From IMG/VR virus record IMGVR_UViG_3300028556_000026, positions 1 through 36,764 of that record: a DNA stretch of 36,764 nucleotides. One strand, 5' to 3'. Source of the stretch: a virus. Made by a program: the position numbers and the translations under genes. Under the pieces are notes generated by a model that was given only the letters and a program-made list of their open reading frames with translations, made no database searches and was not told where the DNA came from. Below are positions 1 through 36,764 of the stretch, in pieces. How positions within the stretch are numbered: the stretch's first letter is position 1; the number at the start of each line of letters is the position of its first letter.

Positions 1-139
1 TGCCGATGCGCATAACAGCGCCATCCAATATAACAACGCAGAAAAGAATGTGGCCGGTACCACAAAACAAAGTGTTGATGCTCTCAATGAATATATTTTA
101 TTGCTTGAAAAAAAGACAAGCGTTGATGATAAAACGATC
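1..139. repeat. Terminal overlap, left copy
   Basis: Positions 1-139 repeat 36626-36764 with one difference: T at 13 against G at 36638, giving His or Gln in the tape measure protein. This is what an assembler leaves when it closes a circular or circularly permuted genome. The mismatch is 13 nt from the contig edge, so an end error is likely. Confidence 0.92.
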
Positions 140-2074
140 CGCCAGGGCGCGCAAATTTTGGCCCAGGATCAAATCAGTATTGAAAATCAAAAGAAACTCT
201 TGGCCGGGATCGTAGACTTGGCCGTAGCAAACTCAAAAGCAAACGGTGGCGAAATAGATGTGGCCGGAACTGCTAAAGCGGTGGGCCGTGTTATCTCTAC
301 CGGCGACACCGGAGTACTTACTCGCCAAAACGTAGTCGTTGATCCAAAGACGGCCGATGCGATCAAGAATACCGGAGACCAGGCAGAGCGAACGGCACAG
401 ATCATGAAGATCCTTGATGAAAACGCCAAGGGTGCGGGCGAGGCGCTTGGTAATTCATTCCAAGGCACTATAAACCGCGCAAAAGATAAGATCGAGGACT
501 TACAGGTTGCGGTGGGTAAAGGCCTCTCTGTGGCCCTCACGGTGCTTTCCAATGGCCTATCTGATACGATCGGTGGCTTTGGTATTACGGCCGATGGTAC
601 TAATAAACTCGGCACCGCTTTTGTATGGTTGGCCGGATTGATTAACTTTGTGGCCAACACTCTCAAATTGCTAGGCCTTGGTCTATTTTCATACGGTAAT
701 ATTCTCGTACAAGAAGCGAAGATCACCTGGGGCTTCGGTAAAGATGTCATCGGTATATTTGGAAAGGTTGGCGATGCTATAAAGTCCATCGGATCCGCGA
801 TGGTGGATGTGCTTACCGGGAAATTTGGAAAGGCCCGCGATGATCTAAAAGCCGGATTTGATTTTTCGGGGGCATTTAATAATTCACAAAAAGCGATGGA
901 TGAGGCGGGTAAATCTTTCACTAACGTAAACGATAAGATCGTAAATACTACCAAGGACATGGGATCCAATTTGGAAACTATGGCCAACGCCGGGCAGGTA
1001 TATAAAGACGTGGCCGACAAACAGGATGCTCTTGCTGAAGCGACAGCATCCGCGAACAAGGCAACGAAAGCGCAGGCAGAACTTACAGACGATGCAAAGA
1101 AAAGCATCGCGGATCTACGCGACAAAGTTTTAGATCTAAAAAACAAATCAGATGACCTGGCACAGACGTTGGCCGGGAAACTTACCGATGCAATTAAAAA
1201 GTTTGTGGACGATACAAAGAGCATCGTAACTGATGGAAGTAAAGAGTTGGCCGACATAGTTATTAAAGCGGAAACCGATCTTGCCCAGGCGCAAAAGGAT
1301 CTCATAAAAGAGCAGGCCAAATCAACAGACGATCAGAATGCCGACACCATCCAAAAATTAAAAGACACCATCGCCGAGAAACAAAAGATCCTCGCTTCTT
1401 CAGCACAATTTCAAACAGATCTTACAACGAAAATCGCCGACCTGCAAAAACAAGCAGACCAGGCTACGCTTTCATCATCTACTGAAACCGATCCAAGTAA
1501 AAAGGCCGGGTTTGATGCGCGCGCGCAGGGAATAATTGGCGAAATAAGCGCGCTCAATGGTTTCAAAGATCTAGACAAGCAGATCGCGGATGCACGCATA
1601 ACGGCCGGGCAAGATGAATTTAAGCAGGCCGAGATCACTACGTTTGGAAAATTGGATCTCGCTACAAAACTATTTATTGATGAGACATCGAAACTCCGAG
1701 AGAAAGAAGCCATCGCCCAGGAAGTAGAGAAATCAATAACGGACTTTTATAAAACACAAACGGCCCTACGACAGAAAACACTTGATGCATTTGCCACTTC
1801 TTCTATCGCTACTTTGAAAACGATCGGGGATGAAGCCAAGAGTGCGCTCGATGCCCTAAATGCGGTGCGTAGCGCAGGGGCGCAGATAGATAACCCGGTC
1901 AATCCTTTGTCGTCCTCAACGCCTGCTACAGGGTCAACCACGGCCAACGGCGGGGGTACTACCAACAACTCCAAGACGGTCAATGCCCCTATTACCGTGA
2001 ATGCGACCGTGAAAGATGGAACAGATCCGGCGCAAATAGCGCGCGATCTAGCATGGCAATTATCACATTTGTAG
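1..2074 (+). CDS. Tail tape measure protein, C-terminal part (gene continues across the circular join)
   Basis: This is the downstream part of a 770-residue tape measure protein whose start codon lies at 36387. The reading frame is open from position 2 and matches the frame entering the 139-bp repeat at the window end. Tape measure proteins fill the tail tube, set its length and help DNA exit. Visible here are long charged coiled-coil stretches (repeated K/D/A-rich heptads, roughly residues 400-650), a hydrophobic segment at about residues 285-315, and a Ser/Thr/Gly-rich linker near the C-terminus. A GTG at 50 could be mistaken for the start, but the frame is open upstream of it. The major tail protein and frameshifted chaperone genes lie upstream and the distal tail gene 12 nt downstream, the usual siphovirus order. 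At 770 residues a tail of roughly 110-120 nm is expected (about 0.15 nm per residue). Confidence 0.9.
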   Translation, partial: ADAHNSAIQYNNAEKNVAGTTKQSVDALNEYILLLEKKTSVDDKTIRQGAQILAQDQISIENQKKLLAGIVDLAVANSKANGGEIDVAGTAKAVGRVISTGDTGVLTRQNVVVDPKTADAIKNTGDQAERTAQIMKILDENAKGAGEALGNSFQGTINRAKDKIEDLQVAVGKGLSVALTVLSNGLSDTIGGFGITADGTNKLGTAFVWLAGLINFVANTLKLLGLGLFSYGNILVQEAKITWGFGKDVIGIFGKVGDAIKSIGSAMVDVLTGKFGKARDDLKAGFDFSGAFNNSQKAMDEAGKSFTNVNDKIVNTTKDMGSNLETMANAGQVYKDVADKQDALAEATASANKATKAQAELTDDAKKSIADLRDKVLDLKNKSDDLAQTLAGKLTDAIKKFVDDTKSIVTDGSKELADIVIKAETDLAQAQKDLIKEQAKSTDDQNADTIQKLKDTIAEKQKILASSAQFQTDLTTKIADLQKQADQATLSSSTETDPSKKAGFDARAQGIIGEISALNGFKDLDKQIADARITAGQDEFKQAEITTFGKLDLATKLFIDETSKLREKEAIAQEVEKSITDFYKTQTALRQKTLDAFATSSIATLKTIGDEAKSALDALNAVRSAGAQIDNPVNPLSSSTPATGSTTANGGGTTNNSKTVNAPITVNATVKDGTDPAQIARDLAWQLSHL

Positions 2075-2080
2075 TACAAT
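2075..2080 (+). promoter_or_regulatory. Candidate -10 box (TACAAT) for leaderless start of the distal tail gene
   Basis: TACAAT ends exactly 6 nt before the ATG at 2087, so transcription would start at or next to the start codon. No convincing -35 is visible. Support comes from six other genes with the same geometry. Confidence 0.4.
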
Positions 2081-2086
2081 AATTTT

Positions 2087-3019
2087 ATGATTGGATATAA
2101 ATTTAAAATAACAAATAACGCGGGAGACTTCATCTATATCAACGACTTCACTACTGATCCGTTGCGCTTTCTTGCATTGCAAGATTACCCGGCCTTTGAT
2201 GTTGATATAAAAAACAATGAAGTCGCGAAAGAGGGTCAGCATGGCATCTTTGATTTCTTTTCTTTTTATGGAAAGCGCGTCATGAATTTCTCAGGCGTTA
2301 TGGTTGGGGAAGATGAGGGCGATATTGAAACTCTAAAAAAACAATTACTGCAGATTGTTTCTCTACCACCGATCCCATCATCCACAGACGATGGGTACGT
2401 TACGATCACCTGGACAGATAGCAACGGCGACAACTGGCAAATCGATGGCAAACTCCAAGGATACCCACGCTTCAGTCGCGGGCTACGCCAGGGATCACGT
2501 CTATATTTTACGCTCACACTCAAAGCAAAAAACCCGGAAATAGAAAGCCAGGAAGTTACTACAGAGACCGGGTACCGTGGATGGCCACAAGGATCTGCAC
2601 TCGTTCCGATTACCCTACCCGCAATTTTTACTACGGTTTATGACAAGGAGTTTACTTGTACCAACGATGGAGCGCTTACGGCCCACACAGTGATCCGCAT
2701 TACCGGGGAAGATGGCATCACAGTTACCAATCCTTATATTTTGAATAGAACAACCGGCAAAATGTTTAAGGTAAATATTGTGCTTACAGGCTCGGACGAG
2801 TACCTGGACATCGATAGTAAAAACGGAACGGTCATCGACCAAAACGGTGATGATCAAAGCGGACTCGTAGATGGGGCCAGTGAATATATACTGCTTGCCG
2901 TTGGAGACAACACCGTCGTTTATTTATCCGATGAAAGTTTTGGTGCGGATAGCCCGGTAAATACATGGATCGAACCGAGCGCACAAATATCCGTGGCACA
3001 TCGCACATCGATTATATGA
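2087..3019 (+). CDS. Distal tail protein (Dit-like)
   Basis: The 310-residue protein resembles siphovirus distal tail proteins, which form the hexameric ring joining the tail tube to the tip. The N-terminal half has the family pattern: a short beta start, then EGQHGIFDFFSFYGKRVMNF (a G-x-D...YG-R...F arrangement) around residues 48-68, and an SRLYFTLTLKAKNPE strand near residue 145. A beta-rich C-terminal domain follows, like the galectin-type domain of larger Dit proteins. It sits directly after the tape measure gene and before the tail hub gene, which is the expected order. A TACAAT box 6 nt upstream of ATG suggests a leaderless transcript as well as read-through. Its TGA stop overlaps the next start (ATGA). 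The family call is from pattern and position. Confidence 0.72.
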   Translation: MIGYKFKITNNAGDFIYINDFTTDPLRFLALQDYPAFDVDIKNNEVAKEGQHGIFDFFSFYGKRVMNFSGVMVGEDEGDIETLKKQLLQIVSLPPIPSSTDDGYVTITWTDSNGDNWQIDGKLQGYPRFSRGLRQGSRLYFTLTLKAKNPEIESQEVTTETGYRGWPQGSALVPITLPAIFTTVYDKEFTCTNDGALTAHTVIRITGEDGITVTNPYILNRTTGKMFKVNIVLTGSDEYLDIDSKNGTVIDQNGDDQSGLVDGASEYILLAVGDNTVVYLSDESFGADSPVNTWIEPSAQISVAHRTSII

Positions 3020-4053
3020 TCCAAATTAAGATCTACGATAAAACATATACACCGCTCACCGCTTTTAATATCGGTGAGTTTGGTGCGCTCAATTACAAAA
3101 AAACACTCGGGCAGATTGGTGATGCATCTTTTACGTTGGATATTTCAAGCGCAAAAGTAACGGATGCAAATATGCGAAATTATAATCGCATTGAAATTTT
3201 AGATGCCGGAGTCGTACAATGGACTGGTTATATTGTTTCAAAAAATGTCACGCTAAATATCGTGACGATCCAATGTAAAGAATTGGCCGGAATACTTGCA
3301 AAAAGACTTACGGCCGATGCGTATGTTTTGTCAGGAGTGGCCGGTACTTTAGTCGGCACTCTTCTTACTGCGATCAATGGCGTAGAGAATACCGGGATCA
3401 CGATGGGTGTAACCGATGTTGTGGCAACGATCAACCTTACTTTTAATCAGCAAGATGCATTCAGCGTTTTGAAAGACATCGCGGATGCTGTCGGCGCACA
3501 GTTTGTAGTGAATACAGATCGCACACTAGATTTTATGATGAACGTTGGAGTAGATCATTCCGCAGACGTTCGCTTTGAATACAACATACTCCAACCACAG
3601 CAAGCAAACCTTATAAAGTTTAATGTAGAAGACAACGGCGAAAATATAGTGACGAGATCACGTGGCGCAAATTCAACTCTAAGTTCAACACAAAATGATG
3701 CCGGGCTTCAGGCGCTCTACGGAATAATTGAGAAGTTTGGAAGTTTCCCGCAGGCAAATAATCAAACAAACCTTGATGCGCTTACTGCTTCCGCTTTACA
3801 AGACACACTTTATTCTCCTGCCCTTGATCTCTCTCCTGGAGAAGATGACGACTTCAATATCGGTGATCTTGTCGCTGTTTTTGTTAAAAATAAACTCGTA
3901 GATATAGATGATACTTTCCAAGTACTAGAAAAAAGTGTTAAAATAGTGAATAGCCAAAAGTCGATCAGTGTAAAGATAAATCAGCTTCCACAAACGATCG
4001 TAAATAGCATTAAGGATCTACAAAGGCAAGTTAATTTATTAGAAACTAATTAA
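3016..4053 (+). CDS. Tail hub / baseplate protein (Gp37-like, Tal N-terminal type)
   Basis: The 345-residue protein looks like the hub protein at the tip of siphophage tails (ReqiPepy6 Gp37-like or Tal N-terminal family, gp27-type fold). Supporting features are an N-terminal beta domain with the NRIEIL..GVVQWTGYI pattern (about residues 55-75), a helical KELAGILAKRL segment, and a long beta-rich half ending in a Q-x-L-P-x-x-V-x-x-I-K-x-L coiled tail. I chose ATG 3016 because it overlaps the previous stop as ATGA. An in-frame ATG 51 nt upstream would give a much longer overlap. No peptidase domain is fused at the C-terminus, unlike many Tal proteins, so cell-wall degradation is probably left to other genes. 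It lies between Dit and the fibre gene. Confidence 0.65.
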   Translation: MIQIKIYDKTYTPLTAFNIGEFGALNYKKTLGQIGDASFTLDISSAKVTDANMRNYNRIEILDAGVVQWTGYIVSKNVTLNIVTIQCKELAGILAKRLTADAYVLSGVAGTLVGTLLTAINGVENTGITMGVTDVVATINLTFNQQDAFSVLKDIADAVGAQFVVNTDRTLDFMMNVGVDHSADVRFEYNILQPQQANLIKFNVEDNGENIVTRSRGANSTLSSTQNDAGLQALYGIIEKFGSFPQANNQTNLDALTASALQDTLYSPALDLSPGEDDDFNIGDLVAVFVKNKLVDIDDTFQVLEKSVKIVNSQKSISVKINQLPQTIVNSIKDLQRQVNLLETN

Positions 4054-4061
4054 AAAAAACC

Positions 4062-5996
4062 ATGACAAAAGCAATCATCATCGATAGTACATTAGCCCAA
4101 TATACCGCAGAGGATTTTTCATGGCTTCAAAAATTCTTTTTACAACCGGGCATCTTTGCTACTTCTGCAGGCGTTCTTGGTCTTGCCGTTTCTCAACGTG
4201 GGGCCGGTGCTAATCTATCCGTAGATGTTGCTGTCGGTAACGCTCTCCTTGATTTCACAAAAAATGCTACCAACTGGAAAATAATCGGCCTCGTAAATGC
4301 GGTGGCCAACGTTGTCGTTCCTACACAATCATCCGGATCAAACCGAGTCGGCGCAGTTATCATGCGCGCCTCTGTTTCCCTAGAGCCAAACGCTCTCAAA
4401 ACTAACATCATCACTTTAGAATATATCCCTGGCACAGGTGTCGGAGCATTGACCGATGGCGCTATCACTACAGCAGTTGGTGCAGATGCATGGATACGCC
4501 TTGCGAACGTCACAGTACCAACCGGTGCATCTTCTATTGTTACCGGAAACATCGCAGACGCGCGCGTACAAGTACAAACAAACGAGGCGATGACACTCGC
4601 TCCTAAAAATCTAAAGTTTACAGTCCAAGCGACCGATCCTACAACTCCGGTAGAGGGTCAATTTTGGTATAACTCTACAACACACACTCTCAATTTTTAT
4701 AACAACTCAACTGTGGTTACTCTCGGAGGGTCTTCGGCATATCTTTCCGACGACAACACCACTTCGGATGGTTACGATCAGACACAAACTACAAATAACG
4801 CGAACGTTCCTGTCGGTGAGGCGGATGCTACTACTAAGAAAAATAAAATCGCGCAATCAGTACAATTCGCAAAGACAACTGTTGCCGGAGTAAAACTTGC
4901 AAAGGTGGCCGACACCGGAGCATTCACTGGTACGGTTACAGTTTCACTTCAGGCAGACTCGGCCGGATCTCCTTCAGGTACTCCACTCGCTACAGTCACA
5001 ATTTCAAATGCAAACTACCTGGCTATTCCTGTCGGAAATTTCCTCGCTGTATTTGGTACGCCTTACACAGTATTACCGGCTACAACTTACTGGCTCGTGA
5101 TCGAAACTTCAACGAGTGATAACTCAAACCATCCAAACCTTGGCACCGCTTCAGCAGGTGGCTATGCTTCCGGATCTGTAAAACTAAAAAACACCACAGA
5201 CGGATGGACAGCGATCGCCACAATAGATTTATATTTCAAAACCCTAACCGGCATCACCACAAAGGTACTCAGGGCAGATGCTAATAACTTCGTTCCCGCT
5301 TTCGCTCCATATGGTGCAGATGCGGGTGGAACAGATGCGTACTACATAGAACTTGCCGGGATACTTTCATACGTTGCCGGTCATGTTTATTCATTCAAGG
5401 CAAACACGGCCAACACAGGTGCTTGTACGCTGAACATAAACGGCCTCGGAGCAAAAACAATAAAGAAAAATGTATCGGTTGATCTTGATGACAACGATAT
5501 TCTTGCGAGCCAAATGGTAGACGTAATTTACGATGGCACAAACTTCCAACTTTTGTCTGCTCCCTCTTCAGCAAACATTCCTAATAGTTTCGTAGGCGCA
5601 TCAGTAGATACAGGATTTTTGATCTCAACTCAAAACGTAGACACAGTTTTCACTCCAGGATTTAAAGCGAAATTAATCACGCTTTATTATTCTCTTGCAG
5701 GTGCCGACTCAAACACAATGCTATATCTTTCAGGTATTGCATCCTTCAACGGCACAACATTGGTCGCAAACTATATTTTCCAAAACAAAACAGGAGGTGG
5801 AACCACTGCCTACAACTACAACAACACAGTACTTAACGCGAGCACTATTACGGTCGGTGGTGTAAGCGGAAATAGTAACACTGTAACATTGAGTATTCTA
5901 AGCATCACTGCAACACAATTTACGGTTAGAATTTCAACCCTTACAACTTCATCAATGAACGGCGGTGGAAAATTCTACCCTGTCGCATTCAGATAA
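4062..5996 (+). CDS. Tail fibre / receptor-binding protein
   Basis: This 644-residue, Thr/Ser/Asn-rich protein is almost all predicted beta structure. Around residues 185-225 it has the segment PTTPVEGQFWYNSTTHTLNF, typical of phage tail appendage proteins. Residues about 260-400 form a beta-sandwich like the 'choice-of-anchor' carbohydrate-binding type (SGTPLATVTISN, TTYWLVIETS, GGYASGSVKLK). Another beta domain follows, and the C-terminal part (VSGNSNTVTLSILS...) looks like a trimeric fibre tip. It starts 8 nt after the hub gene and precedes the lysis genes, which fits a receptor-binding protein at the tail tip. The receptor cannot be read from the sequence; the sandwich domain hints at a surface glycan. 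It is probably the fastest evolving tail gene. Confidence 0.75.
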   Translation: MTKAIIIDSTLAQYTAEDFSWLQKFFLQPGIFATSAGVLGLAVSQRGAGANLSVDVAVGNALLDFTKNATNWKIIGLVNAVANVVVPTQSSGSNRVGAVIMRASVSLEPNALKTNIITLEYIPGTGVGALTDGAITTAVGADAWIRLANVTVPTGASSIVTGNIADARVQVQTNEAMTLAPKNLKFTVQATDPTTPVEGQFWYNSTTHTLNFYNNSTVVTLGGSSAYLSDDNTTSDGYDQTQTTNNANVPVGEADATTKKNKIAQSVQFAKTTVAGVKLAKVADTGAFTGTVTVSLQADSAGSPSGTPLATVTISNANYLAIPVGNFLAVFGTPYTVLPATTYWLVIETSTSDNSNHPNLGTASAGGYASGSVKLKNTTDGWTAIATIDLYFKTLTGITTKVLRADANNFVPAFAPYGADAGGTDAYYIELAGILSYVAGHVYSFKANTANTGACTLNINGLGAKTIKKNVSVDLDDNDILASQMVDVIYDGTNFQLLSAPSSANIPNSFVGASVDTGFLISTQNVDTVFTPGFKAKLITLYYSLAGADSNTMLYLSGIASFNGTTLVANYIFQNKTGGGTTAYNYNNTVLNASTITVGGVSGNSNTVTLSILSITATQFTVRISTLTTSSMNGGGKFYPVAFR

Positions 5997-6000
5997 AACC

Positions 6001-6168
6001 ATGAAACCAGAAGAACAAATTTTCTTAAATGAAAAACTTGAAAAAGAGAGACAAAAATCAGATGACGCGTACGCGATCAAATTGGTGGAAAAAGCATTTT
6101 TTATTTTCATTGGTGCGATCTGTCTTGCATTCATTGGGTATTTATTAAAGATGGTGTGGCCAAGCTAA
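6001..6168 (+). CDS. Small membrane protein, holin/XhlA-like
   Basis: This is a 55-residue protein with a charged amphipathic N-terminal helix (EEQIFLNEKLEKERQKSDD) and one C-terminal membrane segment (AFFIFIGAICLAFIGYLL). That arrangement is seen in XhlA-type lysis accessory proteins and some holins. I chose ATG 6001, 4 nt after the fibre stop codon; an ATG at 5965 would overlap the fibre gene. It is the first gene of a tightly spaced lysis group, so a role in membrane permeabilisation or in tethering lysis factors is likely. A second holin candidate with two membrane segments lies at 7232, so this one could act as its partner or antiholin. There is no sequence proof of function. Confidence 0.6.
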   Translation: MKPEEQIFLNEKLEKERQKSDDAYAIKLVEKAFFIFIGAICLAFIGYLLKMVWPS

Positions 6169-6169
6169 T

Positions 6170-6637
6170 ATGAAAATATTAATTCCAAAAATGAAACCGG
6201 CAATCACGCATAGATTAAAACATCTATATATTTATTTTTGTATAATTGTCATCACTTTTTTTTCTATACTATTTGGTTACTGGTATTTTTGGCCGATGAA
6301 AGTCATCGATGTGAGTGCTGTGGAAGTAAGCAAGTCCATCTATGCGCCAGGTGATCAGGTCATCTATACGATCACATATTGCAAATATAAAGATATTATT
6401 GGGATTGCTTATCGCTCACTCGTAAACAGTACTCGCACAACGTACACAGAAGTTTCGGGAAATATGACCACTGGATGCCATAAAATAAATATTGCAGATC
6501 TTCATATCCCGGAATATACTGATGACGGAACGTACCACTTAGAAGCCACTATTATTTATAAACTCAATCCAGTGAGAGAATTCCAAATCTCATGGAAGTC
6601 GCAAGAGTTTCAAGTTAAAAGAATAACGTCACTATAA
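6170..6637 (+). CDS. Membrane-anchored beta-rich protein in the lysis cassette
   Basis: I do not recognise this 155-residue family. It has a short basic N-terminus, one strong membrane segment (about residues 17-40, IYFCIIVITFFSILFGYWYF), then about 110 residues of predicted beta strands outside the membrane (SKSIYAPGDQVIYTITYC...HLEATIIYKLN). The strand pattern resembles an Ig-like or CARDB-type sandwich with two cysteines that could form a disulphide. It starts 1 nt after the small holin-like gene and ends 4 nt before the amidase, so it is surely co-expressed with lysis genes. It might help bridge or disrupt the envelope, or act outside the cell after lysogenic or episomal expression. Function is unknown. 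Confidence 0.55.
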   Translation: MKILIPKMKPAITHRLKHLYIYFCIIVITFFSILFGYWYFWPMKVIDVSAVEVSKSIYAPGDQVIYTITYCKYKDIIGIAYRSLVNSTRTTYTEVSGNMTTGCHKINIADLHIPEYTDDGTYHLEATIIYKLNPVREFQISWKSQEFQVKRITSL

Positions 6638-6641
6638 AATC

Positions 6642-7229
6642 ATGCAAACAATAATTAAAAAACCTTGTACGAATTTCAAAACCGGCCGTGGTACCTACAA
6701 GCCGGAAGCCATCGTTATCCACATTATGGATGGATCACTGTCCGGTACCGACTCATGGTTTGCTACCGTAGCATCCCAAGTATCGGCCCATTACGGAATA
6801 GGAAAGACCGGCGAGATCCATCAGTACGTTGCCGAAGTGGATCAAGCCTGGCACGCGGGCCGAGTTGCTCGCCCTACTTGGAAAGGCATCCACGATGGAG
6901 TAAATCCAAACCTATACACGATCGGAATTGAGCACGAGGGCCAACCACTTGTAAACGATGTATGGCCTGAAGCCATGAAACAATCATCGGCCGAACTCGT
7001 AGCGGATATTGCAAAGCGATGGAGTATTCCACTTGATCGCGATCATGTCATTGGCCACTATCAGATCTTTGCTGACAAGCCAAACTGCCCAGGAGTCAAC
7101 CACGCAATCGTAGATGAAATATTGGCGCGCGCAATAAAAATAAACGCGCCGGTCGATAGCACGAAGAGCAAAATCGCACAGGCGATCGCTCTTCACAAAC
7201 AGGCAATTACAATTTTAGAAAGTATTTAA
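6642..7229 (+). CDS. N-acetylmuramoyl-L-alanine amidase (endolysin)
   Basis: This 195-residue enzyme is an Amidase_2/PGRP-type zinc hydrolase that cuts the bond between N-acetylmuramic acid and L-alanine in peptidoglycan. Zinc ligands are visible at H27 (IVIHIM), H139 (VIGHYQ) and C149 (KPNCPG), and K146 matches the catalytic lysine of T7 lysozyme. The segments SAHYGI (about residue 48) and TIGIEHEG are also family hallmarks. There is no signal peptide, so it needs a holin to reach the wall, and two holin candidates flank it. A short C-terminal helix (about residues 165-195) follows the domain, with no recognisable wall-binding module. It is the main endolysin candidate; a second, exported hydrolase-like protein is encoded far away at 20011. 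Confidence 0.93.
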   Translation: MQTIIKKPCTNFKTGRGTYKPEAIVIHIMDGSLSGTDSWFATVASQVSAHYGIGKTGEIHQYVAEVDQAWHAGRVARPTWKGIHDGVNPNLYTIGIEHEGQPLVNDVWPEAMKQSSAELVADIAKRWSIPLDRDHVIGHYQIFADKPNCPGVNHAIVDEILARAIKINAPVDSTKSKIAQAIALHKQAITILESI

Positions 7230-7231
7230 AT

Positions 7232-7453
7232 ATGAAAAATATAACTGCTTCAGCATCAAAATTAGTTCTGCTTTCACTCGTTGGAGTCCTTTGTATTCTA
7301 GCAATCGTTGCCGGGATACACGCTGTTATAACTGGTCAATTCAATGACGCGGAAAAAGCAATCTTGGTCGCCTTCACTGGCTCGATCACGTTCGTCTTTG
7401 GTTTCTATTTCAACAGCAAGGGAGATACTAATCTACCCAACGCCGGGAAATAG
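7232..7453 (+). CDS. Putative holin, two membrane segments
   Basis: This 73-residue protein has two hydrophobic segments: KLVLLSLVGVLCILAIVAGI (about residues 10-29) and AILVAFTGSITFVFGFYF (about residues 43-60). They are separated by a short polar turn, and a polar, charged C-terminus follows. This size and topology fit a class II holin. It begins 2 nt after the amidase stop and is the last gene before a rho-independent terminator, so it closes the tail-lysis transcript. Holin sequences are too diverse for a firm family call, and the single-pass protein at 6001 is a rival candidate. Both may be needed. Confidence 0.65.
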   Translation: MKNITASASKLVLLSLVGVLCILAIVAGIHAVITGQFNDAEKAILVAFTGSITFVFGFYFNSKGDTNLPNAGK

Positions 7454-7473
7454 CCTGCCATTCTTTACACACT

Positions 7474-7492
7474 AGGCCCTGCGGGGCCTTTT
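7474..7492 (+). terminator. Rho-independent terminator after the lysis genes
   Basis: AGGCCC (7474-7479), loop TGCG, GGGCCT (7484-7489), then TTT. It is a perfect 6-bp G/C-rich stem 20 bp after the putative holin gene and marks the end of the late transcript. Confidence 0.8.
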
Positions 7493-7555
7493 GTGCTACA
7501 TGGGAGCGTTGTACCAAATAGCCTGGTCAAGCCCCGCAAATCGCAATATAGGGCC

Positions 7556-7587
7556 TCGCTCTTGTGGGTTTAAATACACAAGAGCGA
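7556..7587. repeat. Perfect 11-bp inverted repeat
   Basis: TCGCTCTTGTG (7556-7566) and CACAAGAGCGA (7577-7587) are exact reverse complements around a 10-nt A/T-rich spacer. There is no T-run, so it is not a typical terminator. It could be a protein binding site, a primer or nick hairpin, or part of the origin; it directly abuts the parS-like site. Confidence 0.75.
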
Positions 7588-7603
7588 TGTTTCTCGTGAA
7601 ACA
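7588..7603. promoter_or_regulatory. parS-like partition site
   Basis: TGTTTCTCGTGAAACA differs at one base (T for A at position 7) from the bacterial chromosomal parS consensus TGTTNCACGTGAAACA, to which ParB binds. The 6-bp arms TGTTTC/GAAACA are perfect. No ParA or full-length ParB is encoded here, so a host ParB would have to bind it. Confidence 0.6.
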
Positions 7604-7629
7604 CCGAAAATAGCCCATAAAATATAAGA

Positions 7630-7694
7630 GGGTAGACAATTTTGTCGTGGGGGGTAGACAAAATTGTCGTGTCTGGGTAGACAATTTTGTCGTA
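7630..7694 (+). repeat. Three iterons at 22/23-bp spacing
   Basis: Three head-to-tail copies of a 20-bp unit start at 7630, 7652 and 7675. Each carries GGGTAGACAA-(TT or AA)-TTGTCGT, itself a palindrome of half-sites GACAA/TTGTC around 2 bp. A helical-turn spacing next to an initiator gene is typical of Rep-binding iterons. Confidence 0.72.
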
Positions 7695-7730
7695 CATAAT
7701 AATAAATATAATATTAAAATTAAGGAGAAC

Positions 7731-7750
7731 ACCGGGCAAGCCCGGTTTTT
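7731..7750 (+). terminator. Terminator between iterons and the early promoter
   Basis: ACCGGGC (7731-7737), AA, GCCCGGT (7740-7746), then TTTT. It would insulate the early promoter from any transcript crossing the iterons. Confidence 0.75.
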
Positions 7751-7764
7751 CTCTCTTTTTAGAG

Positions 7765-7772
7765 TTATCCAC
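7765..7772 (+). promoter_or_regulatory. DnaA-box-like site
   Basis: TTATCCAC matches the first eight bases of the DnaA box TTATCCACA. The same octamer precedes early promoters at 9224 and 17162. At 17162 it falls partly in a terminator loop, so DnaA binding is only a suggestion. Confidence 0.35.
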
Positions 7773-7792
7773 TTCTTTATTAACAATTACAT

Positions 7793-7822
7793 TTTACTAT
7801 TTTTTAAAGAATGAGTTATACT
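7793..7822 (+). promoter_or_regulatory. Early promoter of the replication genes
   Basis: TTTACT at 7793-7798 and TATACT at 7817-7822 with an 18-bp spacer. The context ACATTTTACTATTT matches the other early promoters of this genome. The leader then carries AAGTAACAAG (7834-7843) before the ATG at 7852. Confidence 0.7.
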
Positions 7823-7851
7823 GTTTTCTGTAGAAGTAACAAGTTAAATTT

Positions 7852-8199
7852 ATGGTTAAAAAAATAAGCACACTCATCACCACTTTTGGGAATGATATTT
7901 ATATAATAGATGGCAAGACCCCTGATCAAGTTCAGGATCTTATTGATGCCGGGGGTGACATGGTGCGAATGCCAAACGGCGCGCGCGTAAATAAAAAAAG
8001 CATCGCCACGATGCAGTCATACGAAGATTACGCTTTCCAAACAGATCAAAAAGTACGCCACAAAAAAGGTCAGTACTTACGCGGTGGAGAATGGAGTGAT
8101 CACAGTGGGCCGATTGGAGTGAGCGCAGGGTTGGAACGCATCACCGGGGAACTTAAAAATATAGCACTACCTGCAGGGCAGAAGAAATTACATGATTGA
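7852..8199 (+). CDS. Unknown early protein next to the initiator
   Basis: I do not recognise this 115-residue protein. It starts with a beta-hairpin-like segment (ISTLITTFGNDIYIIDGKTPDQV), then a V-R-M-P-N-G-A-R-V-N-K-K-S-I pattern suggesting a small nucleic-acid or ligand-binding domain, and ends in a basic, Gly-rich stretch. It is the first gene after the iterons, lies behind a strong promoter and the AAGTAACAAG leader motif, and overlaps the initiator gene by 8 nt. A role in replication control (copy number, or an initiator partner) is the simplest guess from position alone. Its stop is TGA. Confidence 0.6.
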   Translation: MVKKISTLITTFGNDIYIIDGKTPDQVQDLIDAGGDMVRMPNGARVNKKSIATMQSYEDYAFQTDQKVRHKKGQYLRGGEWSDHSGPIGVSAGLERITGELKNIALPAGQKKLHD

Positions 8200-8929
8200 G
8201 GAATTAAAAAAATCTTATTGGTCAGTGATACCGGCAGACGTTCGATACTGTAAAGAAGTGGCCGATGGCGCTAAACTTTTATATTCAGAGATCACCGCGC
8301 TATGCAATGAGAAAGGTTTTTGTTGGGCCGGGAATGATTATTTTGCAGAACTCTACGGAGTAGACAAGCGCACCATCTCCCGATGGATTACTGCGCTCGC
8401 GAATAAAGATTTTATATACATCGATCTCACAGGCGCTCGCCGTAAAATATTCCTGGCCCATAAATTCAACCCGGCCGAAGTGAGTCCTGAAGAAGCACCA
8501 AGTGAACCGATCGCTCCGACATCAGTCCAAAAAAAGAAGAAAGTGAACACACCAAAAAAAGAGGTCAAACCAAAATACAACAATGATGATTTATTCCTGG
8601 CCGAGTTGCTACTCTCAAAGGTCATCTACAACTTCCCACATTTTGAAAATAAAAAAATAAAGATTTCCGAGTGGGCTGATGATATACGCAAACTCCGGGA
8701 AATAGAAAAAGCGACCAAGGATCAGATCCAATTCATGATCACCTGGGTACACGGCGGGGAGATCCTGCAGGATGGAAAACCGCCCCGCGTATTTGCGCCC
8801 CATGACTTTTGGGCCAAGAACATCATGTCGGCCGGGAAACTTCGCAAGCAATGGATCGAAAACTTGGTGCCACAACTTCAGGAGTGGGCGAAGAAAACAC
8901 ACAAGAAGTCCACAGTCACGCAACTCTAG
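8192..8929 (+). CDS. Replication initiator / replisome-loading protein with N-terminal helix-turn-helix
   Basis: This 245-residue protein has the build of phage or plasmid replication initiators. Residues about 28-95 form a winged helix (GAKLLYSEITALCNEKGFCW...YGVDKRTISRWITALANKDFI), as in HTH_36 replication proteins. A lysine-rich linker follows (about residues 108-130). The C-terminal domain ends with FWAKNIMSAGKLRKQWIENL, a signature of DnaD/phage-O-like replisome organisers that recruit the helicase. Its gene overlaps the preceding one and lies 500 bp downstream of three iterons, which are its likely binding sites. No helicase loader or polymerase gene follows, so the host replisome is probably recruited. 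The domain call is solid; iteron binding is inferred. Confidence 0.8.
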   Translation: MIEELKKSYWSVIPADVRYCKEVADGAKLLYSEITALCNEKGFCWAGNDYFAELYGVDKRTISRWITALANKDFIYIDLTGARRKIFLAHKFNPAEVSPEEAPSEPIAPTSVQKKKKVNTPKKEVKPKYNNDDLFLAELLLSKVIYNFPHFENKKIKISEWADDIRKLREIEKATKDQIQFMITWVHGGEILQDGKPPRVFAPHDFWAKNIMSAGKLRKQWIENLVPQLQEWAKKTHKKSTVTQL

Positions 8930-8932
8930 CCA

Positions 8933-8961
8933 TTGTGTAAACCGGCACGTTTCGATATAAT
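8933..8961 (+). promoter_or_regulatory. Promoter of the small RNA
   Basis: TTGTGT (8933-8938), 17-bp spacer, TATAAT (8956-8961). It has a consensus -10 and a near-consensus -35. It starts 3 bp after the initiator stop codon and no ORF with a start signal follows for about 140 bp. Confidence 0.72.
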
Positions 8962-8966
8962 AAAGC

Positions 8967-9066
8967 CGGTACTCTTGGCACCATAACCAAAGTACTGCTT
9001 GTTGCTTAATTCTCTCCGCGAGAATTCTAGTGACCAAAGACCGCCCCTAAAAAGGTGGTTTTTGTT
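8967..9066 (+). ncRNA. Probable phage small RNA with three stem-loops
   Basis: From the predicted start near 8967, the RNA would fold into stem 1 GTACT-C-TTGG / CCAA-AGTAC (8969-8995, 9 bp with one bulged C, loop CACCATAA). Stem 2 is AATTCTC / GAGAATT (9008-9026, loop TCCGC). A terminator stem follows, ACCGCC / GGTGGT with a G-U pair (9040-9059), then TTTT. The length is about 100 nt. It has its own promoter and terminator and contains no ORF. Stem 1's loop and the unpaired CTTGTTGCTT are possible contact sites. It does not fold as a tRNA. No known RNA family is recognised; a copy-number, antisense or host-interacting RNA is possible given its place beside the initiator. Confidence 0.65.
9036..9066 (+). 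terminator. Terminator of the small RNA
   Basis: Stem 9036-9045 pairs with 9054-9063, including the core ACCGCC/GGTGGT and outer A-T pairs, followed by TTTTGTTTTG. Confidence 0.7.
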
Positions 9067-9075
9067 TTGTAGGTG

Positions 9076-9101
9076 TATAATTAATTTGAAAGGAGGTGAT
9101 C
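9076..9101 (+). promoter_or_regulatory. TATAAT box and exceptionally strong Shine-Dalgarno of the mini-ORF
   Basis: TATAAT lies at 9076-9081 with no clear -35. GAAAGGAGGTGATC (9088-9101) is the exact 14-nt complement of the 16S rRNA 3' tail GATCACCTCCTTTC. It lies 7 nt (from GGAGG) before ATG 9104. Almost no other gene in the genome has a Shine-Dalgarno. Confidence 0.7.
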
Positions 9102-9103
9102 TT

Positions 9104-9172
9104 ATGTTGTACTTTAAACAGCACCGTAAATGGTATTGCTATCGTAGACAGTATCGTCGAACCGGGAAGTAG
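9104..9172 (+). CDS. 22-residue highly basic aromatic mini-protein
   Basis: ATG 9104 to TAG 9172 encodes 22 residues with eight Lys/Arg (K5, R8, K9, R14, R15, R18, R19, K22), six aromatics (Y3, F4, W10, Y11, Y13, Y17) and no acidic residue. A perfect extended Shine-Dalgarno precedes it and a terminator follows 20 bp later, so it forms a free-standing mini-operon. The peptide could bind RNA, ribosomes or membranes (an antimicrobial-like composition). Alternatively the message itself may matter, by engaging 16S rRNA strongly. Function is unknown; the translation signal is the main evidence that it is real. Confidence 0.6.
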   Translation: MLYFKQHRKWYCYRRQYRRTGK

Positions 9173-9192
9173 CGGGAAACCGCAAAAGATTA

Positions 9193-9225
9193 GGGGGTGG
9201 GCTATGCTCATCCCCCTTTTTATTT
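9193..9225 (+). terminator. Terminator after the mini-ORF
   Basis: GGGGG-TGGGC (9193-9202), loop TAT, GCTCA-t-CCCCC (9206-9216) with one bulged T, then TTTTT. Confidence 0.78.
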
Positions 9226-9238
9226 ATCCACTTGTTTG

Positions 9239-9270
9239 CACTTTACTATTTTACAAGTAAAGTGTAAGAT
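9239..9270 (+). promoter_or_regulatory. Early promoter with embedded operator palindrome
   Basis: TTTACT (9242-9247), 17 bp, TAAGAT (9265-9270). CACTTTAC (9239-9246) and GTAAAGTG (9257-9264) are perfect inverted repeats covering the -35 and spacer, so a dimeric regulator could block polymerase. The promoter at 17186 is nearly identical. Confidence 0.72.
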
Positions 9271-9300
9271 ATATGTATTACTAGATAACAAGCAATTTTT

Positions 9301-9477
9301 ATGGAGCAAGAAAAAAATGATGAAGAAGTTTGCGAAACGTGCGGAGGTACCGGGGAAGTATCGGCTATGGAAGCCGTCTATCCTGGAGAGCCACACATGG
9401 CAGACGTTGGAACTCAACCTTGCCCGGATTGTTGCGGTGGCGACACCGAGGACGACTACAATCCCGATGACGAGTAA
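9301..9477 (+). CDS. Small acidic zinc-ribbon protein (CxxCGGTG...CPDCCG)
   Basis: ATG 9301 to TAA 9477 gives 58 residues. C11-x2-C14-GGTG and C41-x2-C44-CGG form two zinc-knuckle halves like the CxxCxGxG repeats of the DnaJ cysteine-rich region, so one zinc is likely bound. About a quarter of residues are acidic, and the C-terminus is almost all Asp/Glu. It is the first gene behind the palindromic early promoter, with AGATAACAAGC 7 nt before the start. A longer ORF in another frame (9197-9481) overlaps it but lacks start signals and protein-like composition. Possible roles are a transcription or nuclease modulator, or a DNA mimic. Function is not known. Confidence 0.7.
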   Translation: MEQEKNDEEVCETCGGTGEVSAMEAVYPGEPHMADVGTQPCPDCCGGDTEDDYNPDDE

Positions 9478-9490
9478 TTAAAAAATAGTT

Positions 9491-9727
9491 ATGAAAAAAA
9501 TTAACCCTGAAAAGTTTTATACCCCGAAAGATATCATTGGCCTTGGGATAATGACGGCATCAACGCCGGATACCAAACGTCAGATGCTTCTTCGGTTGAT
9601 CCGACAGAAAAGGATCACTGCTACAAATCTTGGTGGCGATAAAAAGCCCCGATACGTTGTACAGGGTAAGCACCTCACCGACTACATGACCACGCAAATG
9701 AAGCCGGGAGAGATATCAAAAAAATAG
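9491..9727 (+). CDS. Small helix-turn-helix DNA-binding protein (excisionase/MerR-like)
   Basis: This 78-residue protein has the pattern of HTH_17-type excisionase-like domains: FYTPKDIIGLGIM (first helix and turn), then TKRQMLLRLIRQKRITATNLGGDKKPRYVVQGKHLTDYM. The recognition region is followed by a beta wing and a helix that starts with the typical YVV.G..L..YM pattern. With no integrase in the genome, an excision role is unlikely, so it is a candidate transcription regulator, perhaps of the palindromic early promoters. It starts 13 nt after the zinc-ribbon gene in the same transcript. Confidence 0.75.
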   Translation: MKKINPEKFYTPKDIIGLGIMTASTPDTKRQMLLRLIRQKRITATNLGGDKKPRYVVQGKHLTDYMTTQMKPGEISKK

Positions 9728-9765
9728 CGCGGAATTATTCACTAAGTAACAAGCACAAAAATTAT

Positions 9766-10443
9766 ATGGCACAAGAAGAAAAAGTTGAAATCAAAAGCAT
9801 TGAAGTTATACAAACCGAACTCCTACCGCTACAAACGGAAGTTGTGACGTTTAAGGATCAGGCTGAGAAAATGATCATCAAGACTGACGCGGATTACGAA
9901 GTAGCGAACAATCTGGCCGGAGTTGTAAATAGCAAAGGCAAGTCTATCGACACAATGCGTAAATTCCTAGTCGGCCCACTCAACGCGCACGTGGATAGCA
10001 TTAATGCTATCTTCATGCCCCAGGTAAAAGAAGCCGATGCGATCGTGAAAACGATCAAGGCAAAGATGGGTGCGTACTTTGACGAAAAAGAAACGGCCAG
10101 ATTGAAAGAAGAAAAGCGCCTGCAGGATATCCGCGACAAAGCAGATGCGAAACGCGCTGAAGCCGGAAAAGAAGCCATCGCCGAGCCTGTACGTGAAGTT
10201 GCGCCGGTAGCAAAGACGGTGGTCACAGCAGTTGGTAAGTCATCAATTCGCAAGACCTGGGAACACGAGATTGTCAGTATCGATCAACTTCCTGAAGACA
10301 TCAAAAAGTTAGTATTCGCTGAAGCATACCGCAAAGGCATCATAGCCACGATCGTACAGAAAATGGTTGATGCCGGAGTACGCGATATGACCGGCGTACG
10401 CATATACGAGAAGTCCAACGTAGTACTCGGCAAGGGTAAATAG
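9766..10443 (+). CDS. Phage recombination-associated coiled-coil protein
   Basis: This 225-residue protein resembles phage proteins usually encoded just before RecT/ERF annealing proteins. The N-terminal about 120 residues are helical and charged (a coiled coil with KEEKRLQDIRDKADAKRAEA). The C-terminus has the hallmark IRKTWEHEIVSIDQLPEDIKKLV...VRDMTGVRIYEKSNV, matching the common W-x-x-x-V-x-x-x-x-x-L-P...GV-x-x-Y pattern. Its exact role is not known in any phage; association with single-strand annealing is inferred from gene order. The leader motif AAGTAACAAGC lies 11 nt before ATG although no obvious -35/-10 pair precedes it. Confidence 0.65.
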   Translation: MAQEEKVEIKSIEVIQTELLPLQTEVVTFKDQAEKMIIKTDADYEVANNLAGVVNSKGKSIDTMRKFLVGPLNAHVDSINAIFMPQVKEADAIVKTIKAKMGAYFDEKETARLKEEKRLQDIRDKADAKRAEAGKEAIAEPVREVAPVAKTVVTAVGKSSIRKTWEHEIVSIDQLPEDIKKLVFAEAYRKGIIATIVQKMVDAGVRDMTGVRIYEKSNVVLGKGK

Positions 10444-10469
10444 TTATCCCCTGGCCGGAAGTTTTACAC

Positions 10470-10498
10470 TTTACTATTTCATTATAAAGGAGTAAAAT
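10470..10498 (+). promoter_or_regulatory. Early promoter of the recombination genes
   Basis: TTTACT (10470-10475), 17 bp, TAAAAT (10493-10498). TTACACTTTACT and AGTAAAATGTAA form a looser palindrome with a 15-bp spacer. The leader carries AAGTAACAAGC at 10515-10525, 10 nt before the recT start. Confidence 0.72.
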
Positions 10499-10535
10499 GT
10501 AAGTATTATAAATTAAGTAACAAGCAAATATATTT

Positions 10536-11399
10536 ATGGCAGAAATTAAAAAAAGTTTGAAAGAGGAGATCGTACTATTGCTCACCGAGGACATCGGAAA
10601 ACCGGAGTTCAAGGGCCTATGTACGGCTCAAAATATCGATGTATTCGCATCGTATTGTCAGCGCCTGCTTATTGAAAAAGACAAGCAGGGAAAAGAAAAA
10701 AACCCATGGATGAAACTCAAGACGGCCGAAGCGCTGTCCGAGTTATTCCGCCGAGTATCTACAGAGGGCTTGGTGTTTGATGGTAAGCACATCACACTCC
10801 AAAACATAGGCATCAGTTACGACTATGTTGCATATAAAAATAAGATGCTCCTAGCATACCCGGAGAGTAAGATCGATATGGATGTAGTCAAAGAGGGCGA
10901 CACATTTACGGCCGGAAAGGAAAACGGCATGGTGGTGTATAAGCACTTGATAAAAGATGCGCTTCAGTCAGCAGATGCAAAGACGATCACCGGCGCATAC
11001 TGCGTACTCACAAACAAGCGCGGATCATTCCTAACTGTTCTCAGTAAAGAAGACATCCAAAAACACAAAAAGGTGGCCAAGACTTCCATGATTTGGGATG
11101 CCTGGTTTAAAGAAATGGTACTCAAGACGGTTTTGAAAAAGGCCTGTAAGTATCACTTCGATGATATCTTCGAGGGAATGAATGAGATCGACAACGAGCA
11201 AATAGATCTCTCGCACGTAACCGTTCTTGATGATATAGAGCCATCAAAAGTTGCCGAGGTAATTAAAAACATAGAGGGCTATACGGTACTCGCAGAACTC
11301 CAGGCCTACTATAAGGGCCTTGCACCGGAGTTTATAAAAAACGATGACGTATTCGAGGCCTATAACGCTCAAAAGGAAATATGCAAACCTACGAAATAA
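10536..11399 (+). CDS. recT: RecT-family single-strand annealing protein
   Basis: The 287-residue protein matches RecT recombinases, which coat single-stranded DNA and anneal it to complementary strands. Signature parts are LKTAEALSELFRRVSTEGL near the N-terminus, GAYCVLTNKRGSFLTVLSKEDIQKHKKVAKTS in the middle (about residues 150-180) and IWDAWFKEMVLKTVLKKACKYHF (about residues 185-207), where W...M..KT.LK is strongly conserved in the family. The nuclease partner (YqaJ type) follows with a 19-nt overlap and SSB after that, a complete phage recombination unit. It has its own promoter and the leader motif. Such systems repair and concatenate phage DNA during replication. Confidence 0.88.
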   Translation: MAEIKKSLKEEIVLLLTEDIGKPEFKGLCTAQNIDVFASYCQRLLIEKDKQGKEKNPWMKLKTAEALSELFRRVSTEGLVFDGKHITLQNIGISYDYVAYKNKMLLAYPESKIDMDVVKEGDTFTAGKENGMVVYKHLIKDALQSADAKTITGAYCVLTNKRGSFLTVLSKEDIQKHKKVAKTSMIWDAWFKEMVLKTVLKKACKYHFDDIFEGMNEIDNEQIDLSHVTVLDDIEPSKVAEVIKNIEGYTVLAELQAYYKGLAPEFIKNDDVFEAYNAQKEICKPTK

Positions 11400-12004
11400 T
11401 CGAGGGCGAGCAAAAAACCGATGAATGGCAAAGACTCCGCGAGGGAGTAGCAGTCACCGGATCCAACGCTAAAAAGGTTAAAGGTACCGGCAACGCCTAC
11501 CTTTACGAAACCCTGGCCAAGATGACCACGGTGCGACCTGAAAAGGAAGCATACGGCGAGCATATTGATCGCGGTAACGAGTTGGAGCCGGAAGCACGCA
11601 AGGCCTACGAAAAAGCAACCGGCCAAAAGGTGCGCGAAGTTTCATTCATTCGCAACGACCGATACGGCATCTCGCCTGACGGACTAGTGATGAAAAACAA
11701 AACGCAGATCAAGAAGTTGATCGAGTGTAAGGCCCCGGATACGAACAACCACATCCGATACCTGATCGAAAATACGAAGAAGGCCCCGGCAGAACACATG
11801 GATCAGATCATTCACGGCTTCATAGTTTGTGATGACGTAGATGAGATTGATTTTGTATCGTACTGCCCAGTGTTCAAATTCAAACCGCTTTTGATCGTAA
11901 CCGTACGCCGTATGGATGTCATGGTTGAGATCGCAAGCACAAAGATCCAATATCAAAAGTTCGTCGAGAAATTGGATAAACATTACTCAGATTTAATTTT
12001 ATAA
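11381..12004 (+). CDS. YqaJ-like recombination exonuclease
   Basis: This 207-residue nuclease belongs to the YqaJ/lambda-Exo fold (PD-(D/E)XK). Visible motifs are KTDEWQRLREGVAVTGS (about residues 11-27), the GNELEPEARKAYEKATG helix with its conserved glutamate, YGISPDGLV (D at about residue 100) and LIECKAP (E and K at about 114 and 116), which together form the metal site. It would resect double-stranded ends 5' to 3' to give single strands for RecT. The start overlaps recT by 19 nt, and AAGGAA upstream is one of the few SD-like sites in the genome. SSB follows 2 nt downstream. Confidence 0.92.
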   Translation: MQTYEIIEGEQKTDEWQRLREGVAVTGSNAKKVKGTGNAYLYETLAKMTTVRPEKEAYGEHIDRGNELEPEARKAYEKATGQKVREVSFIRNDRYGISPDGLVMKNKTQIKKLIECKAPDTNNHIRYLIENTKKAPAEHMDQIIHGFIVCDDVDEIDFVSYCPVFKFKPLLIVTVRRMDVMVEIASTKIQYQKFVEKLDKHYSDLIL

Positions 12005-12006
12005 AT

Positions 12007-12450
12007 ATGTATTTAAATAAAGTTCAACTAATAGGAAACCTGACCCGCGACCCGGAATTGAAATCAACCCCATCGGGCGCAAAGGTCTGCTCATTCTCTC
12101 TAGCCACAAATGAGACATTCAAAGATGCCCAGGGGCAGAAAAAAGAAACGGTGGAGTTTCACAACATCGTAGTTTGGGGAAAGACCGCCGAGAACGTAGC
12201 GCAGTATATGAAAAAGGGATCGCAGATCTACATAGAGGGTAAACTGCAAACCCGATCATGGGATAAAGACGGTGTGAAGCATTACCGCACCGAAATAAAC
12301 GCCCTGCACGTACAGTTTGGCCACAAGCCTAGCGGTACCGCTTCAGTAAGCGCTCCGGCCCACACAGAGGCACCAGGGGGCGAAGACCAGGGCCTAGATA
12401 CGATCGAGTATCCAGGTGGCGGTGACGGAATGGAAGACATCCCTTTTTAA
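12007..12450 (+). CDS. ssb: Single-stranded DNA-binding protein
   Basis: This 147-residue SSB has an OB fold at residues 1-105 (MYLNKVQLIGNLTRDPE, FSLATNE, EFHNIVVWGKTAENVAQYMKKGS, YIEGKLQTRSW). A flexible Gly/Pro-rich tail and an acidic tip, MEDIPF, follow; the tip is the standard contact for host replication and repair proteins. It protects single strands during replication and works with RecT and the exonuclease encoded just before it. The MYLNK start and overall wording resemble SSBs I associate with Patescibacteria, which is one of the few host hints in the window. Confidence 0.97.
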   Translation: MYLNKVQLIGNLTRDPELKSTPSGAKVCSFSLATNETFKDAQGQKKETVEFHNIVVWGKTAENVAQYMKKGSQIYIEGKLQTRSWDKDGVKHYRTEINALHVQFGHKPSGTASVSAPAHTEAPGGEDQGLDTIEYPGGGDGMEDIPF

Positions 12451-12453
12451 GCC

Positions 12454-12798
12454 ATGAATAAGAAAAAGATCACACAAAAAGAAGCAATCTTTTATACGCT
12501 ATACCAAGCGTTCAAGGAAACGCCTGGCGAGTATATCCCGGTCTTTAAATTCATGGGTGAGGTGTACGCCAAAGAGGTGGGCCTATGGGGATATGTAAGC
12601 CACGAATGCTCGGCGCGCGCATCAGAGATCAAGAGTTCAAACCCGCACCTGATAGAAAGCATCACGATCACCGGGAAGAGTGGAGCCAAGTATTACGGCT
12701 ATCGCATCAACCCGAACACAGAAAAAGGAACGCTACCCGATCAGTCGCTCGTAGCCTTCTATAATAAAATAAAGCGTCAGCGCGAATTGCTACCATGA
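12454..12798 (+). CDS. Unknown protein with winged-helix-like pattern
   Basis: This 114-residue protein is basic, with the order KITQKEAIFYTLYQAFKETPGEYIPVFKFMGEV, then VSHECSARASEIKSSNPHLIESITITGKSGAKYYGYRI. That reads as helices followed by a strand-turn-strand wing, as in small DNA-binding winged helices of phages and mobile elements, in which an ARASEI-x-x-x-N-P helix precedes a GYRI strand. It lies between ssb and an unknown gene, 3 nt after the ssb stop, and its TGA stop overlaps the next start (ATGA). A role in recombination or replication is suggested only by context. Confidence 0.55.
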   Translation: MNKKKITQKEAIFYTLYQAFKETPGEYIPVFKFMGEVYAKEVGLWGYVSHECSARASEIKSSNPHLIESITITGKSGAKYYGYRINPNTEKGTLPDQSLVAFYNKIKRQRELLP

Positions 12799-13388
12799 TA
12801 TTAAAAAATATTGTAAAAAGTTTATTCTTTCTTGACCGCGATACGGATGTGAATGAATTGGCCGAGGAAATCTTACGCCAAAAGCGAGCCGAGATCATCG
12901 TCTTTCTTCAGCGCCAACATGAACGCCTGCAGGAAAAGGATGCCGGAGAATATTTCACGGTAGAAGATGTGCTTAAGTTGAAAGAGGGGGAGTTAGAGAG
13001 GATGCAACGTTTCTTCAGGGGCGCAGTTGTTCCGTACTATGTGCGACAAAAATATGATATTTGGAGCGAGGGTATAGAGTCCGAAGCCCTCACAAAAGGC
13101 ACCGAAGAGATCAAGCGGGCCGTTGGTTTCCTGAAGTACGATAGCACCGGCCACATCACCCAGGAAGTAAACTCTATGACTACGTTTGAAAGGACAAAGG
13201 ATCTAAATGAATTCTTGAATATGATCCAGGCCGTATGCTTTGATGACGAGGCCTTCATATTCCCGGACTCGGAGTACTTCCGCAAATTAGAAAAAGAAAA
13301 AGGCAGGCATGGAGCGCAACGTCAAACGTTCCTTGAACTGTACGAGAAAGTTAAAAACCGACATTATAAACGTGAAATAATTAGTTAA
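12795..13388 (+). CDS. Unknown protein in the recombination operon, faint NinB-like pattern
   Basis: This 197-residue protein is not clearly recognised. The middle has ELERMQRFFRGAVVPYYVRQKY and the C-terminal half has STGHITQEVNSMTTFERTKDLNEFLNMIQAVCFDDEAFIFPDSE. The order (a helix with F-x-G-x-V-x-P, then a Thr-rich stretch, then a helix ending in a short 'F-P-D' element) faintly recalls NinB/Orf recombination mediators, and a NinG-like protein is encoded 2 kb downstream. The match is weak. It overlaps the preceding gene by 4 nt (ATGA) and so is co-translated. Confidence 0.5.
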   Translation: MILKNIVKSLFFLDRDTDVNELAEEILRQKRAEIIVFLQRQHERLQEKDAGEYFTVEDVLKLKEGELERMQRFFRGAVVPYYVRQKYDIWSEGIESEALTKGTEEIKRAVGFLKYDSTGHITQEVNSMTTFERTKDLNEFLNMIQAVCFDDEAFIFPDSEYFRKLEKEKGRHGAQRQTFLELYEKVKNRHYKREIIS

Positions 13389-13393
13389 TTTTT

Positions 13394-13909
13394 ATGGCAA
13401 AAAATACAAAAAAGAAAAAGGATCTATTACCAAGTTTGAAAGAGGTGGCCGAGATGTCGCTCGCTATCGTGGCCAAGTTTTCGATCGTAGAGATCAAAAT
13501 GAAAAACGACTGGCGATGGAAAGTGAAGATGCTCGTACACACACAACTACCGAAGACGTACCATGATTATGCGATCAAATTGGAGTTTGATGATCGACCA
13601 TTCCTGAAGACGATCGAGCAGTTGGAAAAAGAAGTCAAAGACCTAACGGCCAACCCTACCTTGCTCCCTGATGTTGATCGTAAAAGCATGAAGCAACTCG
13701 ATCAGAAAATAGCGGACACAAAAAAGGATATGAATAAATTACGAGCCGAGTGTGTAGACATTGAATTTGTAACGCAGTCAGAGGAGATCAAATATAAAGA
13801 CGGCGACACTTCCTTACTATTCAAAGTCCAAGATACAGTCGTACAGCCACTCAACGCGCAAAAGTTCCGCTTGGGCGATTACCGGGCCGTGCTAGATCCT
13901 ATTATTTAA
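13394..13909 (+). CDS. Unknown lysine-rich coiled-coil protein
   Basis: This 171-residue protein begins with a very basic tail (MAKNTKKKKD) and has two probable beta-rich parts (IVEIKMKNDWRWKVKMLVHTQLP and IEFVTQSEEIKYKDGDTSLLFKVQDTVVQPLNAQKFRLGDYRAVL). They flank a helical coiled coil (about residues 70-120, LKTIEQLEKEVKDL...LDQKIADTKKDMNKLRAE). I do not recognise the family. It sits in the recombination/replication operon, 5 nt after the preceding gene, with the A/T-rich pre-ATG context common in this genome. A DNA-associated structural or accessory role is a guess. Confidence 0.5.
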   Translation: MAKNTKKKKDLLPSLKEVAEMSLAIVAKFSIVEIKMKNDWRWKVKMLVHTQLPKTYHDYAIKLEFDDRPFLKTIEQLEKEVKDLTANPTLLPDVDRKSMKQLDQKIADTKKDMNKLRAECVDIEFVTQSEEIKYKDGDTSLLFKVQDTVVQPLNAQKFRLGDYRAVLDPII

Positions 13910-13923
13910 TTTAATTTTTACTT

Positions 13924-14184
13924 ATGACAAACCCACTATATTTTTTTAGAAATCCAACAATACGCGCAAAATTAGTTAACGGCGGTAAGCAAGTGAAAGT
14001 CGCACTGATCAATACAACGGCCGAGCAAACGATGATCATCTTATTCCTGGCCATCTCGCAGATAGCGCGCCAACTTCGCATGGAGCCACGCCAGTTAATG
14101 AATAGGATCATTGATCTAGACAAGACGATTATTAAAACAAAAAAGGTGGAAGAGCGCACCGAGAAATACGGCCATAAAAACTAA
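13924..14184 (+). CDS. Small unknown protein before the SF2 helicase
   Basis: This is an 86-residue basic protein. A short beta start (FFRNPTIRAKLVNGGKQVKVALINTT) is followed by two helices (EQTMIILFLAISQIARQLRMEPRQLMNRIIDLDKTIIK). There is no motif I can name. Its stop codon overlaps the helicase start (TAATG), so the two proteins are made together and this one might be a helicase partner. The hydrophobic stretch IILFLAISQIA is too short and interrupted for a confident membrane segment. Confidence 0.5.
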   Translation: MTNPLYFFRNPTIRAKLVNGGKQVKVALINTTAEQTMIILFLAISQIARQLRMEPRQLMNRIIDLDKTIIKTKKVEERTEKYGHKN

Positions 14185-15380
14185 TGGAATACCAACACCG
14201 ACAATATCAAAGTGACTCGGTAGAAAAGGCGGTGCAGTTCTTCAGCACGGCCGAACGCAACAGGCCCATGATGGTTTTGCCTACCGGATCCGGTAAGTCG
14301 CTGATCATAGCGTATATCGTAAAACAACTCCGGGGAAAGGTACTCGTACTCCAACCATCACTTGAATTGCTAGAGCAAAATTATCTTAAATATTCGCACG
14401 TGATAGAAGAGCATCCCGACCTTGTACCGGCCACGATATACAGCGCCTCTGCAGGCGTAAAAGAAGTCAGCCGGGTTACGTTTGCGATGATCGGATCTAT
14501 CTACAAAAAGCCGGAGTTGTTTGAAGATGTATCGTACGTGATCATCGATGAATGCCACGAAGTACCGCCAAGCAGAACTTCTATGTATATGAAGTTTTTG
14601 TCGGTACTACCGGCCCAGGTGGTTGGCCTTACGGCCACACCGTTCCGTTTGAAAACATACAGCGATCCGTGGGTACGAAATAAAAAGTTTTCAAAGATCA
14701 ATTTACTCAACCGAGAAAAGCCATCGTTCTTTAATAAGTTTTTACACATCACTCAAATCAAAGAGATGTATGATCTCGGTTTCCTATGCCCGATTAACTA
14801 TATCGAAATGCGATGGGATAACACTGGGCTTGTCTTAAACTCTACCGGAGCCGAGTACTCCGACAAATCTCTGAAGGAAGTTATTGATCGAAATAAAATC
14901 ATTGAAAGAATACCTGGCATCATAGAGCAAGGGTTTAAAAAAAACCGCACGTCATGTTTGGTGTTTGTGCGCTCGGTAGAAGAAGCCAGGCATCTAGCAA
15001 GTATCACTCCATTTTCAAATTACGTTCACGCGGAAACAGACAAGGATGAGCGAGCGAAGATGATCAAAGGTTTCAAGTCCGGGAATATAAAAACAATTTT
15101 TAATGTTGGAATTCTCACGCGCGGGTTTGACTACCCAGGGCTTGATACAGTTATCCTGGCTCGGCCAACAAAGTCATTGACCTTGTATATGCAAATGCTC
15201 GGTCGCGGAATTCGTAACGCTCCAGGTAAAACAAACCTTGCCCTAGTGGATATGTGCGGGAACGTCGAGCGCTTTGGAAAAATTGAAGAGTTTATTATTG
15301 AAGACGATCCAAAGTACGGATGGGTGCTACGCAACGGCAAGCAAATTATTAGTGGCCGAAGGCTTGATGAATTGGTATAA
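14184..15380 (+). CDS. SF2 DEAD/DEAH-box helicase
   Basis: This 398-residue superfamily 2 helicase is complete. Motif I is PTGSGKS (about residues 34-40), motif II DECH (122-125), motif III TATPFR (about 150-155), motif VI QMLGRGIR (about 335-342), plus a TRGFDYPG motif V before it. The N-terminal YQHRQYQSDSVEKAV is the Q-like motif. It would use ATP to unwind or remodel branched or R-loop DNA during phage replication or recombination, similar to UvsW/RadD-type phage helicases. The start overlaps the previous stop. The next gene begins 7 nt downstream, with a TATAAT overlapping this gene's stop codon. Confidence 0.93.
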   Translation: MEYQHRQYQSDSVEKAVQFFSTAERNRPMMVLPTGSGKSLIIAYIVKQLRGKVLVLQPSLELLEQNYLKYSHVIEEHPDLVPATIYSASAGVKEVSRVTFAMIGSIYKKPELFEDVSYVIIDECHEVPPSRTSMYMKFLSVLPAQVVGLTATPFRLKTYSDPWVRNKKFSKINLLNREKPSFFNKFLHITQIKEMYDLGFLCPINYIEMRWDNTGLVLNSTGAEYSDKSLKEVIDRNKIIERIPGIIEQGFKKNRTSCLVFVRSVEEARHLASITPFSNYVHAETDKDERAKMIKGFKSGNIKTIFNVGILTRGFDYPGLDTVILARPTKSLTLYMQMLGRGIRNAPGKTNLALVDMCGNVERFGKIEEFIIEDDPKYGWVLRNGKQIISGRRLDELV

Positions 15381-15381
15381 T
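15373..15381 (+). promoter_or_regulatory. Extended -10 box for leaderless start of the NinG-like gene
   Basis: TGGTATAAT (15373-15381) is an extended -10 element. The hexamer ends 6 nt before ATG 15388, so the predicted transcript begins at the start codon. Confidence 0.5.
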
Positions 15382-15387
15382 AATTAT

Positions 15388-15888
15388 ATGTCAACACTCG
15401 CAGAAAGAATAAAAAAAGAAAACCCATGGATCGGAAAAATACCTCTCGGATCTCATGGTAGTGGTGCTATACAAAAAAAATATTGGAAAGTTACGAGCGA
15501 CTTTGTTCGCATCCGGGATGCTTACAGTTACGGTGGCCGGTGCGTTTCCTGCCCGCGTACCATGCAATGGCAAGATTTGCAGGCGGGCCACGCAAAGGCA
15601 TGGGCCGTGTGTCATGGATATTCAAAGTGGGATATGGATAATATCTTCGGACAATGCCCATACTGCAACAAGAGTGGCGATGCTCTTACTGGCCGGGCGT
15701 TCACGGATGAGATCCGCAGACGACACGGAAAAAAGCGCCTAGACTATATCGAAAGTTTGTCACGCGTACCATTGGAAAAAATAGAGGATCACATCCTCGT
15801 TGGTTTGATGAAAGTCCGCCTTCAGGAGATGGCCGATCTCCCGGAGCAACCGGAGTATTATTATCAGGTAAAATATCTTATTAGTTAA
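15388..15888 (+). CDS. NinG-like (Rap) recombination endonuclease
   Basis: From ATG 15388 the protein has 166 residues and matches NinG/Rap, a Holliday-junction-directed nuclease of lambdoid phages. It has the segments KYWKVTSDFVRIRDA, C52-x2-C55 (RCVSCP), the LQAGHA histidine at 68, C90-x2-C93 (QCPYCN) and RRRHGKKRLDYIESL. The four cysteines bind zinc and the histidine is part of the HNH-like catalytic loop. I chose this start because it follows a perfect extended -10 by 6 nt. A longer frame from 15274 would overlap the helicase by over 100 nt. Confidence 0.85.
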   Translation: MSTLAERIKKENPWIGKIPLGSHGSGAIQKKYWKVTSDFVRIRDAYSYGGRCVSCPRTMQWQDLQAGHAKAWAVCHGYSKWDMDNIFGQCPYCNKSGDALTGRAFTDEIRRRHGKKRLDYIESLSRVPLEKIEDHILVGLMKVRLQEMADLPEQPEYYYQVKYLIS

Positions 15889-15891
15889 TTT

Positions 15892-17133
15892 ATGGAAACA
15901 AAAACAGAAGAAAAAACAATCATTGTAAAAAACCCGGCCGGATTACCGACCATCAGTTTTAAAGACCTCAAGGCAAAGTACGAGGCAAACGCACTCAAGC
16001 AGAAAAAGGATCGTGAAGTGGGGGATCTAAAGGCCTCAATTCTATCCCTGGGCTTCTCTGTGCCGTTGTTTATATGGGAAAAGGGAAAGTACCTCGCAGA
16101 CGGCGCAGGACGGCTCCTAGCCCTAGAAATGCTCGAATACGAGGGTTATACAATACCAGACCTGCCCTATGTACCACTCGAAGCCAAAGACAAAAAGGAA
16201 GCCAAGCGCCTCACTCTGGTCATCTCTTCGCAGTACGGTTTAATCACGCCGGAAAGTATCGGCGAGTTTATGCTCGATATGAATGAGATCGATCTCGGAT
16301 TTGTAAATATTGCGGGCATAGATTTGGATGAGGTAGATTGGAAGCCAGGCAAAAAAGAATATGAAGTCGAAGAAGACGAGGCCCCGGAAGTACCAAAGAT
16401 CGCCAAGAGTAAAACAGGCGATATGTACCAACTCGGCCGACACCGCGTTCTCTGCGGTGATGCGCTAGACAATACTGCAGTCACTACTTTGATGGCTAAT
16501 GCGAAAGCGGATCTATTTCTAACCGATCCGCCATACAATGTCGCCTACGTTGGAAAAACAAAAGATGCGCTCACTATCAAAAACGACAAGCAGACCGATG
16601 AGAAGTTCCGGGAGTTCCTACGCTCTGCTTTTATAAATGCAAATCTATTTTTGAAAGAGGGTGGAGTGTTTTATATTTGGCACGCTGACTCCGAGGGCTA
16701 CAACTTCCGGGGCGCTTGCAAAGATGTAGAATGGCAGATCCGCGAGTGTTTGATTTGGGTAAAAAATTCATTGGTGATGGGCCGACAGGACTACCATTGG
16801 AAGCACGAGCCATGCCTATACGGATGGAAAGACGGCAAGGCGCACGTTTGGAATACCGACAGAAAACAAACAACCGTCATGGAGTTTGATCGACCGTCTA
16901 AAAGCGCAGAACATCCTACAATGAAACCGGTCAAAATGATCGCGTACCAGGTGCAGAATAATACCGTAGAGGGAAACATCGTCTTGGATACGTTCGGTGG
17001 AGCAGGATCAACTTTGATGGCCTGCGAGCAGACCGGCCGTACTTGCTACACGATGGAAATAGATCCCCGCTACGTTGATGTGATTGTAGAACGATGGGAA
17101 AATCTAACAGGGAAAAAGGCAAAGAAGTTATAG
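15892..17133 (+). CDS. ParB-domain / adenine-type DNA methyltransferase fusion
   Basis: This 413-residue protein joins an N-terminal ParB/Srx-like domain (about residues 15-150; DLKASILSLGFSVPLFIWEKGKYLADGAGRLLALEML) to a DNA methyltransferase (about 165-413). The catalytic motif DPPY is at about 212-215 and the SAM-binding FGGAGST at about 368-374. This order (DPPY first) is the beta class, which usually makes N6-methyladenine or N4-methylcytosine. The fusion is found in phages and may guide or hydrolyse nucleotide for the methylase; it is not a full partition ParB. No matching restriction enzyme is seen, so it is probably an anti-restriction or regulatory methylase. An MT-A70 methylase and a SAM synthetase follow later in the operon. 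Confidence 0.92.
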   Translation: METKTEEKTIIVKNPAGLPTISFKDLKAKYEANALKQKKDREVGDLKASILSLGFSVPLFIWEKGKYLADGAGRLLALEMLEYEGYTIPDLPYVPLEAKDKKEAKRLTLVISSQYGLITPESIGEFMLDMNEIDLGFVNIAGIDLDEVDWKPGKKEYEVEEDEAPEVPKIAKSKTGDMYQLGRHRVLCGDALDNTAVTTLMANAKADLFLTDPPYNVAYVGKTKDALTIKNDKQTDEKFREFLRSAFINANLFLKEGGVFYIWHADSEGYNFRGACKDVEWQIRECLIWVKNSLVMGRQDYHWKHEPCLYGWKDGKAHVWNTDRKQTTVMEFDRPSKSAEHPTMKPVKMIAYQVQNNTVEGNIVLDTFGGAGSTLMACEQTGRTCYTMEIDPRYVDVIVERWENLTGKKAKKL

Positions 17134-17150
17134 AACATGGGGCGCATATA

Positions 17151-17184
17151 GGGGCCGGGAGTTATCCACTCCTTGCCCCTTTTT
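17151..17184 (+). terminator. Terminator after the ParB-methylase gene
   Basis: GGGGC (17151-17155) pairs with GCCCC (17175-17179), and inside it GGAGT (17158-17162) with ACTCC (17168-17172) around loop TATCC, then TTTTT. The octamer TTATCCAC partly lies in the loop. Confidence 0.68.
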
Positions 17185-17217
17185 GCACTTTACTATTTTA
17201 CAAGTAAAGTGTAAGAT
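17183..17217 (+). promoter_or_regulatory. Early promoter with operator palindrome (second copy)
   Basis: TTTACT (17189-17194), 17 bp, TAAGAT (17212-17217). The arms TTGCACTTTACT and AGTAAAGTGTAAG (8-bp spacer, one mismatch) match the 9239 promoter almost base for base. AAGCAACAAGC follows at 17234-17244, 9 nt before the start at 17254. Confidence 0.75.
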
Positions 17218-17253
17218 GTATATATTACAAGTTAAGCAACAAGCAAAAAATAT

Positions 17254-17412
17254 ATGGCAAATGATAAAGTAAGTTTTAGTCAGGATGGTTTGGTAAAGTT
17301 TCGCAAGCATCATTATTGGAGAGGTTTCTATGTGTGCCTCTTCTGCATCACGCTTCCGATCTTTGTATTCTTCATGGTCGTAGTTAACATTTTAATTAAC
17401 GCGGTCAAATAA
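17254..17412 (+). CDS. Small single-pass membrane protein
   Basis: ATG 17254 to TAA 17412 gives 52 residues: a polar, basic N-terminus (about 23 residues with RKHHYWRG) and one strong membrane segment (FYVCLFCITLPIFVFFMVVV), then a short tail. It is the first gene behind a strong palindromic early promoter with the AAGCAACAAGC leader 9 nt before ATG, which supports its reality. Possible roles include superinfection exclusion or blocking host membrane processes early in infection; nothing in the sequence is specific. The next gene starts 1 nt after its stop. Confidence 0.62.
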   Translation: MANDKVSFSQDGLVKFRKHHYWRGFYVCLFCITLPIFVFFMVVVNILINAVK

Positions 17413-17413
17413 T

Positions 17414-17605
17414 ATGCCTAAAGCAGAACTCACACCTGAAGAGAAAGTGAAAGTCGCGATCAAGGATGTCAGCGATGCCTTGATTGAAAACATAAATGCA
17501 GGCAAGGCGATCGTAGAGGCGGGCTTAAGAAAAAAGTCAGCACATTACACACTACAAAAAGCCAAAGAGCGATTAACAGGTTTAGAGCGTGAATTAATGG
17601 AATAA
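17414..17605 (+). CDS. Small helical protein
   Basis: This 63-residue, charged protein is predicted almost entirely helical (TPEEKVKVAIKDVSDALIENINAGKAIVEAG, then HYTLQKAKERLTGLERELME), so a helical hairpin or coiled-coil dimer is likely. There are no catalytic motifs and no known family. It lies between the membrane protein and the DUF932 protein in one transcript, with very short gaps (1 and 9 nt). Confidence 0.52.
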   Translation: MPKAELTPEEKVKVAIKDVSDALIENINAGKAIVEAGLRKKSAHYTLQKAKERLTGLERELME

Positions 17606-17614
17606 TAATTTTAT

Positions 17615-18439
17615 ATGGAAAAAAATACACATGATTTTCAAGTAGCACTGCAGGCGATATATACCAAGACCGAAGGGTCGGCCGAGAAAAAAAATATTGT
17701 AAACCGCAGGGCCGTAGTACGTCAGGACACCGGCGCGGTGCTTGGTATTCTATCGGATAACTACACTCTGCTTTCACACGCAGATGTCATCAATAATTTC
17801 CGCAAGGCCCTGGGCGCATACGATTACGAAGAGCGCATCCAGGTAGCAAAAGGTGGAGCGCATCTTTTCGCAACGTATAAACTCAACGCCATCAAAGTAG
17901 AGGTACGCAAAGACGATATTGTTTCTCTGCAGTTTGTAGTAAAGAATTCATACGATGGGTCATCTACACTGCAGATCATGCTTGGAGCCTACCGCTTGGT
18001 TTGCTCGAACGGTATGATAGTCGGTAAGAGTTTCTTTAATTTTTCACAGAAACACGTCGGCGGTAGTAACGACATCAAGATCGAAACTATACAGGAAAAG
18101 ATCGGTAACCTAATCGGTCAGTTCCAAAACGTACTGCCAAAACTCCAGGAGATGAGCCGTACCGACATGGTTTACGATCCACAAGATCTCACGCCTGCAG
18201 TACTCGATGGCTTTTTCTCAAAGGAAAAAATAAAGGGGATGCCTGCATACCTCTTGGAAATAGCAAAGGCCGAATTCATTCGGGCCGAGGATTGGACACT
18301 TTGGGGCTACTACAATGCCCTCACGTTCGCTATAACGCACAGTATGAAGCGAGAAAGCCCGGTTAGTATGCTGAAGTACGGAAAGGTTGCCTGGACAGTC
18401 GCACAGCGCCAATTACTCGATAACGCGCCTGTAAAATAA
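17615..18439 (+). CDS. DUF932 (phage/plasmid-like) protein
   Basis: This 274-residue protein matches the DUF932 family found on phages and plasmids. The features are an N-terminal NRRAVVRQDTGAVLGILSDNYTLLSHADVINNFRKAL (the V..dTG..LG.v...Y..l.n.d..... pattern), then LFATYKL, LQFVVKNSYDGSSTLQIMLGAYRLVCSNGMIVG (about residues 105-140, the most conserved block) and a helical C-terminal half. The family's biochemical role is not established; it is often near recombination or single-strand DNA genes. The TAA stop overlaps the next start (TAATG), linking it to the Pif1-like helicase. Confidence 0.85.
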   Translation: MEKNTHDFQVALQAIYTKTEGSAEKKNIVNRRAVVRQDTGAVLGILSDNYTLLSHADVINNFRKALGAYDYEERIQVAKGGAHLFATYKLNAIKVEVRKDDIVSLQFVVKNSYDGSSTLQIMLGAYRLVCSNGMIVGKSFFNFSQKHVGGSNDIKIETIQEKIGNLIGQFQNVLPKLQEMSRTDMVYDPQDLTPAVLDGFFSKEKIKGMPAYLLEIAKAEFIRAEDWTLWGYYNALTFAITHSMKRESPVSMLKYGKVAWTVAQRQLLDNAPVK

Positions 18440-19659
18440 TGACTCAAGATAAAGCACTCGAAGTACTAAAGACAGGTGCCAACGTATTCCTCACAGGGGA
18501 GCCGGGCGCAGGAAAAACACACACGATCGGGATGTTTGTGGAATGGCTAGAAAAAGAAAAAAAGGAATATGCGATCACCGCTAGTACCGGGATCGCATCT
18601 ACCCACATCAACGGCACGACCATACACTCATGGTCGGGCCTTGGTATAAGACGAGATCTAAAAAAGGATCAGATTGACGGTATCAAACGCAATAAGTGGG
18701 TTACAGATCGCATCAAGGGTACTCAGGTGTTGGTGATCGATGAGATTTCAATGCTAGACGCGGTGATCATAAACGACATCGACAATATACTCTGCGCGAT
18801 CATGGGCAATAAGCGCGCCTTTGGTGGTGTACAGGTTGTTTTTGTAGGCGACTTTTTTCAACTACCGCCAGTCAGCAAGGGCAAAGAAGAGAAGTTATTT
18901 TCTTTTGAAGCCGAAGCCTGGGCGCACGCTGATCTACAAGTTTGCTATCTTACAGAACAGCACCGACAAAACGATCCAGTCTTCCTGGATATTCTTTCCG
19001 GGATGCGAAACGGTACAACAACCGAGGAACATAAAAGAATAATTGAGTCATCAAAACTCACAGAGAAACCGGAGACAAGACTTTTCACTCACAACGAAGA
19101 TGTGGAAGCGCTGAATACAACCGAACTCGCAAAGTTACCAGGCAAGGAAGTATTAAACGAGATGGCCGAGGGTGGTACTCCGGCCCTGATAGAAGTACTG
19201 AAGCGCAGTTGTCTATCCCCGCAAAAACTGATCTTGAAAGAGGGTGCGGTGGTAATGTTCACACGCAATAATTTTAAAGCCGGATACGTCAACGGTACGA
19301 TCGGAAAGGTCGTCAGTTTCAGTAACGGATGGCCAATAGTAAAATTAAAAAGTGGCCGGGAGATCATGCCGGAGTTGGCCGAGTGGTCTTTCAAAGAGAA
19401 GAAGTATGTCAAAGCATACATACGGCAGATCCCACTACGCCTGGCATGGGCCATAACGGTACACAAGAGCCAGGGAATGAGCCTTGACAGCGCTATTATT
19501 GACCTTAGCCGAACGTTTGAATATGGCCAGGGGTACGTGGCGCTCTCCCGCGTACGCACGCTCGCAGGCTTGCACGTAGACGGTATCAACGAGAAAGTGT
19601 TTGAAATGCATCCAAAGGTGGTCGCCCAGGATATTATTTTTAGAGAGCAGGGAATATAG
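18439..19659 (+). CDS. SF1B helicase, Pif1/RecD2/Dda-like
   Basis: This 406-residue superfamily 1B 5'-3' DNA helicase has Walker A GEPGAGKT (about residues 20-27), motif Ia STGIASTHINGTTIHSW, Walker B VLVIDEISM (D/E about 101-102), motif III FVGDFFQLPPV, motif IV EQHRQ (about 174) and motif VI VHKSQGMSLDSAIIDL...YVALSRVR. It is compact and complete, and fits a replicative or recombination helicase like T4 Dda or Pif1. Two other helicase-type genes (the SF2 enzyme and initiator-recruited host DnaB) would complement it. Translation is coupled to the DUF932 gene. Confidence 0.95.
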   Translation: MTQDKALEVLKTGANVFLTGEPGAGKTHTIGMFVEWLEKEKKEYAITASTGIASTHINGTTIHSWSGLGIRRDLKKDQIDGIKRNKWVTDRIKGTQVLVIDEISMLDAVIINDIDNILCAIMGNKRAFGGVQVVFVGDFFQLPPVSKGKEEKLFSFEAEAWAHADLQVCYLTEQHRQNDPVFLDILSGMRNGTTTEEHKRIIESSKLTEKPETRLFTHNEDVEALNTTELAKLPGKEVLNEMAEGGTPALIEVLKRSCLSPQKLILKEGAVVMFTRNNFKAGYVNGTIGKVVSFSNGWPIVKLKSGREIMPELAEWSFKEKKYVKAYIRQIPLRLAWAITVHKSQGMSLDSAIIDLSRTFEYGQGYVALSRVRTLAGLHVDGINEKVFEMHPKVVAQDIIFREQGI

Positions 19660-19923
19660 ATGGAAACAATAGAGGATGTCAAAAAAGATGTCTTAAAAAA
19701 CGAGAGAATATTAGGTTTGGTTGATTATCCTGATGCCGAATTTGTACCATTTAAAAGTGGCAAAAATCATCCGTGGCATCGCACTAATAGTTTCTTTTTT
19801 AACAAAGATATTAATTCAAAAAGATATCCTCGCTATATCTCAAATGATTACTTCCACACCGATAGAAACCTACGATGGTGGAATAACTATATACCCCAAT
19901 ATTATGAGAAGTGTTATAATTAA
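19660..19923 (+). CDS. Unknown Asn/Tyr-rich small protein
   Basis: This 87-residue protein starts directly at the helicase stop (TAG-ATG). The first 30 residues are acidic and helical; the rest is rich in Asn, Tyr, Trp, His and Arg (NHPWHRTNSFFFNKDINSKR, NLRWWNNYIPQYYE). There is no known motif. The local sequence is richer in A/T than its neighbours, which may point to a recent arrival. An overlapping +1-frame ORF of 70 residues is less protein-like. Confidence 0.45.
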   Translation: METIEDVKKDVLKNERILGLVDYPDAEFVPFKSGKNHPWHRTNSFFFNKDINSKRYPRYISNDYFHTDRNLRWWNNYIPQYYEKCYN

Positions 19924-19937
19924 AAGGTCTTAAATAT

Positions 19938-20027
19938 ATGCGTTGCATCAAATGTAGAAAATCGAGGAAAACGAAGAAAGGTCTTTGCAAAGTGTGTCGT
20001 CAAGACGATCATGAAGTTACCAAATAA
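19938..20027 (+). CDS. 29-residue mini zinc ribbon
   Basis: ATG 19938 to TAA 20027 encodes a very basic 29-residue peptide with RCIKC near the start and LCKVC about 14 residues later, a complete CxxC-x12-CxxC zinc-ribbon core and little else. The start has the A/T-rich pre-ATG context of this genome (AAATATATG), and it overlaps the next gene's start by 17 nt. Such mini-ribbons occur in phages, often with unknown roles in RNA or protein binding. Confidence 0.5.
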   Translation: MRCIKCRKSRKTKKGLCKVCRQDDHEVTK

Positions 20028-20520
20028 AATAATTGTTTTCATTTTAACTATTGCATTGCTCTCGGTTACGATAAATCTATCACTACCAAAAAGAGCACAG
20101 GGCATCCAGGAAGTAAAAATTGAAAACATACAAACCATCACCTCGAAAGATCACGCCGTAGAGTTAGCAAAATCTATCGCGCTCATAGAGACAGGTGGAA
20201 CAATGGACTGCTCTATTATAGGGGGCAACGGCGAGAGAGGATGTCATCAATACTCTCCCGGAACGTGGGCATCTTATTCAAAAGATGTTCTTGGCTATGT
20301 AGCAAAACAAACCCCGGCCAACGCGCAAAAAGTGACGGAGGGAAAGATGCGCGAGTTTATAAAGCAAGGCCTCACTGATCGTCAAATCTTTTTAATATGG
20401 AACCAGGGAAGTACTGGCCAATGCCGAAGAGGTACCAACTCCAAAGGGGTACACTACGACTCATGTGCGTATGTGGCCACGGCCCTAAAAATACTCCAGG
20501 AAGTTATGCACACCGGATAG
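20011..20520 (+). CDS. Exported lysozyme-like (transglycosylase-type) protein
   Basis: This 169-residue protein has an N-terminal signal or anchor (basic start, then IIVFILTIALLSVTINL, about residues 7-24) and a lysozyme-like domain: AKSIALIETGGTMDCSIIGGNGERGCHQYSPGTWASYSKDVLG. E60 in the A-L-I-E-T-G-G motif fits the catalytic glutamate of soluble transglycosylase-like folds, and GCHQYSPGTW matches their G-x-x-Q-x-x-P-x-T-W signature. Cysteines at about 66, 78, 138 and 151 may form disulphides. It would cut glycan strands outside the membrane. Unusually, it is encoded in the early region, about 13 kb from the lysis genes, so it might serve cell-wall remodelling, superinfection exclusion or surface passage, not lysis. 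Confidence 0.7.
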   Translation: MKLPNKIIVFILTIALLSVTINLSLPKRAQGIQEVKIENIQTITSKDHAVELAKSIALIETGGTMDCSIIGGNGERGCHQYSPGTWASYSKDVLGYVAKQTPANAQKVTEGKMREFIKQGLTDRQIFLIWNQGSTGQCRRGTNSKGVHYDSCAYVATALKILQEVMHTG

Positions 20521-20530
20521 ATGTTTGCAC

Positions 20531-20559
20531 TTTACTATCTCATCAGGAAATAGTAAAAT
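20531..20559 (+). promoter_or_regulatory. Early promoter of the MT-A70/metK genes
   Basis: TTTACT (20531-20536), 17 bp, TAAAAT (20554-20559), preceded by TTTGCAC as in the other copies. The leader holds AAGCACAAGC (20576-20585), 10 nt before the methylase start. Confidence 0.72.
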
Positions 20560-20595
20560 GAAAGTATTATTAATTAAGCACAAGCGTAAAAAAAT

Positions 20596-21147
20596 ATGGT
20601 AAAAAAGACAGGTAAAAAGTTCAAGATTATTTATGCAGATCCACCATGGGCCTACCGGAACATGGGAAATATCCAGGCAACGGCCAACTCGCACTATGCG
20701 ACTATGACACAAAAGGATATTTGCGATCTTAAGGTTGCCGATATAGCGGATGACAATTCCATCCTATTCCTATGGGCAACGTTTCCAAAGATCCAGGAAG
20801 CGCTAGACGTGATGAAGGCCTGGGGATTTCAGTATAAAACGGTCGGCTTCACGTGGGTAAAGAAAAACAAAAGCGGGTCAAATTTCTTCGGAGTAGGTTG
20901 GTACACAAAGTCCAACGCTGAAGTTTGTTTGATCGGGATCAGAGGTAAAGCGCCAAAGGTCAGCAATAGTGTGTCGAGCATTATTGAAACGGTACGCACT
21001 GAACACAGCGCCAAGCCTGCGATAGTAAGAGAGAAGATCGTACAGTTCTGCGGTGACATTCCAAGAGTAGAGTTGTTTGCACGTACCCGGACAAAGGGAT
21101 GGAAGATATGGGGCAACGAGATTAAAAACGATATTAAATTAAAGTAA
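20596..21147 (+). CDS. MT-A70 family adenine methyltransferase
   Basis: This 183-residue enzyme has DPPW at residues 15-18 (KIIYADPPWAY), the catalytic motif of MT-A70 methylases that make N6-methyladenine. Other family segments are HYATMTQKDICDL, ILFLWAT, GFTWVKKNKSG, the LIGIRGKAP block, HSAKPAIVREKIV and VELFARTRTKGWKIWGNE. Bacterial and phage members mostly act on DNA. No restriction nuclease is nearby. It is the first gene behind an early promoter and shares the operon with a SAM synthetase, which would make its cofactor. The stop overlaps the next start (TAATG). Confidence 0.94.
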   Translation: MVKKTGKKFKIIYADPPWAYRNMGNIQATANSHYATMTQKDICDLKVADIADDNSILFLWATFPKIQEALDVMKAWGFQYKTVGFTWVKKNKSGSNFFGVGWYTKSNAEVCLIGIRGKAPKVSNSVSSIIETVRTEHSAKPAIVREKIVQFCGDIPRVELFARTRTKGWKIWGNEIKNDIKLK

Positions 21148-21359
21148 TGGTCGTTATTTTCTCATGGGTTTTGGCTTGTACATCGATATACTCCACGATC
21201 ATTTTGGGAAATAAAAAACACTCTGGTTGGATCTACGCTTTCATCAATACGTTTCTATGGGCCGTATATTCTGCCCTAACGAAACAATGGGCGCTAGTAT
21301 TGCTGAACATAGTGATGGCCGGGGTGCAGGTACAAAATTATCGCAAGTGGAAATTATAA
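21147..21359 (+). CDS. Small membrane protein with two to three segments (PnuC/SWEET-like pattern)
   Basis: This 70-residue protein has hydrophobic segments at about residues 2-20, 27-45 and 47-62 with short loops (VVIFSWVLACTSIYSTIIL, WIYAFINTFLWAVYSAL, ALVLLNIVMAGVQV) and ends in NYRKWKL. The W-x-x-x-x-x-N-x-x-L-W...N...R-x-W pattern recalls half-size transporters of the PnuC/SWEET kind, and similar small proteins occur in phages. It lies between the MT-A70 methylase and metK, so a link with cofactor or metabolite supply is conceivable. No proof. Confidence 0.5.
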   Translation: MVVIFSWVLACTSIYSTIILGNKKHSGWIYAFINTFLWAVYSALTKQWALVLLNIVMAGVQVQNYRKWKL

Positions 21360-21393
21360 ATTAGTCGAAAGTTTAACGTTAGAGAATTTTAGT

Positions 21394-22371
21394 ATGAAAA
21401 TAAAAACTGCGGAGTGTGTAACTCCAAGACATCCTGACAAGTTGTGTGACCGCGTAAGTGATGCGATCCTAGATGCTTGTCTATTACAAGATCCAATGAG
21501 TCGCGTAGCAATTGAAACCATGGGTGGTCATGGGATCGTAAGTGTTACCGGAGAACTCACAACAAAAGCGTACATTAACGTGCGCGAAATAGTACAAAAT
21601 ATAGTCGGTAATCAATACGGCGTACAAGTAAATATTGTATCGCAAAGCCCTGAAATAGCGGGTGGAGTTGATACTGGCGGGGCCGGAGATCAAGGCATCA
21701 TGGTGGGCTATGCCTGCGATGACAATGAAGCGATGATCCCACAAGAAATTTACCTCGCACGATCACTCGCAAAGTATATTTTTACTAAATATCCATACGA
21801 TGGAAAAACACAGATCACCATCGATGAGAATAAAAAAATTACTACCATAGTGGCGAGTTTTCAAAACGTAAAAAAAGATGATCTCATTAAAGAGATTACT
21901 GATTGGGTACTTCGTGAAAGTCCATCAAAACCTACTGAGACATTCCACATCCATGCTAACCCGGCCGGGGATTGGAGCCAGGGCGGTTTTGAAGCCGACA
22001 CAGGCGTTACAGGGCGCAAGTTGGCGGTAGATTGCTACGGCCCACAGATCCCAATTGGTGGGGGTGCATTCAGCGGAAAGGACAGCACAAAGGTAGATCG
22101 CTCCGGGGCGTATATGGCCCGTAAAATGGCGGTGCATTATTTGAAGCACCTGGGCGCTCATGAGGTAATGGTAAAAATAGCATACGCGATCGGAGTAGCA
22201 GAGCCGGTCATGGTCAGCGTAGAAGCCGATGGAAAAGAGATCGAAATAAATGATGGTTGGGATCTTACTCCAAAGGGTATTATTAGTTTGTTAGATCTAC
22301 GGAAACCACAATTTGAAGAGACCGCACAGTGGGGTCACTTCGGTAATGGTTTTGTTTGGGATCAAGAATAA
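21394..22371 (+). CDS. metK: S-adenosylmethionine synthetase (methionine adenosyltransferase)
   Basis: This 325-residue enzyme makes S-adenosylmethionine from methionine and ATP. Conserved motifs are RHPDKLCDRVSDAILDA (H13, D15, K16), GELTTKAY, GGAGDQGIMVGYACDD (about residues 95-110), DTGVTGRKLAVDCYG, GGGAFSGKDSTKVDRSGAYMARK (the glycine-rich loop), AYAIGVAEPV and a complete C-terminus (LDLRKPQFEETAQWGHFGNGFVW). Bacterial MetK is usually about 380-400 residues; this one is shorter through trimmed loops, not a lost end. It lies one gene after an MT-A70 methylase, and another DNA methylase is upstream, so it may supply cofactor for phage DNA methylation or offset SAM loss. Phage metK genes are uncommon. 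Confidence 0.95.
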   Translation: MKIKTAECVTPRHPDKLCDRVSDAILDACLLQDPMSRVAIETMGGHGIVSVTGELTTKAYINVREIVQNIVGNQYGVQVNIVSQSPEIAGGVDTGGAGDQGIMVGYACDDNEAMIPQEIYLARSLAKYIFTKYPYDGKTQITIDENKKITTIVASFQNVKKDDLIKEITDWVLRESPSKPTETFHIHANPAGDWSQGGFEADTGVTGRKLAVDCYGPQIPIGGGAFSGKDSTKVDRSGAYMARKMAVHYLKHLGAHEVMVKIAYAIGVAEPVMVSVEADGKEIEINDGWDLTPKGIISLLDLRKPQFEETAQWGHFGNGFVWDQE

Positions 22372-22373
22372 TT

Positions 22374-22625
22374 ATGTTTGAAAAACAAGAAACAATGATC
22401 TGTACGATATGCGGTACTGCAGGGAAACCAAAAAAAGAAACGCGCGGAAGTTTTGCCATTGAGATCATTCTTTGGCTTTGCATGGTACTACCCGGACTTT
22501 TGTATTCGATATGGCGCGCAAGTAGCAAGTATGACGTATGTAAATATTGCGGAAATAAAAATATTGTTCCAATTAATTCACCAGTCGGACAAGAACTACT
22601 TGTTAAATTCCGACCAAAAGAATAA
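22374..22625 (+). CDS. Zinc-ribbon membrane protein (LITAF-like layout)
   Basis: From ATG 22374 the protein has 83 residues. An N-terminal CTICG knuckle (C10, C13) is followed by a hydrophobic segment (IEIILWLCMVLPGLLYSIW, about residues 28-46) and a second knuckle CKYCG (about residues 55-58). Two half-ribbons flanking a membrane-inserted hairpin is the layout of LITAF-like domains, which sit on the inner face of membranes. I chose this ATG since it is 2 nt after the metK stop; a start at 22356 would overlap metK. Role unknown, possibly membrane-related host takeover. Confidence 0.58.
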   Translation: MFEKQETMICTICGTAGKPKKETRGSFAIEIILWLCMVLPGLLYSIWRASSKYDVCKYCGNKNIVPINSPVGQELLVKFRPKE

Positions 22626-22628
22626 AAT

Positions 22629-22787
22629 ATGAATTATCACGAGGACATTCCCGCGATTTGTCAAAACAAAGATTGCGAAAATTACAAAGCTTTTGAATTG
22701 TACGATGTCGATGAGGTAAAAGATCCACGTGGCAAAAGTTATGTCATCTGCTTCTATTGCAAAGAAAAGATCATCATCGAAGACTAA
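22629..22787 (+). CDS. Small zinc-binding protein
   Basis: ATG 22629 to TAA 22787 encodes 52 residues with C11-x4-C16 and C41-x2-C44 (ICFYCK) flanking an acidic middle, which looks like a small zinc ribbon. It begins 3 nt after the preceding gene. Its last 47 nt overlap the most likely start region of the HNH gene in another frame, so either this gene's end or the HNH start is slightly different from what is given here. No known function. Confidence 0.5.
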   Translation: MNYHEDIPAICQNKDCENYKAFELYDVDEVKDPRGKSYVICFYCKEKIIIED

Positions 22788-23274
22788 TGAAGTCGGCGTT
22801 TATTTTGGGGCTAGAAATAAAGTTCTCACTACAAAAAAAAGAAAAGGAAAAAACAATGAGATCGTGGGTGCTATGTATGCAATGTATAAGACCCACAGAT
22901 CGCTTGCCTATATCGGGAAAGTTTATCATCGGACACCGCAATGCATCTTCTATCTTTTCAAACGCCGGGGTTACCAACTCCGACCAAAAAAGATGGAGGG
23001 CCTGCAGGAAATTGATGGCATAAAGTTTACTCTAAACAAAGCGGGCAGTATGCGGGGAACACTCAACGGAAAAAGGATCCTGATGCACCACTACGTTTGG
23101 GAAAAAAAGCATGGCAAAATACCGACCGACCATTGCATTTTTCACAAGGATGGCAATAATCAAAACAACCGAATAGGCAACCTGGGCCTATTGCCACGAT
23201 GCCAGGTAGCGCACCATTTCAACCCGGAAAACCACAACCAATATACAAACAAAAAACGGCATGGTAAAATGTAA
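22741..23274 (+). CDS. HNH endonuclease with N-terminal helix-turn-helix
   Basis: This is a homing-type HNH nuclease of about 177 residues. The N-terminal part (IVGAMYAMYKTHRSLAYIGKVYHRTPQCIFYLFKRRGYQLR) is a helix-turn-helix used to find DNA sites. The HNH domain is MHHYVWEKKHGKIPTDHCIFHKDGNNQNNRIGNLGLL, with the paired histidines and Asn-rich metal site. Such genes are often mobile and free-standing between phage genes. The start is uncertain: ATG 22741 overlaps the zinc-ribbon gene by 47 nt, whereas ATG 22873 would cut into the first helix of the HTH. I keep the longer form. It ends where a new promoter (TATACA-17-TAAAAT) begins. Confidence 0.8.
   Translation: MSSASIAKKRSSSKTNEVGVYFGARNKVLTTKKRKGKNNEIVGAMYAMYKTHRSLAYIGKVYHRTPQCIFYLFKRRGYQLRPKKMEGLQEIDGIKFTLNKAGSMRGTLNGKRILMHHYVWEKKHGKIPTDHCIFHKDGNNQNNRIGNLGLLPRCQVAHHFNPENHNQYTNKKRHGKM
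23242..23270 (+). promoter_or_regulatory. Promoter at the end of the HNH gene
   Basis: TATACA (23242-23247), 17 bp, TAAAAT (23265-23270), followed by GTAAG as in the other early promoters. The 36-nt leader precedes the gene at 23313. Confidence 0.6.
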
Positions 23275-23312
23275 GGGTCGATATATTATAAATTAATTGC
23301 AATTATATTTTT

Positions 23313-23594
23313 ATGAATACAATCACTAAATATTTTGTTTTTCCTGCAGGAAAACCAGAAGAGAAGTTTGAGGTACTCCCTCATACAGCCGGAGACGGCA
23401 CATTCTCTTTTGCGAAGAAGGAAACATCACAAACCGGTAATATCAATGACTGGTATGATGCAAGCCCACTCTTCACTTGGGAAAACAAAAACAAGGATGG
23501 CGCTTTCGTAAACAATGACACCGAGCAATTGGATGTCACTGGCGAATACGACATTCAAAAAGAAGAGGTGCCAGTTGGCGAAAAAGGCGAATAA
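23313..23594 (+). CDS. Unknown acidic single-gene transcript protein
   Basis: I do not recognise this 93-residue protein. It is acidic, with a beta-like N-terminal half (TKYFVFPAGKPEEKFEVLPHTAGDGTFSFAKKE) and a disordered, Glu/Gly-rich end. It is transcribed from its own promoter and closed by a terminator 22 nt after its stop, so it is a stand-alone early unit. Small, acidic, separately expressed phage proteins are often host-interaction factors (inhibitors or DNA mimics), but nothing in the sequence shows which. Confidence 0.55.
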   Translation: MNTITKYFVFPAGKPEEKFEVLPHTAGDGTFSFAKKETSQTGNINDWYDASPLFTWENKNKDGAFVNNDTEQLDVTGEYDIQKEEVPVGEKGE

Positions 23595-23615
23595 TATTTG
23601 CCCCTCAATATTCAC

Positions 23616-23645
23616 AAAAAGCCCTAGCCATGGGCTTTTTGTTTT
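23616..23645 (+). terminator. Terminator before the glycan cassette
   Basis: AAAAAGCCC (23616-23624), loop TAGCCAT, GGGCTTTTT (23632-23640), then GTTTTG. The A/T-flanked stem could stop transcription from both sides. Confidence 0.82.
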
Positions 23646-23653
23646 GTTATAAT
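23645..23653 (+). promoter_or_regulatory. Extended -10 promoter of the glycan cassette (leaderless)
   Basis: TGTTATAAT (23645-23653) is a perfect extended -10. The hexamer ends 6 nt before ATG 23660, so the predicted transcript starts at the start codon. It overlaps the T-run of the preceding terminator. Confidence 0.62.
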
Positions 23654-23659
23654 TATGGT

Positions 23660-24241
23660 ATGGAAAACAACAAGCTGAGTATAGTAATTATGGCCCATCC
23701 AAAACGTAAACACCTTATCCCCTATCTGAAAGAAAAACTTGGTGACGTTCCGGTAGTGTGGGATGAAAAAAACAACCTATGGGATACCTGCAAGCGCGCA
23801 TGGCAAACCATAGATAAAAATTGCGAGTTCGGTTTGGTGATCCAAGACGATGCCCTGGTAACTTCTAACTTCCGGGAAAAGGCCGAGGCTTGTTTGAAAA
23901 GTGATCGCGTATATTCTTTTTATTTGTCGCGCCTACTTTCTAACAGGGTACGCCTGGCCAAGAAGCGCGAATATAAAACCATCCGCAGTAGCATGATTTT
24001 TAATGAGGTGGCTATTTGCATGAAGACCTGCCACATAGACGAGATGATCGCTTTCTGTGATGAGCGCGAGGCTACTACGGATCAGTTGATTGGTATATGG
24101 GCAAGGCAGAGGGGCAAAAAAATATACTACCCTATCCCCTCGCTTACTTCGCACCGGGATGACGAGCCGAGCATTTACAAAGAAGTCTACAAAAAACCCC
24201 CTGCAGTTAGGGAGCGCGTAGCAATAGAATTTTATGAATAA
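23660..24241 (+). CDS. Glycosyltransferase
   Basis: The 193-residue protein has a GT-A-like pattern: LSIVIMAHPKRKHLIPYLKEKLG at the start, the linker WDEKNNLWDTCKRAWQTI, the metal/sugar-nucleotide motif VIQDDALVT (about residues 70-78) and SLTSHRDDEPSIY near the end. This wording (VMAHP...W-D...RAW...QDDA) resembles glycosyltransferases found in several actinobacteriophages, some of which decorate virions. ATG 23660 is chosen because a perfect extended -10 ends 6 nt upstream. It is the first gene of a three-gene, overlapping cassette. Sugar donor and acceptor are unknown. Confidence 0.78.
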   Translation: MENNKLSIVIMAHPKRKHLIPYLKEKLGDVPVVWDEKNNLWDTCKRAWQTIDKNCEFGLVIQDDALVTSNFREKAEACLKSDRVYSFYLSRLLSNRVRLAKKREYKTIRSSMIFNEVAICMKTCHIDEMIAFCDEREATTDQLIGIWARQRGKKIYYPIPSLTSHRDDEPSIYKEVYKKPPAVRERVAIEFYE

Positions 24242-24926
24242 GAAAACAAACAACACCGCTTTTATAATTAGGATGCACTTTGCGGAAAATGATCCACGAT
24301 GGATTTGGCGCTATGCGTACTTTGCGAGCATGGTACTTCCAAAACTATTAACCCAGGACAACCAAGACTTCGATATTTGTATTCGGGCAAACCCATGGCA
24401 CGCTGATTGTCTCCGGGCGTTATCGGAAAAAATAAAAGTGTTTGATGTAGCACCGGCCAAGAAAGATTTTATTAAGGATGGGTACTTGGAAAAGTCTAAG
24501 GTTTATTTTATTGATTTTGTAGATTTCAAAGACACCAGGGGCCTAGATAAATATCCAATACAGATCGGGATCGACTCTGACGATATGATCTTACGCGAGG
24601 ACTTTGTAACCCGCATTAAATCGGAAGTGGCCAAGCGCCCGGACAAGTCACTGCACATCTCTTTTCAACCGTATATATTCCATGCTCCTACGCTCCGAAA
24701 TTATAGATGCAATTTTCACTATGGCCCGGAAAAGGGATCGCCGGTATTCGTACTCTACCAACCAAAAAAGACGGACTTCATGTACGCATACGAAGACTCG
24801 CATTTGAAACTGCCATCCTATATGCAACAGGCCATTCGGATCAACGAGGGCTATTGCTCTTATACGGTGCATGATTTTAATTCGTCGACACGCCTTAATC
24901 GTAATGCGCGACAAACCTATATATGA
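24234..24926 (+). CDS. Putative rhamnosyltransferase-like glycosyltransferase
   Basis: The 230-residue protein resembles the 'putative rhamnosyl transferase' family. Features are FIIRMHFAENDPRWIWRYAYFASMVLPKLLTQDNQDFDICI at the N-terminus, then IQIGIDSDDMILREDFVTRI (about residues 110-130) with the DxDD metal motif, and SFQPYIFH afterwards. It overlaps the preceding gene by 8 nt and the next by 4 nt, so the three proteins are made together and probably act on one glycan. The true sugar may not be rhamnose; the family name comes from similarity. No signal peptide, so it works in the cytoplasm or at the inner membrane face. Confidence 0.78.
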   Translation: MNKKTNNTAFIIRMHFAENDPRWIWRYAYFASMVLPKLLTQDNQDFDICIRANPWHADCLRALSEKIKVFDVAPAKKDFIKDGYLEKSKVYFIDFVDFKDTRGLDKYPIQIGIDSDDMILREDFVTRIKSEVAKRPDKSLHISFQPYIFHAPTLRNYRCNFHYGPEKGSPVFVLYQPKKTDFMYAYEDSHLKLPSYMQQAIRINEGYCSYTVHDFNSSTRLNRNARQTYI

Positions 24927-25660
24927 AAAAAGTAATTTTTTATCGCTATCCGCATCCGACTAACGTAGGGGATAATCTCACACAACATCTCTTGCCTTTT
25001 TTCAGGCCTGATTTAGAGTTTCAATTAGTACCGGAACAGGGCGGGGGAAAGTTGCTCGGAGTTGGTAGTATCATGCGCGTTTTGAAAGAGGGGGATCTAG
25101 TATGGGGATCGGGCATAATGCGCGAAACTGACGAATTCCCCCAGGCAAAGGCCTGCAAGTTCCTAGCAGTACGCGGAAACCTAACACGGGGCATCCTGGA
25201 GCGATATAGGGCAAATGTACCGCAAGTCTACGGTGACCCAGCCCTATTACTGCCTTTGATGTACTCCCCTACCCCACTCATTACGCATGAAGTCGGGATA
25301 ATTCCCCATTTTGTGGATGAGAAGATGCTAACGAGTAGAGTAGGGGATAGACTCGCCAAGGGTAGATCCTGGAAACAGATCAACATCTGCCAGGACTATG
25401 AGAACTTTGTAAACGAGGTATTGACCTGCAAGTACATCATCTCTAGTTCCCTGCACGGTTTGATCATCGCAGAAGCATACGGCATCCCGGTAGAATGGGT
25501 GGTACTAAGCGACAAGGTACTCGGACAAGGTTTCAAATTTAGAGACTACCTAAGCGGAACAGGCAGACGGCCACAAGGCCCCGGCCCATTCCCTATTTTA
25601 GATCCGGCCATACTGAAGGATCGACAGAATGGCTTATTAAAAGCATTGAAGAAATTATAG
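24923..25660 (+). CDS. Polysaccharide pyruvyltransferase family protein
   Basis: The 245-residue enzyme fits the polysaccharide pyruvyl transferase family (CsaB/ExoV type), which adds a pyruvate ketal from phosphoenolpyruvate onto a sugar. Motifs include HPTNVGDNLTQHLL, LVWGSGIM, LAVRGNLTRGILE, VYGDPALLLPLM, VGIIPHFVDE and IISSSLHGLIIAEAYGIPVEW, whose SSLHG is the family hallmark. Pyruvylated sugars on secondary wall polymers anchor S-layer proteins in some bacteria, so this gene could alter the host surface or a glycan on the virion. It overlaps the upstream glycosyltransferase by ATGA. It is a very unusual phage gene. Confidence 0.88.
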   Translation: MKKVIFYRYPHPTNVGDNLTQHLLPFFRPDLEFQLVPEQGGGKLLGVGSIMRVLKEGDLVWGSGIMRETDEFPQAKACKFLAVRGNLTRGILERYRANVPQVYGDPALLLPLMYSPTPLITHEVGIIPHFVDEKMLTSRVGDRLAKGRSWKQINICQDYENFVNEVLTCKYIISSSLHGLIIAEAYGIPVEWVVLSDKVLGQGFKFRDYLSGTGRRPQGPGPFPILDPAILKDRQNGLLKALKKL

Positions 25661-25663
25661 TGA

Positions 25664-25846
25664 ATGGAAACGCCTGAATGTTTTGGAAAGCACGCTTATG
25701 ATAAGAAAGGTGCGATCACTGCGAGCAATAGACGCTATGCAGAAGATCATCAGAGACTGCGTATATACCCTTGTGGAGATCATTGGCATCTCACTAAGCA
25801 ACTAAGGGGAACGTACCTGAAGCATGGAAAGAAGATCAGACGGTAA
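25664..25846 (+). CDS. Small Cys/His-rich protein (CxxHWHLT type)
   Basis: This 60-residue basic protein has the pattern K-H-A-Y-D-K-K-G-A-I-T-A-S-N-R-R...LRIYPCGDHWHLTKQ. It matches small phage or mobile-element proteins whose signature is Y...A......LR-x-Y-x-C-x-x-C/H-x-x-W-H-L-T; the Cys and His residues (C6, H9, C37, H40, H42) probably hold a zinc. It starts 3 nt after the pyruvyltransferase stop and precedes the late promoter. Proteins of this kind often sit just before terminase genes; function is unknown. Confidence 0.6.
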   Translation: METPECFGKHAYDKKGAITASNRRYAEDHQRLRIYPCGDHWHLTKQLRGTYLKHGKKIRR

Positions 25847-25854
25847 TTATGCAC

Positions 25855-25883
25855 TATACTTTTTTATTGTTTAGCAGTAAAAT
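25855..25883 (+). promoter_or_regulatory. Late promoter of the packaging genes (leaderless)
   Basis: TATACT (25855-25860), 17 bp, TAAAAT (25878-25883). The -10 ends 6 nt before ATG 25890, predicting a leaderless terminase transcript. GCACTATACT parallels GCACTTTACT of the early promoters. Confidence 0.72.
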
Positions 25884-25889
25884 GTATTT

Positions 25890-26465
25890 ATGAAAGCAAG
25901 CGAACGACGTGCGCTAAAACTAAAGAAAGACGGAGAGAAGAAAGAGCCAGGTACTATACCGGCCCCTGTTGTTGCCCCTGTAGTTAATAAAGAAACGAAT
26001 AATGAAACACCTGCCATAGAGAAGATCTCCAAGGATGGCACAAAGCGCGGGCTAAATCCTAACAGTACAAAAAACTTAAAGCCGATCAAGCCAGGGGAAG
26101 TACGCAATCCAAACGGCCGACCAGAGGGCGCATTGAGTTGGGATACACGCATAGAATTAAACATGACTATTTTGGCGCAAAAGTACGTCAGAGATTTCAA
26201 TAAGAAAAACCCGAAGAAGGCGATCAAGATCGAAGAGGTAGACATGGAGAGTGATATTTTTCAGCAATATATAAACAAAGCCCGCAATGGGAACGATAAG
26301 ATCCTGCTCCACTTTATGGATAAGAGATACGGCAGGCCATCGCAACCGATCGTTGTTACCGGGAAAGATGGCGATCCTGTGGAGTACACGATCCGCGTAA
26401 AAGAATACGAGGACGAGATCCTGCAGGAAGAGAATAAGTGGTTTGAAAGCGATACTAAAAAATAA
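25890..26465 (+). CDS. terS: Terminase small subunit-like protein (DUF5681 type)
   Basis: This 191-residue protein has a basic N-terminal tail, a Pro/Val-rich linker and the segment LKPIKPGEVRNPNGRPEGALSWDTRIELNM (about residues 65-95), the DUF5681 signature found in proteins encoded directly before large terminases. The rest is helical (FQQYINKARNGNDKILLHFMDKRYGRPSQP). It is likely to recognise phage DNA for packaging. It starts 6 nt after a perfect -10 box and is followed 2 nt later by the large subunit. The N-terminal region may be a helix-turn-helix-free DNA-binding tail. Confidence 0.7.
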   Translation: MKASERRALKLKKDGEKKEPGTIPAPVVAPVVNKETNNETPAIEKISKDGTKRGLNPNSTKNLKPIKPGEVRNPNGRPEGALSWDTRIELNMTILAQKYVRDFNKKNPKKAIKIEEVDMESDIFQQYINKARNGNDKILLHFMDKRYGRPSQPIVVTGKDGDPVEYTIRVKEYEDEILQEENKWFESDTKK

Positions 26466-26467
26466 TT

Positions 26468-27922
26468 ATGGCTATAAAAAGATTAACTCCATACGCAAGA
26501 AACAAGATGGCAACCGATATGCATGCACGCGTTGCTGTTTGCCGTGGATCTTTCTATCACTTCCTTACTACCTATTTAAAGGATGACTTTGAATTGGTAC
26601 CGGCACCATTTCACAAGGAGATGATTGATGCCCTAGATAGCGTTGATGATCTAGATAAGTATTTGTCGATCATGGGTTTCCGTGGCTCGGCCAAGAGTAC
26701 GATCCTGGAAGCATTCGCGCTATGGTCAATGATAAATAAAAAGCACAACTTCATTGTGTACCTACGCGCAAACATTGATGATGCAAAAATGTCGCTGGCC
26801 AACATCCGAAACCGCATCGAGGAAAATATAAAACTTCGCAAGGACTTTAATATCGTACTAGACGATCAGAAAAGCCATGACTTCCGTGAGAAGTGGAGCG
26901 AGGCACAGATCACTATCGGCAACTGTACAATGATCGCACGTTCACGCGGGCAGAAAATACGCGGTAAGAAATTCAAAAAGGCCCGCATAGATTTGATCAT
27001 CGGTGACGACTTGGAAGACGTAAAGGATGCAGATACAAAAGAAAAACGAGAGGCAACGCGCAAGTGGTTTTTTGCTGAAGTACTACCGGCTACAAAACAG
27101 GGTGTGCTTGCGGACAACGTCAAGGTGATCCTACTTGGTAATCTGGTGCATAAAGATTGTTTGATTAAACACTTCTCGCGCTCTCCTAGTGTAAAGCACA
27201 TGGAGTTTTGGATGTACGACAAAGACGGCAATATCTCCTGGCCAGGTTTATATCCGAACGAGGAAGCCGTAGAGAAAGAAAAAGAAAAGGTGATGATCGC
27301 AGGCGAGGGCCTTGGCCCGGTAATATGGGCGCGCGAGTACCTGGGCAAAGAGGTGGATCCTGAAGACATGGTTTTGAAACTATCGGACATCCAATATTAC
27401 CCGGATGAATGGCTACAACGAAAACCACAAAGCGCCGGGGTGGGAGTGGACTTTGCTATCTCTAAGAAACAGACGGCCGACTATACTGCGATGTGTAAAG
27501 GCATGGATGTCATGAACGATGACGGCGAGCGTAGATTGCTCGTACTCAAGGACAACGTAGAACAGCGCATGGACTTTGAGGAAACTATCCGCAAGGCCGT
27601 GGCCGTAAATGAAGTGATGCCCCATGGCACAAAGTTCTATCCCGAAAAGGTGCAGTATCAGCAATCGGCTATTGAGATCATGGAAAAGAACGGCCTCAAG
27701 GTTGTGCCTATGCAAGCGACAGGCGATAAGAAAGCCCGCATCTCATCCGCTTGTTTTTATGTGAAGAGTGGCCGGGTACTATTTCCAAAGACCGGGGCCG
27801 AGAATGTTATCACCAACCTCATCGGCTTTGGTATAGAAGATCATGATGACCTTTCCGATGCATTTGCCTACCTCGTGCTTGGTATGATAAAGAAAAACGG
27901 AAGCACTTTTAATTTTGGTTAA
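26468..27922 (+). CDS. terL: Terminase large subunit
   Basis: This 484-residue packaging motor has an N-terminal ATPase and C-terminal nuclease. Walker A is GFRGSAKST (about residues 70-78) and Walker B LIIGDDLED (about 175-183). The RNase-H-like nuclease shows VGVDFAISKK (about 325) with the catalytic aspartate, and EDHDDLSDAFAYLVLG near residue 455 with the last metal-binding aspartates. It cuts concatemeric DNA and pumps it into proheads through the portal encoded next. The window closes as a circle, which fits circularly permuted headful packaging but also cos ends joined in assembly. Confidence 0.95.
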   Translation: MAIKRLTPYARNKMATDMHARVAVCRGSFYHFLTTYLKDDFELVPAPFHKEMIDALDSVDDLDKYLSIMGFRGSAKSTILEAFALWSMINKKHNFIVYLRANIDDAKMSLANIRNRIEENIKLRKDFNIVLDDQKSHDFREKWSEAQITIGNCTMIARSRGQKIRGKKFKKARIDLIIGDDLEDVKDADTKEKREATRKWFFAEVLPATKQGVLADNVKVILLGNLVHKDCLIKHFSRSPSVKHMEFWMYDKDGNISWPGLYPNEEAVEKEKEKVMIAGEGLGPVIWAREYLGKEVDPEDMVLKLSDIQYYPDEWLQRKPQSAGVGVDFAISKKQTADYTAMCKGMDVMNDDGERRLLVLKDNVEQRMDFEETIRKAVAVNEVMPHGTKFYPEKVQYQQSAIEIMEKNGLKVVPMQATGDKKARISSACFYVKSGRVLFPKTGAENVITNLIGFGIEDHDDLSDAFAYLVLGMIKKNGSTFNFG

Positions 27923-27938
27923 AAATTAATATTTGATA

Positions 27939-27944
27939 TATAAT
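27939..27944 (+). promoter_or_regulatory. -10 box for leaderless start of the portal gene
   Basis: TATAAT ends 7 nt before ATG 27952. TTGGTT 18 bp upstream is a weak -35. Confidence 0.5.
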
Positions 27945-27951
27945 AGAAACT

Positions 27952-30033
27952 ATGAAAAAGAAAAATCAAAACTTCTTCCAACGCATCGGTAACGCGCTCG
28001 CAGGTATGCGACAAAAGTCTGTCAACTTTGTATCGCTTTCAGGTGGATCAGGGTTTAATGGTTTAGAGAGTTTTTACGACTCACTCAATTTGCAAACGTT
28101 CCGGGAGTCGCTCTACCTATTTATTGGGGTAAGTATGATCCGCGAAACAGTATCGAGCATCCCATTGGAGATGTACCAAATAAAAAACAAGCAGGGTGAT
28201 GTAGAGCAGATCTACGATGACCCTTTTCTTGATCTATTGGAGCGCCCTAACGATATGCAGACACAAAAAGAATTCTGGAAACTCGCTGTTGCATACTACT
28301 TGCTCGCAGGCGAGGCGTTCTGGTATTTAGAGCGCGAGGCTCCTGGTGCCGTTCCAAGTGCGATGGTAAATATGCGCCCGGACAGTGTGCAGATCCTTTT
28401 CTCTGCAGATCAGAAAACAATCATCGGCTATGAGTTCATCCAAACAAACGGCCAAACAGTAAAGATCCCGGTAATGGATGTTTTACATATAAAAAATATT
28501 GACCCTATTGATCCTGTACGCGGTATCGGAGTTATACGCCCCGCAACTAAGCGCATCGCTACTGAAAAGCAAGCGAGTGAACACCAGGCAAACACATTTA
28601 AAAATCAAGGCAGGCCCGACATTGCTGTTTTCACAGAGGCGGATGTCACTGACGAGCAAATAGAAGATGCACAAATAAAATGGCAAAAGAAATTCGGCCC
28701 GGACAGAGGATCACAGTTGGCTCTATTCGGTGGTGGCAAAACTACGGTGCAGACTTTAAATGCAAACCCTAAAGACATGGACTTCATGCCAACCATGAAC
28801 TTCTTACGCGATGACATTCTCGCATCGTTACATATTCCAAAAGCGATGCTTACAAGTGATGATGTTAACCTGGCCAACTCAAAGACCGCGCGTATAAATT
28901 ACATCAAAGAGGGATGCTTGCCTGTACTTGATACGTTCATCGATATCATCAACAATAAGTTTTTAAATGATCTAGATCAGAATAGATTTGTAACGTACGA
29001 AAATCCAGTCAACGAGGATCGCGATATGCTACTCACTGAAGCAGTTCAACTAAAAGACAAAGGTATCATCACAATCGACGAGGCACGCGCCCTTCTTAAC
29101 TACGAGCCGATCGATGGTGGAGATATTTTGCAACCTGGAACATCTCCTGCATCTGCGATCACGCTGGCTTTGAAAAATGTCCGACTAAAAAAGATGGCAA
29201 AACGAGTTATGTTAAAACGCCCACTACTTTATAAAAAGTTTGTGGCCGTGGAAGCAGTAGCGAAACTATACGTGGCAGAGAAGAGTGTTAAGCGTTCCCG
29301 CAATTCTGTTTTTAATACTCCCGAATTGAAAGATGCCTACATCAAAGCATTCAACAAGAACATAGATCAGAAAGCGCAGACGTTTCATTCCGAGGTTGTC
29401 GTTTACAACGAGGGATTTGCAAAACGTATCATCACACACATGGAAAAGATGGGAATAAACCCACAATCATTTTTCAACGTAGCCGAAGAGATGCAGACGG
29501 CCAAGGGTATATTCAATCCACTTATGAAGAATATGTTTTCAAAGATTGGCCAGGAAACTCTAGACAACGTGGCTAAAGGTTTCTCTACTAAAGCATCCGA
29601 GCAGTTTCATACTCCAAAGGAAATGCTCCAGGCCCTTGAATTACGCGCTGAATTCTTTATTGGCTCAATGCTTGATACAGACTTCAAAGAGATGTCTAAA
29701 CTCATTGTGGCGGGCCTAGCAGACGGCAAGGGAGTGGAAGAGATCGGCCGAAACATCCGACAATACTTTGACGATATGAGTGTCGCGCGCGCACGTACGA
29801 TAGCCCGAACAGAAACAGGCCGTTTGGTTTCTCAAGCGACAAATGAAGCGTACAGACAGAGCGCAGTTGTTACCGGCAAGGAGTGGCTTACTGCAGGCGA
29901 TGACAAAGTTCGAGATGAGCACGTTTTAAACTCCGGTGTTATTGTCGACAACGGCGGAGTATTCCCCGATGGGGAACATTATCCAGGCGAGAGTAGTATC
30001 AACTGCAGATGTGCATTGGCACCCGCAGTTTAA
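27952..30033 (+). CDS. Portal protein fused to a MuF-type head morphogenesis domain
   Basis: The 693-residue protein combines two head proteins. Residues about 1-400 are an HK97-type portal (SLYLFIGVSMIRETVSSIPLEMY, LLERPNDMQTQKEFWKLAVAYYLLAGEAFWYL, HIPKAMLTSDDVNLANSKTARINYIKEG), the ring through which DNA enters. Residues about 560-693 are a Mu gpF-like minor head domain (SVARARTIARTETGRLVSQATNEAYRQS, ending in PGESSINCRCALAPAV with the typical NCRC motif). These are usually separate genes. The middle helical region links them. A TATAAT 7 nt before ATG suggests an extra leaderless promoter. The fused domain may deliver the MuF part to the portal vertex. Confidence 0.92.
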   Translation: MKKKNQNFFQRIGNALAGMRQKSVNFVSLSGGSGFNGLESFYDSLNLQTFRESLYLFIGVSMIRETVSSIPLEMYQIKNKQGDVEQIYDDPFLDLLERPNDMQTQKEFWKLAVAYYLLAGEAFWYLEREAPGAVPSAMVNMRPDSVQILFSADQKTIIGYEFIQTNGQTVKIPVMDVLHIKNIDPIDPVRGIGVIRPATKRIATEKQASEHQANTFKNQGRPDIAVFTEADVTDEQIEDAQIKWQKKFGPDRGSQLALFGGGKTTVQTLNANPKDMDFMPTMNFLRDDILASLHIPKAMLTSDDVNLANSKTARINYIKEGCLPVLDTFIDIINNKFLNDLDQNRFVTYENPVNEDRDMLLTEAVQLKDKGIITIDEARALLNYEPIDGGDILQPGTSPASAITLALKNVRLKKMAKRVMLKRPLLYKKFVAVEAVAKLYVAEKSVKRSRNSVFNTPELKDAYIKAFNKNIDQKAQTFHSEVVVYNEGFAKRIITHMEKMGINPQSFFNVAEEMQTAKGIFNPLMKNMFSKIGQETLDNVAKGFSTKASEQFHTPKEMLQALELRAEFFIGSMLDTDFKEMSKLIVAGLADGKGVEEIGRNIRQYFDDMSVARARTIARTETGRLVSQATNEAYRQSAVVTGKEWLTAGDDKVRDEHVLNSGVIVDNGGVFPDGEHYPGESSINCRCALAPAV

Positions 30034-30036
30034 TAG

Positions 30037-30045
30037 TGATATAAT
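30037..30045 (+). promoter_or_regulatory. Extended -10 for leaderless start of the protease gene
   Basis: TGATATAAT (30037-30045) ends 6 nt before ATG 30052. Confidence 0.52.
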
Positions 30046-30051
30046 ATTTTT

Positions 30052-30729
30052 ATGAAAAAGTTGGCGCAAAAATTGTTAGACGAAAAAAGAAACAAGGCCG
30101 TAGAAATGGTCGGCAAAAAGTTTGAGATGAATATTACCCGAAAGGCGATAAGCATTGATGCCGAAAAGAAAACGGTCACGTTCGTAATGTCTACTTGCAA
30201 TGTAGATCGTCACGGTGACGTTATCAATCAGGACTCTTGGATCTTGGATTACTTCCGACAATCGCCAATGTTCTTTTTACAACATCGTTCCGATGAGTTT
30301 CCAATAGGAAAGTGGATCGATATTTCTCTACAACCTGATCCTGACAACATTGGTAAAAATATGCTCGTAGGTACCGCGCAATTTGCAACCGATATAAACC
30401 CGGAAGCCGACACAGCATTCAAAATGGTAGAGGGTGGATTTATGTCTGCCGTTTCCGTTGGATTTATTCCGCACCGAGTAGACTACGATGAGATCACTGA
30501 CAACTTTGTTTTGTATGACTGCGAACTTTTGGAATGTTCACTCGTTGGAGTAGGATCAAATCGCCAGGCACTCGCAAAAGAAAATGATGAGGCCCGCGAA
30601 AAGATGATCGAGGCAAAGGAAGTATTGGATGCTAAAATAAAAGCGACAGTAAACAACAACCTAGTCATCTCCCATTTGAAAGCCCGCGAAAGTTTGAATA
30701 AAGCGATCCGGCTGATGAAAGAATTTTAA
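30052..30729 (+). CDS. HK97-family prohead protease
   Basis: The 225-residue serine protease (peptidase U35/S78 family) matures the capsid. Key parts are VTFVMSTCNVDRHGDVINQDSW (about residues 43-64), FFLQHRSDEFPIGKW with the catalytic histidine (about 78), GGFMSAVSVGFIP with the catalytic serine (about 130-133) and LLECSLVGVGSNRQAL. It would cleave the N-terminal scaffold region of the capsid protein encoded next. The C-terminal 40 residues are helical and may keep it inside the prohead. It lies between portal and capsid genes, the usual order. Confidence 0.93.
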   Translation: MKKLAQKLLDEKRNKAVEMVGKKFEMNITRKAISIDAEKKTVTFVMSTCNVDRHGDVINQDSWILDYFRQSPMFFLQHRSDEFPIGKWIDISLQPDPDNIGKNMLVGTAQFATDINPEADTAFKMVEGGFMSAVSVGFIPHRVDYDEITDNFVLYDCELLECSLVGVGSNRQALAKENDEAREKMIEAKEVLDAKIKATVNNNLVISHLKARESLNKAIRLMKEF

Positions 30730-30829
30730 ATAAAAACTAAATCGTGAAGTCCGTTATAAAACTATACCCCTGGAATGGGAACGGCCAAGCTCGGAAGGGC
30801 ACATTATTAGTAACTTTATTCATAACATT
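30730..30829 (+). promoter_or_regulatory. Leader of the major capsid gene
   Basis: A 100-bp gap. CCGTT (30751-30755) and AACGG (30779-30783) can pair, enclosing CCC/GGG, and a TATAAA or TATACC lies inside. No convincing -35. It may hold a capsid promoter or a structured leader that boosts expression. Confidence 0.3.
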
Positions 30830-32152
30830 ATGAAAAAGCATTACATTGTTGTCGCAGGCAAAAAGTTTTACTGCGATGAAAAGGGGCTTCTTGAAAAAGA
30901 TGCCGACAACAACTTCATGGAAGTACCTGCAGAGGATACTAAAGCCACTGAAGTCGCGTTGGAAGACGCTACTGAAGAAGTAGCAAAGATGCTCAAAAAG
31001 GCAAAGGACTCTGTCCTAGCATCTGCTGACAAATCTCTCGGTGAGAGCCAAGTCAAAGCCTTAGAAGCCATCGATAATCTTTTTAAGGGTATCGAAGCTT
31101 CTGCAACCAAGCACACCAAACTCGCTCACGCGGGAGAGGGCAAGGCATCGTTTGACGTTGATGCCGTTAAGAAAGGCATCGCCGATCTTCGTGCTCGTCA
31201 ACGTGGATCATTCTCATTCTCTATCAAGAGTATGAAGGATCTCGAATACCTCGCAAAGACTACGTCAGAAGCTGACAGTCTTACTGGCGATGTTATCGTT
31301 CCCGACAGAGTAGCGGAAATCACACGCGATCCTGTTCGCCCTGTATTCATAGAAAGCATCGCTGATGTTACTACGAATATGACTTCTGATGCGCTTTCAT
31401 ACGTGGAAGTTGTATCTGAGTCAGGCGCTCCGCTTATTACAGCAGAGTTGGCTATTATCCCTGAGAAAGATTTTGAATTCCAGGAATTCAAAGCGCCATT
31501 GAGAAAGATCGCCGTGATTAATAAACACAGCGTTGAAATTCTACAAGACGCTCCTCAACTCGTTAATGCTATCAAAGGATGGCTTACCGAGGATGTCAAT
31601 CTCGTTACTGATCAGCAACTGATCAATGGTAACGGTATCGGCGACAATCTTCCGGGTGTGTTCGGTCAGGCCTCTGTGCTTGATGCCGGTGCGGTTGGTA
31701 CAAAGCGCGTTGACTTTGCAAATCTTGCAGACGTTATCCGCGTTGCGATCACCAAAATCGCTGTGGTTGGAAAGGGCAAGTTCTCTGCAAACTATGTTCT
31801 TCTTAACCCAACCGATGCTGATGCATTGGATCTTACAAAGGATGAGAATGGCCAGTACGTTCTCCCTCCTTTCAAATCTGCGGATGGCAATACTATCAAG
31901 GGTGCTCGCATCATTGAGAACGTTGGTATTCCTGCAGGTACTTTCTTAGTCGGTGACTTTAGAAAGTTGCACATCGGTACCAAGGGTGGTGTTGAAATTG
32001 AAATGACAAACTCTGATGGCACAGACTTCACTAAGGATATCCTTACTGTTAAGTTACGCCGAAGAATTGCATCATACGTTCGCCAGAATGATAGCGGGGC
32101 TTTCTGGACTGGAACAATCTCAACGGTCATCAGTGCGCTAACAGCTTCTTAA
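30830..32152 (+). CDS. Major capsid protein, HK97 fold
   Basis: The 440-residue capsid protein has a charged helical N-terminal scaffold (about residues 1-125, rich in Lys/Glu/Ala) that the protease should remove, then the shell domain. The shell domain carries the HK97-type pattern SGDVIVPDRVAEITRDPVRPVFIESIADV, ALSYVEVVSESGAPLI, FEFQEFKAPLRKIAVINKHSVEILQDAPQLVNAIKGWLTEDVNLVTDQQLINGNGIGDNLPGVF and the closing P-loop/A-domain (FLVGDFRKLHIGTKGGVEIEM, RRRIASYVRQNDSGAFW). It assembles the icosahedral head. Coding GC and codon use look more optimised than early genes (many GCT/GTT/CTC), as expected for a highly expressed gene. Confidence 0.95.
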   Translation: MKKHYIVVAGKKFYCDEKGLLEKDADNNFMEVPAEDTKATEVALEDATEEVAKMLKKAKDSVLASADKSLGESQVKALEAIDNLFKGIEASATKHTKLAHAGEGKASFDVDAVKKGIADLRARQRGSFSFSIKSMKDLEYLAKTTSEADSLTGDVIVPDRVAEITRDPVRPVFIESIADVTTNMTSDALSYVEVVSESGAPLITAELAIIPEKDFEFQEFKAPLRKIAVINKHSVEILQDAPQLVNAIKGWLTEDVNLVTDQQLINGNGIGDNLPGVFGQASVLDAGAVGTKRVDFANLADVIRVAITKIAVVGKGKFSANYVLLNPTDADALDLTKDENGQYVLPPFKSADGNTIKGARIIENVGIPAGTFLVGDFRKLHIGTKGGVEIEMTNSDGTDFTKDILTVKLRRRIASYVRQNDSGAFWTGTISTVISALTAS

Positions 32153-32159
32153 TCGAAGT

Positions 32160-32537
32160 ATGAGCGACCTGATCTTCCAAGTCGGTGATGTAGTTGTAAA
32201 TGAGGTGCGCCAATTCGCTAAAATTATATCTATCAGAAATGGTGTTTATGGTTTCAGCGGATGGACAACTCTGCCTAATGCTCAAAAGGCAACTGTCGCT
32301 CAGAAGTTTTTAAACTCCTACGGCGCGCAGTCAGCAAATTTACAAGTCGTCAAAGGCGCTTCCAAAGTCACGGCCCCCGCCGATGAATTCGGGAGTAACG
32401 ACAAAAAGCCTACTAAGTCATCTCTAGTGAAATTGAACGCGGAAGCGGTCAAGGCCCTAGCAGAGAAACTTGGGGTCAATACTGAAGGCACCAAGCCTGC
32501 AATATTGGAAAGACTTTATACTCATTACGAGATATAA
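32160..32537 (+). CDS. Head-region protein with C-terminal SAP-like domain
   Basis: This is a 125-residue protein. The N-terminal half (FQVGDVVVNEVRQFAKIISIRNGVYGFSGWTT) is a small beta barrel-like domain. After a Pro/Lys linker, the C-terminal LVKLNAEAVKALAEKLGVNTEGTKPAILERLY is a helix-extended-helix (SAP/HeH) motif, often DNA-binding. It starts 7 nt after the capsid gene. Similar small HeH proteins sit between capsid and connector genes in other phages; a DNA-contacting or head-completion role is possible. Confidence 0.6.
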   Translation: MSDLIFQVGDVVVNEVRQFAKIISIRNGVYGFSGWTTLPNAQKATVAQKFLNSYGAQSANLQVVKGASKVTAPADEFGSNDKKPTKSSLVKLNAEAVKALAEKLGVNTEGTKPAILERLYTHYEI

Positions 32538-32572
32538 TAGTTTTGTAGGGGAGCCGAGCGATCGGCTCTCCC
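32533..32572 (+). promoter_or_regulatory. TATAAT and 5'-end hairpin before the connector gene
   Basis: TATAAT (32533-32538) overlaps the preceding stop. GGG-GAGCCGA (32548-32557), loop GCGA (a GNRA tetraloop), TCGGCTC-t-CCC (32562-32572) would form at the very 5' end of a transcript. No T-run follows, so it looks like an mRNA-stabilising hairpin, not a terminator. Confidence 0.5.
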
Positions 32573-32584
32573 ATCAAGACCTTT

Positions 32585-33523
32585 ATGACAAAAGAAAAAA
32601 TAATCACAATTAAAAATATTGACCTCTCTGTTCTAGCAAACACTATTCTTTATACGATCCCTGCGGGCATGACATTTTTGCCGACTGCTTTATTATTTAA
32701 AACATCGATTGTTGGTAGTGAAAATGGAAACGGATCTATACGAGTACAAAGAAAGAGTGATCATCTAGATCTTATGGCCGGATATATTTCCACAAGCGTA
32801 GCGATCAGTCCTGGTGGAGTCGGATATACTCACAAAGAGAATATAGTTGATCCATCACCGGAAATCATCGCGCTCGACCAGATTGAACTTGTTATCGATA
32901 CTGCAGACAACGGAAGTAATGCTCTCGTTGATATAGAAATCGTGGGCTTACTTACTGGCGAAAATCCTGTCGATGGCCCGCAATACACAGACCGCGCAAC
33001 CGTGGAGGCCTATGCCGGAGTTTCAACCGTAACAAACGATCAGATGACCGCCTTTATAAAGGCCATGAGTTTATACATCGATGCCTATTGCAACCGTAAT
33101 ATTTTTGCGGATGAAGTTTCAACCTATCTCTACGATGGCGATTACTCGGATATTCTCTTAATAAAGGACGTGTGCGAGATTGAAAGCGTAAAGATATCGG
33201 ATGTGGCCGTAGAATACCTCACATATCCCGCAAACAAGCCCTACGCGAGCCGTTTGGCCCTAAGTAGTAGTAAGTTCCCAAGGGGCCGTCAAAACGTCGC
33301 TGTGCGCGGAATTCAGGCCATGAATGCCGAATTACCGGCCGATATTCAGTTCGCTTGTACGGTTTTGGTAGCCGGTATCCTAAATGCGCGCAATTCTCAG
33401 GGCAAAGTTGGCACCACGGAAAGGATCGGTGCATACTCCGTAACATACCGGGATGAGGCACAGCAGACGGATTTTGCTACCGCAAAGGTCACATTATCCG
33501 CCTATAAGCGCATTGCGCTCTAA
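32585..33523 (+). CDS. Head-tail connector with extra N-terminal beta domain
   Basis: This 312-residue protein has two parts. Residues about 1-130 are a beta-rich domain (IKNIDLSVLANTILYTIPAGMTFLPTALLFKT...IELVIDTADNGSNALVDIEIVGLL) resembling small capsid-decoration or coat-like domains. Residues about 133-312 are a gp6/gp15-type head-tail connector (YTDRATVEAYAGVSTVTNDQMTAFIKAMSLYIDAYCNRNIF, then IESVKISD...YLTYPANKPYASRLAL, and FACTVLVAGILNAR). Connectors usually lack the first domain, so this is a natural fusion. A 5'-end hairpin precedes the gene. It would bind the portal ring and start the neck. Confidence 0.75.
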   Translation: MTKEKIITIKNIDLSVLANTILYTIPAGMTFLPTALLFKTSIVGSENGNGSIRVQRKSDHLDLMAGYISTSVAISPGGVGYTHKENIVDPSPEIIALDQIELVIDTADNGSNALVDIEIVGLLTGENPVDGPQYTDRATVEAYAGVSTVTNDQMTAFIKAMSLYIDAYCNRNIFADEVSTYLYDGDYSDILLIKDVCEIESVKISDVAVEYLTYPANKPYASRLALSSSKFPRGRQNVAVRGIQAMNAELPADIQFACTVLVAGILNARNSQGKVGTTERIGAYSVTYRDEAQQTDFATAKVTLSAYKRIAL

Positions 33524-33527
33524 TGCT

Positions 33528-33866
33528 ATGCCCGACTTCACTTCCCTACTAACAAATCTCTGCGATATTCAAGTCAAGGCCCGAACAACTACCGGGTACG
33601 AAAAGGTGCTCTCTTGGTCAAACGTAGCGACCGGGGTACACACACGCAAGGACTCATCTACCGGCGCAAGCATCCAGGACACACAGATCCGTTTGAATAC
33701 CGATGACGATGTTTTCTTTTTTAATGCAGACGTAGTTATCAAGCGCGGAAATCGCATCGTGTTCGATAGCGAAAACTATGACGTAATAAAAGTTAATAAA
33801 TGCTACGGCGGATCGTCAGCCATTCATCATCTTGAGGTAGTGGCCCGCCTCGTAGACCATGAATAA
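33528..33866 (+). CDS. Head closure / head-tail joining protein (gp16-like)
   Basis: From ATG 33528 the protein has 112 residues. Its pattern (LLTNLCDIQVKARTTTGYEKVLSWSNVATGVHTRKDSS, then DTQIRLNTDDDVFFFNADVVIKRGNRIVFDSENYDVIKVNKCYGGSSAIHHLEVVARLV) matches the phage head-tail joining family (SPP1 gp16 type), a small beta barrel that closes the DNA channel after packaging. I chose this ATG because it is 4 nt after the connector stop; an upstream start at 33453 would overlap by 70 nt. Order in the cluster is as expected. Confidence 0.75.
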   Translation: MPDFTSLLTNLCDIQVKARTTTGYEKVLSWSNVATGVHTRKDSSTGASIQDTQIRLNTDDDVFFFNADVVIKRGNRIVFDSENYDVIKVNKCYGGSSAIHHLEVVARLVDHE

Positions 33867-33868
33867 AA

Positions 33869-34213
33869 ATGTTAAAAGCAACTCTCACATTTAAAGATTA
33901 CACACCCGAAGTCACATCTAAAATTGTGAACGGTGTTGATCGTGCGGTAGAGAAATCACTCGCGGTCATGGAGCGAAATATAAAAGTGAATACGCCGGTA
34001 AAGCATGGTACTTTGAAAAGAAGTATTCAGTCCGTGAAAACAGCAAAGGGCGAGGGCGAGGTAAATACCGGGGCCGGTGGCTCCGAGGTTACATACGCGA
34101 CATACGTGGAATACGGTACCAGGCACATGGCCCCGCGCGCGATGTTTCGCAAAGGTGTAGCGCAGTCTCAGGATCAGATCGCGCAGATCTTTGATGAAGA
34201 ACTCAATCAGTAG
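33869..34213 (+). CDS. Tail completion protein, HK97 gp10 family
   Basis: This 114-residue protein has the clear family pattern MERNIKVNTPVKHGTLKRSIQSVK (about residues 32-55), followed by GGSEVTYATYVEYGTRHMAPRAMFRKG (about residues 72-98), with the VEYGT...M-A-P-R hallmark of HK97 gp10-like proteins that help join tails to heads. The C-terminus is a short helix. It starts 2 nt after the head-closure gene. Its stop codon lies at 34211-34213, just before the -10 box of the next gene. Confidence 0.9.
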   Translation: MLKATLTFKDYTPEVTSKIVNGVDRAVEKSLAVMERNIKVNTPVKHGTLKRSIQSVKTAKGEGEVNTGAGGSEVTYATYVEYGTRHMAPRAMFRKGVAQSQDQIAQIFDEELNQ

Positions 34214-34219
34214 TAAAAT
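34191..34219 (+). promoter_or_regulatory. Promoter inside the gp10-like gene (leaderless)
   Basis: TTGATG (34191-34196), 17 bp, TAAAAT (34214-34219). The -10 ends 6 nt before ATG 34226. Confidence 0.55.
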
Positions 34220-34225
34220 ATATTT

Positions 34226-34621
34226 ATGATAGAACAATACATCTACAACAAGGTCACAGAAGATCCAACACTGCAGGAAATATTATCGGCAGGCAGTGAT
34301 GACTTTTATCTTTATCCCGGAGTTATTCCGCGCGGTATAGAAGACTTCGAGGTGGCCGTAACATTCACTACGATCATCACAACCGATGTATATCCGGCAT
34401 CTAAATCAGTGAACGTGCAGTTTAATATCTTTGGAAAAAAACACGCAGACGTAGCAGAGGTGGCACAGGCCCTTAGTGATCTTTTTAATGAAGACAACAA
34501 CAATTCAGATACCGGGGTCGATGTTGTTTTCTCGATCAGGAAGTCCGAGAGCGATCTAGGTTTCAATTTCGATGACAACCTGTATCAGAGAGAGGCGACT
34601 TATTATTTTAAATTGAGATAA
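34226..34621 (+). CDS. Tail terminator-like protein
   Basis: This 131-residue protein has the layout of siphovirus tail terminator proteins (lambda gpU / DUF3168 group). It has a helical N-terminus (EQYIYNKVTEDPTLQEILSAG), beta strands (DFEVAVTFTTIITTDVYPASKSVNVQFNIFGKKHADVAEVAQALSDLF) where a strand-helix pair fits the family, then VVFSIRKSESDLGFNFDDNLYQREATYYFKLR. It would cap the tail tube before joining the head. The call rests on length, pattern and position between the gp10-like gene and the major tail protein. Confidence 0.62.
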   Translation: MIEQYIYNKVTEDPTLQEILSAGSDDFYLYPGVIPRGIEDFEVAVTFTTIITTDVYPASKSVNVQFNIFGKKHADVAEVAQALSDLFNEDNNNSDTGVDVVFSIRKSESDLGFNFDDNLYQREATYYFKLR

Positions 34622-34625
34622 ATAT

Positions 34626-34817
34626 ATGGTTACATCAAATAGACAAGTAAAAACCGACCACAATGCCAACCAGGATATGGTTACATTGGTGGCCAAGCGT
34701 GATGGCAAGTTTGCAGGCAAGGAGATCTACGCAGGCAAAGTTGTGAAGTGTACCAAGAGCGAAGCCCGCAGAATAATGTCGACAGACAAGTCGATGTTTG
34801 ATATCCGTATGGACTAG
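34626..34817 (+). CDS. Small basic protein before the major tail gene
   Basis: This is a 63-residue protein with a beta-like core (QDMVTLVAKRDGKFAGKEIYAGKVVKCTKSEARRIMSTD). No family is recognised. It starts 4 nt after the tail terminator-like gene and ends before a 116-bp gap with a stem-loop. Small proteins at this place in other phages are sometimes neck or tail accessory proteins. Its composition (15 Lys/Arg) and short length give little else. Confidence 0.5.
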   Translation: MVTSNRQVKTDHNANQDMVTLVAKRDGKFAGKEIYAGKVVKCTKSEARRIMSTDKSMFDIRMD

Positions 34818-34843
34818 GGTTTTGTTTCTATGATATTATATAC

Positions 34844-34866
34844 ACAGATCATATCGAGTGATCTGT
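34844..34866 (+). promoter_or_regulatory. Perfect stem-loop in the leader of the major tail gene
   Basis: ACAGATCA (34844-34851), loop TATCGAG, TGATCTGT (34859-34866). A TATTATATACA stretch (34834-34844) just upstream could be the -10. No T-run. It may be a 5'-end mRNA hairpin like that at 32548. Confidence 0.5.
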
Positions 34867-34933
34867 ACTGCGAAAAAATCTCTAGTGCCAATGAGACAAA
34901 GCGGTAAATTATTAGTTATTAATTATTATTGTT

Positions 34934-35704
34934 ATGAGACAAACAACAATTCAAGTTCCCGAAGCAATACGCAAGGGATCAGTGCGCGTTCTAGTCGGTG
35001 ATGACTTCTCATCTCTCGTAGATGTAGGAGCGCTCCGCAACCCGATTTTCAAATCTTTAGCAGAAAATCAGGCGGTCAAGTTCGATAACGTTCCTGACCT
35101 AAATAAATTTGTACTTGGTACAAGAGTACAAGTTACATTCGATCTAGCCGAGATCAATTTTGATAATATGGCCGTCCTTGATGGTGGTATTCTCAATCTT
35201 AATGTAGTTGCAGGAACACCAACACCTGTCGTTGCAGAAGCACACGGTACAGGATGGGTAATCGGTCAACCAATCCGTATTAATAATAAAAATGGTGACA
35301 ACACTATTGTTTCCACCATTGTTGTGAAGTCAGGTATAACAACCCTTGCTCTTACAACTGATTATAAGACCTATGTTGGAGACGGTACAAACGGAACACT
35401 TGGCTTTACTTACATCACACCAGTTTCCGCTCAAGTAGGTGCTATCACTTTCGGATACTCTTACACACCAAACGCATCAAAGACATTAACCTTTAATGAC
35501 TCTGGTACAAAAACTCTAAAGTGTATGCGCTTAGTAAACACTGATGAGAATAGTAAAGAATTCAAGATCGATATCGAAGATGGCACAAACTTCGCTCCGA
35601 TCTCCGTAGACTTTGCAGGCGATGCAGAGGACAACGTAGGAATTCTCGCTGTTGATTTCCAGGGCAATATCGTAGAGTGGGTTGACGAGCAAGAAACTGC
35701 TTAA
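34934..35704 (+). CDS. Major tail protein
   Basis: The 256-residue protein forms the tail tube. It is beta-rich with the N-terminal pattern KGSVRVLVGDDFSSLVDVGALRNPIFKSLAENQAVKFDNVPDLNKFVLGTRVQVTFDLAEINFDNMAVLDGG, and the C-terminal SKEFKIDIEDGTNFAPISVDFAGDAEDNVGILAVDFQG matches the layout of siphovirus major tail proteins. A middle Thr/Gly-rich segment (about residues 95-180) looks like an inserted beta domain. A 116-bp leader with a stem-loop precedes it and the frameshifted chaperone genes follow 13 nt after its stop, as expected. Codon use suggests strong expression. Confidence 0.8.
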   Translation: MRQTTIQVPEAIRKGSVRVLVGDDFSSLVDVGALRNPIFKSLAENQAVKFDNVPDLNKFVLGTRVQVTFDLAEINFDNMAVLDGGILNLNVVAGTPTPVVAEAHGTGWVIGQPIRINNKNGDNTIVSTIVVKSGITTLALTTDYKTYVGDGTNGTLGFTYITPVSAQVGAITFGYSYTPNASKTLTFNDSGTKTLKCMRLVNTDENSKEFKIDIEDGTNFAPISVDFAGDAEDNVGILAVDFQGNIVEWVDEQETA

Positions 35705-35717
35705 CCTTTAAAACTCT

Positions 35718-36122
35718 ATGCCAACACTTGACCTCTACAAGCCACGCCGACATAGCGAGATCAAACTTGCTGACGGCGTAAAGTATAAAATTCCAAAAGA
35801 ATATACTGTCGAAGAAGTCGAGAGGTTGTTAGAGCTGAAAAAGGAAGAGGAAAATTTAAAGGGCGCAGAAGTAGCGGACTCCGAAGAGGGCAAGGCAAAA
35901 CAACTTGATCTATTTTGGAAAAACGTATTCGCGCAACTTGAGATTGTCTTCCAGGCATTTCATCCCGAAGTGGATGAAGCATACCTGAAGAAGCACGTCA
36001 CTCACAACGAGGCACTAGAGATTGTGGGGTTCTTCCAAAAGTACAGAACACTTGCTATCGAACAGATAGCACTCGATCGGACTAAAGAGAAGTCCGATGT
36101 AAAAAAAAAACTGAAAAACTAG
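35718..36122 (+). CDS. Tail assembly chaperone, short form (gpG-like)
   Basis: This 134-residue protein is the zero-frame product: KPRRHSEIKLADGVKYKIPKEYTVEEVERLLELKKEEENL and a helical second half (LFWKNVFAQLEIVFQAFHPEVDEAYLKKHVTHNEALEIVGFFQKY). It ends DVKKKLKN just after a run of ten A (36101-36110). It would coat the tape measure protein during tail assembly, with the longer frameshift product. It lies between the major tail and tape measure genes, the diagnostic position of gpG/gpGT pairs. Confidence 0.8.
   Translation: MPTLDLYKPRRHSEIKLADGVKYKIPKEYTVEEVERLLELKKEEENLKGAEVADSEEGKAKQLDLFWKNVFAQLEIVFQAFHPEVDEAYLKKHVTHNEALEIVGFFQKYRTLAIEQIALDRTKEKSDVKKKLKN
36101..36110 (+). other. -1 programmed frameshift site (A10)
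   Basis: Ten A residues, read in zero frame as V-K-K-K, allow tRNA-Lys to slip back one base (A-AAA-AAA type). The -1 frame stays open from here to 36382. Confidence 0.75.
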
Positions 36123-36382
36123 CGAGTATCGAACTCAGAGATTTACGCCGTCTCATCACATTCTTAGTGATGAACGGCTTTTCTCTTTTACATTTAAGAA
36201 AATTATATCTTGATGAATTGTACGAATTTCACGATGCACTTTTCTTTATGCTAGAGCAAACCGGCAAGATAAAAGAGGGCAGTTATGGTAAAATAAAATC
36301 ACGAACAGGCGAGGGTGTTCCAGTCGAGGATACCGTTAACCAATTACGAAAACAGATGTTCAAAGCAATAGGTAAAAAATAA
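36104..36382 (+). CDS. Tail assembly chaperone, frameshift extension (gpT-like)
   Basis: After a -1 slip at 36101-36110 the frame continues without stops to TAA at 36380-36382. It adds about 91 residues (KTEKLASIELRDLRRLITFL, then LLHLRKLYLDELYEFHDALFFMLEQTGK...QLRKQMFKAIGKK) to the short chaperone, giving a fusion of about 221 residues. The GTG at 36167 in this frame is not needed as a start. In lambda gpG/gpGT both forms are required in a set ratio for tail assembly; here the arrangement, frame and slippery run agree. Confidence 0.8.
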   Translation, partial: KKTEKLASIELRDLRRLITFLVMNGFSLLHLRKLYLDELYEFHDALFFMLEQTGKIKEGSYGKIKSRTGEGVPVEDTVNQLRKQMFKAIGKK

Positions 36383-36386
36383 TTTT

Positions 36387-36764
36387 ATGAGCGCAAAACA
36401 AACAGTCGGGGAGTTGGTCTACAAGATCACCGGGGATGCCGACAACCTAAAAACCGAATTAAAAAAAGCCGAAGATAGTGTCGGCAAATTAGACTCGTCT
36501 ATGCAGAAAGGGGCCAAGACCACTTCTACTTTTTCGGACTCATTCAAGAAAATTGCCACTGGCTTAGGACTTGTGTATCTTGCAAAACTAGCGATGGACT
36601 TTGGAAAGGCATCACTCCAGGCGTTTGCCGATGCGCAGAACAGCGCCATCCAATATAACAACGCAGAAAAGAATGTGGCCGGTACCACAAAACAAAGTGT
36701 TGATGCTCTCAATGAATATATTTTATTGCTTGAAAAAAAGACAAGCGTTGATGATAAAACGATC
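36387..36764 (+). CDS. Tail tape measure protein, N-terminal part (continues at position 1)
   Basis: ATG 36387 opens the tape measure gene, which reads through the circular join into the ORF ending at 2074 (770 residues in all). The N-terminal segment shows VGELVYKITGDADNLKTELKKAEDSVGKLDSSMQKG (the usual tape-measure start, a helical repeat with D-x-x-x-L-x-x-x-L), then the hydrophobic LGLVYLAKLAMDFGKASLQAF. It starts 4 nt after the chaperone stop. A TAAAAAA stretch upstream is too irregular to call a -10. In this copy the codon at 36636-36638 is CAG (Gln); at the window start it is CAT (His). Confidence 0.9.
   Translation, partial: MSAKQTVGELVYKITGDADNLKTELKKAEDSVGKLDSSMQKGAKTTSTFSDSFKKIATGLGLVYLAKLAMDFGKASLQAFADAQNSAIQYNNAEKNVAGTTKQSVDALNEYILLLEKKTSVDDKTI
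36626..36764. repeat. Terminal overlap, right copy
   Basis: Same 139 bp as 1-139, with G at 36638 where the left copy has T. Removing one copy closes the circle at about 36,625 bp. Confidence 0.92.

Follow-up and report, generated by a model that had tools for sequence, protein, structure and literature searches.

We found three overlapping genes (gp1, gp2 and gp3) in the genome of a small tailed phage whose hosts are probably ultra-small Patescibacteria. The genes are predicted to form an operon that builds a glycan and caps it with pyruvate. Virion proteins are the most likely acceptors, a reading to which, taken as a whole, we give an even chance. That the three enzymes act on one glycan, whichever its target, is quite probable. 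The stretch of DNA analysed (36,764 nt, hereafter the window) is a phage genome with a terminal repeat of 139 bases, which contains one mismatch. On the basis of this terminal repeat, the genome was judged to be probably complete and circular as assembled, with a length of about 36.6 kb. PHROG profiles matched a terminase, a portal fused to a Mu-F-like domain, a protease, an HK97-type capsid, connectors and tail proteins, as well as an endolysin, replication/recombination genes and two DNA methyltransferases. No integrase, repressor or other lysogeny gene was recognised by profile searches among the ORFs scanned in the window.

Concerning the remaining gene content, the two DNA methyltransferases (15892-17133 and 20596-21147) are accompanied by an S-adenosylmethionine synthetase (21394-22371; three Pfam domains, phrog_1569 E 6.9e-94); the phage appears to make the methyl donor for itself. 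A transglycosylase-like or Rpf-like protein with an N-terminal hydrophobic stretch is encoded at 20011-20520 (PF06737, E 4e-4, below the cut-off), in a gene separate from that of the amidase endolysin (6642-7229).

The relatives of the large terminase subunit (TerL) point to Patescibacteria as the host. In a whole-genome profile search, the TerL profile of the phage group matched 30 of 287 Patescibacteria genomes at E<1e-60, compared with none of 297 Bacteroidota and none of 299 Pseudomonadota genomes; the comparison covered these three phyla, and most gp1 homologs belong to phages of a fourth, Actinomycetota. The phylum as used here is that of a Berkelbacteria genome. A pattern-level TerL scan of genome contigs gave no match, whereas the whole-genome profile search did. 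A Bacteroidota host, prompted by the cellular relatives of gp3 and by missing Shine-Dalgarno sites, was unsupported, as shown by the TerL counts above. The window also encodes a zinc-ribbon protein with a hydrophobic segment (22356-22625), which has a 46% homolog in the related phage L006 described below and a 50% homolog next to TerL in one of the Patescibacteria TerL loci (L124:862-1113). One Patescibacteria genome (G137, contig C3 269020-272006, L121) harbours a tandem pair of terminase large-subunit genes.

Three related phage contigs were used for comparison: L006 (IMGVR_UViG_3300034945_000003; 37,315 bp), whose TerL is 79% identical to that of the window, L005 (TerL 63%, capsid 69%) and L007 (TerL 70%). 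The features of the locus are as follows.

22729-23274, + strand: HNH endonuclease gene (PF13392, E 8.4e-12; 49% homolog in L006), flanking the slot on its left; in L006 it adjoins gp1 directly
23313-23594: ORF of 93 residues between the HNH gene and the trio, with its own -10; absent in L006
23614-23642, + strand: terminator-like hairpin (11-bp stem with 5 G-C pairs, 7-nt loop, T-rich tail); absent in L006
23645-23653, + strand: TG-extended -10 element TGTTATAAT, 6 nt before the ATG at 23660, probable leaderless promoter of the trio
23660-24241, + strand: gp1, 193 residues, predicted GT-A glycosyltransferase, phrog_854/GT25-like, homolog of Che8 gp110
24234-24926, + strand: gp2, 230 residues, putative rhamnosyltransferase-type glycosyltransferase (PF11316) with a DSDD motif
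24923-25660, + strand: gp3, 245 residues, member of the ketal pyruvyltransferase family PF04230
25664-25846, + strand: conserved 60-residue ORF containing Cys/His, between the glycan island and the small terminase gene; homologs at the same place in L006 (57%) and L005 (50%)
25890-26465, + strand: presumed small terminase gene (terS), the right border of the variable slot, named from its position directly before TerL, with a weak DUF5681 match

The trio thus spans 23660-25660, with an 8-nt overlap between gp1 and gp2 and a 4-nt overlap between gp2 and gp3. These overlaps, the preceding hairpin and extended -10, and the motifs QDDA (gp1 Q62-A65), DSDD (gp2 114-117), SSLHG and YGDPALL (both gp3) had been pointed out in the initial annotation, and all are present. 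Homologs of terS are found at the same place in L005, L006 and L007. The gene has its own -10 (TAAAAT) 6 nt before the ATG, and this -10 is conserved in L006.

We then considered how the trio is expressed. No other promoter-like match in the region is as good as the TG-extended element at 23645-23653 (10/12). The total numbers of promoter-like (9, against 6.7 expected from shuffling) and terminator-like sites (5 against 3.1) were near chance. On the other hand, -10-like hexamers (TANNNT) lie 5-7 nt before the ATG at 10 of 45 gene starts, compared with 20 of 695 other ATGs (Fisher P 3e-6), and this genome-wide enrichment makes a leaderless start of the trio credible. No Shine-Dalgarno-like site preceded the ATG in any of the 45 window genes. 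Many window genes look leaderless, for example at 23645-23660, 25878-25890, 27940-27952, 30040-30052 and 34214-34226. A further element, AAGYAACAAG, is repeated at 7834, 9744, 10515, 17234 and 20576 (the last copy being AAGCACAAG), roughly 5-12 nt before the ATG of mostly early genes, and may represent either an early promoter or a translation signal of an unusual type.

The trio had been proposed to be a separately expressed, moron-like unit. This holds for the window genome and not for L006, in which gp1 and the HNH gene overlap by 4 nt and neither the 93-residue ORF with its own -10 nor the hairpin is present. The trio's own promoter is therefore a feature of the window genome, not of the cassette, and the hairpin is most simply understood as ending the transcript of the inserted 93-residue ORF.

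In L006, the same three genes occur in the same order and slot, both overlaps being 4 nt long; as in the window, the 60-residue ORF and terS come next. This conservation indicates that the arrangement is far beyond chance; a trio scattered and never co-located would have spoken against a functional unit. The proteins of the two phages are 53% (gp1), 65% (gp2) and 63% (gp3) identical. Third codon positions are only 31-38% identical, that is, saturated, whereas second positions are 69-79% identical, and judging from this pattern all three proteins are kept by purifying selection. At the protein level, a 5.3-kb fragment (L002) is identical to the window in TerL and in the 3' part of gp3.

The corresponding slots of the other relatives contain different glycan genes. 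L005 has a tandem pair of gp1 homologs (43 and 32%) together with a Caps_synth/Gly_transf_sug protein, an FkbM methyltransferase and an NTP-transferase-like protein, and no pyruvyltransferase was found in this slot. In L007 there is a Stealth-like protein, with the contig ending just beyond. Glycan enzymes thus lie at the terS-proximal end in four related phages, with at least three kinds of island and a gp1-type glycosyltransferase in three of them. The differing contents of L005 and L007 identify the slot next to terS, at the level of sequence, as a variable glycan island of the phage group. Despite these changes of the island, the 60-residue Cys/His ORF is retained in L005, L006 and the window. 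Recent horizontal import was not evident from composition, as the G+C content of the trio (45.4%) is not unusual for the genome (44.1%, sd 1.4).

The first protein, gp1, matches phrog_854 (labelled 'glucosyltransferase') over the full length of the profile (E 5.7e-28; residues 6-191 of 193 on positions 3-198 of 211). It aligns over its whole length with gp110 of mycobacteriophage Che8 (27% identity, hhalign probability 97.9, E 5.9e-13); gp1 matches GT25 weakly, and Che8 gp110 matches this family with an E-value of 1.2e-7. R16, D35, D63-D64, S161-L162 and H165 are invariant in gp1, its L006 counterpart, both L005 homologs, Che8 gp110 and pas35 of phiAsp2. The structure model is of moderate quality (pLDDT 75.5) and matches GT-A enzymes, several of which are protein glycosyltransferases (POMGnT1 and GalNAc-T2; TM about 0.5). 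A tblastn search identified gp1 homologs in 581 phage records, nearly all from mycobacterial and Gordonia phages. A single-sequence scan of the IMG/VR viral contigs gave no match, and an alignment scan refound L005 only. Neither gp1 nor gp2 was found in the 287 Patescibacteria genomes, which thus gave no sign of the cassette as a set of host genes.

The relatives of gp1 adjoin other glycosyltransferase or methyltransferase genes (Che8 108-110, phiAsp2 pas33-35 and Phendrix 79-80). In Gordonia phage Phendrix, genes 79-80 (a gp1 homolog and a GT2 partner) are part of the structural operon, flanked by the genes of the head-to-tail adaptor and of the major tail protein, and pas33-35 follow shortly after the tail genes of phiAsp2. 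In PMC12363180, which cites Freeman et al. 2023, Che8 gp110 and Corndog gp38 are named as essential for capsid glycosylation. Taking into account these reports on the homologs, we infer that gp1 is a putative capsid or tail-protein glycosyltransferase.

The second protein, gp2, matches the Pfam family Rhamno_transf (PF11316; E 8.3e-6) at 25.9 bits, only just above the cut-off of 23, over profile positions 33-231 of 235. Its donor is possibly of the rhamnose type, the Pfam name itself being marked putative. The copy in L006 is 65% identical, and gp2 was seen only together with gp1 and gp3. A search of 50,697 phage records gave no match to gp2 even at E 1, and none was found in plasmids or in a single-sequence scan of the IMG/VR viral contigs. 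Within what could be searched of IMG/VR, the trio is rare. No homology was detected between gp2 and Che8 gp109 or the L005 ORF at 4424-5194.

The third protein, gp3, belongs to PF04230 (PS_pyruv_trans; E 2.3e-10). The conserved motifs of pyruvyltransferases are NxGD, RxxxS/T and an active-site His (PMC10629545), and in gp3 we find N14-V-G-D17, R84-G-N-L-T88 and H178. N14, G16, D17, R84 and H178 are invariant across 23 gp3 relatives. By motif, R84 and H178 correspond to R148 and H308 of CsaB, whose importance for phosphoenolpyruvate (PEP) was revealed by mutation (PMC10435577). The position of the second PEP arginine (CsaB R306, Pvg1p R337), which lies outside the three motifs of PMC10629545, is occupied in gp3 by Ser176 (S-S-L-H-G), as judged by motif spacing and not by superposition; a Ser at this position is nearly invariant in gp3 relatives. 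The AF2 model was confident (pLDDT 94.2). The top three Foldseek hits in the PDB were headed by SenB, another sugar-transferase-type enzyme, and include Pvg1p (5ax7, E 7.4e-4) and WbbZ (6x1l, E 1.8e-3), each with a probability of 1.00. These are both of the solved pyruvyltransferases and have a GT-B-like fold; the TM-scores were modest (0.49). Family, motifs and fold suggest that gp3 is a putative PEP-dependent pyruvyltransferase. The label CsaB given to it at first proved too specific, as gp3 scored 17.4 bits against an equivalog cut-off of 213.1 in TIGR03609.

The closest cellular relatives of gp3 come mostly from Bacteroidota genomes, and PF04230 is present in 50 of the 287 Patescibacteria genomes. 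In large phages, gp3-like PF04230 relatives are found within sugar clusters, and they also occur in Lak phages. Reading the context from sequence, we find one in L003, a contig of 234 kb, next to tail-fibre-like genes, others among glycosyltransferase, aminotransferase and sugar-synthase-like genes (L099-L101), and one within a structural region (L104). The presence of a pyruvyltransferase in a phage is therefore not in itself new. The cluster in L099, a 138-kb phage contig, appears to contain two pyruvyltransferase-like genes and a NeuB-like sugar synthase (8627-9442, 9896-10735 and 11795-12649).

The profile searches thus place all three proteins in glycan families, the models of gp1 and gp3 agree, and together with the synteny these results support the proposed role of the unit in building or capping a single glycan. 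In the mechanism we propose, gp1 would act as a cytosolic GT-A transferase that puts the first sugar on a structural protein, as reported for its homologs. A second, possibly rhamnose-type sugar would be added by gp2, and gp3 would cap the end with a pyruvate ketal from PEP, giving an acidic glycan end. Nucleotide sugars and PEP would be supplied by the host. The capped glycan would alter the charge of the particle, and it would hide or alter the features recognised by binding molecules of the host surface or of other origin. A variable slot next to terS is what would be expected if the glycan were under diversifying selection.

The initial annotation had left the target open between the virion and the host surface. 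We favour the virion because gp1 is a homolog of Che8 gp110, a membrane or flippase gene is absent, and no lysogeny gene was recognised. No membrane segment was found in the trio proteins (maximum 19-residue hydropathy 1.38). Several observations count against this target. Capsid and tail genes are conserved between relatives with different islands, and no acceptor visibly co-varies; the identity between gp1 and Che8 gp110 is low, and members of phrog_854 could act on other acceptors. In addition, the characterised pyruvyltransferases described in the literature searched act on cell-surface or secreted glycans, the phage one (PMC10629545) among them. Ser/Thr-rich capsid or tail-tube tails were considered as acceptors and none was evident, the capsid C-terminus showing no obvious Ser/Thr extension when compared with those of the related phages.

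The main competitor is that the trio modifies a host surface glycan, with gp1 and gp2 extending and gp3 pyruvylating a lipid-linked or surface polymer, resulting in a receptor change and a superinfection block. WbbZ-Cv, the one tested phage pyruvyltransferase, does cap an O antigen (PMC10629545), the Klebsiella O2c cap is also made by two glycosyltransferases and one pyruvyltransferase (WbmVWX), the nearest cellular relatives of gp3 are mostly from Bacteroidota, and Patescibacteria phages have been reported to carry surface-sugar genes (PMC12911398). However, the trio lacks a membrane glycosyltransferase, a flippase and a lipid-carrier enzyme, gp1 groups with virion glycosyltransferases of actinophages, and with no integrase or repressor recognised there would be no lysogeny to protect. 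We consider a host-surface target a real but clearly less probable alternative.

The free variation of slot content between relatives, and the occurrence of gp1 homologs without gp2 or gp3 in L005 and the actinophages, would also fit three enzymes acting on separate substrates as mere neighbours in a moron region. This seems distinctly unlikely, as gp2 was found only with gp1 and gp3, and the overlapping, probably translationally coupled order has been kept at saturated silent divergence. That the glycosyltransferases hypermodify phage DNA and gp3 adds an acidic group to the DNA sugar, as the label of phrog_854, the two DNA methyltransferases and the S-adenosylmethionine synthetase might suggest, is highly improbable: no base hydroxymethylase, thymidylate-synthase-like or base-hypermodification gene, of which a divergent form is possible, was recognised in the scanned ORFs to provide a hydroxylated base for the sugar, and Che8 gp110, according to PMC12363180, acts on virion protein.

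Returning to the virion as target, we can speculate further, with more doubt than hope, that the particles of this phage, probably one of Patescibacteria, are coated with a pyruvate-ketal-ended glycan imitating the pyruvylated polymers bound by cell-surface proteins. Such a coat might serve for attachment as a ligand, or might shield charge, at the surface of the ultra-small episymbiont or of the cell that partners it, and the terS-proximal slot would be an exchangeable 'glycan type' locus between related phages.

Glycosylation of phage virions has been experimentally shown for mycobacteriophages. The claim that no phage system with this trio had been described stands for the exact trio in the literature searched and fails for its parts, as virion glycosylation (PMC12363180) and an active phage-encoded glycosyltransferase/pyruvyltransferase pair, WbbYZ-Cv (PMC10629545), have both been described. 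No phage with pyruvylated particles was found in the literature searched, most subscription papers being outside its scope. Virion glycosylation and a phage pyruvyltransferase are each known; within the reach of our searches, what is new is that they are combined, that a phage encodes a protein of the gp2 type, that the island is exchangeable, and the host group, itself a probable one. If our reading is true, a phage with a probable Patescibacteria host would join those with glycosylated virions, and pyruvate capping would be added to the chemistry of virion glycosylation. A slot with different glycan enzymes would also provide a natural allelic series bearing on the purpose of a phage sugar coat where there is no antibody to evade.

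Among known systems, the lysogenic gtr cassettes of temperate phages consist of the flippase GtrA, the bactoprenol glycosyltransferase GtrB and a membrane-bound Gtr, whereas the trio is without membrane segments and its phage without a recognised integrase or repressor. Phage DNA glucosylation needs a hydroxylated-base gene, and no match to such a family was found among the scanned window ORFs. CsaB of Paenibacillus alvei shares with gp3 the Pfam family and the PEP-binding Arg and His at corresponding motifs; the two differ in that gp3 lies far below the equivalog cut-off and, by spacing, has Ser176 where CsaB has R306. WbmVWX of Klebsiella O2c likewise combines two glycosyltransferases and one pyruvyltransferase in one three-gene locus, but is a bacterial surface polysaccharide locus, compared with the trio by pyruvyltransferase family motifs only. 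WbbY-WbbZ (Caudovirales phage BK049963.1; Klebsiella O1) resembles the trio in that a glycosyltransferase and a PEP-dependent pyruvyltransferase cap a glycan, and gp3 shares fold and motifs with WbbZ. On the other hand, WbbY is one large polymerase with two glycosyltransferase modules, whereas the trio has two small unrelated glycosyltransferases, and the known acceptor of WbbYZ is the LPS O antigen. Che8, whose host is Mycobacterium, differs in that genes 108 and 109 encode a GT2-methyltransferase and a GT2-like protein, a counterpart of gp2 is absent, and no pyruvyltransferase match was found among 108-110. Like the trio, however, Che8 108-110 are three overlapping glycan genes with an HNH gene close by, which together close the Che8 genome, and gp110 is homologous to gp1, both matching GT25.
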